Assembly: GCA_031288715.1 (NCBI GenBank)
Contig: JAITQW010000037.1
Location: 1-64,000 of the forward strand
Direction of reading: 5' to 3'
DNA length: 64,000 bases
From: Lactobacillales bacterium
GTDB taxonomy: Bacteria; Bacillota; Bacilli; Lactobacillales; Streptococcaceae
Shown here: piece by piece, positions 1 through 64,000 of the stretch
Position numbering within the stretch: the first letter of the stretch is position 1
Layout of the letters: each line of letters begins with the position of its first letter
Position numbers and translations under genes: made by a program
Notes under the pieces: generated by a model
Told to the model about the DNA's origin: nothing
Seen by the model: only the letters and a program-made list of their open reading frames with translations
Databases searched by the model: none

Positions 1-46
1 AAAAAATAACAATGCATTTTATAGCTAAGTAGCTAAAAATGCATTG
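1..46 (-). terminator. Rho-independent terminator, leftward
   Basis: Arms at 10-26 and 31-46 form a long hairpin (AATGCATTTT with AAAAATGCATT, plus AGCT with AGCT). Read on the minus strand it is followed by TTATTTTTT. It lies about 200 bases downstream of the ytxH stop and would end the leftward hprK-lgt-DUF948-ytxH transcript. Confidence 0.7.
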
Positions 47-242
47 AATTAAATTTCTAAGAAAAATTAAGTTTGTTGAATACTGGCATTAATAGTCTTA
101 ATATAGCTATTCATTTATACCATATAAAAGGATATTTGCAAAAGCTCTTAAATCACATGTTGACCAGTGCTCACAATTCCCAGCAGATATTCTTGTCGCA
201 AGGTCAACCACTTTATCACTGCACAACTTTCAGGGTTATCTG
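47..242 (-). other. Downstream region of ytxH, no convincing gene
   Basis: On the minus strand a 32-codon frame starts with GTG at 246, overlapping the ytxH stop, and ends at 148. Its Shine-Dalgarno is poor and I recognise no family. The same stretch holds a 7-base inverted repeat (GTTGACC at 159-165, GGTCAAC at 202-208) able to form a hairpin. It may be untranslated message or a gene remnant. Confidence 0.3.
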
Positions 243-584
243 TCACTCTTTGTCTTGTTTTAAAACAAAATCATCGATAGAGAAAACAATATCTTCTTTC
301 GGTTTTTCCTTCACTTCTTCAGAAGAGGTTGAAAATGAATTAGGTTCTCCATTCCTAAGCTCATTCAGATTCTCTTTTAAAATGTCTAACAAATGAGTAG
401 CACTTGCTATTTTCTCTTTCACAAACTCCGTAGTTTCAGGAAATTGTTTAGAAAAATCATTCATTTTTTTCTTCGTACCCTTTTGCAATTCTTTTCGAAC
501 TTTTGGAGATAGCAAAGCAGAAGTAGCTAAAATTGCTGTTCCTCCAAGAATAGTACTAGTCAAAAATTTACTCTTCTTTCCCAT
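243..584 (-). CDS. YtxH-family membrane-associated protein
   Basis: Small protein (113 aa) with a hydrophobic N-terminal segment (about residues 8-27, KFLTSTILGGTAILATSALL) followed by a charged, probably helical tail. This is the layout of the YtxH family, found in Firmicutes beside DUF948 proteins and linked to the cell envelope or general stress; the biochemical role is unknown. The ATG at 584 is chosen because AAGGAAG lies nine bases upstream, better placed than for the in-frame TTG at 590. The DUF948 gene ends 23 bases upstream, so the two are probably co-transcribed. The last 40 residues are acidic and low in complexity. Confidence 0.75.
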   Translation of the reverse strand: MGKKSKFLTSTILGGTAILATSALLSPKVRKELQKGTKKKMNDFSKQFPETTEFVKEKIASATHLLDILKENLNELRNGEPNSFSTSSEEVKEKPKEDIVFSIDDFVLKQDKE

Positions 585-607
585 AATCAAAAACTTCCTT
601 TCATATA

Positions 608-1030
608 CTATTTTTCGAATGGATCGCTTGAAGCTTTCTCCTTCTTTGTAAAGAATTTCAAAATTTGCTGACCTATCATCGTCATAGAAGCAATTTTTTT
701 AGTAATTTTTGCGCTTGCGGTCACACTAGAAGCTAGTTTCCTACCTTGTGTATTTAATTCACTAACACTTTCACTTAAATCAGCAATTGCTGTAAATAAC
801 GGATCAATCGTTTCTAATTTTTCATTGACATCTTCTACCAAAGTATTCGTCTTTGTAAGTAAAATATCTACTTGATGAAATAATACATCCGCTTCTTGAT
901 TCACTCTGTTAATGACACGATTAACAGAATCCACCGTTTTTCCAATTTTTTGTAATAAAAAAATGAAAGACAACACTAATAACACAACTGCTCCTGCAAT
1001 GATCAACAATGCAATTTCGCCACCTGTCAT
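608..1030 (-). CDS. DUF948 (YtxG-like) membrane protein
   Basis: A 140-residue protein with one N-terminal transmembrane helix (about 5-27) and a long amphipathic helical region with regular hydrophobic spacing, typical of DUF948 (B. subtilis YtxG). The start is ATG with GGAGG five bases upstream. It lies between lgt and ytxH; the DUF948-ytxH pair is common in Firmicutes. The function is not established for the family; a structural role at the membrane is inference from topology. Confidence 0.8.
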   Translation of the reverse strand: MTGGEIALLIIAGAVVLLVLSFIFLLQKIGKTVDSVNRVINRVNQEADVLFHQVDILLTKTNTLVEDVNEKLETIDPLFTAIADLSESVSELNTQGRKLASSVTASAKITKKIASMTMIGQQILKFFTKKEKASSDPFEK

Positions 1031-1108
1031 TTTTTCCTCCTCACAGACATCTTTGATTATAGTTACGATTTAATGAAATTATATCATTCTTTTATCAACT
1101 TATTTATT

Positions 1109-1915
1109 TTAAAGCTTAGAATACAAAGGGATGTCTTTCTTCTTTCGTCGAATAGCTACAAAGATAATTGCTAAAAATAAAAAGATAATAGATAATATTT
1201 GCGATATTCGAAAATCTCCAAAAATCATCAAACTGTCTGTACGCAGTCCTTCGATGAAAAACCGCCCCAATGAATACCAAGCAACATATTGCCAGAAAAT
1301 CTCACCTTCTAAATAAATATTTTTCCGATGACGAAGACATAAAATCAAAAAAAAGCCTAAGAAATTCCAAACAGACTCATATAAAAACGTAGGTTGATAA
1401 TATACTCCTTGAATCTCCATACCTTTAACGATAAATGTAGGAAGGTGAAGTGTTGAGCTTAAAAAATGTTGTGTTGTTTCTAAACCATAAGCTTCTTGAT
1501 TCGTAAAATTTCCCCATCGACCAATTGCTTGCGCTAAAAGCACACTAGGAGATCCCACATCTAAAAATAAAAATATGGGCAGTTTTCGCTTTTTGCAGAA
1601 GATAAAGAGACAGATAATTCCTGTAATGAGTCCTCCATAAATGGCTAAACCACCATGCCAAACGGCAAAAATCTCACTTGGATGATCGCAATATTCAGAA
1701 AAATTAAATATTACATAATAGATACGTGCCCCAAGAATAGAAAGAGGCAAAGCATACAAAACAAAGTCAAAAATATTACTTGTAGACAAGCCTTCTCTTT
1801 TTGCCTCTAAACTTGCGATAGAGGTTCCTAAAATCATTCCAAAAATAATAAATATGGCATACCAATGAATCTCTAGTGGTCCTAAATTGAATGCAACAGA
1901 TGAAATATTCAGCAC
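1109..1915 (-). CDS. lgt: Prolipoprotein diacylglyceryl transferase
   Basis: Lgt moves a diacylglyceryl group from phosphatidylglycerol to the lipobox cysteine of prolipoproteins at the outer face of the membrane. The 268-residue protein has the expected set of transmembrane helices and the family motifs HGGLAIYGG and RWGNFTNQEAYG, which contain the conserved His, Arg and Asn residues. Length is normal. The start is probably GTG at 1915 with only a weak purine-rich site upstream. It follows hprK by 27 bases; hprK-lgt is a conserved pair in Lactobacillales. The usual downstream gpsA is replaced here by the DUF948-ytxH pair. Confidence 0.95.
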   Translation of the reverse strand: MLNISSVAFNLGPLEIHWYAIFIIFGMILGTSIASLEAKREGLSTSNIFDFVLYALPLSILGARIYYVIFNFSEYCDHPSEIFAVWHGGLAIYGGLITGIICLFIFCKKRKLPIFLFLDVGSPSVLLAQAIGRWGNFTNQEAYGLETTQHFLSSTLHLPTFIVKGMEIQGVYYQPTFLYESVWNFLGFFLILCLRHRKNIYLEGEIFWQYVAWYSLGRFFIEGLRTDSLMIFGDFRISQILSIIFLFLAIIFVAIRRKKKDIPLYSKL

Positions 1916-1942
1916 AATTTTTCATTCTTTCTTAATATAAAC

Positions 1943-2878
1943 TTAGTCTTCTGAATTTTCTAGAATTAAATTACTTAATCGCTGAGAAAACGTCTCAGTC
2001 GCATCAAATCCCATACTACGAGCACGAAAATTCATTGCTGCTGCCTCAATAATCGTTGATAAATTACGCCCTGTTTTTACGGGAATTTGAATTTGCGGAA
2101 CATTCACATTCACAAGTGGTACTACAGTAGCTTCGCTTCCCAAACGATCGTAAGACTTCTCTTTTGACCATTGATCCAAATAAATGGTTAATTGAATTTG
2201 CATTGAACTACGTACTGCACTTGCACCAAATAGATGCATCACATCAATAATCCCAACACCTCGAATTTCTAACAGATGCTTTAAAATTTCTGGTGCCTCT
2301 CCTATGACCGTGAATTCATCTTTTTGATACACATCTACTCGATCGTCAGCAATTAGACGGTGCCCTAATTTGATCAATTCTAACCCTGTTTCAGATTTTC
2401 CGATTCCTGAATCTCCTTGAATCAAAACACCTAAACCATAAACATCCAATAATACTCCATGAATACTTATTCGTTCTGCTAAACGATCTGCTAAAAAACT
2501 TACAATCATACCAGATAGGCGAGACGTTTTTAAAGGTGAACGTAACAACGAAATTTTAGATTCTTTTGCAATTTGCACAAATTCTTCTGAACATTCTAAA
2601 TCTCTAGAAATTACAATTGCAGGAGTATTTTCATGGAATATTTTTCTTAAAATTTTCAATTTATTCTTGGAATCCACTTGCTCCATAAAGATAATTTCCT
2701 TACGACCAAACATTTGAACTCTTTCAGAAGAGTAGTATTGGAAGTACCCTGTTAATTCCAAACCAGGTCGTGAAATGTTACTTGTTTTAATCTTTCTTCT
2801 TAATGAATTTTCATCACCGACCATTACTTCCAGATTTAATTTTTTCACTAAATCAGAAACTCTTACAAACCCACTCAA
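1943..2878 (-). CDS. hprK: HPr kinase/phosphorylase
   Basis: Bifunctional enzyme that phosphorylates and dephosphorylates Ser46 of HPr and so controls carbon catabolite repression with CcpA. With the start used here it has 311 residues, the normal family length. An N-terminal domain precedes the catalytic domain, with the conserved His in ISIHGVLLD, the P-loop GDSGIGKSE (about residues 155-163) and the C-terminal signature IRGVGIIDV. The frame is open back to 2962, but that would overlap the permease by 43 bases. GAGGAG lies nine bases before a TTG at 2878 and the following residues align with normal HprK N-termini, so TTG is preferred. Confidence 0.93.
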   Translation of the reverse strand: MSGFVRVSDLVKKLNLEVMVGDENSLRRKIKTSNISRPGLELTGYFQYYSSERVQMFGRKEIIFMEQVDSKNKLKILRKIFHENTPAIVISRDLECSEEFVQIAKESKISLLRSPLKTSRLSGMIVSFLADRLAERISIHGVLLDVYGLGVLIQGDSGIGKSETGLELIKLGHRLIADDRVDVYQKDEFTVIGEAPEILKHLLEIRGVGIIDVMHLFGASAVRSSMQIQLTIYLDQWSKEKSYDRLGSEATVVPLVNVNVPQIQIPVKTGRNLSTIIEAAAMNFRARSMGFDATETFSQRLSNLILENSED

Positions 2879-2919
2879 TGAACTCAACTCCTCACTGGAT
2901 GCGCGTATTAAGATTTGTT

Positions 2920-4263
2920 TTAAGAATGCCACCAATAAATTAAGTTTACTCCTACAAACCAAATTGGCGCAAAAAACAGGGCAATTCGCGTTTCATGAAT
3001 GAACAACATAATTCCAATCACAAATAGTATAAAAATACAAACAAAGTAGTTACTAAACGGGTACCATGGCAGTTTAAATTCTAAATTTTTAGTATCCTTT
3101 ACACTCTTTCGATATCTTATATGTGCCCAAACTAGCATAAACCAAATATACAAAAAACAAATGGTTGAAATGCTGGAAATGATTTCAAATACTTGACTTG
3201 GAATGAAAAAATTCAATAGAACAACGATAAAAACAACTGCACCAGAGAAAAAAATAGAATAATAAGGAACTTGTCTTTTATTAAGTTTCAAATGACGCCT
3301 TGATGCAATGCCATCTCCAGCCAGTGAGTGGGTCATTCGACTGGTACTATAAATCGCACTATTACAAGAAGAAGCTGCTGCAGTTAAAACCACAAAATTA
3401 ATGACAGAAGCTGCCATTACAATTCCGAAATCTGAAAAAACTTCTACAAATGGGCTTTGACCGGAGTTAATATTTGTCCAAGGGTATACCGTCATAATGA
3501 CAAACAAAGCTAAGACATAAAATAAAATAATTCGAGTTGGAATATTATTAATTGCATTGGGAATTACTTTTTTCGGATTTTTAGTTTCTCCAGAAATGAG
3601 ACCTACCACTTCAATTCCAACAAATGAAAATGTGACTAATTGAAAGGACAGCAAGAACCCCTTGAGACCCTTTGGAAACATTCCACCATGAGTCCAAAGA
3701 TTTGAAATTTGTGCTACATTTCCATCAATTCTGGCTTTAGAAACCAGCATGAACGCTCCAAAAAAAATCAAAGAAATGATTGCAATAATTTTAATAAGTG
3801 CAAACCAAAATTCTAACTCTCCAAAAATTTGCACTGCAGTTAAATTTAATCCTACCAAGAAAATCAACGAAATAAGTGGTGAAACCCAAACAGGAACGTT
3901 TGGCGCCCAGTGTTTTACATAAACACCTGTAGCAGTCAAATCCGTCATTGCTAAACAAATCCAACAAAACCAATAGGTCCAACCAAAAAAGAAGGCATGT
4001 TTTTTACCGAAGTAATCTTTAATAAAATCTAAAAAAGAATGATGCTCCAGGTTAGATAATAGCAGCTCCCCTAAAGCTCGCATCAACAAAAATGAAACAA
4101 TCCCCACAATAATGTAGGCAATCAATATCGAAGGTCCAGCAAGTTGAATTGCTTTTCCTGATCCTAAAAATAGCCCTGTTCCAATAGCTCCTCCAAGCGA
4201 AATTAGCTGTACATGCCGATTTTTAAGACCTCTTTTTAATTCTTGTTGACTATCTTCTTCCAT
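2920..4263 (-). CDS. APC-family amino-acid permease
   Basis: A 447-residue protein with about twelve transmembrane helices and the N-terminal signature SLGGAIGTGLFLGSG of the amino-acid transporter (AAT) branch of the APC superfamily. It is a proton-coupled amino-acid importer. Members of this branch carry alanine, serine, glycine, proline, histidine or aromatic residues, and the sequence alone does not decide which. ASSCNSAIYSTSRM matches the conserved helix-8 region of the family. The start ATG has GAGAGG upstream. It ends 42 bases before hprK, so hprK may be read through from it. This is not the neighbour hprK usually has, which suggests a rearrangement. Confidence 0.88.
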   Translation of the reverse strand: MEEDSQQELKRGLKNRHVQLISLGGAIGTGLFLGSGKAIQLAGPSILIAYIIVGIVSFLLMRALGELLLSNLEHHSFLDFIKDYFGKKHAFFFGWTYWFCWICLAMTDLTATGVYVKHWAPNVPVWVSPLISLIFLVGLNLTAVQIFGELEFWFALIKIIAIISLIFFGAFMLVSKARIDGNVAQISNLWTHGGMFPKGLKGFLLSFQLVTFSFVGIEVVGLISGETKNPKKVIPNAINNIPTRIILFYVLALFVIMTVYPWTNINSGQSPFVEVFSDFGIVMAASVINFVVLTAAASSCNSAIYSTSRMTHSLAGDGIASRRHLKLNKRQVPYYSIFFSGAVVFIVVLLNFFIPSQVFEIISSISTICFLYIWFMLVWAHIRYRKSVKDTKNLEFKLPWYPFSNYFVCIFILFVIGIMLFIHETRIALFFAPIWFVGVNLIYWWHS

Positions 4264-4480
4264 AAATATTTGAATCCTCTCATTTTTATAATTTGTAACC
4301 GACTAAACTATAGCTAAGTATAGAGCAAAATCATCAATAAATAAATGATTTTTACAAATAAAATTTGCCAAAACATAAGAAAGTAACAGGAGCTGACTTG
4401 TTTTAAATTTTAATCAAAAATTACTATATTTCATGCCCTTTAGTCCATAAATTTATAATTGTTTTGATTTTTGGATAAAT
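4264..4480. other. Intergenic region between lysR and the permease
   Basis: AT-rich spacer downstream of the LysR gene and upstream of the permease, both leftward. It should hold the permease promoter, but I see no convincing -35/-10 pair, RNA or repeat. Confidence 0.3.
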
Positions 4481-5395
4481 TTAAATACTACCTCTCTTGC
4501 TCAAACATTCTTTTAACAAATTTACATAAGCAATTGCCGTTTTACTTAATCTGTGATAATCATTTATCACATAACCAATCTCAATTTGTTCTGTAGAATT
4601 TAGCGAACATGTAATAATGTTTTCTCCATTCAAATCAGTATTGATAATACCTGAGCTAATCGTATAACCGTCTAATCCTATCAATAAATTAAATAAAGTT
4701 GCTCTGTCGCTTACAATAATAGATTTCTGACTCATACAATCAGCTAATACTTCTTCCCAAAAATAAAAAGAATTAAAATGCCCTTGCTCATAACTTAATT
4801 TAGGATATTTTGCTAAATCATCAAAGGTCACAATTCCTTTTGCTGCAAGTGGGTGATTTTTATATAGAAATACATGTGGTTTTGCAACATGGAGTGGGAT
4901 AAAAGATAAATGCTTCTCTCTCAAAACACCAGTTATCACTTGACGATTATAGTTACTCAAGTAAATAATTCCCAGCTCACTCTTCAAATTGGCAATATCA
5001 GCAAGTACTTCATAAGTGCGTAGTTCCTTTAAGGTGGCTTGATAACTCTTTGCGTCAAGTGCTTTTAGAAGTTTTACAAATGCCTCAACCACAAAAGCAT
5101 AGTGTTGAGATGCAACACTAAAAATCTGTTTCGGTACATCATTTTCTTTATAGCGACGATTCATCAACTCCACTTGTTCCAACACTTGTCTAGCGTATGC
5201 CAAAAACTCTTCCCCTTCACGTGTTAACGTAATCCCTTTGTGACTACGATGGAAAAGGACAATATTCATTTCTTTTTCTAATTCTTTCATTGCATTCGAC
5301 AAAGATGGCTGTGAAATATATAAATCTTTTGCTGCTTGTGTTATGGATACTGTTTCAGCGATTTTTGATAAATATTCTAGCTGTTGAATACGCAT
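4481..5395 (-). CDS. LysR-family regulator, probably MetR/MtaR-like
   Basis: A 304-residue LysR-type regulator: N-terminal winged helix-turn-helix (about residues 1-60, with QAAKDLYISQPSLSNAMKEL) and a C-terminal co-inducer domain. The ATG at 5395 gives the standard length and the usual LysR N-terminus MRIQQLEYL; the frame is open to 5476, but that would add 27 atypical residues. It is divergent from metE, as MetR, MtaR and related methionine regulators often are. Its own promoter (5423-5451) carries a candidate operator, so autoregulation and control of metE are likely. This is inferred from position and not from ligand residues. Confidence 0.82.
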   Translation of the reverse strand: MRIQQLEYLSKIAETVSITQAAKDLYISQPSLSNAMKELEKEMNIVLFHRSHKGITLTREGEEFLAYARQVLEQVELMNRRYKENDVPKQIFSVASQHYAFVVEAFVKLLKALDAKSYQATLKELRTYEVLADIANLKSELGIIYLSNYNRQVITGVLREKHLSFIPLHVAKPHVFLYKNHPLAAKGIVTFDDLAKYPKLSYEQGHFNSFYFWEEVLADCMSQKSIIVSDRATLFNLLIGLDGYTISSGIINTDLNGENIITCSLNSTEQIEIGYVINDYHRLSKTAIAYVNLLKECLSKRGSI

Positions 5396-5422
5396 TGTTT
5401 TTCTTAACTTTCTTTTTTTTAT

Positions 5423-5451
5423 ATAATAGCTTACAACTATGGAACTTACAA
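5423..5451 (-). promoter_or_regulatory. lysR promoter with MET-box-like dyad
   Basis: On the minus strand TTGTAA (5446-5451) and TATTAT (5423-5428) are 17 bases apart. Inside the spacer and touching the -10 is ATAGCTTACAACTAT (5426-5440). The 17-mer 5425-5441 agrees at 12 of 16 defined positions with the streptococcal methionine-regulator site TATAGTTtnaAACTATA as I remember it. This fits an autoregulatory site shared with metE. The metE side has a candidate -10 TATACT at 5558-5563 with no good -35, as expected for an activated promoter. Confidence 0.5.
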
Positions 5452-5643
5452 ATAGATAGATATTATCTTTGTGCATAATTTTTTAATACAATGTGTTTAA
5501 TCGTTATTATATATGGTCTAGTGAATACTGTGAGTAATAGTTATTTTTATCATTCTCTATACTCGCTTATCCAAAGTAATAAAATCGTTAACAGACTCTT
5601 ATTTAATAACTTTAAATATAAAAATAAGATTGGAGAGAAAATT

Positions 5644-7899
5644 ATGTGTAGAACATCTATTATCGGTTTTCCACGAATTGGAAAAAAACGAGAATTAAAA
5701 TTTGCAACGGAAAAATATTTTAAACAGGAAATTTCAACGAAAGAATTACAAGAGGTAGCAAGAAAAATTCGCCTTGAAAATTGGGAAATACAGAAAAAAA
5801 ACAACATTTCATTCATTCCATCAAACGATTTTTCCTTTTATGATTCAATGTTAGACATGGCACAAACACTTAATATCATTCCAAAGCGTTATCAAGTACT
5901 TGAACTCTCTAAGCTCGATACATATTTTGCTATGGCTCGTGGATATCAAGGAACAAATGGAGATGCAAAAGCGTTACGGATGAAAAAATGGTTTAATACC
6001 AACTACCATTATCTTGTCCCAGAATTTGAGCCATCAACAAAGGTTATACTTAATGCAAAAAGTATTCTTGCAAAATATAACGAAGCAAAAGATGCTGGAA
6101 TTAAGACCAAGTCTGTAATCATTGGTCCTTATACTTTTCTACAATTATCAGAGTTTAAAAAGTGTACTCTTGATGAATTTGTAAATCCAATCATTGAAGC
6201 ATATAGCCAACTACTTGAACACTTCAATCAATGCAATGTTAACTGGGTACAATTTGATGAACCCTTCTTAATCCATGATACTGACGAAGCACAATTAGCA
6301 TTATTTAATAAATTATATAAAAAAATTTTACTCCATAAAGGAAGCACAAACGTCCTTTTGCAAACGTATTTTGGAGATGTTCGCGATAGTTATCAGCATA
6401 TCATTAATCACCATTTTGATGGTATCGGCCTTGACTTCGTGGAAGGAAAAGAAACGCTTAATCTCTTGAAAACCTATGATTTTCCAAAGGAAAAATTACT
6501 GTTTGCCGGTGTAGTCAATGGCAAAAACATTTGGCGTAATAGATATCAACAAACACTTGAAACCTTACATGCATTGCCAAACGTGTCCGATATTATTATT
6601 TCAACATCTTGCTCTTTACAGCATGTACCACTTACCATCAAAAACGAAACACAACTTGAAAATGAAGTATTACAGCAATTCGCTTTTGCTCAAGAAAAGC
6701 TTGAGGAGTTGGAAGAATTACGAATTGCCTATAGCGATAATAACTATTCGCTTGTCGAAGAAAACGAAAGATGTTTTCAGAATCGAAAGTTAAAAGCCAA
6801 TCTTAGCGTGCAAAAGGAAGCTGAACAATTAACAGAGGCCGATTTTATTCGCCATCCTAAAGCATCAATTCGCCGTACAATTCAAAAAGATGCCTTGAAA
6901 TTACCAATTTTACCAACAACTACGATTGGTTCATTTCCACAAACTTCAGATGTACGAAAAACACGTCAACACTATTTGAGAGGAGAGATCAATGAAGTAG
7001 AATACCAAGCTTATATTCATCAAAATACAGCAGAAATCATTCAATGGCAAGAAAAAATTGGCTTAGATGTCTTAGTGCATGGGGAGTTTGAGCGCAATGA
7101 TATGGTTGAATTTTTCGGACAAACGCTTGATGGCTTTGTTTTTAGCCAATACGGATGGGTACAATCTTACGGAACACGCTGTGTGAAGCCTCCTATTATT
7201 TTCGGAGATGTAGAACGTAAAAATCCTATTACCGTTGAATTGGCAAAATTTGCACAGAGTCAAACCACAAAGTTTGTAAAGGGAATGTTAACGGGACCAG
7301 TTACTATTTTAAATTGGAGTTTTCCACGTGAAGATATTTCCATAAAGGACTCTACTATTCAACTTGCACTGGCTATTCAAAAAGAGGTACTTGATTTAGA
7401 AAAGGCCGGCATTCACATCATCCAAATTGATGAGGCCGCTTTACGTGAAAAGCTACCATTAAGAAAAGAAGACTGGTACAGCGAATATTTAGATTGGGTA
7501 ATTCCTGCCTTTCGTTTAGTGCATAGCAAAGTACAAGCAAAGACACAGATTCATACACACATGTGCTATTCGGAGTTTTCCGATATTATTCAATCCATTG
7601 ATGATATGGATGCAGATGTAATATCCTTTGAAGCTTCAAGAAGCGATTTATCCATCTTAGATGTGTTAAAAGAAAATAATTTTCAAACACAAGTTGGACC
7701 TGGTGTCTATGACATTCATTCTCCACGTGTACCAAGCAGTGAGGAAATTGAAGAGGTTATTAAAAGTATTCTTCAACACTTACCTATTCAACAAGTGTGG
7801 ATTAACCCAGATTGTGGATTAAAAACACGTAGCATCCCAGAAGCTAAAGATAGCTTATTTAACATGATAAAAGCGCGTGATAATATAATTAAGAGGTGA
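5644..7899 (+). CDS. metE: Cobalamin-independent methionine synthase
   Basis: Transfers a methyl group from 5-methyltetrahydropteroyl-tri-L-glutamate to homocysteine, the last step of methionine synthesis. The 751-residue protein has the two-barrel layout: an N-terminal half starting GFPRIGKKRELK, and a catalytic C-terminal half beginning near TTTIGSFPQT. Zinc and homocysteine ligands are visible in HTHMCYSE and NPDCGLKTR. The frame is open from 5491, but GGAGAG eight bases before the ATG at 5644 and the standard MetE N-terminus fix the start. It is one of two plus-strand genes in the window. The adjacent LysR gene probably controls it. Confidence 0.96.
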   Translation: MCRTSIIGFPRIGKKRELKFATEKYFKQEISTKELQEVARKIRLENWEIQKKNNISFIPSNDFSFYDSMLDMAQTLNIIPKRYQVLELSKLDTYFAMARGYQGTNGDAKALRMKKWFNTNYHYLVPEFEPSTKVILNAKSILAKYNEAKDAGIKTKSVIIGPYTFLQLSEFKKCTLDEFVNPIIEAYSQLLEHFNQCNVNWVQFDEPFLIHDTDEAQLALFNKLYKKILLHKGSTNVLLQTYFGDVRDSYQHIINHHFDGIGLDFVEGKETLNLLKTYDFPKEKLLFAGVVNGKNIWRNRYQQTLETLHALPNVSDIIISTSCSLQHVPLTIKNETQLENEVLQQFAFAQEKLEELEELRIAYSDNNYSLVEENERCFQNRKLKANLSVQKEAEQLTEADFIRHPKASIRRTIQKDALKLPILPTTTIGSFPQTSDVRKTRQHYLRGEINEVEYQAYIHQNTAEIIQWQEKIGLDVLVHGEFERNDMVEFFGQTLDGFVFSQYGWVQSYGTRCVKPPIIFGDVERKNPITVELAKFAQSQTTKFVKGMLTGPVTILNWSFPREDISIKDSTIQLALAIQKEVLDLEKAGIHIIQIDEAALREKLPLRKEDWYSEYLDWVIPAFRLVHSKVQAKTQIHTHMCYSEFSDIIQSIDDMDADVISFEASRSDLSILDVLKENNFQTQVGPGVYDIHSPRVPSSEEIEEVIKSILQHLPIQQVWINPDCGLKTRSIPEAKDSLFNMIKARDNIIKR

Positions 7900-7914
7900 T
7901 AAAAAATGCTCATA

Positions 7915-7985
7915 AAAAGATACGTCTGCTTATACTTTGACAAGCATCGCTTGCTTCGTAAAAGTCTAGGCAGACGTACCTCTTA
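7915..7985. repeat. Long imperfect hairpin downstream of metE
   Basis: Nested inverted arms: TACGTCTGC (7921-7929) with GCAGACGTA (7970-7978), ACTTT (7934-7938) with AAAGT (7961-7965), and CAAGC-ATC-GCTTG (7941-7953). Flanking AAGA and TCTT extend it. There is no T-run on either side, so it is not a standard terminator, although it may stop metE transcripts or protect their 3' ends. A second small hairpin, CTATTAT with ATAATAG, follows at 8001-8023. A relic of a small mobile element is an alternative. Confidence 0.55.
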
Positions 7986-8038
7986 GTATCGGAATTTTCG
8001 CTATTATAGAAAAGCCATAATAGACTCTAAATAAATTG

Positions 8039-8380
8039 CTACAGCGCTTCCCTTCCACTTTCTCCTGTTCTAATTCGTACTACTTCTTCAATTGGCCAGA
8101 CAAATATTTTTCCGTCTCCAACTTCTCCAGTACGAGTTTTTTCAATAATTAAATCAATTACTTGATCCACGTGATTATCTTCTACAACCATCTCTAATTT
8201 CACTTTTGTAAGTAAAGTGGTAATTATCTTTTGTCCTCGAAGATACTCATGAAAACCTTGTTGATTTCCAAATCCTAGAACTTGAGAAACCGTAACTCCA
8301 TGGACAATTTCACTCTCACCAATCACTTTTTTCAACTCTTCTAATTTTTCTGTACGAATAATTGCTTCTACTTTCTTCAT
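8039..8380 (-). CDS. glnK: PII nitrogen signal protein GlnK
   Basis: A 113-residue PII protein: N-terminal MKKVEAIIRTEKLEEL, a T-loop following VLGFGNQQGF, and the C-terminal signature TRTGEVGDGKIFV, which contributes to nucleotide binding. It should bind ATP, ADP and 2-oxoglutarate and gate AmtB. The T-loop has QKIITTL where E. coli GlnB has the uridylylated tyrosine (AEYMVDF), so control by uridylylation is not expected; direct ligand control is likely, as in other Firmicutes. It lies 59 bases downstream of amtB in the same direction. Confidence 0.92.
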   Translation of the reverse strand: MKKVEAIIRTEKLEELKKVIGESEIVHGVTVSQVLGFGNQQGFHEYLRGQKIITTLLTKVKLEMVVEDNHVDQVIDLIIEKTRTGEVGDGKIFVWPIEEVVRIRTGESGREAL

Positions 8381-8439
8381 AGACTCTTCCTTTCAAATTA
8401 ATCGACTATGTTAAAAAATTAGTTTTCTCTATCTGTTTT

Positions 8440-9675
8440 CTAGCTATCTAATCCCATAAATGTTGGATAAGCAGTTTCATCATGTTCTGTATCATCCATT
8501 CCAACAGCTTCTTCGTGCTCACTTACTCGGATGGACATAAACAACGAAATAGCTTTAATAATCATAAAACTAACTATAGCAGCATAGATTAATGTAAAGA
8601 CGATCGACAATATTTGAGCAAAAAATAATTTAGTTTCTCCATAAAACAATCCTGCTCCACTTTCTAACGCAAGTTTAGGTGTAGTAAAAATTCCGGTCAT
8701 GATTCCACCAAAAATTCCACCAATTCCGTGACAACCAAATGCATCTAGTGCATCATCCAAGCCTAATTTACCTTTTACAACAGAAATAAAAAAGTAACAA
8801 ATAGGACTTACGAGTGCACCGATTAGAAGTGAACTTCCTAGCGAGACAAATCCTGCTCCTGGAGTAATTGCTACAAGACCAACGATGCCTCCCGTACATG
8901 CACCAATCACTGAAGGTTTTCCAATCAAACATTTTTCAACAAGCATCCATGATAACATTGCAGTTGCTGCAGCAGCATTCGTTGTTAAAAAAGCATGAAT
9001 AGCTAAGCCATTCGCCGCAAGAGCTGATCCTGCATTAAATCCAGTCCAACCAAACCACAGTAGGCCAAAACCTAATACCACAAATGGGATATTATGTGGG
9101 CGATATTCCAAGTGTTCGTACTCTCTACGAGAACCTAAAACATAAGCAAGAACTAATCCAGAAATTCCAGAAGAAATATGCACTACATTCCCACCTGCAA
9201 AATCAATTGATCCAATCTGCGCTAAAAATCCACCGCCCCAGACCATATGTGCTAGAGGATAGTAAACAAGAATTGACCAAATCGCAATAAAAATGAAAAT
9301 AGCAGAAAATTTCATCCGACCAACCACTGATCCTGTTAAAATAGCAGTTGTAATTAAAGCGAACATCATTTGGAAGATAGAAAACAATGCATCAGGAATT
9401 TCTAATCCATGCAATTTAGTTCCAGTCTCACTTACTTTTTGCATCAGAAAATGTCCAAATCCTCCAATAAAATGGCCATTTCCATCAAATGCTAAACTAT
9501 AACCAACAACAAACCATAATACAGTTGCTAAGCCTAAAGTACAAATTACCATCATCATTGTGTTTAAAATATTTTTTCTTCTTTCTAAACCGCCATAAAA
9601 AAACGCTAAAGCTGGTGTCATTAAAAAAACTAAACTGGAACAAATTAAAATAAATGCAACGTTACCAGAATTCAT
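8440..9675 (-). CDS. amtB: Ammonium transporter AmtB
   Basis: Trimeric membrane channel for ammonium. The protein (411 aa from the preferred ATG) has about eleven transmembrane helices and the family features: the pore twin histidines lie in HISSGISGL and GCHGIGGIFGG, and FYGGLERRKN is typical of the first helices. An in-frame start exists at 9690, but AAGGAGG lies just before the ATG at 9675, which gives the start MNSGNVAFILI. It forms an operon with glnK; GlnK should bind the cytoplasmic face and close the pore under nitrogen excess. Confidence 0.94.
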   Translation of the reverse strand: MNSGNVAFILICSSLVFLMTPALAFFYGGLERRKNILNTMMMVICTLGLATVLWFVVGYSLAFDGNGHFIGGFGHFLMQKVSETGTKLHGLEIPDALFSIFQMMFALITTAILTGSVVGRMKFSAIFIFIAIWSILVYYPLAHMVWGGGFLAQIGSIDFAGGNVVHISSGISGLVLAYVLGSRREYEHLEYRPHNIPFVVLGFGLLWFGWTGFNAGSALAANGLAIHAFLTTNAAAATAMLSWMLVEKCLIGKPSVIGACTGGIVGLVAITPGAGFVSLGSSLLIGALVSPICYFFISVVKGKLGLDDALDAFGCHGIGGIFGGIMTGIFTTPKLALESGAGLFYGETKLFFAQILSIVFTLIYAAIVSFMIIKAISLFMSIRVSEHEEAVGMDDTEHDETAYPTFMGLDS

Positions 9676-9844
9676 AAAATCCTCCTTCATTTAAAAAAAT
9701 TAAAAATCTGCGTGAATTTTTCCAGAAAAAAACAAGATAACTTGAAATAATATTTCATGTCATAAATTCTAACATAACAAAAAAGAATTGTGGTAATTTT
9801 TTTAATCAACCAACAATTCGATAAACAAATGTTCATGTTTACGC

Positions 9845-10710
9845 CTAAATTTCATGATATTCGGCATAAACTTCTGATTTTTTTAACCTTCTTATTTTCG
9901 CTACTTCACGAATGGCTTCTTTTGAACTCTCATCATTATCCTGCATCAATATTTCCACGTGTTCCTTAACTGAAAGATTCTCCCAAACAGTTTTCTCTTC
10001 TACTACACCCAAAAATCCAGAAACAATCAAACAAATTTCTCCCTTGAGTGGATTATCTTTCAATTCCTCTAAAATTTCTAAAATTGTTCCTCGTAAATAT
10101 TCTTCATGGATTTTAGTTAATTCGCGACATAAAGCAATTTGGCGATTTCCATACACTTCTAGAATGGCTCCCAAAGTCTCTTTTACGCGATATGGAGATT
10201 CATAAAAAATTTGCGTTTCCTTTGCTTCCTTCATTTTCTCTAATATAAGTATTTGTTCTTTTTTTTCCTAGGCAAAAATCCATAAAAAAGAAATGGCTGT
10301 ACATATATTCCTGAGGCAATAAGCGCTGTCATACCAGCAGTCGCTCCTGGAAGAGAAATCACTGGAATTCCTTTTTCAATACAAGCAACTACAAATTCAT
10401 ACCCAGGATCGCTAATTGAAGGCATACCAGCATCGCTAACCTGCGCAAGTTTTTCTCCACTTTCCAGTTTTGCTATTAATTGTGGAATACGCTCTTTAAA
10501 ATTATGTTCATGCAAACTAATCTGTAACTTTTTAATTTTAAAATGGTTTAATAATTTTAACGTATTTCGAGTATCCTCACTTGCAATTGCATCTACTTCA
10601 GAAAGAATTCGCACTGCTCGCATTGTCATATCTTCCAAATTACCAATAGGTGTTGGCACCAAATAAAGAATTCCTTCATGCTCTTTTGAAAAACTTTTCT
10701 GTATTTTCAA
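9845..10710 (-). pseudogene. rsmI: 16S rRNA 2'-O-methyltransferase RsmI, frameshifted
   Basis: RsmI methylates the 2'-O of C1402 in 16S rRNA using S-adenosylmethionine. The first frame (10710-10240) encodes the N-terminal part, with LVPTPIGNLEDMT and SDAGMPSISDPGYE, and reaches FYGFLPRKKK. It then runs into a stop after NKYLY. Shifting frame at the A8 run (10259-10266, T on the plus strand) gives RKKKEQILILEKMKEAKETQ, which joins the second open part ending at 9845. One missing A therefore explains the break. It could be a true mutation, a homopolymer sequencing error, or a site where polymerase slippage restores some full-length protein. It is last in the tmk-holB-ricT-yabA-rsmI series. Confidence 0.9.
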
Positions 10711-10800
10711 AATAATTTTATTCCTCTCAATATGAATAACAAAAAATTATAATAAATTAGAACATCACAAAAAAATTAGAGCATGTTAGTGATCTAGGAG

Positions 10801-10846
10801 TTCAAAAATTCATTTCACTAGAGGTCTTGGGTAGGTTTTAAAAATT
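10801..10846 (+). repeat. Dispersed intergenic repeat, copy A
   Basis: CAAAAATTCATTTCACTAG followed by GTCTTGGGTAGGTTTTAAAAATTA. Closely related sequences occur on the opposite strand at 49563-49612 and 13051-13102, and a partial one at 46675-46709. This copy lies between yabA and rsmI. Confidence 0.5.
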
Positions 10847-11186
10847 ATCGATCTAACATTTCCAAACAAAGCAAGCATTCTTCATTGTCCAAGCAACTGC
10901 TTCCATAAAAAGCATTGCAAATATGGAAACCATCATTGTATAAAGACTCTAAGCATCCTTTTGCAACTGACTTTGATGATTTATTTTTGTTGGAAATCTC
11001 TTTATTCTCATATAGTTGCTTATAATCTAATAATTTTTCTTTCAATTTCTTATTTTCAAGAGAAATAAAGGCCTTTTCCATCATCATTTCTTGTAGTTGA
11101 TGATTAACTTCATGAACTTCCGTCAATATCTGGTTAAGATTCTTTTCTAAACTAACCAATCGATCATGCCATACTTTATTATCCAT
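10845..11186 (-). CDS. yabA: Replication initiation control protein YabA
   Basis: YabA limits replication initiation by binding DnaA and the DnaN clamp. The 113-residue protein has an N-terminal leucine-zipper-like helix (about residues 1-60, with hydrophobic heptads) and a C-terminal zinc motif made of His and Cys in GFHICN and EECLLCLEML. Length is normal. It follows ricT by 27 bases and precedes rsmI, the standard Lactobacillales order. An extra Cys-containing stretch (FYGSSCLDNEE) sits in the zinc region. Confidence 0.92.
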   Translation of the reverse strand: MDNKVWHDRLVSLEKNLNQILTEVHEVNHQLQEMMMEKAFISLENKKLKEKLLDYKQLYENKEISNKNKSSKSVAKGCLESLYNDGFHICNAFYGSSCLDNEECLLCLEMLDR

Positions 11187-11213
11187 AATTAGCTCTCTTT
11201 TTATTATTTTAGA

Positions 11214-12029
11214 TTATGAATGTTTGCCTTGTTTTAATACTTGAACATCGTTAACATTGTATTCTTCGAGGTGCTCTTTGCCCTGTAATTGTATCCTTAA
11301 AGTGCGTGTTAAATAATTTACACCTTTCACTATACCTTCACCATCAGTTGTTGAAACACTTGTTCCCCAATCCGGTATTTCCTTACGAGCTTCCTTATAA
11401 GTTTCATTCTCGTATTTTAAACAGCACATCAATCGTTCGCAAAGTCCTGAAATTTGAACAGGGTTCAACGATAAATCTTGTTCTTTTGCCATTTTAATTG
11501 ACACGGCAGTGAAGCTTCCTAAGAAAGTTGAGCAACATAGCATTCTTCCGCAAGAAGATATTCCTCCTAATAATCTTGCCTCATCGCGTGCTCCAATCTG
11601 ACGCATCTCAATTCGTGATTCAAAATGAACAGATAATTCTCTTATTAATTTTCGAAAATCAATTCTATCCTCAGATACAAAATTTAAAATCAAACGTGAA
11701 CGATCAAACATAAGTTCCGCATCTACAATCTTCATCTTTAAATGATGATAACGTACACTTTCCTTTGCTTTTTTTAAAATAAAATTTGCTTCTTTTTCTA
11801 TATCCTTCGCTTTCTTGATTTCATGAAATGTTGGTTTTGCTATAATACTTCGAACCCGTTTTGAAAATTTTGTAGAATCAACTCTTTGATTCTCAATTAC
11901 AACTTTTGCCATTCTCTTGCCTTGAGGAGAAGGAACTAATACATAATCATCATAAGAAAATTTTTTACCTTTGGGTAAAAAATAATGTATAGAAGCATTA
12001 TTTTTGTAACGAACACCAATGATCTCCAT
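11214..12029 (-). CDS. ricT: PSP1-domain protein RicT (YaaT)
   Basis: RicT belongs to the RicA-RicF-RicT iron-sulfur complex that in B. subtilis promotes RNA maturation with RNase Y. The 271-residue protein has the PSP1 domain and the conserved cysteine clusters SSCGRMLCCSTFL and CERLMCCLKYE. The sequence from GARDEARLLGG onward is the usual core. Length is normal. It lies between holB and yabA, as in most Firmicutes. Starts at ATG 12029. Confidence 0.93.
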   Translation of the reverse strand: MEIIGVRYKNNASIHYFLPKGKKFSYDDYVLVPSPQGKRMAKVVIENQRVDSTKFSKRVRSIIAKPTFHEIKKAKDIEKEANFILKKAKESVRYHHLKMKIVDAELMFDRSRLILNFVSEDRIDFRKLIRELSVHFESRIEMRQIGARDEARLLGGISSCGRMLCCSTFLGSFTAVSIKMAKEQDLSLNPVQISGLCERLMCCLKYENETYKEARKEIPDWGTSVSTTDGEGIVKGVNYLTRTLRIQLQGKEHLEEYNVNDVQVLKQGKHS

Positions 12030-12074
12030 TGCCTTTTCTCCCTCTATCTATAACTAACTTTGATATAAAAAATT

Positions 12075-13019
12075 TTAAGATGAGATAAACCTTAAGGCCA
12101 GTTGTTCACAAACGTTTTGAAAAGAAACATTGCTTTCAAATTTTCTTATGGCTACCATAATTTTTTCTAGGCCTTTCACATAAACAGATTCGTTTTTTTT
12201 TCTAAAATACTCAGCTCTCTTGTTTTGCCAAAAAACACGCAACATTTCTAACACAAGTTTTTGATTAATTCTCTCTTTCACTGATGGTACTAGCTTAGAA
12301 TCAACATAAATAAATGCTATTGATTCTTTATCTCTTAGTAACTGTATCCAGTTTTGCACAAGTTTTCGATAATTTTGAAATTCTTCTTTTTGTAACAGAC
12401 AAACAGCTTGTTTCATGTTGCTTCCTAAATTTGTCAAAAAATCAGCTTCTTCTTCTGTAATATCATATTTTAGTAACTGAATTTTTAATTCTATATCTTT
12501 TAAAGGACGAAAAAACAATGGCTGTACTCTTGAAACAATTGTTGGAAGTAATTTAGAAATCTCAGTTGTTTCAAGTACGATCGTAACATTTTCATTAGGT
12601 TCTTCCAAAAATTTTAGCAAGCTATTCTGAGAATTAGCATTCATCTTATCTGCTTCTTGAATAATAATCATTTTTTGACAAGATTCAAATCCAGAAAAAC
12701 TTAATTCTTTTTTTAAAGAACGAATTTGTTCAACCTTAATAGTCTGAGAATCTGTTTTGATTGTAATCACATCCGGATAGATATCTTTTTCGATTCGTAC
12801 ACAAAAATTACATTTCAAACAGGGTAAATTTGATTCATCTGTTGACTCACAAAACTTTGCCTTAGCTAACCATTTTGCTAAAGCATGCTTTCCAACTCCT
12901 GCTTTGCCTACAAATAAATACGCATGAGTTAAATGTTGTCTTGAAATCATTCTTTCCAATACTGAAAAAACTTGTGGTTGTTTCATTCGGTATTCTTTTT
13001 CAAACACTTCTTTTCTCAT
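12075..13019 (-). CDS. holB: DNA polymerase III delta' subunit
   Basis: Clamp-loader subunit. The 314-residue protein has the AAA+ N-terminal region with GKAGVGKHALAKWLA, zinc-binding cysteines in CLKCNFC, and the SRC-like motif SRVQ. The P-loop ends in GKH instead of GKS/T, consistent with delta' not hydrolysing ATP. The start at 13019 or an internal ATG (MKQPQVFSVLE) are both possible. It normally follows tmk with the PII-like gene darA (yaaQ) between; here only a 92-base spacer with a repeat copy separates them. Confidence 0.92.
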   Translation of the reverse strand: MRKEVFEKEYRMKQPQVFSVLERMISRQHLTHAYLFVGKAGVGKHALAKWLAKAKFCESTDESNLPCLKCNFCVRIEKDIYPDVITIKTDSQTIKVEQIRSLKKELSFSGFESCQKMIIIQEADKMNANSQNSLLKFLEEPNENVTIVLETTEISKLLPTIVSRVQPLFFRPLKDIELKIQLLKYDITEEEADFLTNLGSNMKQAVCLLQKEEFQNYRKLVQNWIQLLRDKESIAFIYVDSKLVPSVKERINQKLVLEMLRVFWQNKRAEYFRKKNESVYVKGLEKIMVAIRKFESNVSFQNVCEQLALRFISS

Positions 13020-13050
13020 CAGTCACACTTTCTTTAGAAATCCAAATAAA

Positions 13051-13102
13051 AATTTTTACCTTAGAGTTTGTTAACAATTTCTAGTGAAATGAATTTTTGA
13101 GT
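13051..13102 (-). repeat. Dispersed intergenic repeat, copy C
   Basis: The minus strand reads AACTCAAAAATTCATTTCACTAG followed by an AT-rich tail ending TAAAAATT. It matches copy A (10801-10846, opposite strand) and copy B (49563-49612). It fills the gap between tmk and holB. Confidence 0.5.
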
Positions 13103-13111
13103 TGCAGATTC

Positions 13112-13768
13112 TTAATACTTTATTTCTGAAAACCATTCTGGAAAACGTTGAATAATAACATTCAAACCTTCTCGAACTACCGTTGCAAAAGTTTGACTTG
13201 CGTCAATGATAGCTACCCTTTCTGGATTATTATGAGCAATTTCTAAATATCCTTCTCGAACTTTTTTATGAAATGAAAGCTCAGTCAAATCGATACGATT
13301 TACTTCATCGACTCGATTTTGTTCAATTCGAGACAAACCTTCTTCTACTTCTACATCTAAATATAGAGTTAATTGAGGTTTGATACCATCCGTAGCAAAC
13401 TCATTTAAACTTTCTATTGCTCTTATTCCAAGATCTCGCCCTACACCTTGGTAAGCAAGGGAACTATCAATAAAACGATCAATAATTACTACCTTATCAT
13501 CTTTTAAGGCAGGCAAAACCTTCTTAACTAAATGTTCTCTACGACTTGCTATAAATAACAAGGCTTCCGTTTTATTATCCATCCCCTCATTCTTTGAAGA
13601 AAGAATCACTTCTCGAATTTCTTCAGCAATCGGAATTCCTCCAGGTTCTCGAGTTGTAATCACTGAAGTTTTAGCGCGTGCGCGAAGCAAGGGGACCATA
13701 GATTGCATTATCGAGGTTTTGCCTGCTCCCTCAGGTCCTTCAATTGTTATCAGTAAACCACTCATCAT
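13112..13768 (-). CDS. tmk: Thymidylate kinase
   Basis: Phosphorylates dTMP to dTDP. The 218-residue protein has the P-loop EGPEGAGKTS near the N-terminus, the TTREPGG substrate motif and DRFIDSSLAYQG of the DRX-type catalytic region. Length is normal. AAAGGA precedes the ATG. It is the first gene of the tmk-holB-ricT-yabA-rsmI run. Confidence 0.95.
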   Translation of the reverse strand: MMSGLLITIEGPEGAGKTSIMQSMVPLLRARAKTSVITTREPGGIPIAEEIREVILSSKNEGMDNKTEALLFIASRREHLVKKVLPALKDDKVVIIDRFIDSSLAYQGVGRDLGIRAIESLNEFATDGIKPQLTLYLDVEVEEGLSRIEQNRVDEVNRIDLTELSFHKKVREGYLEIAHNNPERVAIIDASQTFATVVREGLNVIIQRFPEWFSEIKY

Positions 13769-13860
13769 TTAAAATCCTTTCCATTTTAATCGGAAGGTTA
13801 ACGGCTATATCTGCTAATCCTTATTCTAACGAAAAATTTTCATGTTCTCAACAAAATTTG

Positions 13861-13900
13861 AAAAATGGCCAAATTGTAATAACAAGTTAGCCACTTTTAT
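13861..13900 (-). terminator. Hairpin upstream of tmk, possible terminator or repeat
   Basis: The minus strand reads AAAAGTGGC ... GCCATTTTT, a GC-core hairpin flanked by an A-run and a T-run. The left arm with its continuation (AAAAGTGGCTAAcTTGTTATT) closely matches plus-strand 31039-31060 in the promoter region of the peptide cluster. It could be a bidirectional terminator relic or part of a repeat family. Confidence 0.4.
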
Positions 13901-13930
13901 TTAGCATTCGATTAGCAAAAGACTTGATAT

Positions 13931-13959
13931 TTGACTCTTACTAACTTTTTATATTAAAT
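13931..13959 (+). promoter_or_regulatory. Candidate promoter of the secreted coiled-coil gene
   Basis: TTGACT (13931-13936) and TTAAAT (13954-13959) are 17 bases apart. A start point about seven bases later falls inside the palindrome at 13962-13986. Confidence 0.5.
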
Positions 13960-13961
13960 TT

Positions 13962-13986
13962 CTAAATAGTTCCATGAACTTTTTAG
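13962..13986 (+). promoter_or_regulatory. 25-base near-perfect palindrome at the presumed start site
   Basis: CTAAA-T-AGTTC-CAT-GAACT-T-TTTAG: two pairs of 5-base arms symmetric about CAT. It ends 12 bases before the Shine-Dalgarno AAGGAGG (about 13998-14004). Either an operator for a repressor or a 5' untranslated hairpin. Confidence 0.6.
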
Positions 13987-14009
13987 ATTATTTCCAAGGA
14001 GGAATTTAA

Positions 14010-14780
14010 ATGACAAATAACCTACATAAAAAATTCAAAATAGTAACTTTTATAACAATTTCTCTATGCGGATTTTTATCAACTTTTGTATCTGCTTCTA
14101 GCAAAGTTGGTATACAAAGTCCATGTTACGAAAGTTTGCCAGAAACAAATTCACGTATAGAAGAAACTCAGACTCGTTTACTGATTGCCGCTGAAATTGA
14201 AGCAAAAGATCGAGAAATTGTTCAAGTCATACTAGAAATAAATCAAGCGGAAGCACAACTAAAAAGCTTCTATCAATCTTCTACAGATGAATCTAGAGAC
14301 ACTGAAATCAAGCAATTAATTGAAGATTTAGCAAAAATTAAAATTGAACTTACTCCTCTAGCTGCAGAACACAAAGTAAGAAAGGCAGCTATCAAACAAA
14401 AAACAGATGAATTGAAACAAATGGGTCAAACAATTATGTCTCTTCGCACTTCAATAAAAGTAGATGATCCAGAATTGAGTGCAAAAGCTGCCAAACTTAA
14501 TGAATTTGTTGCAGAATCTGGACAAGCCGCTATTGCAGAAGAACTTCATCGTTTAAAAGAAGAAGCAGCTACAAATGAAGAACCATTTAAAGAGTTAAAA
14601 ATAACAAAAAAAGCAAAAACAGATCGTCTTAAGCAATTAAGATCTGAGAAAGCTGAAACATTAGCTCAACTGCGCCGATTGAAAGCTGAAAAAACACAGA
14701 AAAGTGCCACATTTCGTCAACTCAAAGCACAGCGTGCAGAAAAATTGGCTCAACTTAGAAGATTAAGCAGCAGAAAATAA
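14010..14780 (+). CDS. Secreted coiled-coil protein of unknown function
   Basis: I do not recognise a named family. The 256-residue protein has a signal peptide (KK near the N-terminus, hydrophobic core about 11-27, SAS-type cleavage region near 28-31). Almost the whole mature part is predicted coiled coil rich in Glu, Lys, Gln and Ala. One Cys is at residue 39. The C-terminus carries related units 28 residues (four heptads) apart: KAETLAQLRRLKAEK (214-228) and RAEKLAQLRRLSSRK (242-256). There is no LPXTG, LysM or NlpC/P60 domain. A strong Shine-Dalgarno, its own promoter, a palindromic site and a strong terminator mark it as a monocistronic, separately regulated gene. A surface or host-contact role is only inference. 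Confidence 0.8.
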   Translation: MTNNLHKKFKIVTFITISLCGFLSTFVSASSKVGIQSPCYESLPETNSRIEETQTRLLIAAEIEAKDREIVQVILEINQAEAQLKSFYQSSTDESRDTEIKQLIEDLAKIKIELTPLAAEHKVRKAAIKQKTDELKQMGQTIMSLRTSIKVDDPELSAKAAKLNEFVAESGQAAIAEELHRLKEEAATNEEPFKELKITKKAKTDRLKQLRSEKAETLAQLRRLKAEKTQKSATFRQLKAQRAEKLAQLRRLSSRK

Positions 14781-14782
14781 AA

Positions 14783-14824
14783 ATCAAAAGAGGTTAATCA
14801 AACATATTAACCTCTTTTGATTTT
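14783..14824 (+). terminator. Strong bidirectional terminator
   Basis: AATCAAAAGAGGTTAAT pairs with ATTAACCTCTTTTGATT around a short loop, followed by a T-run on both strands. It ends the secreted-protein gene and can also stop leftward transcripts from mutS2. Confidence 0.92.
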
Positions 14825-14849
14825 TAGTAGTAATTTTTAGAGATAGTAA

Positions 14850-14901
14850 GGTAAACTGTGTAAGTAATATTACGCTTTTAAAGTTCACAGCTTCAGTTTA
14901 G
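14850..14901. repeat. Partial copy of the CTGTGTAAG hairpin repeat
   Basis: GTAAACTGTGTAAGTAA at 14851-14867 is the same 17 bases as on the minus strand of the hairpin near 35340. AAACTG (14853-14858) pairs with CAGTTT (14894-14899). Unlike the copies at 35.3 and 58.4 kb, it has no clear T-run and a different loop. Confidence 0.45.
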
Positions 14902-14904
14902 TAA

Positions 14905-17298
14905 TTACCACAACCTTACAATTGTTGCTCCATCTCCTCCAGCATTTCCTGGAGCAAATTCAAAATCTTTCACGCGAGAATCACTTCGAAGCATACTTGT
15001 AACTCCCTCGCGCAACACTCCTGTTCCTCTTCCATGAATAATCGTTACTTGCGAAAATCCAGAAAGTATCGCTTGATCCAGGTAACGATCCACAAGGATC
15101 AACGCTTCATCATACCTCTTTCCGCGCAAATCTAACTGATTTACTGCATGACTTCCAAATTCACTATGTAAAGTTCCCTTTGATCGTCGCAACACAGTAG
15201 CCTTTTTCGTCTTAGCCTTCTTTTTTTCCTTATCTTTTGGTGCAGGGACCAAACCATCTAAATTTACAGTCATCTTAATAATTCCAACTTGTACTACCCA
15301 ATCTTTATCAGATACTTTCTTCGCCAAAACTCCTCGCTGCGAATAAGCGCTAACGATTACCTCGTCACCAACTTTAAAGCTTTTCTCCTTCTTAGCCTTT
15401 TGTAAAATCCTATTTCTTGAAAGCATCTCTTCTTGTTTCAAATTCTTAAACTTAGTCTTAGCATCAATCAATTCATGTTCTTTTACCAAAGAATGCTCAG
15501 CTCGTTTTTGCAATTCACGAATATCTTGTAAAATTAGTTCTGATTCTTTCTGCGCTCTATCAACAATCTCAGCTGCCTTTTTCTGTGCATTTTTAAACTC
15601 CGCTTCTTTTTGAGAAGAGAAACGTTGATATTCTTCTCGTAAATCAGCAATTAATCTCTCAGATTCTTGCAATTCTGAGGATAGCTTCTTATGTTTATCT
15701 ACAGAAATTTTCCTTTGATTTTCTAAGTCAAGAAGCAGTTTGTCTAATTTTTGCGAATCTTCATCCATTAAACTACGAGTCGCTTCAATAATTTCAAAAC
15801 TAAGTCCTAAACGTTTTGAAATTTCAAATGCATTAGAACGACCTGGTATTCCAATCAACAAGCGATATGTTGGACTTAATGTTTTTACATCAAACTCCAT
15901 ACTTGCATTCATCGTCTTTGATCGATGATAACCGTAAGCTTTCAACTCAGGATAATGCGTCGTTGCCAAAACACAGCTTCCTTTAACACTAACAGCATCC
16001 AAAATTGCTACAGCCAACGCTGCTCCTTCTTGCGGATCCGTCCCTGCTCCCAATTCATCAAACAGCACCAAACTTTTCTCATTTGTTACTTTTAAAATAT
16101 CCACGATATGAGTCATATGACTAGAAAATGTTGATAAATTTTGCTCAATAGACTGCTCATCTCCAATATCTGCAAAAATTTCCGTGAAAATTCCAATAGC
16201 ACTTCTTTCAGCTACAGGAATTGCTAACCCGCTTTGAGCCATTATCTGAAGTAGTCCCAAAGTCTTCAATGTGACTGTCTTACCACCTGTATTGGGTCCA
16301 GTAATCACCAACGTTTGATACTCTTTTCCAATAACTAAATCATTTGTTACTAATTTCTCTTGATTCAACAATGGATGGCGCGCCATGCGTAAATTAACCT
16401 GATTTTCTTCAGAAATTTCAGGAATAACTGCCTTTTGTTCCTTCGCTAAATAAGATTTTGCTTGAAGAAAGTCAAGATGTCCTAGAACATACGAATTCTG
16501 CAAAATATCTTGCACAAATGGGACAAGCAATGCTGATAGTTCCGATAAGATTCGCTCAATTTCTTGACGTTCTTCGATTTGATTCCTACGTAATTGATTG
16601 TTCAAATCCACAACTGGTTGTGGCTCGATATAAAGTGTTTGCCCTGTAGCTGATTGATCGTGTACCACACCAGCAACTGCATTTCGATGTTCCTGCTTAA
16701 CTGGAAGCACAAAACGCTCGCTACGAATTGTGATTAAAGAATCACTCAAATACTTTGCTGAACTACCGCGAAGAAAACGAGTCAAAACAGTTCTTATTTT
16801 CTCCTCACTTCGACGAATATCACCACGAATTCGTTTCAATTCGCTTGACGCTTCATCCATTATCAAACCTTCCTCGGAAACACTCAAACGTAATTTCTGA
16901 TTTATTTCTGATAACGCTGTTAACTTCCTATTCCATTCAAAAAGCCTCGGAAAGTCTAACTTTTCTGATTCTAAGTCTTCAATAAAACGGTTAACTTTAC
17001 TTGTGGATCTCAATAATTTACTAACTTTGGCAAGTTCCAATGCATTTAAATTAGCACCCATTTTCAAACGCTTCATATGAGGAATCACACTCTCAAGTTT
17101 CAAAAGAGGAAAGCCTCCCCGTAAACGCAAAATATCCATGCTTTCCTTAGTTTCCTCTAAAGCCACGTGCACCCTTTTCAGATGAGAAAACGGGACAAGA
17201 TTTTTTATCTCTTCAGATCCACTTGCAGTAACCGCATACTTCAATAATCGATTTTGAATTTCGTAAAACTCCAAAATATCTAAAATTCTTGAATTCAT
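14905..17298 (-). CDS. mutS2: MutS2 with Smr nuclease domain
   Basis: A 797-residue MutS2. It has an N-terminal MutS-like core region, an ATPase with P-loop GPNTGGKTVTLKTLG (about residue 332 on) and the ABC-like region LFDELGAGTDPQEGAALA. A long coiled coil (about 510-630) follows, and then a C-terminal Smr domain with LDLRGKRYDEAL and IHGRGTGVLREGV. In Firmicutes MutS2 acts on collided ribosomes and on recombination intermediates. It lies downstream of cvpA, a conserved order. The C-terminus is intact. Confidence 0.95.
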   Translation of the reverse strand: MNSRILDILEFYEIQNRLLKYAVTASGSEEIKNLVPFSHLKRVHVALEETKESMDILRLRGGFPLLKLESVIPHMKRLKMGANLNALELAKVSKLLRSTSKVNRFIEDLESEKLDFPRLFEWNRKLTALSEINQKLRLSVSEEGLIMDEASSELKRIRGDIRRSEEKIRTVLTRFLRGSSAKYLSDSLITIRSERFVLPVKQEHRNAVAGVVHDQSATGQTLYIEPQPVVDLNNQLRRNQIEERQEIERILSELSALLVPFVQDILQNSYVLGHLDFLQAKSYLAKEQKAVIPEISEENQVNLRMARHPLLNQEKLVTNDLVIGKEYQTLVITGPNTGGKTVTLKTLGLLQIMAQSGLAIPVAERSAIGIFTEIFADIGDEQSIEQNLSTFSSHMTHIVDILKVTNEKSLVLFDELGAGTDPQEGAALAVAILDAVSVKGSCVLATTHYPELKAYGYHRSKTMNASMEFDVKTLSPTYRLLIGIPGRSNAFEISKRLGLSFEIIEATRSLMDEDSQKLDKLLLDLENQRKISVDKHKKLSSELQESERLIADLREEYQRFSSQKEAEFKNAQKKAAEIVDRAQKESELILQDIRELQKRAEHSLVKEHELIDAKTKFKNLKQEEMLSRNRILQKAKKEKSFKVGDEVIVSAYSQRGVLAKKVSDKDWVVQVGIIKMTVNLDGLVPAPKDKEKKKAKTKKATVLRRSKGTLHSEFGSHAVNQLDLRGKRYDEALILVDRYLDQAILSGFSQVTIIHGRGTGVLREGVTSMLRSDSRVKDFEFAPGNAGGDGATIVRLW

Positions 17299-17379
17299 TT
17301 AAACCACCTTTAAATAAATAACCTACCTTAAAAATTAGAATTATAAATCTAATTTATAGGTAGATTTCTTTTTAAACAA

Positions 17380-17931
17380 TCATTTGCCAGTTATTTTAAA
17401 TACCCATAACTCTTGCAAGTTGTTAGAAAAAAATGGAATCCTCCCCATCATCGCTTTCACCAAAAAATTATCATATAAGCTTGATTGCAAAGAATTGATT
17501 GGAAAAGTGGTTAACAACTTTAACATCATAAAAGTAAGTAGAAATATTGATAAAAAACCACTGATTCCACTTAATACTTTAAATCTTCCTCGCATAAATG
17601 GTACAAAACGTAAGCCATACGCAAAAATCGCTACTATACGAAACACAAAATAACAAACTACATAAATCAAAACAAATGCTAATCCCGCATAAAAAAATTT
17701 ATTTAAGTCCAGTGTTTGCTGCTCGGTAAAAAATTTCATCTTTGCTTCTGAATTAGCTGATGGGAAAGGAATAAACATCTCCAAGATAATCATTAACTTT
17801 CGATAATGCGCAACAGCAACAAAATATGAAAACGTGCATCCTCCAAGATAAAACAATTGCAACAAAAGACCACGGCGGTAACCCGAATAAAATCCCCATA
17901 CAAATAATATTAATAAAACAATTAAAATCAT
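17380..17931 (-). CDS. CvpA-family membrane protein
   Basis: A 183-residue protein with about four transmembrane helices and the N-terminal CvpA pattern VWGFYSGYRRGLLLQ. The family was named for colicin V production; its role in Firmicutes is unclear. The ATG at 17931 is preferred because GGAG lies five bases upstream, while the open frame extends to a TTG at 17946. The zapA-cvpA-mutS2 order is typical of Lactobacillales and Bacillales. Confidence 0.85.
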   Translation of the reverse strand: MILIVLLILFVWGFYSGYRRGLLLQLFYLGGCTFSYFVAVAHYRKLMIILEMFIPFPSANSEAKMKFFTEQQTLDLNKFFYAGLAFVLIYVVCYFVFRIVAIFAYGLRFVPFMRGRFKVLSGISGFLSIFLLTFMMLKLLTTFPINSLQSSLYDNFLVKAMMGRIPFFSNNLQELWVFKITGK

Positions 17932-18057
17932 CATTTCTCCATGCAAATAATTTAATAAATTAAAATTTAAACAATAAAATTATTCCGCGAAACTTCACTT
18001 TAAAATCAAACTTTATTTTTCTCTAAAATTCTATTTTTTGCCTCTTGATTTGCCTGT

Positions 18058-18456
18058 TCAATTTCTGCAGCACACTTTTTCCTTCACCTTAAGACTTTGT
18101 GCTTCGATCTCCTCCAATAAACAACGAGCTTTGTTTTCAGCACTATTCGCACGAATCAATTCTTTTTCCAAAATCTTCGTTGAATCTTCCAATGTCGAAA
18201 GTCGAGCATTCAATTTTTCTACTTTCTTTGTTAAGGTCAAATTTTCAGTTTGTTTTTTTAAGTAATCACTCATCACATTAATTGCCAACAAAATTGCTGC
18301 TGCCTCTGGAGTCGCATCTTTTAAAGTTTCTTTTAACATTCGATATTGTTCATCCACAATTTGTGTCACCATATCTAAATGCTCAGTCGTCTCTGTTCCA
18401 ACTATCGTATACTGAATTCCATCTACAATCGCATTATATCTCACTTTTTGCGTCAC
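18058..18456 (-). CDS. zapA: Cell division protein ZapA
   Basis: ZapA bundles FtsZ filaments at the division site. The 132-residue protein starts with the ZapA fold (RYNAIVDGIQYTIVG) and continues into a long coiled coil (about 55-130). The frame is open to 18540, but AGGAGAG lies six bases before a GTG at 18456, and this start yields the normal family N-terminus. The C-terminal end has a Cys pair (VCCRN) that I do not recognise as a usual feature. It is followed by cvpA and mutS2. The rnhC gene usually found beside zapA is not present. Confidence 0.85.
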   Translation of the reverse strand: MTQKVRYNAIVDGIQYTIVGTETTEHLDMVTQIVDEQYRMLKETLKDATPEAAAILLAINVMSDYLKKQTENLTLTKKVEKLNARLSTLEDSTKILEKELIRANSAENKARCLLEEIEAQSLKVKEKVCCRN

Positions 18457-18599
18457 GTATATCTCTCCTTCATTTTTATATGTGTCCACTTTCTTAAAAT
18501 TTTTAGTATATGTCAATCTCATAAAAGTTGACACATACATCTTTTTTTACTTTTTCAATGTAACCTTATTAAATTTTACAATCAATTCTAGTCTATTTT

Positions 18600-19199
18600 T
18601 TAATCACTCACCTTTTTAACAAATCCAATTCTACTCGGTGGCCAAAACGTAAATTTAGTAACACCTTGAATATCATCTTCAGGAACCACACCTACTGAAG
18701 GATCTCTACCATCTTTTGAAACCAAACGATTGTCTCCCAGAAGAAGATAATGTTTCAACGGTACCTTAATCGTAAATTCAGACTCTTCATTTGCATTCAT
18801 CGTAAAAGCAGCGGCCTTTTTTGCTACCTCCTGAAAAGCAGAACTATAAGAATACGTTGTCTTCAATTTATTCTTTTTCCATAATTTTTTATATTCATCT
18901 AAGTAAGACTCTGAATACTTCTTTCCATTAATAGTTAATTTATCCTTATAAAAGCTTACAGTATCCCCAGGTAAACCAATGACACGTTTAATGATTTTTT
19001 TATCCGATTCAATACTTACAATAATATTAAATCGATGAATCTTCGAAACTTTTGACATAATCATTCTTTGACCATCCGCAAGTGTAGGATCCATCGAATG
19101 TCCGTCCACAAGAACTGGGCTTAAAATAAAAAAACGAAAAATAAGTACAAATAGCGCAAATGCAAATAATGACCACCATTCTTTGAAAAATTTTTTCAT
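18600..19199 (-). CDS. lepB: Signal peptidase I
   Basis: Membrane-anchored serine protease that removes signal peptides from secreted proteins. The 199-residue form has one N-terminal transmembrane helix (about 8-27), the catalytic serine in DGHSMDPTL and the catalytic lysine in KKIIKRVIGLPGD, and the conserved GDNRLVSKDGRD box. The start is ATG 19199 with GAGG upstream; the open frame to 19253 adds an atypical hydrophilic leader. Confidence 0.93.
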   Translation of the reverse strand: MKKFFKEWWSLFAFALFVLIFRFFILSPVLVDGHSMDPTLADGQRMIMSKVSKIHRFNIIVSIESDKKIIKRVIGLPGDTVSFYKDKLTINGKKYSESYLDEYKKLWKKNKLKTTYSYSSAFQEVAKKAAAFTMNANEESEFTIKVPLKHYLLLGDNRLVSKDGRDPSVGVVPEDDIQGVTKFTFWPPSRIGFVKKVSD

Positions 19200-19493
19200 T
19201 ATTTTATCCTCTTTTCCTATGCTTTTTAATTTAATTTTAGCAAACGCATTCATTTCCTAAAAAATACTTTTTGAAGATATAGTTTGATTAATTTGGAAAT
19301 CATATACAAATTTTTGCTTTAATCTTGCTATATCATAAGGTTAGAAAAAAGACTACGATGATTTTTAAGTGAATCAAATATATGCACAGTTTGCCACTTA
19401 AAAAACTAATTAATTTTTCAAACATATTTTTAGGAAATTGCAGTTATTATGGTTGTTCATTTTTACAGCAGCTAAATGACACTATCTTAACTT
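19200..19493. other. Intergenic region between leuS and lepB
   Basis: AT-rich spacer. TTTTTAAGTG near 19361 pairs with CACTTAAAAA near 19395 to form a long-loop hairpin that may end the leuS transcript. A closely related string, ATTTTTAAGTGATGCAA, recurs near 36087. No coding potential is evident. Confidence 0.4.
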
Positions 19494-22007
19494 TTAAACG
19501 ACGATATTTACCAATTTATTTGGAACTACAATCACTTTACGAACCGTTTTTCCTTCAATGATATTCACAATTTCTTTTTGCACCAATGCCCTCTTTTCAA
19601 GTTCTTCTTTCGATAAATCGCTTGCTACTTGAACCTTCGCTCGAATTTTTCCGTTCACTTGAAAAACAACTTCTATGCTTTCTTCTACCAAAGCTTCTTC
19701 ATCATAATTTGGCCAATCAATGTATGAGATACCTCCCTTATTTCCCATAATTTCCCATAATTCTTCCCCTAGATGAGGAGTAATAGGTGCTAAAAGTTGG
19801 ACAAATCCAGTCATATACTTCGAATATAGTTTTTTTAACTTATTTGCAGTATTCACAAAAATCATCAACTGTGAAATAGCTGTATTGAAATGCAAATTCT
19901 CAAAATCTTCCGTCACTTTCTTAACCGTTTCATTATATACCTTATCGAGCATTCCATCGTTAACGTTGGTAATCACTTCTCGTTTCTGACCATTTTCATC
20001 CACAAACAAACGCCATACGCGATCTAAAAATTTTCGACTTCCTTCAAGACCATCATCATTCCAAGGAATTGAAGTATCTAGAGGTCCCATGAACATCTCA
20101 TATAAACGTAGAGTATCCGCACCATACTTTTCCACCACATCATCAGGATTCACTACATTCTTCAAAGACTTACTCATCTTAGCTGGTGCTTGTTCTAGCT
20201 TTTCACCTGTTTCAACGCTAAAAAATGAACCATCTATCCCTTCAACCTTATTAGTAGCTACCAATGCTCCACTAGCATTTCGAAAACTTGTTCCCAAAAT
20301 CATTCCTTGATTAAACAATTTTTGGAATGGCTCTTTCGTTGGTACTACACCAATATCATAAAGGAATTTATGCCAAAAACGTGCATACAATAAATGCAAT
20401 ACCGCATGTTCTGCTCCACCAATATAAATATCTGCAGGCAACCAATGTTTCAATTTTTCAAAATCCGCCAAAGAATTTTGATTTTTAGGATCAATATAGC
20501 GTAAATAATACCATGAAGAACCTGCCCATTGAGGCATTGTATTGGTTTCTCTACGACCTTTCATACCTGTTTTTTGATCAACAACCTCTATCCAATCAGC
20601 AATATTGGCTAACGGAGATTCTCCTGTTCCTGAGGGTTTAATATCAGAAATTTTTGGTAATGTTAAAGGCAATTCTGATTCTGAAAGTGCTGTCGTCGTT
20701 CCATCTTCCCAATGAATCACAGGAATCGGTTCTCCCCAATAACGCTGACGAGAAAACAGCCAATCACGCAAGCGATACGAAACCCTTTTCTCTCCAACTT
20801 CCTTTTCAATAAGCCACGTATTCATTTTGTTGATTGCCTCAATTTTTCCTAGACCATTTAAAAATTCTGAATTAATATGGACTCCATCATCTACATAAGC
20901 TTCTTTTGTAATATCTCCACCTTCCAGCACAGGAATGATCTCCAATCCATACTGCTTTGCAAATTCAAAATCTCGAGTGTCATGCGCAGGAACAGCCATA
21001 ATAGCTCCTGTTCCATAACTTGCTAACACATAATCAGAAATCCAAATCGGAATTTGCTTACCATTCACAGGATTTATTGCATAAGATCCAGTAAACACCC
21101 CCGTCTTCTCTTTCGCCAAATTCGTGCGTACCAAATCAGATTTTAGTGCTGCTTCTAAAATATACTTTTCTACTGCTAATCTTTGCTCAGCTGTCGTAAT
21201 CTCTTGAACCAACTCTAATTCTGGCGCAAATACCACATATGTTGCACCAAACAAGGTATCAGGGCGAGTAGTAAAAACAGTAAACTCTAAATCAGAATCC
21301 TTAATTTTAAACGCTACATTTGTTCCTGTAGATTTTCCGATCCAATTGCGTTGCATCTCTTTGATAGACTCCGGCCAATCTACCAACTCCAAATCTTCCA
21401 ACAAACGCTCTGCATATTTCGTAATTTTTAACATCCATTGTCGCATTGGTTTGCGAACTACAGGATGCCCTCCACGCTCACTTGTTCCGTCTGGCATTAC
21501 TTCTTCATTCGCAATTACTGTTCCAAGTGCTGGTACCCAATTCACTGCTACTTCAGCCTCATAAGCTAAACCTTTCTCATAAAGCTTCGTAAAAATCCAC
21601 TGCGTCCATTTGTAATATTTCGGATCTGTCGTATTAAGCTCACGTTCCCAATCATAAGAAAAACCAAGTGAATCGATCTGCCTACGAAAAGTTTCAATAT
21701 TCTTATTGGTAAACTTCGCCGGATCATTGCCCGTATCAATTGCGTACTGCTCTGCTGGAAGGCCAAATGCATCCCATCCCATCGGATGAAGAACATCGTA
21801 ACCTTGCGCACGTTTCAACCGCGATAAAATATCTGTTGCAGTATATCCTTCAGGATGCCCAACATGAAGGCCTTGACCAGAAGGGTAAGGAAACATATCC
21901 AACGCATAAAATTTAGGTTTTTCCCAATTTTCTTCTGTCGCAAATGTCTTATTTTCTCTCCAATATTCCTGCCATTTTTTTTCGATTTCTTTATGATTGT
22001 AGTTCAT
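19494..22007 (-). CDS. leuS: Leucyl-tRNA synthetase
   Basis: Charges tRNA-Leu. The 837-residue protein has the class I HIGH-type motif in [17 protein letters not shown], an editing domain ([12 protein letters not shown], and [10 protein letters not shown] near residue 345), the KMSKS motif in [11 protein letters not shown], and the C-terminal anticodon-binding and extension domains. It starts 24 bases after nth with no room for a T-box leader between them, so it is probably transcribed with dnaD and nth or from an internal promoter. Confidence 0.97.
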
Positions 22008-22031
22008 TAACTAAAACTCCTATTGTTGTAT

Positions 22032-22670
22032 TTATATTAACCATTCATTAAAAGAACACATCGATAGCAACGGGCATTCATCACACTTTGGAGCTTTCGC
22101 TGTGCAATGATAACGCCCGAAAAAAATCATTGTATGGTGAGCTTTCACCCAAAGTGATTTCGGAATTTTCTTCATCAACATCTCTTCTACTTCTAACACA
22201 CTTGCCGACTGTTTCACTATCCGCAAACGTTTCGCAATTCGTTCAACATGCGTATCAACCGCGATTCCAGGCAATCCGTACGCATCACCCAAAACCACAT
22301 TCGCCGTCTTTCTTCCCACACCTGGTAAACGCATTAACTCCTTATGAGTCTTCGGAACGATTCCATCAAATTCATCGACTAACATTTGAGAAGCTGCAAC
22401 AATATTTTTTGCCTTATTACGATACAAGCCAATGGTCCGAACTTTTTCGATCACATCTTCTACATTCGCGTCCTTTAAAGCAAAAGGTGTAGGATATTGT
22501 AAAAATAAAGCAGGTGTTACCTTATTCACCGCCACATCCGTTGTCTGTGCACTCAAAATTACGGCAATCAGCAATTCAAACGGATTATTTGCACGCAACT
22601 CTCCTTTCGCATCAGGAAAAAGCTTTGCCATTTCTCCTAAAATATACATTGTTTTTTCTTTGGACAACAT
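22032..22670 (-). CDS. nth: Endonuclease III
   Basis: DNA glycosylase/AP lyase for oxidised pyrimidines. The 212-residue protein has the helix-hairpin-helix LPGVGRKTANVVL with the catalytic Lys, the catalytic Asp in VDTHVERI, and the 4Fe-4S cysteine cluster (CTAKAPKCDECPLLSMC). Length is normal. It lies directly downstream of dnaD, the widespread dnaD-nth pair. Confidence 0.95.
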   Translation of the reverse strand: MLSKEKTMYILGEMAKLFPDAKGELRANNPFELLIAVILSAQTTDVAVNKVTPALFLQYPTPFALKDANVEDVIEKVRTIGLYRNKAKNIVAASQMLVDEFDGIVPKTHKELMRLPGVGRKTANVVLGDAYGLPGIAVDTHVERIAKRLRIVKQSASVLEVEEMLMKKIPKSLWVKAHHTMIFFGRYHCTAKAPKCDECPLLSMCSFNEWLI

Positions 22671-22679
22671 TTAACACCT

Positions 22680-23375
22680 CTACAACCATTTCTCAATTGT
22701 AACTTTTGGTTGATTCTTAAAATGATCTTGCATTTGCTTCTGATCAATTTCTTTTTGTAATAATTGCTTTTTTCGATACTCTTGTTCTTTTAAAACATCG
22801 GCTTTTGTTCGAATATTCTTACCTTCCCACGTTAACAAAATTCGATCAATATAATTAAAGTTATATGCATTCGCTAGAACCGCTTCTTTAAGCGCTAATT
22901 GAATTAATTCTCCAGAATAATGATCTTGATCTAACCACATATACAATTTCTCGATTTCAATCGGTGTTAACGGCCTTCCTAACTCTTGTTGAAACTGCTG
23001 GTTCAATTTCGCAATACCCAATTTTGATGTTGAAGTATTCTTTTCCAAAGATTCTATTTCATCTAAACGCTCAAATAATAAGTACGGATCATAAATATCT
23101 TCCAACTTTCCTGAATCCGTTTTTTTCGACTGCAAAGAGAGGCACCTATTTTCAATCAAAGATGCAATATCCTCGGAGACCTGAGTAACAGATTGACCTG
23201 TAAGCTTAGCTAAACGCTGCATACTTGGAAACGAATCACCGTCTAGTAAAATGCAATAAATCTGTATCCACAATAAAAAACTTTCTGCACTTATATTAAG
23301 TTTTACAAACTGTTCAAATAAAGCTTTTGGAAGTGATAAAAACCCTTTTTCCATCCATGTTCTTAATGTTCTCAT
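22680..23375 (-). CDS. dnaD: Primosomal protein DnaD
   Basis: DnaD helps remodel DNA and load helicase at origins and restarted forks. The 231-residue protein has the N-terminal winged-helix domain (MQRLAKLTGQSVTQVSEDI) and the C-terminal DnaD domain with LYMWLDQDHYSGELIQLALKE-type helices and YIDRILLTWEGKNI. The open frame extends 13 codons upstream to a TTG, but the ATG at 23375 yields the usual N-terminus. It is followed ten bases later by nth. Confidence 0.9.
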   Translation of the reverse strand: MRTLRTWMEKGFLSLPKALFEQFVKLNISAESFLLWIQIYCILLDGDSFPSMQRLAKLTGQSVTQVSEDIASLIENRCLSLQSKKTDSGKLEDIYDPYLLFERLDEIESLEKNTSTSKLGIAKLNQQFQQELGRPLTPIEIEKLYMWLDQDHYSGELIQLALKEAVLANAYNFNYIDRILLTWEGKNIRTKADVLKEQEYRKKQLLQKEIDQKQMQDHFKNQPKVTIEKWL

Positions 23376-23592
23376 CCCAAAATCACCATCCTGCACATTA
23401 AATCTTTTGCGCAAATATCATAGATCTATTACGTATACTGAATATTTTAGCACAAGAATTCTCACTATGTCTTTACGATATGATAATAAAATAAAAAAGC
23501 TAAAACAAACTAAGAGAAATTCAACAAAACCTTCTTTATTTGCTTCAACTTTTAAAAATATCTATTCATTTAGATTATCTAACTTTTTCACA

Positions 23593-24027
23593 TTATACAG
23601 AACTAGGACACTCTTGACAAACTCCATAAACTTCCAAACGATGATCATTTATCTTTTGGAATCCGGTCAAATCTAGTGCTTCTTGTTCAATCAGCTCTAA
23701 TTGAGTATGTTTGAAATTAACAATTTTACCACATTCTTTACAAATAGCATGATAATGCGGATAATCTAAAAAATCAAAACGACTTGAAGAATCTCCGTAG
23801 CTTAACTCTTTCACAAAGCCAATTAACGTAAACAAACGTAAATTATTGTAAACAGTTGCCACACTCATATTTGGAAATTTTTCTTCTAGCGAACGATAAA
23901 TATCATCTGCTGTTGGATGATTATGATTCTCAATCAAGTACTCCAATACTGCATAACGTTGTGGAGTAATACGAATATTCGAATCCTTTAACCGTTTAAT
24001 TGCCTCTTTTAATAATGCTTGCCCCAT
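23593..24027 (-). CDS. perR: Peroxide-responsive regulator PerR, metal ligand changed
   Basis: Fur-family repressor of peroxide-defence genes. The 144-residue protein closely follows B. subtilis PerR: winged helix with [12 protein letters not shown], then [10 protein letters not shown] and [13 protein letters not shown]. The regulatory-metal residues equivalent to His37, Asp85, His91 and His93 are present. The residue equivalent to Asp104 is Asn (CGKIVNF versus CGKIVDF). The structural-zinc cysteines are present as CKEC and CQEC. GGAGGAG precedes the ATG. It is monocistronic, with a 368-base upstream region. Confidence 0.9.
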
Positions 24028-24395
24028 AATTTCTCCTCCATTTCGCTAACCAATATCCATGTATAAAAAATTTAAAAATTACTTTCTACTATCTTGTTTA
24101 AAAACTGATTTTTTAAATTTCTAATACTTTAGAAGAATATATATTTAGCTTTTAATTTTATGATGTTTATTTTTAAAAAATTATAAAAAACAAACTCATA
24201 TTATCTAAATATAATAGATACTTTGTTATTGCATATTGTTGTGAAAGAATTTGTTCATTTTTTTAGAGCTTGGTAACTTTTCTCTATGGATAAATCAAAA
24301 GGTATATCCGATAGAGAAAAGTTACCAAACTCTAACATTTTTTGCTTTATTTTGTATTTTATTGAATCTTTCCTAAAAAATTTGAAGCATAGTAT
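24028..24395. other. Intergenic region between the rhodanese gene and perR
   Basis: A very AT-rich stretch of 368 bases that should hold the perR promoter. I found no good match to a PerR box. Its one clear structure is the long inverted repeat at 24263-24335, listed separately. Confidence 0.5.
24263..24335. repeat. Long inverted repeat, 24-base arms
   Basis: The arm 24263-24286 (TTAGAGcTTGGTAACTTTTCTCTA) pairs with 24312-24335 with one mismatch. Partial pairing continues inward (TGGATA with TATCC). On the plus strand it is followed by a T-rich stretch, but both flanking genes are leftward, and on the minus strand it is followed by an A-run. So it is not an ordinary terminator for its neighbours. 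It may be a small mobile element or a stable RNA hairpin. Confidence 0.65.
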
Positions 24396-24794
24396 TTATC
24401 TTTTTAATTTTTTCTTTCCTGTCCATGCAGAGTATCCCTTTTTTAGAATATAAAGCTCTTTAAAACCAGCTTTGTGCAATAAAATGGCCGCACGTCCGGC
24501 AAAAATTTCACGATCTTCATAAATATACACAGGCTTATCTTTTCGAAGTGCTGACATTGTATCCTTGAATCCGCTTATTGGAAGATTTCTTGCACCTAAA
24601 ATATGACTACGTTCAAAAGAAGTTCGCTCTCTTACATCTACTATCTGAGCCTTTTGTAAAACTTTACGAAACTCTTCTTCCTTCACAATCTTTGCAACTC
24701 TTTTAATTCGAAATTTTCGAATAAGAATCTGACCCCATATAAAAAGTAAAATAAATAACAAAACTCCATTGACTATCCACATTTTTCTCTTCAA
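24396..24794 (-). CDS. Membrane-anchored rhodanese-fold protein, active-site Cys absent
   Basis: A 132-residue protein with an N-terminal transmembrane helix (about 6-24) and a rhodanese domain (IVDVRERTSFERSHILGARNLPI; C-terminal ILKKGYSAWTG). The active-site loop, usually a Cys followed by a small ring of residues before GRAA, reads IYEDREIFAGRAA here, so no catalytic cysteine is present. Sulfur transfer is therefore unlikely; a binding or regulatory role is inference. It overlaps yqgQ by four bases (ATGA), so translation is probably coupled. Confidence 0.85.
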   Translation of the reverse strand: MKRKMWIVNGVLLFILLFIWGQILIRKFRIKRVAKIVKEEEFRKVLQKAQIVDVRERTSFERSHILGARNLPISGFKDTMSALRKDKPVYIYEDREIFAGRAAILLHKAGFKELYILKKGYSAWTGKKKLKR

Positions 24795-25015
24795 TCCTTT
24801 TCTCTATTTCGTTTTTCCTCCAACCGATGCTCATGATGCAAAATTAATAACGCAATCCGAAACAATCGATCATTAACTAATCCTGCCTGATGAAGATTTT
24901 TTAATTCAATTTTTATCAACTCAATATCATATATACGCTTCCCCAAATATACATAAATTCCATACATTTTAAGCAATTGTTGCACATCATACAATGTTTT
25001 TATTTTTTGTATCAT
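24791..25015 (-). CDS. yqgQ: YqgQ-family (DUF910) small protein
   Basis: A 74-residue protein with the YqgQ pattern TLYDVQQLLKMYGIYVYLGKR and a C-terminal HHEHR-containing helix. It is an all-helical fold suggested to bind single-stranded nucleic acid; its role is unproven. The open frame continues to a TTG at 25084, but family homology begins just after the ATG at 25015, with AAGTG upstream. In many Lactobacillales yqgQ is followed by glucokinase (glk) and then the rhodanese gene; here glk is missing and yqgQ runs directly into the rhodanese. The peptide exporter gene ends 71 bases upstream. Confidence 0.83.
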   Translation of the reverse strand: MIQKIKTLYDVQQLLKMYGIYVYLGKRIYDIELIKIELKNLHQAGLVNDRLFRIALLILHHEHRLEEKRNREKD

Positions 25016-25086
25016 CTTAATCACTTCGCCTTCAAATCTACTGCTCAACATAACATAATCATTCTTTGAAGGCAATTCAATCAAAA

Positions 25087-26925
25087 TTAAATTTTCAAAG
25101 AAAGCGAAGGGCCAAAATTATTGAGCTTTCCATCTTCTAAAAGTAAAATTTTGTCTGCTCTCTTGGCGATGGAGAAGTTGTGAGTGATAAATATAGTGAT
25201 TCTATCCTCTTTGGCAAGAAGCTGCTCAAATATTTTGTTCTCACTAAATGAGTCAATAAAAGATGTAGGTTCATCTAGTAAATAAAAGGAAGAATTTTTA
25301 TAAAAAACTCTAGAAAGGCAAATTTTTTGCCATTGACCTTCTGATATTTGTGTTCCTTCATCAAACCAATTTCCTAAATTTTGCTTCAATGCATACTCAC
25401 CATCTTTTAAAAGAAAATCTACTTGCGCCTTATTTAAGGCAGATGCTATTTTTTCTGATTCACAATTTGCATATATATTACCAATGATTACATTTTCCTT
25501 GAGTGAGCTTTCGTAACGAAAGAAATTTTGAAAGATCACAGAAACACTTTGCCAATAGGTTTCTTTATCAATTTCTTTTAAGCTGATACCATTAATTAAT
25601 ATTTCTCCTCGATCATAGTCATACAAACCACAAAGTAACTTCAATAAGGTGGTTTTTCCCGAACCATTCTTTCCGAGAATTGCCATTGTTTCTCCAGCTT
25701 CAACTGAAAACGAAATATCTTGAAGTCCTTTTTTTGTGCTATAGTCAAAAAATAAATGATTTACTTCAATGGTTTCAATTTTTAAAGAATTCACTATTTT
25801 TGATTTAATTGGAACTTTAGCTTCTTTATGTAATGCCAAAACAAGATTTGTTCTTGGCAAAGCAGATGATGGGTTCTGATGATTTTCAAGTTCACAAAAA
25901 GATAGTTCACTTTCAATGGGTAAAGTTAAAAAAGATTTTAATAATCTCATATATAAGCTAGATTGATAAATCGAGTAAACTTGCTGCGAAAATTGAGAGA
26001 TGTTTCCTTCAATAAGAGTTGCAGCTAAAAGGTATGATAATCCTGTTCCTAATAAAATATTTCCGCAGATAATTTCCTTAATCGCAACAATAGTAATAAT
26101 TACGACGAAGCATTCATGAACAGCGCTAATAGCAATTCTAACCTTCGTCCTCTTAGCATACAATTGACAATCTTGTTTAATAAACTGACTTTTTATTTTT
26201 TTATATTTTTTTAAGAAAAAATTTTTTAAACCGAATGTTTTGATTTCTTTAAAAGCAACATCTTTCGTTAAAAGAAAGGAATAATACCAAGATTTTCTTT
26301 CAAGCTCACTTCTTTGAAATTTCATTTCAAATTCTTGATTTCCAAGTTTAATATCGATGATTATGTTTAGAGATGTTAAAAGCATGGTAGAAATTAAAAT
26401 CCAAAATTTCCACGTAAATAAAATAACACTTACCGAACTGAAGGTAATCATTGCCTGAAAAAAAAGAAGAAAAGAATGAAAAATTTCATATGGTTTCACA
26501 GGCGTTTCATTTTCTAATCTTGTGATCATATTATAAATTTCACTTTTTTCTAAATGCTTTAAAGAAAGATTGGAACATCTCTCAATAATTAAACAATTTA
26601 CACGATAATTAAGTAACATGGAAAACCGATTGCTTAATAAATTTACAATATGCTGAACCAAGATATTTAAAAAAGATAATAAAATAAAGGGATATAAAGA
26701 AAAATTGATATTCACTATATCCCTCATTTGAACAGCATTAATTAAATTTTGGTTAATTATCAAAAGAGCTGCTGGACAAATACCACCAACCATCGTAAAA
26801 AAGATAATAAAAAAGAAAAGCCATTGATTTGTTTTACAAAGTAAAAGAAGGGTGTATTTTATAATCCCCCAGTTACATTGTACTTTCTTCAATGGTACAA
26901 TAATTATTTGTTTTATAATTTTCAT
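25087..26925 (-). CDS. ABC exporter of the modified peptide
   Basis: A 612-residue half-transporter with an N-terminal membrane domain of about six helices (residues 20-320) and a C-terminal nucleotide-binding domain. Walker A is GKNGSGKTTLLKLLCG, the signature is ISEGQWQK (a variant of LSGGQ), Walker B is FYLLDEPTSF, and the H-loop is FITHNFS. No C39 peptidase domain is present, so it should export the product but not cut the leader. It starts five bases after the precursor stop without a clear Shine-Dalgarno, which suggests translational coupling. It is very probably the exporter for the neighbouring cysteine-rich peptide; a lipid or drug substrate cannot be excluded. Confidence 0.85.
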   Translation of the reverse strand: MKIIKQIIIVPLKKVQCNWGIIKYTLLLLCKTNQWLFFFIIFFTMVGGICPAALLIINQNLINAVQMRDIVNINFSLYPFILLSFLNILVQHIVNLLSNRFSMLLNYRVNCLIIERCSNLSLKHLEKSEIYNMITRLENETPVKPYEIFHSFLLFFQAMITFSSVSVILFTWKFWILISTMLLTSLNIIIDIKLGNQEFEMKFQRSELERKSWYYSFLLTKDVAFKEIKTFGLKNFFLKKYKKIKSQFIKQDCQLYAKRTKVRIAISAVHECFVVIITIVAIKEIICGNILLGTGLSYLLAATLIEGNISQFSQQVYSIYQSSLYMRLLKSFLTLPIESELSFCELENHQNPSSALPRTNLVLALHKEAKVPIKSKIVNSLKIETIEVNHLFFDYSTKKGLQDISFSVEAGETMAILGKNGSGKTTLLKLLCGLYDYDRGEILINGISLKEIDKETYWQSVSVIFQNFFRYESSLKENVIIGNIYANCESEKIASALNKAQVDFLLKDGEYALKQNLGNWFDEGTQISEGQWQKICLSRVFYKNSSFYLLDEPTSFIDSFSENKIFEQLLAKEDRITIFITHNFSIAKRADKILLLEDGKLNNFGPSLSLKI

Positions 26926-26930
26926 AATTT

Positions 26931-27131
26931 TTAACTTGAGCGTATTGTTCTAGTTGCCGCTACGCGGTTCCCTGTCCTATATTCGCCACGAGAACCACAC
27001 CAACATCCACAATGAAAACAGTGGTCTCCAACGCCTCTTGTAGAACTAAATGTTCCCCCATCTGAGCACATGCATGCCTCAAAATGAATTTCATCTCCTA
27101 TTTTACGACCAACAGGACTAATAAATTGCAT
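26931..27131 (-). CDS. Cysteine-rich RiPP precursor peptide
   Basis: A 66-residue peptide with a leader-like N-terminus (MQFISPVGRKIGDEIHFEA) and a core holding six cysteines at 20, 22, 38, 41, 43 and 45: a CMC pair, a Gly/Ser/Thr-rich spacer, then CFHCGCWCG. A basic, Cys-free tail follows (residues 46-66). The layout resembles the CLI_3235 or CA_C0660 type bacteriocin precursors that travel with radical SAM/SPASM enzymes, though I cannot confirm membership. ATG 27131 is preferred over ATG 27140 because AGGGAG is nine bases away instead of one. The gene is visibly richer in G+C than its neighbours. There is no double-Gly leader site. It sits between the maturase and the exporter. Confidence 0.8.
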   Translation of the reverse strand: MQFISPVGRKIGDEIHFEACMCSDGGTFSSTRGVGDHCFHCGCWCGSRGEYRTGNRVAATRTIRSS

Positions 27132-27196
27132 CACTAACATCTCCCTAAAATTAAAAGAATAATTATTAAATTTATATTTTTAGTATATAATAAAAC

Positions 27197-28756
27197 TTAT
27201 GTTATTTCAATTTCATTTAAATATTCCAAAGCATAAGGATTTTCTTCAAAAATCTTATGATAGCGAATCAATGACTCTTCCAAAAGTGCTCTCTCTTCCA
27301 TACAAGCAAGATGGCGATATTTAAAGTGCATACCGTTTGAATCATAACAATTCGTATAACAAAGACCACATAAATTTACTGCCCAACAATTTTGACAATA
27401 TTTTTTTACTTCAGATAAATAATCATCGAAATAGTACTTCTTAATATTTTCTAAATCAAAACCATCATCTATGTTACCTAAAGAAGGAATATTTCCAACT
27501 TTCTCACAAATATTGAAGTTCCCTTCCGTTGTAACGTAAAGTCTCCTAACACCTGGAGCACAACACCCCTGCATTCCATACACTTGCAAAGGGTAATCAC
27601 TCATTATTCGTTTATGTACACGCAACAATCCCTGATTGTAGGCTCCTTTCGTATAAAGAGGTTCATCATTTCTTAATTTTTTTTGTTTTTTATCATGCCA
27701 CAAAAACATAGGAGTATCAATGCTTTTCAGTAACTCTATTTCAGCTAAACTTTGCGGTAAAATATATTCATAGTCATGCGGATCATGATTGACTCCTCCT
27801 AAAGTAACTGCAAAATTTTCAGGTAAATTCTTAATGCTATTAAATAAATCGTATATTTCATCGTAAATTTTTTGATTATAAGCATTCGTAATAACCATAT
27901 TAAAGCCAAAATTTGGTTCAATTTTTTGCTTACAATAAGCTTTTATAAGGTTTTCTACTCCTTTTAAAGTGGATGTAAACGATCCCTCCTGGTTGATAAA
28001 AACACGATTTTGATTATGAATGTCCTTCGGACCGTCTAAACTAATAATTATGCTCATTTCATTGGCTACCAAAAAATCAGCAATCTCCTCTGTTAATAAG
28101 GTTGCATTAGTGGTCATAGAAAACGTTATTTTTTGATCGTTAAAAAGATTTTTTGCATATTTAATACTCTGTTTTATAAGAGGGAAATTAATGAGTGGTT
28201 CACCACCATAAAATCCAATATAGATTTCTTTATTACACTTAGAATAGGATGCCAAGAAATCAATGGCTTTTTTGGCTAAAGCAATACTCATATTTTTGTT
28301 TCCAAATTCTCGATATGATTGATGTTTCGAGTGATAAATACAATAGTTACACCGTAAATTGCACCTTTCAGTTACTTCAAGAATAATACTGGAAATTTCA
28401 TTCTCCAGCATCGATTCCAGGTACATTGCTTTCCCTTGTATTTCTTCAAATGGAGCAGCAGATAAAACATGCTGTTCTTCAACAGCTAAACAGATCTTTG
28501 CAAGTGTTTTTTTTAGCTTTCGATTTGTCAAGCAGATAGTAGTTAATTTTTTGAAATCATTATTTGTTTCAAACAGCAACTTCAAAACCAAATAGACATC
28601 TTTATCCACCTGAGCGATCTTGCCTGTTCCCATATCCAAGAAATAAAAATATTTATCAGTTTTAAAAACTTTTCCTAGTCTAGGAAAATATTGATCTCTT
28701 TGTAAAGTTTGAAAATACCTCTCAAATTCTTCCATCGTGTATGCTTCGTAGTCCAC
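27197..28756 (-). CDS. Radical SAM/SPASM peptide maturase
   Basis: A 519-residue radical SAM enzyme. Residues 1-115 look like a precursor-binding (RRE/PqqD-like) domain. The radical SAM core starts with CNLRCNYC (Cys132, 136, 139) and the GGEP motif (184-187). A C-terminal SPASM region has Cys398, 399 and 417 and the cluster CQNCWAVNLCGLCYTNC (454-470) plus Cys485, enough for two auxiliary iron-sulfur clusters. This architecture forms thioether crosslinks from Cys to other residues in sactipeptides and ranthipeptides. The start is GTG with AAGGAG seven bases upstream. The adjacent cysteine-rich peptide is the obvious substrate. Confidence 0.92.
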   Translation of the reverse strand: MDYEAYTMEEFERYFQTLQRDQYFPRLGKVFKTDKYFYFLDMGTGKIAQVDKDVYLVLKLLFETNNDFKKLTTICLTNRKLKKTLAKICLAVEEQHVLSAAPFEEIQGKAMYLESMLENEISSIILEVTERCNLRCNYCIYHSKHQSYREFGNKNMSIALAKKAIDFLASYSKCNKEIYIGFYGGEPLINFPLIKQSIKYAKNLFNDQKITFSMTTNATLLTEEIADFLVANEMSIIISLDGPKDIHNQNRVFINQEGSFTSTLKGVENLIKAYCKQKIEPNFGFNMVITNAYNQKIYDEIYDLFNSIKNLPENFAVTLGGVNHDPHDYEYILPQSLAEIELLKSIDTPMFLWHDKKQKKLRNDEPLYTKGAYNQGLLRVHKRIMSDYPLQVYGMQGCCAPGVRRLYVTTEGNFNICEKVGNIPSLGNIDDGFDLENIKKYYFDDYLSEVKKYCQNCWAVNLCGLCYTNCYDSNGMHFKYRHLACMEERALLEESLIRYHKIFEENPYALEYLNEIEIT

Positions 28757-28784
28757 TATTATTCTCCTTAAAAAAACACTTCAA

Positions 28785-30047
28785 TCAACCGATTTGGTGC
28801 TTGTTAAATGTTTGCACAGACAATTTAAACAATACACAAGTAAGTATTGCATAAAATAGCATAACGGCCAAATACGTTGGAAAAACCAAATTACCTATGC
28901 TATAAGCGAAGTAGTCACAAAAATCTCTATGCGGAATATAAATCACTGAAAAAAGGCGTCGCAAACTCTCGAGAATTATCTCTTCACTCCGCTGATTAAA
29001 CAAAACAAAATTAGAAATTAAGATGTATATTACGCTGATGATTACAACAGGTATCACTGTTTTAAATTTTGTTGATAAATACAAAGTTGCAGTGACCAAT
29101 CCTATGAGAATCAGATAACCTGCTAGTAAAGCTAATAAAACAAATTGCAACAAGGTGTATGAAAAACTGGTAATCTCTCCCAATGCCTGGACAGGGAGAT
29201 TCCACCCTTTAAATCCATAGGGAATCAAAAGGGACAGTATGCCTACCAGCCAAAAAATAAAATAGAAGAGAGAGACAAGTAAATAAATAGACAAAATCTT
29301 CGCTATAGCGATTTTTTTTCCACCTAATTTTGATGACAACAAAAGCATGTCCATTTTGGATGCATACTCACTTGAAAAAGTTGAAGAAGCAAACATACAT
29401 GAAATCAAAATAATAAATAGTAAAGCTACTGGAAACATCTGAATAAGTACCTTCCAACCTAGATGATAGCCAAAGTGGAAAGGTGTTTTTAATTTTTTCT
29501 CCTTTTTATTAAAATAAGCTCTTTTTTTTTCGTTCAATAAAGCACTGCGGGAAAGATGCTCTTTAACATTGACACTTCTTATTGAATAAAACTGAGCTTC
29601 TTTCCTTTTGCATAAGGAATGGGAATTAAGTATGTCCGGCATATTAATGGCATTAATATCACTATTAATAGGAGAATAATTACGGGCAAGCAAACACAAT
29701 AAGTCACCTTTGGGTATAATTTTTTCGGAATATACTTTATCTTTTAAATGCCGCAAACAATTTTGCTCAATAACAAAATTGTTTTTATCGCTACATAAAC
29801 ACTTAATCTGTTGAACTTCATTATGTACCACGGACTCACTTAGCACCTTGGGCAATTTTTTTCCATGAACTTTTTTCATTCGAACTGCTGCTAATCCTTT
29901 TAATTCTTCCCCAATAGAACAACATCCTTCTTGAAAAGGAGCATGAATAAAAATTACCAAATATACCAAAAGTGCTAATCCTGCAGTTACCAGTGTTGAT
30001 TTTTTTTTAATATTTTTTTTAATTTCCAATTTCGTCAATTTGATCAT
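28785..30047 (-). CDS. ABC-2 type permease with cysteine-rich outer loop
   Basis: A 420-residue permease with one helix near the N-terminus (about 17-35), a large extracytoplasmic region (about 36-195) and about five more helices. The outer region has seven cysteines (42, 43, 83, 85, 97, 118, 146), which is unusual for a Firmicute. The first helix plus large loop plus C-terminal helices is the ABC-2 layout. It is 21 bases downstream of the ATPase gene and 28 bases upstream of the maturase. In bacteriocin clusters such ATPase-permease pairs often give producer immunity; that role is inference. Confidence 0.85.
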   Translation of the reverse strand: MIKLTKLEIKKNIKKKSTLVTAGLALLVYLVIFIHAPFQEGCCSIGEELKGLAAVRMKKVHGKKLPKVLSESVVHNEVQQIKCLCSDKNNFVIEQNCLRHLKDKVYSEKIIPKGDLLCLLARNYSPINSDINAINMPDILNSHSLCKRKEAQFYSIRSVNVKEHLSRSALLNEKKRAYFNKKEKKLKTPFHFGYHLGWKVLIQMFPVALLFIILISCMFASSTFSSEYASKMDMLLLSSKLGGKKIAIAKILSIYLLVSLFYFIFWLVGILSLLIPYGFKGWNLPVQALGEITSFSYTLLQFVLLALLAGYLILIGLVTATLYLSTKFKTVIPVVIISVIYILISNFVLFNQRSEEIILESLRRLFSVIYIPHRDFCDYFAYSIGNLVFPTYLAVMLFYAILTCVLFKLSVQTFNKHQIG

Positions 30048-30068
30048 AAAAAACTATCCCTTCTCATT

Positions 30069-30935
30069 CTAGTTTGGGCCAGGCAAAGCTTTAAAGTAAT
30101 ACAAATAAACATCCTCTAAGCTAGGATATATCACTTCGCTTTCAGGAAAGGGACTCGTATCACTGACAATCCTTGCAGTAGCAAATTTTTGATCATATTG
30201 CAAATTTACAATTAAGAATTCTTGCTCAATTTCTTCAATTTTATTAAGCGGTAGCTGACATTTCCAAACTTTTCCTTGTAAACTATCTAACAAATCTTTA
30301 GTGCGTTTAAATTTCAGAATTTCTCCTTTTTCAATAAGAATAATCAATTTTGCAATGAATTCCACATCAGATACAATATGAGTAGACAGAATAACAATTC
30401 TATTACTAGCAAGATCGGATATGACTTTTCTAAATCTTACACGTTCCTTAGGATCAAGTCCTGCAGTTGGTTCATCAAGCACTAAAATTTTAGGATCATT
30501 GATTAAAGCTTGAGCAATTCCTAAACGTTGCTTCATACCACCGGAAAAAGTCTTAATTTTTCTGGTCTTTTCTTCATACAAACCAACCAGCTTTAAAATT
30601 TCATCCACATCACTTTTCAGGCAATCTTTAATAGTAACAACGTAGTCCATAAATTCTGAAGCTGTTAATTCTGGGTAATAGCCGAAATCTTGCGGTAAAT
30701 AACCTAAAAGATTCCGATATGTCTCTCCCAAAGAAAGAATATTTTTATTATCCAATTTAACAGAGCCACTGGTAGGTTTAAGTAAACCGCAAGTAATATT
30801 CATTAAGGTTGACTTTCCAGCACCATTTGGTCCCAACAAACCATAAACACCATTAGTTAAAGTAAGGTTGACATTAGAGAGAGCTAATTTTCCACCTTTA
30901 TATTTTTTATTGATATTAGAATATGTAAGATTCAT
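30069..30935 (-). CDS. ABC transporter ATPase of the peptide cluster
   Basis: A 288-residue ATPase with Walker A GPNGAGKSTLMN, Q-loop GYLPQDFG, signature FSGGMKQR, Walker B ILVLDEPTAGLDP and H-loop LSTHIVSD. A C-terminal extension of about 80 residues is typical of drug- and peptide-resistance ATPases. It is the first gene of the leftward cluster and partners the ABC-2 permease that follows. A promoter with an inverted repeat lies about 140 bases upstream. Confidence 0.92.
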   Translation of the reverse strand: MNLTYSNINKKYKGGKLALSNVNLTLTNGVYGLLGPNGAGKSTLMNITCGLLKPTSGSVKLDNKNILSLGETYRNLLGYLPQDFGYYPELTASEFMDYVVTIKDCLKSDVDEILKLVGLYEEKTRKIKTFSGGMKQRLGIAQALINDPKILVLDEPTAGLDPKERVRFRKVISDLASNRIVILSTHIVSDVEFIAKLIILIEKGEILKFKRTKDLLDSLQGKVWKCQLPLNKIEEIEQEFLIVNLQYDQKFATARIVSDTSPFPESEVIYPSLEDVYLYYFKALPGPN

Positions 30936-31346
30936 TCCTTCACTTCCTTAAATTAAGGACTGTAAACAAGCTCACCACAGTAGCACAATAATTTAAGATA
31001 TCTGAAAATTTTTGAAAAATTGTTGAATCTTCTTTTTCAAAAAGTGGCTAAATTGTTATTTAGATTTTCGACAATTATATTTTTTTAAACTTCTAAAGTT
31101 TTTTATAAATGGCAATATATAATTACAGTTTACTAGCACTTCGAGTAATTTTTAGTATTTTTGCTTGTTTTTCATTTTTCTTCCCTCAAAAAATAGTCTC
31201 ATACCATTGGTTATTGCAATTCTACATCTTTTCAATGTATATGTAAACACACCGAATTTTGTTATCATTGCTCAACAAAAACATAATGAAACAAAAAAGT
31301 TTTCACCTAACATTTAAATTTTCAGTACATGTGAAGTCTCTTGCAT
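30936..31346. other. Promoter region of the peptide cluster and end of the pot operon
   Basis: 411 AT-rich bases between potD and the peptide cluster, both leftward. It contains the candidate cluster promoter (31074-31102), and AAAAAGTGGCTAAATTGTTATT at 31039-31060, which is repeated on the other strand near 13875. No regulator gene, RNA gene or convincing open frame is present. Confidence 0.6.
31074..31102 (-). promoter_or_regulatory. Candidate promoter and operator of the peptide cluster
   Basis: On the minus strand TATAAT lies at 31074-31079. The perfect inverted repeat AAACTT-CTA-AAGTTT (31087-31101) covers the spacer and the weak -35 position (AAAACT, 31097-31102). An operator there could repress or activate the cluster. 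No regulator gene is in the cluster, so control would come from elsewhere. Confidence 0.45.
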
Positions 31347-32420
31347 TTACTTTCGATACATCTTAAAACTCAAAAAAAGATTATTGTAAATCTCCAACCA
31401 CTTTGACCCTAAATCTTGATACACTTCCAAATGTTCTTTGATCTCATCATTCGGATAAAATTGCGTATCCTCTCGCACTTCCTTAGGCAGAAGTTTCAAA
31501 GCTTTTTCATTAGGCGTAGCATAACTAACATACAACGCATTTTTTGCTGCATTTTCAGGTCTCAACATAAAATTAATAAACTTATGTGCACCATCAATAT
31601 TTTTTGCTGTCTTTGGAATCACTAGATTATCAAACCATAAATTTGAACCTTCTGACGGAATCACATAATGCAATTGATCATTTTCCTGCAACATCATGGA
31701 TGCCACACCAGAAAACGTAATTCCCACAGTAGCCTCTCCTTGCACCATGTACATCTTCATTTCATCCGCAATCACAGCCTTCACATTCGTTGTCATCTTA
31801 TCTAACTTCTTAGTGGTCTCATTTAATTGATGCATACTCTTACTATTCAAAGAGAAACCTAACGATTGAAGTGAAAATCCCATGACTTCACGCGCACCAT
31901 CCACCAATAAAATATTATTCTTATACTTTTTATCCCATAAATCATTCCAATGTTTTGGAGGCTCACCCTGGACCAATTTTTTATTATAAACAATTCCGAC
32001 TGTTCCCCAAAAATAAGGAACAGAATAGACATTTCCTCGATCAAATGGCTGATTTAAAAAATGTTTTCCAATATTTTTCATACCAACAATCTTAGAATGA
32101 TCTATCGGATATAATAAATTCTCTTTCTTCATCTTCGCAATCGTGTATTCACTTGGAATTGCAATGTCATAGGCTGTTCCACCTTGCTGAATCTTAGTAA
32201 ACATCGCCTCATTGGAATCAAACGTCTCATAAATAACCTTCAATCCACTTTCTTTCTCAAACTTATTTAAAAGATTCGGATCAATATAATCTCCCCAATT
32301 ATAAATAACAATACTTTCCGTTGTTTTTTCTTCAGTCGCATTATCCAGACGCCAAACCATCAACGCTAGAATCAATATAATCCCTATGATCAGTAAAAAT
32401 AACGATTCTATCTTTCTCAT
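31347..32420 (-). CDS. potD: Spermidine/putrescine-binding protein PotD
   Basis: Extracellular solute-binding lipoprotein-like or membrane-anchored component of polyamine uptake. The 357-residue protein has an N-terminal hydrophobic segment (about 6-24) without an obvious lipobox cysteine, then the PotD fold starting VIYNWGDYIDPNLL, with VDGAREVMGFSLQSLG and SEGSNLWFDNLVIPK typical of the family. It overlaps potC by four bases (ATGA). It is the last gene of potABCD. Lack of a lipobox Cys would mean a signal anchor instead of a lipid anchor. Confidence 0.93.
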   Translation of the reverse strand: MRKIESLFLLIIGIILILALMVWRLDNATEEKTTESIVIYNWGDYIDPNLLNKFEKESGLKVIYETFDSNEAMFTKIQQGGTAYDIAIPSEYTIAKMKKENLLYPIDHSKIVGMKNIGKHFLNQPFDRGNVYSVPYFWGTVGIVYNKKLVQGEPPKHWNDLWDKKYKNNILLVDGAREVMGFSLQSLGFSLNSKSMHQLNETTKKLDKMTTNVKAVIADEMKMYMVQGEATVGITFSGVASMMLQENDQLHYVIPSEGSNLWFDNLVIPKTAKNIDGAHKFINFMLRPENAAKNALYVSYATPNEKALKLLPKEVREDTQFYPNDEIKEHLEVYQDLGSKWLEIYNNLFLSFKMYRK

Positions 32421-33238
32421 CGATATAACCTCCGCCTCTTAAATTTCCTTTGTTTTAGGCGATTTTGATGGCTATCCAAATTAATAAAATAATAGCCAAT
32501 CACCAAAAACAAACTAAACAAAAAGACCAGCGCTGAAAGCGCATTGATTTCCAAACTCACCCCACGACGAGCTCTAGAATAAATTTCAACGGAAAGAGTG
32601 GTAAATCCATTACCTGTCACAAAAAACGTCACCGCAAAATCATCCAGTGAATAAGTAAATGCCATAAAATATCCAGCCATAATTCCAGAAGTTAGAAAAG
32701 GGAATACTAATTTATGCAATATTTGAAAATTATTTGCTCCCAAATCCCTTGCTGCATCAATCATTGAATGATTCATCTCATTTAATTTAGGCAAAACCAT
32801 TAAAACAACAATAGGAATGCTAAAAGCGATATGTGAAAGAAGTACAGAAGTAAAACATAATTTCCAACCTAAAAAAGTAAACAAGATCAAAAAGCTTGCA
32901 CCAATAATCACATCTGGAGACACTAACAAAATATTGTTAAGTCCAAGCATTGCCTCTTTATGACGATTCTTTTTCAACGAGTAAATACCTATTGCTCCTA
33001 ACGTGCCAATGACCGTAGCAATTAACGCACTCAAAAATGCTAACAAAAACGTCTGGCACAAAATCAAAAGCAATCTTGTATCAGCAAAAAATTCACGAAA
33101 ATAATCAAACGTGAAACCCGTAAATTGATTCATATCCCCACCCTTATTAAACGCATAAAAAATCAGGTAAAAAATAGGAAGATAAAGTATTGCAAAAACA
33201 AAAAATAAATATACTAGACTCCATTTTTTCTTTTTCAT
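32417..33238 (-). CDS. potC: Spermidine/putrescine permease PotC
   Basis: A 273-residue inner-membrane permease with about six helices and the conserved EAA-type loop AARDLGANNFQILHKLVFP. It pairs with PotB. The frame is open to 33322, overlapping potB, but GGGAG eight bases upstream makes ATG 33238 the likely start and gives the normal N-terminus MKKKKWSLVYLFF. The C-terminus is strongly basic. Confidence 0.93.
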   Translation of the reverse strand: MKKKKWSLVYLFFVFAILYLPIFYLIFYAFNKGGDMNQFTGFTFDYFREFFADTRLLLILCQTFLLAFLSALIATVIGTLGAIGIYSLKKNRHKEAMLGLNNILLVSPDVIIGASFLILFTFLGWKLCFTSVLLSHIAFSIPIVVLMVLPKLNEMNHSMIDAARDLGANNFQILHKLVFPFLTSGIMAGYFMAFTYSLDDFAVTFFVTGNGFTTLSVEIYSRARRGVSLEINALSALVFLFSLFLVIGYYFINLDSHQNRLKQRKFKRRRLYR

Positions 33239-33287
33239 ATATCTTCTCCCTATTTTTAAAATTTTTAAGACAAAGCTATGAAATAAA

Positions 33288-34085
33288 TTAGTCTCGATTT
33301 TTTTTTCCAGTAAGACGTACAATTATAAACATGAACAAAATTAATACAACACCAATAACCGAACCCATTCCCCAGTTTTGCGTCACCAAAAAATGTTCCT
33401 CGATCGCTGTTCCCAATGTAATGACTCGATTCCCACCAATTAAACGAGTAAGCATAAACAAGCTAAGCGATGGAATAAACACGGCTTGTACACCACTTCG
33501 GACTCCTGATAATGATAGCGGAAAAATCACTTTTAAAAAAGTTTGAATAGAACTTGCTCCCAAATCATAACTTGCTTCTACCAATGATAAATCCAATTCT
33601 TCAAGTGAATTAAAAATCGGTAAAATCATAAATGGTAACTCAATATATGTGGCCACTAATAAAAATCCCATATCTGTAAATAAAAATTGCTTTGCACCTA
33701 TTCCAAAAAATGCTAAAAATTGATTAATTGCACCATTTATTCCAAAAATTCCAATAAACGCATACGTTTTTAACAGCAAATTCACCCATGTCGGCAAAAT
33801 TATCATCAATAACCACAGTTGCTTATGCTTGAGTTTTGTCAAAAAAAAGGCTGTTGGATAGCTAATTAATAAGGTAAATACTGTAATCAAAAAAGCATAT
33901 AAAAACGAATTTATGGTCATCCATAAATATGTCTTCTGAGTAAAATATGAGAAGTAGTTACTCAACGTTACCTGATGATTGTAATTGAAAAATGACTGAT
34001 AAATAATCAATAAAACCGGAGCAATAACAAACAGTGCCAACCAAAAATAATAAGAAATGGCCAACCGAAACGTTAACTTTTGCAA
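33288..34085 (-). CDS. potB: Spermidine/putrescine permease PotB
   Basis: A 265-residue permease with about six helices and the EAA loop EASYDLGASSIQTFLKVIFP. The start appears to be TTG at 34085 with GAGGAGG about eleven bases upstream; no ATG lies nearby and the N-terminus (QKLTFRLAISYYFWLALFV) aligns with the family start. It lies between potA and potC. Confidence 0.92.
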   Translation of the reverse strand: MQKLTFRLAISYYFWLALFVIAPVLLIIYQSFFNYNHQVTLSNYFSYFTQKTYLWMTINSFLYAFLITVFTLLISYPTAFFLTKLKHKQLWLLMIILPTWVNLLLKTYAFIGIFGINGAINQFLAFFGIGAKQFLFTDMGFLLVATYIELPFMILPIFNSLEELDLSLVEASYDLGASSIQTFLKVIFPLSLSGVRSGVQAVFIPSLSLFMLTRLIGGNRVITLGTAIEEHFLVTQNWGMGSVIGVVLILFMFIIVRLTGKKNRD

Positions 34086-34170
34086 AACTATACTAACCTC
34101 CTCAAAACTCCTACAATTAAATTAATCCGGCCACAAATCTATTCTGCACTATTTATCGGTGGAACAGCTA

Positions 34171-35274
34171 TCATTCACTATCAGATTCTTCTACATACTC
34201 TTCAATTCTTGCGTCAAATTCTTCTTCCGTCTCATTAAAGCGCATAATATGCAAATCTCCTGGTTCAAAAGAAAGTCCTATTTTCTCACCAACTTGTGCT
34301 CTTCGAATCGAATGAATCATCCACTCATTACCCATATCATCGTATGCAATAATCTCATAATGCACACCTCGAAACAGCTGAGTATCCACTTTCACTACTA
34401 ATTTCCCTTCTTCAGGAGAAACGATAGACAAATCCTCAGGACGAATCACAACTTCTACTCGCTCTTTTCGACGCATTCCTCCATCCGCTGCTTTAAAGCG
34501 CTTTCCTACAAACTCAACCAAATAATCATCAATCATTGTTCCTTTTATAATATTAGACTCTCCAATAAAATCTGCTACAAAATGATTGATCGGCTCATCA
34601 TAAATGTCAACTGGTGATCCATTTTGCACAATTTTACCCTCGTTCATAACAAAAATCCAATCACTCAAAGCAAGAGCTTCTTCTTGATCATGTGTCACAA
34701 AAATAAAAGTAATACCTAATCGTTGTTGCAATTCTCGCAATTCATATTGCATATTCGCACGCAATTTCAAATCAAGCGCAGACAACGGCTCATCTAAAAG
34801 TAATACCTGCGGTTCATTGACCAGTGCTCTTGCAATTGCTACGCGTTGCTTCTGTCCACCGCTCATCTCCGAAATTTTTCGTTTCTCAAAACCTTCCAAC
34901 TGAACCATATGTAACGCTTTGAGTACTTTATCTTCTATTTCTCCCTTAGGGAATTTCTTAATTCTCAACCCAAATGCCACATTTTCAAACACATTCATAT
35001 GTGGGAACAACGAATAGTCTTGAAACACCGTATTCACTGGACGTTTATTCGCAGGAATGTCATTCATTTGTTCACCATTAAGCAAAATTTCACCACTTGT
35101 CGCCTCTTCAAGTCCTGCAATCAACCGCAAAATCGTTGTTTTACCTGATCCTGAAGAACCTAATAACGTATAAAATTTCCCTTGGTCAATCTTAAAGTTA
35201 ACACCTCTTAAAATTAGTGTATCTTCATCGTATTTTTTCACAACATTCTTTAATTCAATCATTGGTGTTGTCAT
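34171..35274 (-). CDS. potA: Spermidine/putrescine ATPase PotA
   Basis: A 367-residue ATPase that drives polyamine uptake. Walker A is [16 protein letters not shown], the signature MSGGQKQRV, Walker [14 protein letters not shown]-loop [10 protein letters not shown]. The C-terminal TOBE-type domain (about 240-360) is typical of PotA, and the acidic tail ([10 protein letters not shown]) is notable. It is the first gene of potABCD. A conserved hairpin terminator lies just upstream (35293-35363). Confidence 0.95.
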
Positions 35275-35292
35275 ATTTGATCTCCTTTGTGT

Positions 35293-35363
35293 AAATTTAT
35301 TAAAATAAAAACTGCGAAGTAGCCTTATCTAGAGTTGGTTACTTACACAGTTTACTCTACACT
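35293..35363 (-). terminator. Terminator hairpin of a dispersed repeat (copy 1)
   Basis: The minus strand forms AAACTG...GTAACC-loop-GGCTAC...CAGTTT (outer arms 35309-35314 and 35348-35353; inner arms 35319-35324 and 35337-35342), followed by TTATTTTAATAAATTT. It ends the DUF1912 transcript before potA. It is nearly the same over about 70 bases as 58394-58462, with paired base changes in the stem (AAGTA/TACTT versus AAGCA/TGCTT). Confidence 0.75.
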
Positions 35364-35386
35364 CTCGAAATAATTGCAAAAAAATA

Positions 35387-35653
35387 TTAATATTTTATCT
35401 CTTTCAACAAGTTATCTGGCAAATCATTAAATTTTTTTCCTTCATGAAATAGTAGGAATTTTCCTGCTAAAAATTCGTAAGCTTCAAGTCTAGATTGATA
35501 AGTGATTGCAGCATCTCTTGCTTCAGTTTTTTCAGGATTTTTTTTGTATTCTTCATAAGATAGGGCAGTAGCGTTTGCAAAGACCTTGATTTGTTGTTTC
35601 ACCCACTGCTCCATTTCCTCAAAAAATTCTTGATGACGTTTCTTTTTAGACAT
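35387..35653 (-). CDS. DUF1912-family protein
   Basis: An 88-residue protein matching the DUF1912 family of streptococci and enterococci: an N-terminal helix with EQWVKQQIKV, then YQSRLEAYEFLAGKFLLFHEGKKF and a short DLPDNLL end. The function is unknown. It lies 32 bases downstream of ylxM and ends in the terminator-like repeat before potA. Confidence 0.75.
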   Translation of the reverse strand: MSKKKRHQEFFEEMEQWVKQQIKVFANATALSYEEYKKNPEKTEARDAAITYQSRLEAYEFLAGKFLLFHEGKKFNDLPDNLLKEIKY

Positions 35654-35685
35654 TTGTATAGAACTCCTTTGGATTATTGGCCTCT

Positions 35686-36009
35686 TTAATCAATTTTTTG
35701 TATTTCTGAAAGTTTTTCCATAAGGTAAATATCTTTAGAATAGTTGTTTTTCAAATTTTGGATAAGATTCTCACGCTTCCTATAATTTTCAAGAAGACGA
35801 AGTTTTTCTTCATACTCTTCCAAATTTTTCTCGGTGCGCTTGAGATTGTCAGCAATTGCTTGACGACTTACATGAAATTCTTCAGCGATTTCTCCTAGTG
35901 AATAATCATCTGCATAGTAGAGCTTCATATAGATCATTTGTTTTTCAGTTAATAATACAGAATAAAATTCAAAAAGTGTGTTTATATGATTGTTTTTTTC
36001 GATTTCCAT
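35686..36009 (-). CDS. ylxM: YlxM-family (UPF0122) helix-turn-helix protein
   Basis: A 107-residue protein with the sigma-70 region 4-like helix-turn-helix [23 protein letters not shown] (about 30-52), as in YlxM, a partner of the signal recognition particle. The C-terminal half is a charged helix. YlxM is normally encoded directly before ffh, often after ftsY; here DUF1912 and the pot operon follow and ffh is not in the window. Confidence 0.88.
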
Positions 36010-36117
36010 CATCTTAAACTTTCTATAACAATTTATTACATATTAACAAGCAAAAAGAAGAGAGGATTCACATAGTCTCGCGATCATTTTTAAGTGATGC
36101 AATACGTTTCTAAGCGT

Positions 36118-36948
36118 TCAAATAAAAAATAAATATGCCAGCAATACAATTCCTAGACCAATTCGATACCAACCAAATGGCTCAAAATCCCTTGTTTGAA
36201 TAAATTTCAGCAAAAATTTAATCGCAATTATCGAAATAAGAAACGCGATCAAACTTCCTATACCAAGAATCAATACCTGTTCGTTAGTAAACGTATTTCC
36301 TTTCAGTATGAACTTGAAAATTTTCAATCCACTTGCTCCAAACATCGTTGGAACTGCCAAGAAAAACGAAAATTCCATCGCAACATAGCGTGAGCACCCA
36401 AAAATAATTGCACCTAAAATTGTTGCTCCAGAACGACTCGTACCTGGAATTAGAGCAAGAACTTGAAAACAACCAATAATTAAAACTGTCTGCATTGTTA
36501 AAGAATTTAAATTCGCAAACTTCGACTGTTTCCCTTTATGAAGGCGCTCAATAACGATAAAAGCAACCCCGTAAAAGATTAAGGTCACAGCTACTGGAAA
36601 AATTTTCTGCAAATGCTCCTCTAGCCAATCGTTTAAAAAAAGTCCGATCACTACAGATGGAATCATGGCAATGACAACCTTTTCCCATAATTTCCACGTA
36701 TCTTCCTTCTCTGCCTTTGTTTTATTAGATGATAAAGGGTTCATTTTATGAAAAAAGATCACCACTACCGCTAAAATTGAACCCAATTGAATCACCACAT
36801 TAAATAAATCCATAAACTCTTTTGGTTCATTTAATTTTAAAAATTCGTCAAATAGTATCAAATGACCCGTACTGGAAATGGGCAACCATTCAGTGATTCC
36901 TTGAACAACTCCTAAAACGATAGCTTTGATTATGTTTGATAGTAACAT
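36118..36948 (-). CDS. uppP: Undecaprenyl-diphosphatase UppP
   Basis: Recycles the undecaprenyl carrier lipid for cell-wall synthesis and raises bacitracin resistance. The 276-residue membrane protein has both catalytic motifs: the Glu-rich EWLPISSTGH near the N-terminus and PGTSRSGATI near residue 168. About eight helices are visible. Length is normal. It follows the MBL-fold gene by 30 bases. Confidence 0.95.
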   Translation of the reverse strand: MLLSNIIKAIVLGVVQGITEWLPISSTGHLILFDEFLKLNEPKEFMDLFNVVIQLGSILAVVVIFFHKMNPLSSNKTKAEKEDTWKLWEKVVIAMIPSVVIGLFLNDWLEEHLQKIFPVAVTLIFYGVAFIVIERLHKGKQSKFANLNSLTMQTVLIIGCFQVLALIPGTSRSGATILGAIIFGCSRYVAMEFSFFLAVPTMFGASGLKIFKFILKGNTFTNEQVLILGIGSLIAFLISIIAIKFLLKFIQTRDFEPFGWYRIGLGIVLLAYLFFI

Positions 36949-36978
36949 TCGTTTAAAACTCCTCTTTCACTTCTCTTT

Positions 36979-37608
36979 TCACTGAAAAAACGAATTTTCT
37001 CTTTTTTCTTGGCCAATAGTTGTTGCTTTTGCATGCCCTGGAAAAACGATCAAATCCTCCGAGAGGTTAAACAATTTCTTCTGAATACTTGCCAATAATT
37101 GATCTAAATCTCCTGTAGGCAAATCCGTTCGCCCAACTGTACCTTTAAACAAAACATCTCCAGTTAACACAAAATTATCAAACACAAAACTTACTCCACC
37201 CACCGTATGCCCAGGCGTTGCAATAACTTTAAATGTTATTCCACCGATAGTGTATTCCTTATCTTCAATAAAAAACTCATTGGCTTTATTCACAATCACA
37301 TTTTTGATACTTGCATGTCGCAGCAAACCAGAAAGATTTAGATTCGGGGTAAATAACCACTTTTCCTCTTTAACACTAACGTAAACAGGAAAATCCGCTG
37401 TGCGACGAAGACATTCAACTCCCATAATATGATCATAATGTGTGTGTGTTAATAAAATGGCGCCAGGTTGCCTATTTATTTTTTTCAATGTCTTAAGCAA
37501 TACCTCTTCGTCACTTCCAGGATCTACAATCAAAGTAGTTTGTTCATTAAAGATGAAGTACGTATTTTCATCAGCGATCTGATTTTTAACACATTCAATC
37601 TCTAACAT
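36979..37608 (-). CDS. Metallo-beta-lactamase-fold hydrolase (glyoxalase II-like)
   Basis: A 209-residue MBL-fold protein with the metal motif LTHTHYDHIMG, later ligands in TPGHTVGG, VLTGDVLF and FPGHAKAT. It resembles the YqgX/glyoxalase II group, which may hydrolyse thioesters; the substrate is unknown. Start ATG 37608 has GAGAGGTG upstream. It lies between rpoD and uppP. Confidence 0.85.
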   Translation of the reverse strand: MLEIECVKNQIADENTYFIFNEQTTLIVDPGSDEEVLLKTLKKINRQPGAILLTHTHYDHIMGVECLRRTADFPVYVSVKEEKWLFTPNLNLSGLLRHASIKNVIVNKANEFFIEDKEYTIGGITFKVIATPGHTVGGVSFVFDNFVLTGDVLFKGTVGRTDLPTGDLDQLLASIQKKLFNLSEDLIVFPGHAKATTIGQEKRENSFFQ

Positions 37609-37736
37609 GATTCACCTCTCAAGTTTTTAGCTATGATAAAACTAATTAACGATCTCCATAGTAGCAAAACTTCATCCACATAGAGACAAGTTAACTCAGC
37701 AAAATTTTAAAAAATAAACTAACCTATCTTTTAAAT

Positions 37737-38855
37737 TTAATCCAAAAAATCCTTCAGTTGTTTCGAACGACTCGGATGACGTAGTTTGCGCAATGCCTTG
37801 GCTTCAATTTGACGAATTCGCTCACGAGTCACACCAAATACCTTTCCAACTTCTTCTAGTGTTCGTGTTCGCCCATCATCTAAACCAAAACGTAGACGCA
37901 GAACATTTTCTTCTCGATCAGTTAACGTATCTAATACATCTTCAAGCTGATCTTTTAAAAGCTCATAGGCTGCATGATCCGCAGGAGAAGTTGCATGTTC
38001 ATCCTCGATAAAATCCCCTAAATGTGAGTCATCCTCTTCCCCAATAGGAGTCTCCAGAGAAACAGGTTCTTGTGCAATCTTTAAAATATCTCGAACCTTT
38101 TCCGTTGGCAACTCCATTTCAGCACCAATTTCTTCAGGTGTAGGCTCACGTCCTAAATCCTGCAACAACTGGCGTTGGAAACGAATCAACTTATTGATTG
38201 TTTCTACCATATGCACAGGAATCCGAATCGTTCTAGCTTGATCTGCAATTGCACGTGTAATTGCTTGACGAATCCACCAAGTTGCATATGTTGAAAATTT
38301 AAACCCTTTGGTATGGTCAAATTTATCAACTGCTTTCATTAGTCCTAAATTTCCTTCTTGAATTAGATCCAAAAATTGCATACCACGCCCTACATAGCGT
38401 TTTGCAATCGAAACAACCAAACGCAAATTAGCTTCCGCCAACTCTTTTTTTGCCAAAAAATCATTCTCCTGAATTCGAATTGCAAGTGCTACTTCCTCTT
38501 GTGCATTCAAAAGAGGGACACATCCAATATCCTTCAAATACATACGCACAGAATCATTGATCTTCACCCCTTTAGGAGCAGATAAATCTTCAATTTCTTT
38601 CTTTCCAACTTCATCCTTCAAACTATATTTAGATGGTTCACCTTTTTTATCTACAACGCTGATTCCAGCATCTTCAATTTTTTGAATTATTTTTTCTATT
38701 CCTTCAGCTTCTAACTTAAAAGGAATCACCAATTTTTCTATAACTTCCCCTTCAATTGTTTGTTTCTCTTTCTTATTAGCACGAATAAAATCCGCAACAG
38801 CAACATCCAAAGTGGATATTTCTTTTTTTTGATCCTTCTTTTTTTTACCTACCAT
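37737..38855 (-). CDS. rpoD: Primary sigma factor RpoD (sigma A)
   Basis: A 372-residue housekeeping sigma factor with region 2 ([34 protein letters not shown]), region 3 ([10 protein letters not shown]) and region 4 ([18 protein letters not shown]). A short, charged region 1.1 replaces the longer form of other groups. AAGGAGG precedes the ATG. It follows dnaG by 54 bases, the standard dnaG-rpoD order. Confidence 0.98.
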
Positions 38856-38909
38856 TAAAAAACCTCCTTATTTGCTAATACGAATTATTCATTTGCTAAC
38901 ATGAAAATA

Positions 38910-40730
38910 TTAAATTTTTCTCTTTAAATTAATTATCTCTACTGCTAATACCATCTCTTGCTCAATGTTTCCAATTCTCTTTGCTGTTTGTTGTTGCAAA
39001 ATCTTCTCTTCAATTTCATGTTTTATTTTCTCACGTTTAATGGTTTCTAACAATTCTGCCAATTCTTCATCTGAGATTATCTCTTCTTTACTTAGTAGTA
39101 AAATTTCACTAAACGTATTTCTTTCCTCTGCATCCTTCAAAAAATTAAGAAAATCTGCCTCACAAAAATTATTTTGAAGTTCACAAAACAATAGGTATGA
39201 CTCATATAATTGCTGCAAAATAGAAGAATGAAAAGTAAAATCCGCAAACTTACCTTTTTGAATATCCAATCTTGGATTTTGGATCATCCAAAACAACAAC
39301 ATTCGCTCTGCTTTATCTCGAACAGATAAAAAACGACGACTTCCCTCTTCAAATTTTTGAGATAAAGATTGTTTTTCGTATCTTTTAGCATTTCGGAAAG
39401 AATTTTTCTTATATCTTTCCATATTTTTAACTTCAAGTTGTTCACGTAAAACTTCTAGAGAAAATTCCGGAAATTCTTTAACTATTTTATTTAGATAAGC
39501 TTCTCTCTCAAGCACCGAAGTAACTTGAGACAACTCATCTAAAATCTCATGAATATAAGCAACTCTTTCTGCTTCATTCGCTAAATTTTTTCCAATTTTT
39601 AAATACTTCTCTTGAAATTCAAATACCGAACTTCGCCCATGCATCGCAAATTCATAGAAAGCTTTTTGTCCATATTTTTGAACATACGCATCAGGATCCA
39701 ACAATTCTGGAATTAATAACACTTGAATATCTAAGATTTGCGTTTGAATTTCGCCAATTGCTCTTTGAATTGCTGCTTGTCCAGGAAAATCTCCATCATA
39801 TGCAATCACAATTTTTTTTACTACACGAGATAATCCAGTTAACTGCTCCTTGTTAAAACTAGTCCCCATCGAAGCAACCCCATTCTTTATCCCTGCAGAC
39901 CACGCAGCAATAACGTCCATAAAACCTTCAAACAAAAAGACTTCGTCTGTTTTACGAATTGTAGCACGTGCAAGATCAAAATTGTACAAAACTCTGCTCT
40001 TATTAAAAAGCTTCGTTTCCGGGGAATTTAAATACTTCGCTTGATCTTTGTCCTTGTTAAGAATGCGACCTGAAAAAGCAATCACTCTACCTTGCTCATC
40101 CCGAATGGGAAACATAATACGATTATGAAAACGGCTTAATTTTCTACCATCTTCTCGAATCGTAAATAAACCACTCTCAAGATAATCTTCTTCACTCCAA
40201 AGATCCTTACTAAATGCCTCTGCTAAAAAATTTCTATCATCAGGCGCAAAACCGATTTGAAAAGTTGTTATAATTTCCTCGGTCATTCCACGATTTTCAA
40301 GATAAGATAATGCAAATTGACCAACCTCCGTATTTATCAACAAATGATGATACAATGTTGCCGCTTTCTCGTACATTTCTAACAGTAAAGAATTTTCTTG
40401 CTGTTTATCACTTTTACTCTTATTTCCTATTTCATAAGAAAATGGAATCTGCTCGATCTGAGCCGCACGTTTTACAGCCTCCAGAAAAGAGATACCTTCC
40501 AAATCTTGAAAAAATTGAAAAACATTACCACCCTTACTACAACCAAAACAATAATAAATCTGTTTATCTTCCGCAACAGTAAACGAAGGGGTTTTTTCTG
40601 AATGAAACGGGCAAAGACCTGAATAATTTTTTCCTGTTTTTCGTAGTTGAACGTACTGGGAGATAACATTTACAATACTCGTTTTTTCACGAATGGTATC
40701 AATCACCTGAGGTGGAATTCTGATTGCCAT
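38910..40730 (-). CDS. dnaG: DNA primase
   Basis: Makes RNA primers for replication. The 606-residue protein has the N-terminal zinc finger (CPFHSEKTPSF to YYCFGCSKGG), the TOPRIM catalytic core (LFEGFMDVIAAWSAG, AYDGDFPGQAA) and a helicase-binding C-terminal region. The open frame extends to a TTG at 40739, but ATG 40730 gives the usual N-terminus MAIRIPPQ. The Shine-Dalgarno is weak. An extended -10 promoter lies about 90 bases upstream. Confidence 0.96.
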   Translation of the reverse strand: MAIRIPPQVIDTIREKTSIVNVISQYVQLRKTGKNYSGLCPFHSEKTPSFTVAEDKQIYYCFGCSKGGNVFQFFQDLEGISFLEAVKRAAQIEQIPFSYEIGNKSKSDKQQENSLLLEMYEKAATLYHHLLINTEVGQFALSYLENRGMTEEIITTFQIGFAPDDRNFLAEAFSKDLWSEEDYLESGLFTIREDGRKLSRFHNRIMFPIRDEQGRVIAFSGRILNKDKDQAKYLNSPETKLFNKSRVLYNFDLARATIRKTDEVFLFEGFMDVIAAWSAGIKNGVASMGTSFNKEQLTGLSRVVKKIVIAYDGDFPGQAAIQRAIGEIQTQILDIQVLLIPELLDPDAYVQKYGQKAFYEFAMHGRSSVFEFQEKYLKIGKNLANEAERVAYIHEILDELSQVTSVLEREAYLNKIVKEFPEFSLEVLREQLEVKNMERYKKNSFRNAKRYEKQSLSQKFEEGSRRFLSVRDKAERMLLFWMIQNPRLDIQKGKFADFTFHSSILQQLYESYLLFCELQNNFCEADFLNFLKDAEERNTFSEILLLSKEEIISDEELAELLETIKREKIKHEIEEKILQQQTAKRIGNIEQEMVLAVEIINLKRKI

Positions 40731-40818
40731 AAAACCCAACCCATCTTACCTAAAATCTATTTTTCAAATTTTCTCATAAACATTTTATTAATAAAATTGA
40801 TTTACAAACCTAATCTTG

Positions 40819-40827
40819 AGTATACCA
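40819..40827 (-). promoter_or_regulatory. Extended -10 promoter of dnaG-rpoD
   Basis: The minus strand reads TGGTATACT (TATACT at 40819-40824), an extended -10 element. The -35 position (40842-40847) reads TTCTAG, a weak match. This would give a leader of about 85 bases before dnaG. Confidence 0.55.
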
Positions 40828-40898
40828 CAAATATCATATTTCTAGAAAAAATCGCTAAATTAAACCGATAATGATACGAAGATGTTTCAGTTCACTGA

Positions 40899-42215
40899 CT
40901 ACATTGGCAGATTAATTCTAAACACTGAACCTCTCGGAGAAAAATTTTCCACCGTGATTTTTCCACCCAACGCTTCCACAATCTTTTTAGAAATCGATAA
41001 CCCTAAACCAAATCCACCAGTACCACGATTTCTTGAAGAATCTACACGCGTGAATCGTTCAAAAATCTCTTTTTTCTTTTCATTTGGAATCCCAATACCT
41101 GTATCTTTTACAGCCAAACTCCATTCCTTGGAAGTTCTTTCCAATATAACTTGAATCGAATCTTTTTCTTTTGTGTACTTCAATGCATTATCTAGCAAAA
41201 TTACCAATAGCTGTTGAAATAATTTAGCATCCATTATCAGCTCTTTTGGAAAATCATCAGCCACTTCAAATACCACATTCTTATCGTCAGATTCCCCCAG
41301 TAATTGATAATTTTTCACCAAAGTTCTCGTTAATTGTGCAACATCCAACATTTCCCGATCAACTTCTATCATTTGGATATCCGACCTAGCAAGCATTAGT
41401 AGATCAGTCGTCAATTGCCGCAAACGCCTGATTTCTGCCAAAGCATTACTAACTTCTTCTGAATGATCAATAATTAACTCATCAGGTTTCGTAAACAATA
41501 ATTCCAATTGATTCTGAATCACCGCTAACGGTGTACGCAATTCATGGCTCGCATTTTCCACAAATTCCTGTTGCTTGTGCCAAGAAGAAAGAATCGGACG
41601 CATAAACAAATGGGACAAAAGAAGACTAATCCCCAATGAAAGCAACCAAAAAGCAAATATACTCCAACTAACAATCGTCATAGAATGATTCGTAGAATTA
41701 TGAATTTGATTCACGTTAGAAAAGGTGAGCATATAACGAATTTCCGGAGAACCATACACACTAACAGGAACCAATTTATAACGAAAATACAATTTACTAC
41801 CGTGAACATCCTCTACAGAAAACTGCGAAATCTCTTTTTTCTTCAGATTCTTTAACTTTACTTTTTTCAACACATCCTTAAAAGGCGAATCAATATTTGA
41901 TAAATCAATATTGCCATCATTTTTCCAGAAAACTAAATTAACAGAATCACTTTTACTAACTATTTCTCCTAACTTCCCTCCATCTTCTAAAGGAATTCCT
42001 TCAATTTCTTTAATTAATTTTGAAAATCGAGTATTTTTCAAAAAAGAATCCGGATTTCTTGCGATACCTTCGATATTGCGATCAACCTCATGATAAGCAG
42101 TTTGTTTCAAAAAACTCAAAACAATGATAGCAAGCAATAAAAAAACTCCACCAAAAGCTATTGCTTGCTGTAAAAAGAAATAAATTTTTTGCTTCTTTCC
42201 TAACTGCTCAATCAT
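40899..42215 (-). CDS. CiaH-like sensor histidine kinase
   Basis: A 438-residue kinase with two transmembrane helices (about 16-37 and 180-205) framing an extracellular sensor region, then the H-box VENASHELRTPLAVIQ, N-box LLDNALKYT, G1 DTGIGIP and G2 GGFGLGLSIS. The H-box and the partner regulator are closest in my judgement to streptococcal CiaH, which affects cell-wall stress and competence. It lies 25 bases downstream of its regulator gene. Confidence 0.9.
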   Translation of the reverse strand: MIEQLGKKQKIYFFLQQAIAFGGVFLLLAIIVLSFLKQTAYHEVDRNIEGIARNPDSFLKNTRFSKLIKEIEGIPLEDGGKLGEIVSKSDSVNLVFWKNDGNIDLSNIDSPFKDVLKKVKLKNLKKKEISQFSVEDVHGSKLYFRYKLVPVSVYGSPEIRYMLTFSNVNQIHNSTNHSMTIVSWSIFAFWLLSLGISLLLSHLFMRPILSSWHKQQEFVENASHELRTPLAVIQNQLELLFTKPDELIIDHSEEVSNALAEIRRLRQLTTDLLMLARSDIQMIEVDREMLDVAQLTRTLVKNYQLLGESDDKNVVFEVADDFPKELIMDAKLFQQLLVILLDNALKYTKEKDSIQVILERTSKEWSLAVKDTGIGIPNEKKKEIFERFTRVDSSRNRGTGGFGLGLSISKKIVEALGGKITVENFSPRGSVFRINLPM

Positions 42216-42239
42216 TTCCTCACCTCTATCAACTTCTTA

Positions 42240-42914
42240 TCAATTTTTCCTGAGCAAATATCCTACATTACGAATAGTTTGTAATTCTTTATCCATTCCT
42301 ATGGTTTTCAACTTTTTCCTAAGCTTACTCATATATACTTCAACCACCGTCAAAATCGTTTCTGATTCAAATCCCCAAATTCGATCAAAAATCTGTTCTT
42401 TAGGTAAAATTGTTCCTTGATTTTGCAACAAATAAATGAATAGTTCCAATTCCTTACCTTGCAAATCTAAAAATTCTCCATCATAGGTAACAATTTGTTG
42501 ACTCAAATCAACGATTAAATTTTTGTATACTAATGAATGATCATCCAACAGTCGTCCACTGTGCTTCAACAAATTTTTCAATTGCATCAATAATTCTTCT
42601 AAATAAAATGGCTTTGTCAAATAGTCATCTGCACCAAACTCAAAGCCTTTCATCTTATCTTCAATTCCATCTTTTGCCGTCAACATCAAAATTGGAGTTG
42701 TCACTCGCTTTTTGCGCACTTTCTCCAAAATTTTAATTCCAGACAAATTCGGCAACATCCAATCCAAAATGATCACATCATATGTAGCATCTTCTGCTTT
42801 AAATACCCCTTCCTCTCCATCAAACACAGCGTTAACTTTTGCAAAATTTCGCAAAAATTCAATAATACTTGCAGATAGATACTCATCATCCTCAATCAAT
42901 AGTATTTTAATCAT
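42240..42914 (-). CDS. CiaR-like response regulator
   Basis: A 224-residue OmpR-type regulator. The receiver domain has the acidic pair in IEDDEYLS and the phospho-acceptor Asp in VIILDWMLPN, and the Lys in LTKPFYLEEL. The C-terminal winged helix has VVEVYMSKLRKKL. The receiver is very similar in wording to CiaR of streptococci (IEDD, FLRNF, GADDYLTKPFYLEEL). Translation from ATG 42914 with GGGGGA upstream is preferred over the frame open to 42965. Operon with the kinase. Confidence 0.9.
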   Translation of the reverse strand: MIKILLIEDDEYLSASIIEFLRNFAKVNAVFDGEEGVFKAEDATYDVIILDWMLPNLSGIKILEKVRKKRVTTPILMLTAKDGIEDKMKGFEFGADDYLTKPFYLEELLMQLKNLLKHSGRLLDDHSLVYKNLIVDLSQQIVTYDGEFLDLQGKELELFIYLLQNQGTILPKEQIFDRIWGFESETILTVVEVYMSKLRKKLKTIGMDKELQTIRNVGYLLRKN

Positions 42915-43037
42915 TCCAAATCCCCCTAAAGATTCTACCGTTCGTTTTAACTGAAAAGCGATCATAAACTAAATAGTTCACTCTTAGATTATCAAATTCA
43001 ACTTAAATATCTCTTAAAAGATGAATGATTTGTTTCT

Positions 43038-43919
43038 TTATTTTTTATGCTCTTCCATCGCATTACTTAAGTCTGCGAACTCTTGTAGAAAAAGTGAATC
43101 ACCTCGTCGTTTTGGATCAATTCCTGCTTGCTCAAACGCTCTTAAAAGCCAATTTGTAGTTTGATCATCTTTACCATAAGCATGTGTCAAATTATTCCAC
43201 AAAGTCTTTCTTCGCATTGCAAAAGATGCGCGCGTTAAACGAAAAAATGCGTGCTCATCTACAACATCAACAACCGGCTTATCGCGCCTAGTCAACGATA
43301 AAATTGCCGAATCTACATTTGGTTGAGGAACAAACACTGTCTTCGGCACCATCAATTCAATTTTTGCCTCCATAAAATACTGTACAGCAATAGAAAGCGA
43401 ACCGTACGCTTTCGTACTAGGATTCGCAGAAATACGCTCAGATACTTCTTTTTGAATCATAACGACTATTTTTTCAATGATAAGATCACTCTCCAGCAAA
43501 TGTATCAAAATTGGAGTAGTAATATAATACGGCAAATTAGCTACAACTTTTAACGGTAAATCTTCATTAAAAACTTCTGAAACTATTTTCTTCAAGTTTA
43601 CCTTCAAAACATCCTGATTCACAATCAAGACATTAGGACAGTCAATCAGAGATTCTTCCAACACCGCTAACATCTCTTCATCAATCTCAAGCGCTAACAC
43701 CCGATGCGACAAACGAGCTAAATACTTCGTCAACGCTCCCATGCCAGGACCAATTTCTAATACATTTGTTTTTTTATCAATATCAGCTACTTCTACAATT
43801 TTCTGCAAAAGATTGGCGTCCGTTAAAAAATTTTGTCCCAAACTCTTTTTAGGTTGAATTTGATACTTCTGCATTAACTTACGTGTTCTGCCAAAAGATT
43901 CAACTTCTTGCTTATTCAT
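43038..43919 (-). CDS. rsmA: 16S rRNA dimethyladenosine transferase RsmA (KsgA)
   Basis: Dimethylates two adjacent adenosines near the 3' end of 16S rRNA. The 293-residue protein has the KsgA motifs LGQNFLTDANLL, VLEIGPGMGALT (SAM binding) and the catalytic NLPYYITTPIL. Length is normal and the gene appears intact. Its ATG overlaps the stop of the broken rnmV by four bases (ATGA). Confidence 0.96.
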   Translation of the reverse strand: MNKQEVESFGRTRKLMQKYQIQPKKSLGQNFLTDANLLQKIVEVADIDKKTNVLEIGPGMGALTKYLARLSHRVLALEIDEEMLAVLEESLIDCPNVLIVNQDVLKVNLKKIVSEVFNEDLPLKVVANLPYYITTPILIHLLESDLIIEKIVVMIQKEVSERISANPSTKAYGSLSIAVQYFMEAKIELMVPKTVFVPQPNVDSAILSLTRRDKPVVDVVDEHAFFRLTRASFAMRRKTLWNNLTHAYGKDDQTTNWLLRAFEQAGIDPKRRGDSLFLQEFADLSNAMEEHKK

Positions 43920-44466
43920 TCACCTATCTCCCTAACTACCTTCATTAGCTCTTCTTTCTCAATTCGAAACATTTGTAAACGTTTCAGCAATTGCTTCCCA
44001 TTGGTATATCCAATTCGTAAAGCCTCTCCAACTTTTGCACGCTTTCCCCGACTTCCTGCTCCATCCAACAATCCTAAATTGTAAAGCAGTTTACGATCAA
44101 TCTCTGAATGAAATTCTTCTTCCGCTGGCGTTACAATTTTTTGCAGTGCCTCTAAAATCGCATCATTACTCGCATATTCTACTCCTAATGAACGTCCTTT
44201 CGATTTAGAACGAGGTTTTGCTTCTCCTTTAGCTAAACACTAGGCACTGCTTCTATAATTATCTTTCGAATTTTTTCACCTGCAAAATCTGGATCAGTAA
44301 ACACAATTACACCACGAACCTCTTCGGCATGTTCAATTTGTCCTAAAATGTCTTCATGAACTGCCGAACCCATTGTTTCAATCGTACCTGCATCAACAAC
44401 TTCTTGAATTCGCCTAGTATCGTTCTTTCCCTCTACAACAATTACTTCTTCAATTTTTAACTTCAT
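43916..44466 (-). pseudogene. rnmV: Ribonuclease M5, broken by a small deletion
   Basis: RNase M5 trims 5S rRNA precursors. From ATG 44466 (AGAGGAAATTTG before it) the frame encodes the TOPRIM half, with [11 protein letters not shown] and [12 protein letters not shown], and stops at TAG after EAVPSV (44233). Another frame then continues the protein: [19 protein letters not shown] down to KVVREIGE, ending at 43916. Normal RNase M5 has a few residues of the kind KHAFL here, so about 13 bases seem deleted, which shifts the frame. Neither part alone is full length. The tatD-rnmV-rsmA order is otherwise normal. Confidence 0.9.
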
Positions 44467-45239
44467 CAAATTTCCTCTAATCCAAACAAACAATAGGCAT
44501 TTCTTCTCGTTGCTTTGGCTACTTCTTCCCAATCAATACCTTTTAACTTTGCAATTTTCTCTACAACATAGCGTGTATACCCTGGTTCATTACGCTGGCC
44601 ACGAAAAGGTACCGGAGTTAGATATGGAGCATCGGTTTCCACCACCAAACTTTCCAGTGGAACTACTTTTGCCACTTCATGTACTTCTATTGCCTTTTTA
44701 AACGTCACTACTCCACTCAAGGAAATAGTCATCCCTAAATCTAAAAACCTCTTCATCCATTCCACATCACCACTAAAGCTATGCATGATTCCACCAAAAG
44801 GAACTCCTTCTTCTTTTAAAATACAGTACGTATCATCCATAGCATCCCTTGTGTGAATACTTACAGGTTTCCTCAATTCACGAGCTATCGCCAACTGCCT
44901 GCGAAACACTCTTTCTTGAACACTCTTCTTATCATTCATCCAATGATAATCTAGGCCAATCTCGCCATAACCCACAACTTTATCATGAGAAAACACTTCT
45001 TTCATCAACCAAGACTCTATCTTTGAGTTAAAACTGCTAGCTTCAGTCGGATGCCAGCCAATGATACTTACAATCTCAGAAAAATCACTTGCCAAACTTA
45101 ATGATTTCTGAATTGTCTTAAAATCAAAACCAACGACTGCCATCTCATTAACTTGAAGTTCATGCGCACGTCTTATAGCATCAGAAGCTTCACCTTCAAA
45201 TTCGAAAGCGTTTAAATGAGTATGCGTATCAAAAATCAT
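44466..45239 (-). CDS. tatD: TatD-family metal-dependent DNase
   Basis: A 257-residue TatD hydrolase with the metal-binding motifs [32 protein letters not shown] and ETDAPYLTP. It cuts DNA or nucleotide phosphodiesters. ATG 45239 with GAGGTG upstream is preferred; the frame open to 45305 runs into the neighbouring gene. It ends where rnmV starts (one-base overlap). Confidence 0.93.
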
Positions 45240-45270
45240 CTGTTTCACCTCAAATTTACCTATACCTAGT

Positions 45271-45918
45271 CTACATATCGTATTGTGCAAGCTTGTAATT
45301 TTCAATCAACTTAATTAATTTATTTGCATAATTTGGATCTGTTGCATACCCTGCTTGCTGCAATGCAAAAGCTGCCTCTTGATAAGAGTTCGCTGTTAAA
45401 ACTCCCTGATATAATTGGGAATTACAATCAATGCCATTAATCAATAACATCGTATGATCTTCCATAGACGCTTCATTTGAAGGGTAAACTTTAAATTTAT
45501 CTTTAATTTCAATCCAATGATTATCTTGAAACTCCATGGTTTTAAACTCAACAGCAGGCCCTTCACCAAATTCTTTCATCCCAAAAAGATTGTGATGAAC
45601 ACTTGCTAGTTTACTTCTTCCGAAATCAGATTCCAAAATCGCTTGTGAAACTATGATACTTGCTCGAACCTTATACTCTTGATTTAAAAATTTAGCCTTT
45701 GAAATTAACGACTGAATAAATTTTTTATTTTCTTCTTCCCTGAGATATTCTGCCGAAAATTGTGGACGTGGATAAGTTTTTTTTATTACAAAATACCGAT
45801 CCATTATTGTCCAAATACCAACAATAATCAACATTAAAAGTAAAAAAATCCTAAAAAAGATGTATCTTGAAGATGAACGCTTATTATATGTTCGCCTCCC
45901 ACGCCAATGCATCCCCAT
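45271..45918 (-). CDS. Membrane-anchored glucosaminidase (GH73 family)
   Basis: A 215-residue protein: short basic cytoplasmic head, transmembrane helix (about 20-43), then a GH73 domain with SIIVSQAILESDFGRSKL, which contains the presumed catalytic Glu, HHNLFGMKEF and YATDPNYANKLIKLIE. GH73 enzymes cut the glycan strand of peptidoglycan. It lacks cell-wall-binding repeats, so it should act near the membrane. It begins one base before the carboxypeptidase stop, so the two are likely co-translated. Confidence 0.88.
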   Translation of the reverse strand: MGMHWRGRRTYNKRSSSRYIFFRIFLLLMLIIVGIWTIMDRYFVIKKTYPRPQFSAEYLREEENKKFIQSLISKAKFLNQEYKVRASIIVSQAILESDFGRSKLASVHHNLFGMKEFGEGPAVEFKTMEFQDNHWIEIKDKFKVYPSNEASMEDHTMLLINGIDCNSQLYQGVLTANSYQEAAFALQQAGYATDPNYANKLIKLIENYKLAQYDM

Positions 45919-45919
45919 T

Positions 45920-46594
45920 TTACGCCGTACCCTTCTCTAATTGTTCAACTAATTCCTCTAACACCAACTGATTTTTTTCCAAATACTTAGCAACATCTAC
46001 CCCTACAAAACGATAATGCCAAGGTTCATATCCAATTTTTGTAATCCCTTCCTTGCCCTTAGGATATCGCAAAATAAAACCAAAATTTACTGCATTTTCT
46101 TTTAACCATGTAGATTTACCATTCTCTCTATCTACTTCCTCCTTAATATCTAACGCCAACCCCGTATGGTGTTCAGAACATCCTGGACGATTGGTAAACC
46201 TATATACCTCCGCCTTTGCTTCCTCATAAGACAACCCTTTAGAAAGTTCTCTTTCAATACCTTCTTCCACCAAACTTCTTTGATCATCAATCGAGCGATA
46301 AGCAGAAATAATTCTCAGTGGATACCCTGCTTCAACAGCTGCTGCTAATAAATCCTTCGTAGATTCTACAATTCGCTCATCCACATATAAATTTTCCTGA
46401 ACAATTCCCAATTTTACCAGATCTGAAGATATTTCATGATCTTGATTTACCAATTTCAAATTCCAATCTGACAAAGAGATCTTAGACAAAATCTTCGATT
46501 TTTCATTATTATAAACATTTACTTTTTTTTGATAATTTAAAAAAATACATAAAAATATAATTAACAAACAAAAAAATGCTAACACTTTACGCAA
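45920..46594 (-). CDS. D-alanyl-D-alanine carboxypeptidase (VanY/DdcY type)
   Basis: A 224-residue M15B peptidase with an N-terminal membrane anchor (about 4-20) and the zinc site SEHHTGLALDI plus EPWHYRFVG, with SAYRS of the substrate region. It removes the terminal D-Ala from peptidoglycan stem peptides. It precedes the glucosaminidase gene with the stop adjoining the next start, forming a two-gene cell-wall unit. Confidence 0.9.
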   Translation of the reverse strand: MRKVLAFFCLLIIFLCIFLNYQKKVNVYNNEKSKILSKISLSDWNLKLVNQDHEISSDLVKLGIVQENLYVDERIVESTKDLLAAAVEAGYPLRIISAYRSIDDQRSLVEEGIERELSKGLSYEEAKAEVYRFTNRPGCSEHHTGLALDIKEEVDRENGKSTWLKENAVNFGFILRYPKGKEGITKIGYEPWHYRFVGVDVAKYLEKNQLVLEELVEQLEKGTA

Positions 46595-46674
46595 AATAAT
46601 TTACATCCAATCAATATAGAATAATAAAATTTCCGTTATCAAAAAATATTAATAAATATTCTACAATGATGAAC

Positions 46675-46709
46675 TTTAAGAGCTTGCTCAAAATCTTTAG
46701 TAAAAATTG
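46675..46709 (+). repeat. Dispersed intergenic repeat, copy E (partial)
   Basis: TTTAAGAGCTTGCTCAAAATCTTTAGT aligns with the plus-strand reading of copy B (TTTAAGAACCTGCTTAAGATTTTTAGT, 49568-49594) with six differences. It lies downstream of the unknown gene at 46720. Confidence 0.45.
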
Positions 46710-46719
46710 ACATAAAAAT

Positions 46720-47220
46720 TTATTCATACGTATCCGTCATAAGTTGAATCAATTCTCTCTTCGAACTCGCTACACGTGTCCGATCCACAGCTGGAAATAT
46801 GAACGACAAAATATCGCTGTATCCCCAAACATTGTAGTCCATAACGACCTTCACTTGAATTTTTTTTGATAACTCCTTTACATTATATACTTTTTCTACA
46901 ATCTCTATCACCGCTAAATCAGAACTTAACCATTTCTTAGCAACTGTCGCGCTCATTTTTTTATACTCATATACAGCCTCTTGTTCTTTCTCAGGAATAG
47001 TTCTGGTCAAATGTAAGACTTTTTGAACCAACATCCATTCGTAATCCGAAAAGAGAAACATCAATTGCTGATTGGCAAACTCCGGAAGTAGGAAATCTCC
47101 TTTTTTCCACGATTTCCATTCTTCTTTCGTCAATCTCAATTGATGTTTGTAAAATTCTACTTCATCAATATATTCTTCAATGACTCGATTCACTACTAAA
47201 TCAATTAAAGCATGTTCCAT
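46720..47220 (-). CDS. Unknown conserved-type protein
   Basis: I do not recognise a family. The 166-residue protein is soluble (no signal peptide or membrane segment), acidic in its first third (DLVVNRVIEEYIDEVEF) and rich in aromatic residues (WKSWKKGDF, YEWMLVQKV). ATG 47220 with AAGGAAG seven bases upstream is preferred over ATG 47238. It lies between another unknown gene and the carboxypeptidase gene with its own spacer, so it may be monocistronic. Confidence 0.7.
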   Translation of the reverse strand: MEHALIDLVVNRVIEEYIDEVEFYKHQLRLTKEEWKSWKKGDFLLPEFANQQLMFLFSDYEWMLVQKVLHLTRTIPEKEQEAVYEYKKMSATVAKKWLSSDLAVIEIVEKVYNVKELSKKIQVKVVMDYNVWGYSDILSFIFPAVDRTRVASSKRELIQLMTDTYE

Positions 47221-47300
47221 AAAAAAACTTCCTTTCATATCATATTGCTTCTGCAGACTATTTTATCAAACATCCTGTCTGTCTCGTTTAAACAAATCAA

Positions 47301-48641
47301 CTATAACTCTGCCTGATTGGTCGAAAATTCATTAGATTTCATTAATTTTGCATAATCCATAAAAACAATTCTTAAACGATTTTCTCCTTTTTTCAAATCA
47401 AAGGTTGGATCATTTCCTGGATACTTAATTTTTTGAAACTCAACATCACTCATTTTCTTACTTACAATCTCAAACGGAACTTTAAACATTTCTATTTTAG
47501 GAATATAAAAACGAAGAATTGGTAAATATTGATGATAACTAGAATCTTCATCCAATTCCAACTCTAAAAATTCACGAATATAAAATTCGAACGCACACGC
47601 TCCTTTATCTAAAGCGTATTCTGGATTTAAAACACAATAATTCATCATCTTTTTTTTAGATTCATCTATCCATGGAAAAAAAGCTTGTGCATTCAAACGC
47701 CCTTTCAAATGATGTTCAACATATTGTCCTTCTTTAAAATCATACGAACGAGTCACAAAAATCGAAGCCTGTTTTTTAGAAATTGGTTGTCCTTGCTGAT
47801 CTAAATACGACACAGTATGCACACAACGTTCTTCAAAAGCAAATTCTATGTACGGTTCACGCAATAGACCAACACCATTCCCCCAAGCCAATTGGTCAAA
47901 ACCAACTTGATCTCGAAACAAGCGTTGATAATTTAAGTTCACCTCTGCATCCCAATTCCAAGGATCCTTAAATAAAGTAATTTCAAGTAAATCACTTTTA
48001 TGAGAACGGACTTGATAAACTTGTTGAACTGCTTCGAAAACTGCTTTAGGAACATAACAATAATAGTGCTTGCTAAAAAACATTCGCCAACAAGAGGTCA
48101 ACATTAACCCTTCGTGGAGTAGATCATAACCTGCCAGTTGATTACAATCGACAGCAACATTCCAATCAGAATCGTAACATTTAGGCAATTTCTCTAACTC
48201 TTCCGGAGTGTCAAAAGTACGTAATTTTAAATGACTTATATTATTGAATTCATATTCATCAGACGAACGTAAATATCCAAAAATTCCATTTTCTTCTAAA
48301 CGTGATACAAAATAATTATCAATCAACGATTCATATTTTGCAAACAATTCTTTAGACAAAAAATTTGAACAAAAGAGAGTTTTCCCCCTCACGTGAACTT
48401 GAAATTTTGCATTACCCGCCTCTAATGACCACCAAACATCCGTTTCCTTGGAAATCATCTTAATTCTCTGTGTAACATCGTCCAAATCAAAAAGAACACG
48501 TTGCTTTTTGTTTTCTCGAAAAATCATAGGTATTGTTAGAATTCTCGCTAAGCTTAGCCAATCAAAAAGGGCTTCTTGCAAGCCTTCTAATGAAAAATCT
48601 GCATACTGTCCTACCATTAATAGCTGCTCTTTCTTCTTCAT
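47301..48641 (-). CDS. Unknown 446-residue protein
   Basis: I do not recognise a family. The protein is long, soluble and rich in Tyr, Phe and Trp, with no P-loop, membrane helix or signal peptide seen. Distinctive stretches are DWLSLARILTIPMIF, EVNLNYQRLFRDQVGF and GENRLRIVFMDYAKL. GAGGTGAATTGT precedes ATG 48641. It lies just downstream of the 6S RNA gene and upstream of the 166-residue unknown gene, 80 bases apart, so they may be one unit. Confidence 0.75.
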   Translation of the reverse strand: MKKKEQLLMVGQYADFSLEGLQEALFDWLSLARILTIPMIFRENKKQRVLFDLDDVTQRIKMISKETDVWWSLEAGNAKFQVHVRGKTLFCSNFLSKELFAKYESLIDNYFVSRLEENGIFGYLRSSDEYEFNNISHLKLRTFDTPEELEKLPKCYDSDWNVAVDCNQLAGYDLLHEGLMLTSCWRMFFSKHYYCYVPKAVFEAVQQVYQVRSHKSDLLEITLFKDPWNWDAEVNLNYQRLFRDQVGFDQLAWGNGVGLLREPYIEFAFEERCVHTVSYLDQQGQPISKKQASIFVTRSYDFKEGQYVEHHLKGRLNAQAFFPWIDESKKKMMNYCVLNPEYALDKGACAFEFYIREFLELELDEDSSYHQYLPILRFYIPKIEMFKVPFEIVSKKMSDVEFQKIKYPGNDPTFDLKKGENRLRIVFMDYAKLMKSNEFSTNQAEL

Positions 48642-48747
48642 ACAATTCACCTCTTACGAAAACAAAAAACAAATATTTGATAAGTATTTTCAGTATCATT
48701 CTAACAAAAAAATTCCTTTTCTTTAAAGAAAAGGGTCACATAAAAAT

Positions 48748-48785
48748 AGTATAAATAAAAAATCTACAAACCAATGTTTGTAGAT
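48748..48785 (-). terminator. Terminator of the 6S RNA gene
   Basis: Perfect 10-base arms ATCTACAAAC (48762-48771) and GTTTGTAGAT (48776-48785) around a four-base loop, followed on the minus strand by TTTTTTATTT. Confidence 0.9.
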
Positions 48786-48990
48786 AAATTTCAAAAAGTA
48801 GTACTCGCCTTTAATGCCGGTGAATGCTCGGTAGTATTGAACCCGCAGTTTAAGCAGGTGGGCTCCTTGACAGTACCCTAAAACTACCAAATGAGAAGGC
48901 ATGTTTTGAATACTAGAACAAAATGATCCCCATATCAATGATAAAAATGTTCGGTCAATACCTAATGAACAAATCGAACATCAAAGCTTT
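48786..48990 (-). ncRNA. ssrS: 6S RNA
   Basis: 6S RNA mimics an open promoter and sequesters RNA polymerase holoenzyme. The complement of 48949-48958 gives a product-RNA start GTTCGGTCAA, which matches the first ten bases of the B. subtilis 6S-1 product RNA as I remember it, about 40 bases from the presumed start. The 3' half forms nested stems: 48799-48806 with 48908-48915, 48814-48818 with 48898-48902, 48830-48835 with 48883-48888, and a GC hairpin at 48839-48865. A -10 TAGAAT lies at 49000-49005 and a strong terminator ends the unit. The exact ends are estimates. An open frame crossing the region is spurious. Confidence 0.75.
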
Positions 48991-49041
48991 CCTGTCATGA
49001 TTCTACCACATAAAGCTATAGAATTATAGATTAAACATATT

Positions 49042-49491
49042 CTAAACTATCCATTTTTCTATTTTTTTCTTTAATTCACTAGCATCTTCCACACTGTAAG
49101 CCACAATCATCAACGTATTTGCACCTGCCAACGTCCCTGCAACTTTATTTAATGATAATTCATCAATGAAGGCAGCAATAACATTAGCATCTCCTAGATG
49201 CGTTCGTAAAATCAACAGAAATTGAACTTGTTCTATTGACTGCAAAGAATCTTGCACAATTTTTTGCAATTTATATTCAGAATTCTGTAAAAAATGAGGA
49301 AGAACGTACACTACTCGACCATCATCATCCCGCTTTTTTAATAAATTTAATTCACGAATATCACGAGAAAGCGTCGCCTGTGTTGTTTTGATGCTCTGCT
49401 TACATAAAATTTCCAATAGCTCTTCCTGCGTTGAAATTCGATTTTGAGAAATAATTCTCTGAATCAATTGATGGCGTTCCTTCTTTTTCAA
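49042..49491 (-). CDS. argR: Arginine repressor ArgR/AhrC family
   Basis: A 149-residue regulator of arginine metabolism. The N-terminal winged helix has KKKERHQLIQRIISQN and KTTQATLSRDIRELN; the C-terminal domain has HLGDANVIAAFIDEL and the arginine-binding GTLAGANTLMIVA. The start is uncertain: TTG at 49491 gives the family N-terminus, and the frame is open to a TTG at 49524; neither has a strong Shine-Dalgarno. It is a stand-alone regulator here, between clpC and the 6S RNA gene. Confidence 0.9.
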   Translation of the reverse strand: MKKKERHQLIQRIISQNRISTQEELLEILCKQSIKTTQATLSRDIRELNLLKKRDDDGRVVYVLPHFLQNSEYKLQKIVQDSLQSIEQVQFLLILRTHLGDANVIAAFIDELSLNKVAGTLAGANTLMIVAYSVEDASELKKKIEKWIV

Positions 49492-49562
49492 ATTGAATAA
49501 TCGCTTTCTAATGAATTTTTGCAAAAAATGAGAATTTCAATACATAAAATTGGTATATACCC

Positions 49563-49612
49563 TAATTTTTAAGAACCTGCTTAAGATTTTTAGTGAAATA
49601 AATTTTTGAGTT
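49563..49612 (-). repeat. Dispersed intergenic repeat, copy B
   Basis: The minus strand reads AACTCAAAAATTTATTTCACTAAAAATCTTAAGCAGGTTCTTAAAAATTA in outline: near the same as copy A (10801-10846) and copy C (13051-13102). Just beside it, 49641-49673 matches the minus strand of 63393-63425. Confidence 0.55.
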
Positions 49613-49696
49613 CCAAAACAAGTTAACAATGTTTTTTGTGAACAATTTTTAATCGTGAAACAGATTCTAAAACACTTACTGTTTTTTAACTGATTT

Positions 49697-52216
49697 CTAC
49701 ACCGCTGCCATATCAGAGGAATCTTCCTTGGCATCATCTTCGTTAACTCTCTTTACAGTCAATGTAATTTGACCCTTCTTAGTTCCAATTGTCACATGGT
49801 CACCCAGCTCAAACTCACCAGATAACAACGCCTCACTCAGTCTATCTTCTACCTCGTGTTGCAGCGCACGACGAATCGGACGAGCTCCATATTCAGGATC
49901 AAATCCAACTTTACCAATTAAATCAATAGCAGATGCTGTAATTTTTAAGCGAATTCCTTGTTTTTTCAAGCGCTTAATAATTTTTTTACTCATAATTTTC
50001 ACAATCTCACGAATTTCTTCCCTTTCTAACGAACGAAAAACTACCGTCTCATCAATTCGATTTAAAAACTCTGGTTGGAAAGTTTTCCTCAATTCATCTA
50101 ACACCGTTTCTTTCATTTTTTCATAATCTTGTAAAACATCCTTTTTATTAAATCCAACTGATTTTTCTTCACGAAGAGCAGTGGCTCCAATATTTGAAGT
50201 CATGATCAAAATTGTATTCCGAAAATCTACTTTCCTACCTTTAGCATCTGTTAAATATCCATCATCAAATACTTGCAACAACAGATTAAAAACATCCATG
50301 TGAGCCTTCTCAACTTCGTCCAACAAAATCACAGAATATGGCTTTTGCCGAATTTTCTCTGTTAATTGTCCACCTTCTTCATATCCCACATAACCTGGAG
50401 GTGAGCCAATTAAACGTGATATGCTTTGTTTTTCCATGAATTCACTCATATCTACTCGAATCATCGCTTCTTCACTACCGAATATCGCTTCAGCCAAGGT
50501 ACGAGCAAGTTCCGTTTTACCTACACCTGTTGGACCCATAAACATAAACGAGCCAATCGGACGAAATGGATCTTTCAAACCCGAACGAGCACGTCTAATA
50601 GCTTTTGAAATAGCAATAACCGCTTTATTTTGTCCTACCACACGAGCATGCAAAATATCCTCTAACTTAAGAAGTCGATCGGATTCCTTTTTAGCTAGTT
50701 GCTTCAAGGGAACACCTGTCCACTGCGAAACCACTTCAGCAATATCAGATTCATTCACAAATAAATCCCGATTTACTTGCTTTTTTTCCAAACTTTCTAA
50801 TCTTTGTAATTTTAATCGCACTTTCTTTTCTTTAAGACGAAATTTTGCAACAAGTGCAAAATCTCCCTCATAAACTGCCATACGCTTATTTTTCTCTAAT
50901 TCAACTAATTGATTACGAAGTTCAAATAGTCCTTCTGGAGCAACTAAATTATCTAAACGCACTCTAGCTGATGCTTCATCCATTATATCAATCGCTTTAT
51001 CTGGCAATTGCCGATTATTGATATAACGAGTTGAAAGAGAAACTGCTGCTTGCAAAGCTTCATCTGTAATTTTCACACCATGGTGATCCTCATAACGAGA
51101 ACGCAATCCATCCAAAATCTCTATTGCTCCCTCCTCTGTAGGCTCTTCAATGAATACACGAGCAAAACGACGCTCCAAAGCAGAATCTTTCTCAATATAT
51201 TTTTGATACTCATCAAGGGTCGTTGCTCCAATAGTCTGAAGTTCTCCACGAGCCAATGCAGGCTTCAAAATATTAGAAGCATCAATGGATCCCTCAGAAC
51301 CTCCTGCACCAATCAAAGTATGCAATTCATCGATAAATAAAATAATAGCTCTATCCTCATAAATTTCGTCTATCACTTTTTTAAAACGCTCTTCAAATTC
51401 TCCTCGATACTTTGTTCCAGCGACTAATGATCCCATATCAAGAACCATCACTCGTTGGTTCAACATCTCCTTAGGAACATCTCCTACCACAATACGCTCT
51501 GCTATCCCTTCCGCAATAGATGTTTTACCTACTCCAGGCTCACCAACTAATACTGGGTTATTCTTTGTCCTTCTACTCAAAATTTGCAGAACTCGCTTGA
51601 TCTCATCATCTCTCCCAATTACAGGGTCCAATTCACCCTTGCGTGCCAACATCGTTAAATCACGAGCTAACCCATCTAAAGTTGGAGTTCTCGAAGAATA
51701 GCTAGCACTATCTTCAGATTCGTAAGAAATAGTTTCCAAAATACTCAAAAGCGGCGGTCTACTTAAAGGTTCTCCAGTTCCGAAACGACTCATTAATAAT
51801 GTTCGCAACTTTGAAAGATTTATACCCAAATTAACTAAAATTCGGGATGCTAAAATATCACGATCCCGAATCAATCCTAACAAAAGATGTTCCGTACCAA
51901 TGTGCTCTGTATTTAACCGCTTAGCCTCATTCGCTGCAAAATTTAAAACCTGTCTAGTTCGTGGAGAATAAGGAAGATAACTACCCTCAGGATAATTGCG
52001 AACCGATCCATATCCTGTTAAAATCTTAATTTCCTCTCTAATCTCATCTTCGTCTATTCTAAACTTACGCAATGATCTACCAGCAATACCTTTCGGTTCA
52101 ATCACAAGCGCAAGCAATAAATGTTCACTCCCCACAGAGCGCTGTTTAAAATATTTAGCTTCCTTTTGTGCAATTCTAAGCACTTCTTTTGCTCGCTTTG
52201 TAAATAAATTATCCAT
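49697..52216 (-). CDS. clpC: ATP-dependent Clp protease ATPase ClpC
   Basis: Hsp100 unfoldase that feeds substrates to ClpP. The 839-residue protein has an N-terminal repeat domain, first AAA module ([19 protein letters not shown]), a middle coiled coil (UVR-type region near residue 420-460), and second AAA module ([11 protein letters not shown]). ATG 52216 with GAGG upstream gives the normal N-terminus [13 protein letters not shown]. In related bacteria ctsR precedes clpC; it is absent here, and I saw no CtsR-type tandem GGTCAAA site in 52217-52302. An extended -10 (TGCTATGAT, 52291-52299) is the likely promoter. Confidence 0.96.
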
Positions 52217-52302
52217 TAGCTTTACCTCGAAATTCTTCACACTGCATCAAATTTAATCTTTAATATATTTTTACACTTACCATGTTTATAATCATAGCAC
52301 GC

Positions 52303-52617
52303 TCACAGATCATCGATTGAATCTGTTACATCCTTCCTTTTTTTACTTTTATCAGAAAAATTTGACTTATAGTAATTATCTTGCTGACTATAATAATTAT
52401 TTTGTTGATTATTATAATCATCTCCACGCCACGGAGCTCTTGGAATCACCAACATCAACAAAATATAAATTAGTATTGGAGAGCCGATACCACAAAAAAT
52501 AAAAATTACATACGCCACACGTACAAATGTTGAATCAATTCCAAAATACTCAGCAATTCCTCCTAATGTCCCTGTAAAAACAACATCAGTGCTCGACTTT
52601 GTTAATTTTTTCTTCAT
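52303..52617 (-). CDS. PspC-domain membrane protein
   Basis: A protein of 104 residues with the PspC domain (KKKLTKSSTDVVFTGTLGGIAEYFGI) and one long hydrophobic segment (about 33-60), then an Asn/Gln/Tyr-rich tail (NNQQNNYYSQQDNYY). ATG 52617 gives the family N-terminus but lacks a Shine-Dalgarno; AGGAGGAG lies about 28 bases upstream, nearer CTG and ATT codons in the same frame, so the start is uncertain. It lies between pyk and clpC. PspC proteins bind the membrane and respond to envelope stress. Confidence 0.8.
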   Translation of the reverse strand: MKKKLTKSSTDVVFTGTLGGIAEYFGIDSTFVRVAYVIFIFCGIGSPILIYILLMLVIPRAPWRGDDYNNQQNNYYSQQDNYYKSNFSDKSKKRKDVTDSIDDL

Positions 52618-52703
52618 ATAATATTCAGCAAACCGATAAATCAGTTGCTCTCCTCCTCTTTTTAAACACAACTTACAGGTTTCTTCAAACAAAATTAATG
52701 ATC

Positions 52704-54488
52704 TTATATTGCTGATACTTCCCCATTGTAGACAATACCACGACGAGGATCCACAGTAATTTTTTGTCCTTCAGAAATAAGTTTTGTTGCATTTTTAGCA
52801 GAAACAATTACTGGTATATGTTTCGCAATACCAACAACGGCTGCGTGAGAAGTCAAACCACCTTGCTCAACAATGATAGCAGATGCCTTTTCCATTGCTG
52901 GTAAGTATGAAGGATTTGTTGTAGGGACTACCAGAATTGCTCCCTCTACAGCCTTTGCTTTTGCATCAGCTACAGAAGTTGCTACAACAGCATTTCCAAC
53001 AACAGTTTCTGTCCCTACCCCTTGACCTGTAAGAATCTTGTTTCCGATCAATTGAATCTTCATTACATTCGTTGTTCCACGCTCTCCAACTGGTACACCG
53101 GCAGTAATTAAAATTAAATCGCCCTCTTCAGCAATTCCCGATGCCACAGCTTCCCTCGTTGCCAACTCAAACATTTCATCAGTTGTTGACGGTTTTTTCG
53201 AAATGATTGGATGAACTCCCCAGTTAATAGTTAAACTTCTCTGTACTTTTTCATCAAAAGTAATAGCCAAAATATCAGCTTCTGGGCGATATTTCGAAAT
53301 CATTTTAGCAGTATGACCTGACTCTGTAGCAGCAACAATTGCTTTTACTCCTAAATTCTTTGCTGCACGAGCTACTGACATCCCAATTGTTTCTGTTACA
53401 TCTGTTTTATCAAAACGATTCAGTTGAAAAGAGCTATACTCCTCTAAAAATTGCTCAGTTTTAGAGTCAATCGTTGCCATCATTCTCACAGACTCTATTG
53501 GGTAATCTCCATTTGCAGATTCACCAGAAAGCATTGTTGCATCTGTTCCGTCAATGACTGCATTTGCTACGTCACTTGCTTCTGCACGAGTCGGACGTGG
53601 ATTAGATTGCATGGATTCTAACATCTGAGTTGCAGTTACCACTGGCTTACCAGCAGCATTTGTTTTGCGAATAATATCTTTTTGAACCAACGGTACATCT
53701 TGTGCAGGAATTTCCACACCCATATCTCCACGAGCAATCATAATCCCGTCAGAAGCAGCAATTATTTCATCAATATTATCAATTCCTTCTTGGGATTCAA
53801 TTTTAGAGATAATTTCTACGTGAGTATTTCCTGTTTCTTCCAAAATTTCACGAATATCCAAAACATCTTGCGCTTTGCGCACAAACGAAGCCGCAATAAA
53901 ATTAATGTTTTGTGTTAACCCAAAACGAATATCTTCTGCATCTTTTTCTGTAATACCTGGTAAAGAAAGAGAAACTCCTGGAGCATTGACACCTTTACGA
54001 CTACCAAGCATTCCTGCATTTCTAACTTCTACAACCAATTCACGATTAGCAACATCTTTCTCTTTGATCTCCATATCAATAAGGCCATCATCAAATAAAA
54101 CATGACCGCCTACTTCTACATCATCAAACAAACCAGGATAAGTAATTGCAATTTTTTCCTTCGTGCCTTTTAAATTCATATCCATAGAAATACGCGTGAC
54201 ATCCCCAACTTCAAATTTAATATAGCCAGCACGACCATAATCTGCCTCAGTTGTATCTTGCTGTGTTGTTCGAATTTCAGCACCTTTAGTATCTAGCAAA
54301 ATTCCAACGATTTTCCCTATTTTTTTCTCCGCTTCACGAACTAATTCCATCCGTTTTCTTTGTTCATCATGATCTCCATGTGAAAAGTTAAAACGAAAAA
54401 CGTTCACTCCCTCTTCGATCAATTGAGCGATAATATCTAGCGAATTTGATGCTGGTCCTAAGGTACTTACAATTTTTGTTTTTTTCAT
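52704..54488 (-). CDS. pyk: Pyruvate kinase
   Basis: Last step of glycolysis: phosphoenolpyruvate and ADP to pyruvate and ATP. The 594-residue protein has the active-site regions VFRFNFSHGDHDE, IDNIDEIIAASDGIMIARGDMGVEIP-type metal sites (shortened here) and ATQMLESM. Its C-terminal extra domain ends with GGLTSHAAVVGIAKH, the PEP-utiliser swivelling domain seen in Gram-positive pyruvate kinases. It follows pfkA by 101 bases, the usual pfkA-pyk order. Spacing suggests co-transcription. Confidence 0.97.
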   Translation of the reverse strand: MKKTKIVSTLGPASNSLDIIAQLIEEGVNVFRFNFSHGDHDEQRKRMELVREAEKKIGKIVGILLDTKGAEIRTTQQDTTEADYGRAGYIKFEVGDVTRISMDMNLKGTKEKIAITYPGLFDDVEVGGHVLFDDGLIDMEIKEKDVANRELVVEVRNAGMLGSRKGVNAPGVSLSLPGITEKDAEDIRFGLTQNINFIAASFVRKAQDVLDIREILEETGNTHVEIISKIESQEGIDNIDEIIAASDGIMIARGDMGVEIPAQDVPLVQKDIIRKTNAAGKPVVTATQMLESMQSNPRPTRAEASDVANAVIDGTDATMLSGESANGDYPIESVRMMATIDSKTEQFLEEYSSFQLNRFDKTDVTETIGMSVARAAKNLGVKAIVAATESGHTAKMISKYRPEADILAITFDEKVQRSLTINWGVHPIISKKPSTTDEMFELATREAVASGIAEEGDLILITAGVPVGERGTTNVMKIQLIGNKILTGQGVGTETVVGNAVVATSVADAKAKAVEGAILVVPTTNPSYLPAMEKASAIIVEQGGLTSHAAVVGIAKHIPVIVSAKNATKLISEGQKITVDPRRGIVYNGEVSAI

Positions 54489-54589
54489 TATTGATAATTC
54501 TCCTTTAATATTTTTTGAATAGAAATATCTGCTCTACAAATTCTTTAAACTTATCGCTCTCCATAAAAAATTCACGAAACGAAAGAGAT

Positions 54590-55573
<984 letters not shown>

Positions 55574-55688
55574 CTATTATTTAAGAATCTACTATAGAAA
55601 ATCTTTCACTTTACAGGCGTGATTTTATCATTTCTTATCCCACTTGTCTTCGCATTATTTTACTAAAAAATTAATAACATATCTACTA

Positions 55689-58235
55689 TTAATTTTTTCC
55701 ATGACAATTCTTAAATTTTTTTCCGCTACCACAAGGACAAGGATCATTACGCTTAACTTTCGCATAATTATCCTTAGCTTTTTTAGGAGGTTGAACAGAA
55801 TTTTGAGGATTTTCAAATTCTTGATGCACCGCTTCTCTTTCTTCTGCAACCTGTTCGCGCTGAACATCTTGATGGATCTTCGCTTTCATGAATAGACGAG
55901 TCACTTCATATTCAATTGCACCAATCATATCAACAAACATCTGAAAACCTTCCGTTTGATATTCTACCAACGGATTGTTTTGTGCATATGCACGCAAACC
56001 AATCGATTGACGCAATTGATCCATTGCATCGATATGATCCATCCATTTGTCATCAACCACCCTTAAAATAACCACTTTTTGAAATTCCAACAATTGTTCT
56101 GAAGTACTAAGATGCATAACCTGTTGATTGTAAACTTCTTCTGCACGTTTAAACAAGTAATCTTTTATTTCATCATGTGACTTTCCTTCAATATCATTCA
56201 AAGAAACCTCATGCTCATCAACCAGCGTGCTTCCAGCAAAATTTACAATGTCTTGCAAATTCCAATTCTTCTTTTCTTCATCTTGCGTATGAGCATCAAC
56301 TACCCTAGCAACCGCACGCTTTACCATAGAAAGAATCACATAACCTAAATCCTCAGTTGCTGTGATAATTTCATAGCGTTGCGCATAAATAATTTCCCGC
56401 TGCTCACGCATCACATCATCATATTGCAAAACATTTTTACGTGTATCGTAATTATTTCCTTCCACACGTTTCTGAGCAGATTCTACCTGTCTAGTAAACA
56501 TTTTTGAACGAATTGCTAAATCTTCGTCCGCATCATCTTCTGATTGAATACGTTCAAGAAAATTCTTGATTCGATCTGCTCCAAAACGCTTCAACAATTC
56601 ATCTTCAAGTGAAAGATAAAACTGTGAAACACCTGGATCCCCTTGTCGTCCGGCACGCCCACGCAACTGATTATCGATACGTCTAGATTCATGACGCTCC
56701 GTTCCGATAACTGCTAAACCACCAAGTTCTTTCACTCCAAGTCCTAGCTTAATATCCGTTCCCCGACCAGCCATATTTGTTGCAATCGTTACTGCACTTT
56801 TTTGTCCAGCATTCATAATTATATCAGCTTCTTTAAAGTGATTCTTTGCGTTCAGCACTTCATGAGGAATGTTTTCTTCATTTAACAAATTAGATACATA
56901 TTCAGAAGTCTCTACCGCAACCGTTCCAACCAAAACTGGCTGTCCTCTACGATGACGCTCCTTAATATCCTCAACTACAGCTTTAAATTTTGATTTAAAC
57001 GTTGGATATAAAATATCTGGAAAATCTTGACGTGCAACTGGACGATTGGTCGGAATCTGAACAATATGCATGTTGTAAATTTCTCTAAACTCTTCTTCCT
57101 CCGTTTTAGCCGTCCCTGTCGTCCCTGCCAATTTTTTATACATTCTAAAATAGTTCTGAAAAGTAATGGAAGCTACCGTTTTTGATTCATCTTCAATTTC
57201 TACACCTTCTTTTGCTTCAATTGCTTGGTGAAGTCCATCAGAATAACGTCGACCGTCCATAATACGACCTGTAAATTGGTCAACAATCATAACCTTACCC
57301 TCTTGAACCACGTAATCAATATCATGAAGCATGATAAAATTAGCCCTTAATGCATTATCGATATGGTGTGTTAAAGCCGTATTTTCTAAATCATATAAAT
57401 TTTCAAGATCAAAAATCTCCTCAGCCTTATTAATTCCAGATTCCGTCAAACTAATCGTTTTCGATTGAATATCAATCTTGAAATCTTCATCTGTTTGCTT
57501 ACTCAAACTCTTCACAAAGTGGTCAGCACGCGTGTAAAGTCCTGTTGCACCTTCTGCTTGTCCAGAGATAATAAGTGGTGTTCTAGCTTCATCAATTAAA
57601 ATTGAGTCAACCTCATCAACTAATGCAAAGCTTAGTGGGCGTTGAGTCATTTGATTCGCGTATACAACCATGTTATCCCGCAAATAATCAAATCCGAGTT
57701 CACTATTTGTTGAATAAGTGATATCTGCTGCATAAGCTGATCGTTTTTCTTCAGGAGACAATGCATTCACATTAACTCCAACAGTAAGCCCTAACCAATT
57801 GTACAATTCACCCATTTCATTTGCATCCCGCGTAGAAAGGTACTCATTCACGGTTACTACATGAACTCCTTCTCCTGTCAATGCATTCAGATACACTGGC
57901 ATCGTTACAGTTAACGTTTTCCCTTCTCCTGTACGCATCTCAGGGATATCTCCATCATGAAGCACGATTCCGCCCATAATTTGAACATGATACGGAAATA
58001 AACCTAATACTCGACGGGCACCTTCTCGAACGGTTGCAAATGCTTCTGGAAGTAAGTCATCCAACGTCTCTCCATTTTTATAACGCTCTTTGTATTCCTC
58101 CGTCTTTGCCTTTAATTGCTCATCTGACAATGCAGCCATCGTCTCTTCATAACTTTCTACCTTACTAGCCAAATAGTCCAAACGACGTAATTCTCGCCGA
58201 TCATTTTCAATAATTTTCTTTAAAATATTAGCCAT
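55689..58235 (-). CDS. secA: Protein translocase ATPase SecA
   Basis: Motor of the general secretion pathway. The 848-residue protein has the DEAD-motor motifs [14 protein letters not shown] and [15 protein letters not shown], the second ATPase half with [12 protein letters not shown], and a C-terminal zinc motif [18 protein letters not shown] for SecB or lipid contact. Length is normal for Lactobacillales. It is flanked by pfkA downstream and ftsY upstream. Confidence 0.98.
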
Positions 58236-58393
58236 TCATCTAACTCCTTATCATCGAAAACATATCACGATAAATATATATGAACCTCTCGAGACTAAAA
58301 CCACATATTATCTTTCATTTCCTTAATCTAATAAAAAGTATACGTCATCCTCCCTTAAGAAACAAATTTCTTACTGCAATTATAAGTAGTTAT

Positions 58394-58462
58394 AAATTTA
58401 TTAAAATAAAAAAATGCGAAGCAACCTTATCTAGAATTAGCTGCTTACACAGGTTCTTACAC
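58394..58462 (-). terminator. Terminator hairpin of a dispersed repeat (copy 2)
   Basis: The minus strand folds AAGCAGC-loop-GGTTGCTT (arms 58419-58423 and 58442-58446 with flanking pairs), followed by TTTTTTTATTTTAATAAATTT. It lies between ftsY and secA and would end the rnc-smc-ftsY transcript. It is highly similar to 35293-35363, including the loop TTATCTAGA on the plus strand. Confidence 0.75.
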
Positions 58463-58497
58463 TATCAACGTGACTAACAAAAATCATTACTAAAATT

Positions 58498-59586
58498 CTA
58501 ATCTTCCTTCTGCAACAACTCTTTAAACAATCCAATCACAAATTCCTCTGATTGAAAAACCTGTAAATCTTCAATTCCTTCTCCCAATCCAACCAATTTT
58601 ACTGGCAAATGCAATTCATTTCGAATCGCTAAAATTATTCCACCTTTGGCCGTTCCATCTAATTTTGTTAATACTAATCCCGTAACATCTGTTGTTTCTT
58701 GAAATTGTTTCGCTTGCTGCATCGCATTTTGCCCCGTCGTTGCATCCAATACTAACAAAACTTCATGAGGTGCATCTGGAATTTCACGCGTAATCACTCG
58801 TTTGATCTTAGCTAGTTCTCGCATCAAGTTCTCTTTATTCTGTAAACGTCCCGCTGTATCTACCAGCAAAACATCTGCATGCTCACTAACAGACCTCTTA
58901 ATACCATCAAAAACAACTGATGCAGGATCTGCTCCTTCTACTCCTGTAACCACCTCTACCCCAGAGCGTTCTCCCCATACAACCAATTGCTGAATCGCTC
59001 CAGCACGAAAAGTATCAGCCGCCGCAAGAATCACTTTCTTGCCTTCTGAATTCAGCTGATTAGCCAATTTTCCAATCGTTGTCGTCTTACCCACACCATT
59101 CACGCCAACAAATAAAACTACCGTCAAACTATTCTTTTGAAAATTCAACACATTTTGCTCATCTATTCCTTCAACTTCGTACAAATCAACCATTTTTTCA
59201 ATCAAAATATTCTGAATCACAGATTTTTCTTTTGCATTTCTAAGCTTCACTTCTTGACGTAACGCTTCCGCAATTCTAACGGAAGTATAAAAACCAACAT
59301 CTGCACCAATAAGTGTTTCTTCCACCTCTTCAAAAAAATCTTCATCCACACGTCGAAAACTTGCGAACAATTGATTCATTTTTTGCCCAAAAGTTTTTCT
59401 TGTTTTCGCTAATCCCTTATGATACTTCTCCTGCGTTTTCTTCTCTTCTCTTAAACTTCTATTTTCTGCAGACATATCTTCTTTTACTACAGATACCTCT
59501 TCTGTGCTAGATAATTGCTCTGTTTTAACTTCTTTTATGGCTAGTTCCTTCTTAAATGCCTGCTTAATTTTATCAAATAATCCCAC
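58498..59586 (-). CDS. ftsY: Signal recognition particle receptor FtsY
   Basis: A 362-residue GTPase that docks ribosome-SRP complexes at the membrane. An acidic N-terminal part (about 1-55) precedes the NG domain with G1 GVNGVGKTTTIGKLA, DTAGRLQ, and TKLDGTAKGG. It closes the rnc-smc-ftsY series. The next gene of the common order (ylxM-ffh) is not here; a terminator-like repeat and secA follow. Confidence 0.96.
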   Translation of the reverse strand: MGLFDKIKQAFKKELAIKEVKTEQLSSTEEVSVVKEDMSAENRSLREEKKTQEKYHKGLAKTRKTFGQKMNQLFASFRRVDEDFFEEVEETLIGADVGFYTSVRIAEALRQEVKLRNAKEKSVIQNILIEKMVDLYEVEGIDEQNVLNFQKNSLTVVLFVGVNGVGKTTTIGKLANQLNSEGKKVILAAADTFRAGAIQQLVVWGERSGVEVVTGVEGADPASVVFDGIKRSVSEHADVLLVDTAGRLQNKENLMRELAKIKRVITREIPDAPHEVLLVLDATTGQNAMQQAKQFQETTDVTGLVLTKLDGTAKGGIILAIRNELHLPVKLVGLGEGIEDLQVFQSEEFVIGLFKELLQKED

Positions 59587-59623
59587 ATTGCCACCCCAAT
59601 CTTTATATTCTTAATATTAGACC

Positions 59624-59746
59624 TGTCCTGTAAATAATGTATATTTTGAATTGCCGCTATTTTTCTCTAAGGCAAGGAATTAAGCGCAGAAATAGCCAGA
59701 ACTATTGCGAGCATTTTTGACAAAGTATTTAGGAAAATATAGGACA
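59624..59746. repeat. MITE-like element with short terminal inverted repeats
   Basis: TGTCCTGTA (59624-59632) is inverted as TATAGGACA (59738-59746) with one difference. Between them lies a less AT-rich block with GCTATTTTTCT pairing with AGAAATAGC (59656-59694 region). No open frame is present. It sits between smc and ftsY. It may be a non-autonomous mobile element or an insertion-sequence remnant. Confidence 0.4.
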
Positions 59747-59788
59747 ATTCATTACAAATCGGAACCTTATCTTCTGCAGAAAAAATCT

Positions 59789-62700
59789 CTACGCACCAAT
59801 CTTTCCATCTTCAGTTACTTCTTCCAAGCGCACTGAAACAATCTTAGAAACACCTGAACCTTGCATCGTAACTCCGTAAAGATATTTCGCTGCTTCCATC
59901 GTTCCCCTACGATGTGTAACAACAATAAACTGTGTGTCCTTTTCAAATTGCGATAAATAATTAGCAAAACACCCTACATTTGCTTCATCCAACGCCGCCT
60001 CTACCTCATCTAAAACAGCAAATGGGACAGGTCTCACCTCAATAATTGCAAATAATAATGCCAAAGCTGTTAGCGCGCGTTCTCCTCCAGAAAGCAAACT
60101 CAAATTTTGCAACTTCTTTCCAGGTGGCTGTGCAATAATTTCAACTCCTGCCAAAAGTAAATTCTCAGGATCTGTCAAAATTAACTCAGCTCGACCTCCA
60201 CCAAACATCTTTGGAAAAGTCTGGCTAAATTTTTCACGAATATCCTCAAACATCTCTAAAAAACGAGTCTGTACTTCTTTATCCATCTCTGACATCGTAC
60301 GATACAAAGAGTCCTTAGCTTCCAGTAAATCTTTTTGTTGCTCCTCTAAAAATGAAAATCGCTCACTCACTTGATCATACTGCTCAATCGCTGCAAGATT
60401 TATTACACCTAATAAATCAATCTCACGTTTCAAACGACTCACTTTCGCCTCTGCTTGCCCAATATCTTCAATTTCTATACTTTTCAAACAAGCATTCTCA
60501 AAAGTTTCTTGGTACTCCTCTTGCAAATAATTCAACAAAGAATCCAATTGATTATTTAGACGATCCACAATCAACTCCAACTCAGAAACTTTCTGTTGCT
60601 CTCTTTGAATCTCTCGATTTTTAAATGCAAATTGCTCCTCTTGTTTTGAAATATTTGCAACCATTTCCATTCGAATAAATCGCTTTTCTTCCTCTAAATC
60701 AATCAATTTTTTTCGTCTAGAAATCAAATCGGACAACTTCTCACTCAAAGCTGCTTGATTTTCCTTTTGTTCATTCATTTTATCTTGCAACGAAGTTAAT
60801 TTTCCTGAAAACATAACATAGCGCTCAGATAAAAGTTTATTCTTTTCTTTTTCTTCTTCAAGAAAATGAGAAGAGCTTCGAATTTGCTCAGAAATTACCG
60901 CAAATCTCTCTTTTTTCTTTTGTTCACATGCCTGAATCTCACTTTTTTTCTCATCCTGCACACCTGCTGATTTTTCAACCAACAAACGCTCCTGATTAGT
61001 TCTTGCTACCTCCATCTTAGCTTCTTGAATTTGTTGAGCAAGAAAATTTTTCTTCTCTTCATAATGACATAAAAATTCTCCTAATACCTGCTGCTGCTCT
61101 TCCAATGCCTCTTTTTCTTGCTGCAAGCGCAAAAGGTCAGCCTGCTCGTTTTGAACAAAATGCTCTTGGTTATTCTGAGCCATTCGACTTTTCTCACCTG
61201 AAACACGTAGATCCTCTAAACCTTTTTCAAACTTGCTAATTTTTTCATTCGCAAATGTTTGTTTTTCCTCTAAATCTTGTAATTGCTTCTCTAGCTTAAA
61301 AATCTCATTGCCCAGATCCTGTAGCTGAGCATCGTTAGCAAACAACGAAGTTCTATTTCCCTTTTTACTGAATCCGCCTGTCATCGATCCACCAGCATTC
61401 ATCACATCCCCCTTTAAAGAAACAACACGATAACGAAAATTCATCTTACGAGCAATCGTATTCGCACTCGCTAAATTCTTTGCTAAAAGCGTATTACCTA
61501 AAAGATTCTCCATAATCGATTGAACCTTTGAAGAACACTGAATTAATTCACTACCAACGCCTAAAAAATCTGAAATCTTTTCTAATTTTTTCCTATGATC
61601 TTCGCTTATTTTTCGCGAACGAATCGTTGTCAATGGCAAAAATGTAGCTCTACCAACACATTTTTCTTTTAAAAATTGAACACCTCGCCTAGCGCTTTCC
61701 TCATCTTCCACAACAATTTGTTGCGCTGCCTGCCCAAGGACCGTTTCAATTGCCAACCGATATTTCGAATTCACACTTAATAATTCGGCTACCGAGCCCA
61801 CAATACCGCCAAGTATCTTTTTTTGTTGCAAAACAGCTCGAACACCATGAAAATAACCTTGATAGCTCTCTTCAATCTCTCGAAGACTTAACATCTTTGC
61901 CTTCTTTTCTTGCAAAAGATTGAGCATCAATTGTCGATCAATCTCAAGCACATGTAACTTTTCCTTAAAAAGTTGCTCTTGTTCCTTCATTTCGCTATAT
62001 TCTTTCAATTGAGCTTGTAAATTTTTTTGAATCTTTACATACTCTTGTTCAGTAACCTTAAGTGTATGTCTTTTTTTCTCAATCTTTTGATTCAACTCTT
62101 CAAAATATACAAGATTTTTTTTATGCGATCTTGCCTTTTGTAAATATTGCGCTTCTAAATGCTCTAAATCACTCTGTGCCTGAATTTCTATCTCATGAGC
62201 AGACAAGTAAGCAATACGCAACTCTTCCAGTTTTTCTTTGGAAGACCCTGAAAAAAACGCTATCTTTCCATTTAATTCAGCTAATTCTTCTTCTAATTTC
62301 GAAGCTTCCTCCTGCTTACTAAAAAGTTCCTCTTTAACCTTTTTCAAATTCTCAAAAATCTGTTTTTCTTCCGCTTTGATAGCCACCATAGACTCTTTAA
62401 GTTCTTCTGCATTTTTCTGAAAATTAGCATAACGTTCTTGCCAAAGATTATTCTCACCTTCACACTCTTTCTCTGCTTCTGTGATATCCAGCAACTCTTT
62501 CCCAACAACTTCCAAAGATTCATCAAAATCATTACGCTTAAGACGCAAATTTTGTAACTCAGACTCCAACTCTTTAATGCTCTCTTTCTTTTGTTGCAAT
62601 GTGATTGTTGCTTGCAATAAAAGCGACTTATTTGTTTCCCAAATTTCCTTTTTTTCACGAATCTGACTCACCGTTAAACTAATATCAATCTTAGTAAATT

Positions 62701-63361
62701 CTCCACGTAATTTTATAAATTGAACGGCATTTTCTTTTTGCTTTAACAATGGAGGAAGTTGTTCTTCAAGTTCATGAATAATATCTTTCAATCTAGATAA
62801 ATTATCCTCAGTCTCAACCAGTTTCTGCTCCGCTTGTCTCTTTCTAGTTTTATATTTTAAAACACCTGCAGCTTCCTCAAAAATAGCCCGTCGCTCCTCA
62901 GGCTTTGATTGAAAGATCACCTCAACCTTCCCTTGAGAAATAATAGAAAATGACTCTTTTCCCAAACCAGAATCAAGCAATAAATCCGTAATATCCTTCA
63001 AACGGCATAATTTTTTATTAATAAAAAAATCACTATCTCCTGATCTAGTAAGACGTCTAGTTAAAGAAATTTCTTGGAAACTAAGTGGAAGATAAGAATC
63101 TGAGTTGTCAAGAATTACCGTTACCTCTGCTACATTCAATGATTTCTTTTTACTAGAACCTGAAAAAATTACATCAAACATCTTACCACCACGAAGATTT
63201 TTTGCCGACTGCTCTCCTAATACCCAGTGTAAAGCATCTGTAATATTGGATTTTCCTGAACCATTTGGTCCCACCACAGCTGTAATTCCAGGTTCAAAAT
63301 TAATCACTGTTTTCTCTGCAAAAGACTTAAATCCTAATATCTCCATCCGTTTCAAATACAT
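59789..63361 (-). CDS. smc: Chromosome condensation protein SMC
   Basis: A 1190-residue SMC: N-terminal Walker A GPNGSGKSNITDALHWVLG, long coiled coil (about 165-500), hinge (about 510-670, with GGSMTGGFSKK), second coiled coil, and a C-terminal ATPase half with signature LSGGERALTALALL and Walker B VLDEVEAALDEANV. With ScpA and ScpB it organises the chromosome. It lies between rnc and ftsY, the conserved order. Confidence 0.98.
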   Translation of the reverse strand: MYLKRMEILGFKSFAEKTVINFEPGITAVVGPNGSGKSNITDALHWVLGEQSAKNLRGGKMFDVIFSGSSKKKSLNVAEVTVILDNSDSYLPLSFQEISLTRRLTRSGDSDFFINKKLCRLKDITDLLLDSGLGKESFSIISQGKVEVIFQSKPEERRAIFEEAAGVLKYKTRKRQAEQKLVETEDNLSRLKDIIHELEEQLPPLLKQKENAVQFIKLRGEFTKIDISLTVSQIREKKEIWETNKSLLLQATITLQQKKESIKELESELQNLRLKRNDFDESLEVVGKELLDITEAEKECEGENNLWQERYANFQKNAEELKESMVAIKAEEKQIFENLKKVKEELFSKQEEASKLEEELAELNGKIAFFSGSSKEKLEELRIAYLSAHEIEIQAQSDLEHLEAQYLQKARSHKKNLVYFEELNQKIEKKRHTLKVTEQEYVKIQKNLQAQLKEYSEMKEQEQLFKEKLHVLEIDRQLMLNLLQEKKAKMLSLREIEESYQGYFHGVRAVLQQKKILGGIVGSVAELLSVNSKYRLAIETVLGQAAQQIVVEDEESARRGVQFLKEKCVGRATFLPLTTIRSRKISEDHRKKLEKISDFLGVGSELIQCSSKVQSIMENLLGNTLLAKNLASANTIARKMNFRYRVVSLKGDVMNAGGSMTGGFSKKGNRTSLFANDAQLQDLGNEIFKLEKQLQDLEEKQTFANEKISKFEKGLEDLRVSGEKSRMAQNNQEHFVQNEQADLLRLQQEKEALEEQQQVLGEFLCHYEEKKNFLAQQIQEAKMEVARTNQERLLVEKSAGVQDEKKSEIQACEQKKKERFAVISEQIRSSSHFLEEEKEKNKLLSERYVMFSGKLTSLQDKMNEQKENQAALSEKLSDLISRRKKLIDLEEEKRFIRMEMVANISKQEEQFAFKNREIQREQQKVSELELIVDRLNNQLDSLLNYLQEEYQETFENACLKSIEIEDIGQAEAKVSRLKREIDLLGVINLAAIEQYDQVSERFSFLEEQQKDLLEAKDSLYRTMSEMDKEVQTRFLEMFEDIREKFSQTFPKMFGGGRAELILTDPENLLLAGVEIIAQPPGKKLQNLSLLSGGERALTALALLFAIIEVRPVPFAVLDEVEAALDEANVGCFANYLSQFEKDTQFIVVTHRRGTMEAAKYLYGVTMQGSGVSKIVSVRLEEVTEDGKIGA

Positions 63362-63392
63362 ATAAACTTATCGTTCTCCTTTATTTTAACAA

Positions 63393-63425
63393 GTTCTTAG
63401 AACCTATTTCACGATTAAAAATCGT
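63393..63425 (-). repeat. Dispersed intergenic repeat, copy D
   Basis: The minus strand reads ACGATTTTTAATCGTGAAATAGGTTCTAAGAAC, matching plus-strand 49641-49673 with about five differences. It fills the gap between rnc and smc. Confidence 0.45.
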
Positions 63426-64000
63426 TAACAGTTTTTTAAATACTGTAATGCATATTCAGCTGCTTTCTGCTCGGCTTGCTTTTTAGATTTTCCAAAACCC
63501 TCACCAATTTTTTTATCATTGACATAAATATCGATATAAAACAAGCGATCATGAGCCGGACCTTCTTCCTTTTTCAAACGATAATCAATCATAACATCTC
63601 CGTCTTTTTGTAATTCCTCTTGCAAAATTGTTTTAAAATCTCTCTCATGCAAAAAGAAACCACTCTCTATTTTTGGTATCATCACTAAATTAATAAAATT
63701 CTGTACTTTTTCTAATCCCTGATCCTGCTCTAAAGCTCCAATAAATGCCTCAAATAAATCACACAACAAAGAAGAGCGACTTCTGCCACCGCTCGCCTCC
63801 TCTCCCTTGCCTAGCAAAAGATACTGATCAAAATGGCACTCTTTCGCAAAAGCTGCTAAACTATCTTCACGAACAATGAATGAACGCAAAGGAGAAAGTT
63901 TTCCCTCCAAAAAATTTGGATATTGAACAAAAATATACTTAGATATCAAAAATTGCAACACTGCGTCCCCTAAAAACTCCAAGCGCTCGTTATCCGATAT
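63425..64000 (-). CDS. rnc: Ribonuclease III, N-terminal part beyond the window
   Basis: Double-strand RNA endonuclease. The visible part has the catalytic signature NERLEFLGDAVLQ, the second acidic site LCDLFEAFIGALEQD, and the C-terminal double-stranded RNA-binding domain (KKIGEGFGKSKKQAEQKAAEYAL). The frame stays open through the window edge at 64000, and the apparent start at 63982 is only the Leu of NERLEFLGDAV, so the gene begins outside. It is followed by smc and ftsY. Confidence 0.95.
   Translation of the reverse strand: MSDNERLEFLGDAVLQFLISKYIFVQYPNFLEGKLSPLRSFIVREDSLAAFAKECHFDQYLLLGKGEEASGGRSRSSLLCDLFEAFIGALEQDQGLEKVQNFINLVMIPKIESGFFLHERDFKTILQEELQKDGDVMIDYRLKKEEGPAHDRLFYIDIYVNDKKIGEGFGKSKKQAEQKAAEYALQYLKNC

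Follow-up and report, generated by a model that had tools for sequence, protein, structure and literature searches.

Ruminococcin C (RumC) of Ruminococcus gnavus is the nearest studied peptide to the product discussed here. It is antibacterial and carries four C-alpha thioethers arranged in two nested hairpins; the hairpins form one after the other, beginning with the inner C-terminal bridge (PMC6779426). The bridged pairs are C24-A31, C22-N35, C45-R53 and C41-K61, according to a review, and the alpha-linked sactipeptides described there have four bridges or fewer (PMC8172795). RumC is active only after removal of its leader, which was reported to be achieved by trypsin after Lys19. A second point of reference is the family listed in NCBIfam as TIGR04067, 'Apre_1838 family putative sactipeptide bacteriocin'. 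Its founding cluster on plasmid pAPRE01 of Anaerococcus prevotii was described by Murphy et al. in 2011, who named Apre_1838 as possible structural gene (PMC3132745), and Apre_1837 was listed among sactipeptide loci by Letzel et al. in 2014 (PMC4289311).

The stretch of DNA analysed here (64,000 nucleotides of contig JAITQW010000037.1 from a Lactobacillales bacterium, in the following called the window) contains five frames on the minus strand, all open, intact and tightly packed at 25087-30935 (Table 1). Its product is most probably a RumC-like sactipeptide belonging to the Apre_1838 (TIGR04067) family that is bridged by the maturase, exported with its leader on and accompanied by an ATPase-permease pair for protection, and that is probably antibacterial. 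A sequence-only reading of this DNA had described a leftward five-gene unit with short spacings, and this description is borne out, with intergenic gaps of 21, 28, 65 and 5 bases from the ATPase to the exporter gene. The five genes form a unit beyond chance, since in eight loci a conserved precursor adjoins a maturase homolog. The cluster is chromosomal and lies among core genes in a reduced genome of 1.27 Mb. Promoter-like sites are not enriched over chance in this region (40 compared to 33.7 +/- 5.2 in shuffled sequences), and the candidate in Table 1 has to be read with this in mind. Elsewhere in the window (9845-10710), an RsmI-like 16S rRNA methyltransferase gene is split into two adjacent frames (10240-10710 and 9845-10234), possibly by a frameshift or an assembly error.

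Table 1. Features of the Apre_1838-type cluster, with positions in the window.
Feature	Position	Strand	Evidence
ABC transporter ATPase (P0005), 288 aa	30069..30935	-	Pfam ABC_tran, 116 bits
Probable ABC permease (P0004), 420 aa, partner of the ATPase	28785..30047	-	relatives in same position; no profile match
Radical SAM/SPASM peptide maturase (P0002), 519 aa, GTG start	27197..28756	-	best NCBIfam match NF035951 (RumMC)
Precursor peptide, 66 aa, six-Cys core	26931..27131	-	TIGR04067, 77.9 bits; alignment with 7 relatives
ABC exporter (P0003), 612 aa, fused membrane and ATPase domains	25087..26925	-	Pfam ABC_tran
Possible promoter TTTACA-17-TAGAAT, upstream of the ATPase gene	31219..31247	-	10/12 consensus match; suggestive only

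The precursor, MQFISPVGRKIGDEIHFEACMCSDGGTFSSTRGVGDHCFHCGCWCGSRGEYRTGNRVAATRTIRSS, starts with a leader of about residues 1-18 with a conserved P-x-G-R, followed by the core with six cysteines; the calculated monoisotopic mass of the peptide is 7186.2 Da. The cysteines are C20 and C22 and, after 15 residues, C38, C41, C43 and C45, as had been described before (CMC, 15 residues, CxxCxCxC). The statement that this pattern fits no named peptide, on the other hand, is wrong. Against TIGR04067 the precursor scores well above the curated cut-off of 45 bits, with residues 1-59 placed on positions 1-58 of the 59 profile positions, and its cysteine pattern is the signature of that family. The cluster is a new member of a family that is already catalogued and was first predicted in 2011. 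Novelty is also not supported in view of the A. prevotii relative, which has been published as a predicted sactibiotic-like cluster (PMC3132745; PMC4289311). A second precursor profile, of the CA_C0660 family (NF035954), reached 19.5 bits and stayed below its cut-off of 60, and the SCIFF profile of NCBIfam did not match the precursor. An alternative in-frame ATG is present at 27140; the start at 27131 is favoured because of an AGGGAG ribosome-binding site and because the family profile begins at residue 1. A comparison of a profile built from the precursors with the whole PDB (E values up to 10) yielded one match, RumC1 (6t33), over the core. With an E value of 4.8 this match is too weak to prove homology and may be taken as a hint. 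The single precursor sequence gave only chance matches in the PDB.

The maturase possesses the CX3CX2C motif (CNLRCNYC, 132-139) and, at residues 398-485, the complete set of SPASM cysteines, in agreement with the sequence-only reading. The spacing of this set, CX13GX4CX36CX2CX5CX2CX18C, is of RumMC type: for the window maturase and the six relatives in which it was compared, it is exactly equal to the motif of RumMC1/RumMC2 (PMC8188230), and the remaining SPASM proteins encountered in these genomes are spaced differently. Among the NCBIfam profiles, RumMC (NF035951) gave 427.8 bits, followed by CcpM (TIGR04068) with 301.3, PapB (NF047865) with 166 and SCIFF (TIGR03974) with 145 bits; none of the four curated cut-offs (720, 500, 340 and 425 bits, respectively) was reached. 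From the alternatives considered earlier, 'sactipeptide or ranthipeptide', a radical-SAM RiPP of the sactipeptide type is supported by the RumMC score and by TIGR04067, whereas the PapB and SCIFF scores lend less support to a ranthipeptide. The AlphaFold model of the maturase is poor as a whole (mean pLDDT 47, two sequences), and its N-terminal part alone was used. In this part a beta3-alpha3 order is found at residues 29-95 with pLDDT of about 50-85, which suggests a domain of RRE-like topology; the RRE of RumMC is located at 16-94 (PMC8188230). The best fold match of the model is CteB, a SCIFF maturase, which is also the nearest solved maturase by sequence. This says little because the search result contained no solved RumMC structure.

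Searches with the maturase led to seven further loci, each with a matching precursor beside the maturase. Three are located on plasmids, namely pAPRE01 of A. prevotii (L007) with its TIGR04067 precursor, p2 of Sarcina (L008) and a plasmid of Paraclostridium bifermentans (L009), in which the maturase is annotated in two pieces. Two belong to species of the window's own genus (G003 and G028), one to a genome from another family of the same order (L054), and one to an IMG/VR contig (L041) that has exactly the five-gene order of the window and a two-component system upstream. A second family of the window's order is represented by G795. The contig of L041, 68.7 kb long and carrying an intact Apre_1838-type cluster, is catalogued as viral in IMG/VR and originates from an isolate genome. 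In all eight precursors, including that of the window, the pattern is CxC, 13 to 18 residues, CxxCxCxC. Lack of a conserved precursor next to maturase homologs had been named beforehand as an outcome that would speak against the cluster; the precursor is kept beside the maturase in 8/8 loci, and the finding stands. In a seven-sequence precursor alignment P6, G8, R9 and N55 are also invariant. A tblastn search of plasmids with the precursor returned exactly two records, pAPRE01 (52% identity) and p2 of Sarcina sp. JB2 (38%), each of which carries the Apre_1838 family annotation. Two variants of the pattern were observed. The precursor of G003 (L006, 1471-1692) has CCCC in place of CxC and eight cysteines in all. 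In a distant genome of the same class (6.8 Mb; L014, 1216-1470), a RumMC-like maturase lies beside a peptide with CxC...CxCxC; with five cysteines in the core, this pattern falls between those of RumC and Apre_1838.

In a survey of 295 genomes from the window's family, matches to the precursor profile were confined to the window's genus, and maturase homologs with E < 1e-90 were present in three of five species of that genus. G003 harbours an intact divergent cluster on contig 4 and a remnant on contig 22 (L024, 5387-7126). In the remnant, which adjoins a pyruvate formate-lyase gene, the maturase ends after about residue 213 and the permease is shortened; precursor and exporter were not detected there. 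The remnant maturase is the sister of the window maturase in the tree (support 100/99). The location of relatives on plasmids and the rare, scattered distribution suggest that the cluster spread horizontally and was lost afterwards. The lower GC content of the cluster (29-33%, flanks mostly 32-40%) and its weaker GC skew may also fit such a history, albeit weakly. An empty insertion site was not definable, since potD and yqgQ do not adjoin each other in the sibling genomes. G325 was rejected as a further locus, with 20.9 bits for TIGR04067 in a 39-residue frame and no convincing precursor. When named genome contigs were searched with the maturase sequence alone, only one distant radical SAM protein was obtained, and phage records gave distant radical SAM proteins only; for a pattern scan of viral contigs the precursor alignment was too variable.

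The second-best NCBIfam match of the ATPase is the lantibiotic-protection ATPase subunit TIGR03740 (182 bits, below the cut-off of 310), and the protein is 41-45% identical to the ATPases in the same position of relatives. Paired with the permease, it probably serves in self-immunity or export. The permease had been called an 'ABC-2 permease'. This label is less secure: neither Pfam nor NCBIfam gave a match, and it derives from relatives that are annotated as ABC permeases and lie beside the same ATPase. Its identity is 22-24% to annotated ABC permeases of the Anaerococcus and Sarcina clusters, 27% to the L041 equivalent and 46% to the permease remnant in G003; a structure prediction (mean pLDDT 38, two sequences) was discarded. 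The exporter, 35% identical to its counterpart in Anaerococcus and 37% to that of L041, is the probable secretion route of the modified precursor. It was said to have no peptidase domain and indeed no Peptidase_C39 match was found with Pfam. The single C39 peptidase found in the genome was rejected as leader protease, since it is part of another locus, of NHLP/Nif11 type, on contig 44 and since the precursor's leader is without a Gly-Gly motif. That second RiPP locus (L050, G000 contig 44, about 2300-17100) encodes about ten leader peptides of the NHLP and Nif11 types, among them three with near-identical GDCYGDQACG cores at their ends. It also encodes two radical SAM proteins, one HlyD-like protein and a pair of large ABC exporters, of which one has the C39 peptidase.

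For the product, the comparison with RumC leads us to propose the following pathway. The maturase would install sulfur-to-alpha-carbon bridges in the precursor by RumMC-type chemistry, and the product, by analogy with RumC, would fold into two nested hairpins. In the first hairpin C22 and C20 may be linked to acceptors near S29/G33, if the spacing of RumC is transferred. In the second, C38, C41, C43 and C45 would use acceptors at about 53-66, with that of C45 near T53, and the extra cysteines C38, C41 and C43 would need further acceptors before residue 66. These acceptor positions are a guess from spacing. Up to six thioethers would result in a loss of about 12.1 Da. Since the exporter is without a peptidase, the modified precursor would leave the cell with the leader still on, and the leader may be removed outside the cell or by an unlinked protease. 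Activation by trypsin as in RumC cannot be transferred directly because the residue before (A/G)CxC is no trypsin site here: Glu18 precedes A19-C20 and the nearest Lys or Arg is K10. It was rejected also for the family, as only two of the eight precursors, those of Sarcina and L041, have Lys or Arg directly before the core. Given Glu in the window and Lys/Arg in these two only, the members of the family probably do not all share one activating protease. ATPase and permease would protect the producer, and the product is probably active against Gram-positive neighbours.

Within this scheme we tentatively suggest, as a good possibility short of a probable one, an alpha-linked sactipeptide with six bridges in a double hairpin (two plus four), in which a single maturase makes four nested thioethers in the second hairpin and activation is due to a protease other than trypsin. 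Crosslinking of only some of the cysteines by the maturase, for example of one in each hairpin arm as in RumC, with the two additional ones engaged in a disulfide or in metal binding, is possible but somewhat doubtful. RumC carries its four bridges on CxC and CxxxC, to which the Apre_1838 family adds two cysteines, and the limit of four bridges in the reviewed peptides points in the same direction. However, all six cysteines are kept in 8/8 loci, as is the CxxCxCxC spacing without any deviation, and the 21 residues after C45 offer room for four nested acceptors. The RumMC score of 428 bits, as against 166 for PapB and 145 for SCIFF, and the SPASM spacing equal to RumMC make links of the ranthipeptide type, from sulfur to a beta or gamma carbon as in the SCIFF, freyrasin or PapB products, quite unlikely, even though a short core with six cysteines is reminiscent of SCIFF and freyrasin and CteB is the nearest solved maturase by both sequence and fold.

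A signal or niche-specific peptide instead of an antibacterial one might be expected from the two-component systems that adjoin relatives in L007, L041 and L012. We regard this as unlikely, as RumC is antibacterial and dedicated ATPase-permease pairs of the lantibiotic-immunity type go with the cluster. It is highly improbable that the cluster is decaying and makes nothing. A broken remnant of its closest relative is indeed found in the sibling species G003, and unlike several relatives the window cluster has no two-component system, but all five frames are intact, start sites are present and the spacing is short. Moreover, differences between the precursor and its relatives lie mostly at third and first codon positions, with a dN/dS of about 0.3 against L041 and Apre, a comparison that is saturated.

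With the RumC-like sactipeptide as the preferred product, the window adds an intact and compact five-gene cluster of the Apre_1838 type from an order in which such clusters are rare. By the alignment of eight loci a vague 'Cys-rich peptide' is turned into a testable prediction, namely six thioethers, -12.1 Da and RumMC-type chemistry. To our knowledge, there is no alpha-linked sactipeptide with more than four bridges, and six alpha-carbon bridges, if true, would extend the known sactipeptide architectures. A text search for the family name in the open-licence literature, with subscription papers outside its scope, found no experimental study of the TIGR04067 family.

Compared to known systems, the locus shares with SCIFF and other ranthipeptides (CteB, PapB, freyrasin) a radical SAM/SPASM maturase, here with a putative recognition domain, and six cysteines in a short core, but the maturase reaches only 145-166 bits where 425 and 340 are required, and the precursor is without a SCIFF match. 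CcpM, the clostridial Cys-rich peptide maturase, and the CA_C0660 peptides provide the second-best profiles, both under cut-off. Closer is ruminococcin C with RumMC, which has the best maturase profile, an equal SPASM spacing, a CxC first hairpin and the same leader-core layout; in both systems there are no bridge enzymes besides the maturase. RumC differs in having four cysteines (CxC, CxxxC), in being encoded by several tandem precursor genes and in the Lys that directly precedes its core, whereas the window encodes one precursor with six cysteines (CxC, CxxCxCxC) and Glu before ACMC, and its maturase lies below the RumMC cut-off. In the founding Apre_1838 cluster (pAPRE01, Apre_1835-1840), another permease gene separates those of precursor and exporter and a two-component system lies upstream, whereas the chromosomal cluster of the window has neither. 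The precursor of pAPRE01 is about 52-53% and its maturase 47% identical to that of the window, and common to both clusters are the order ATPase, permease, maturase, precursor and exporter, the six cysteines and the xxPxGR leader.
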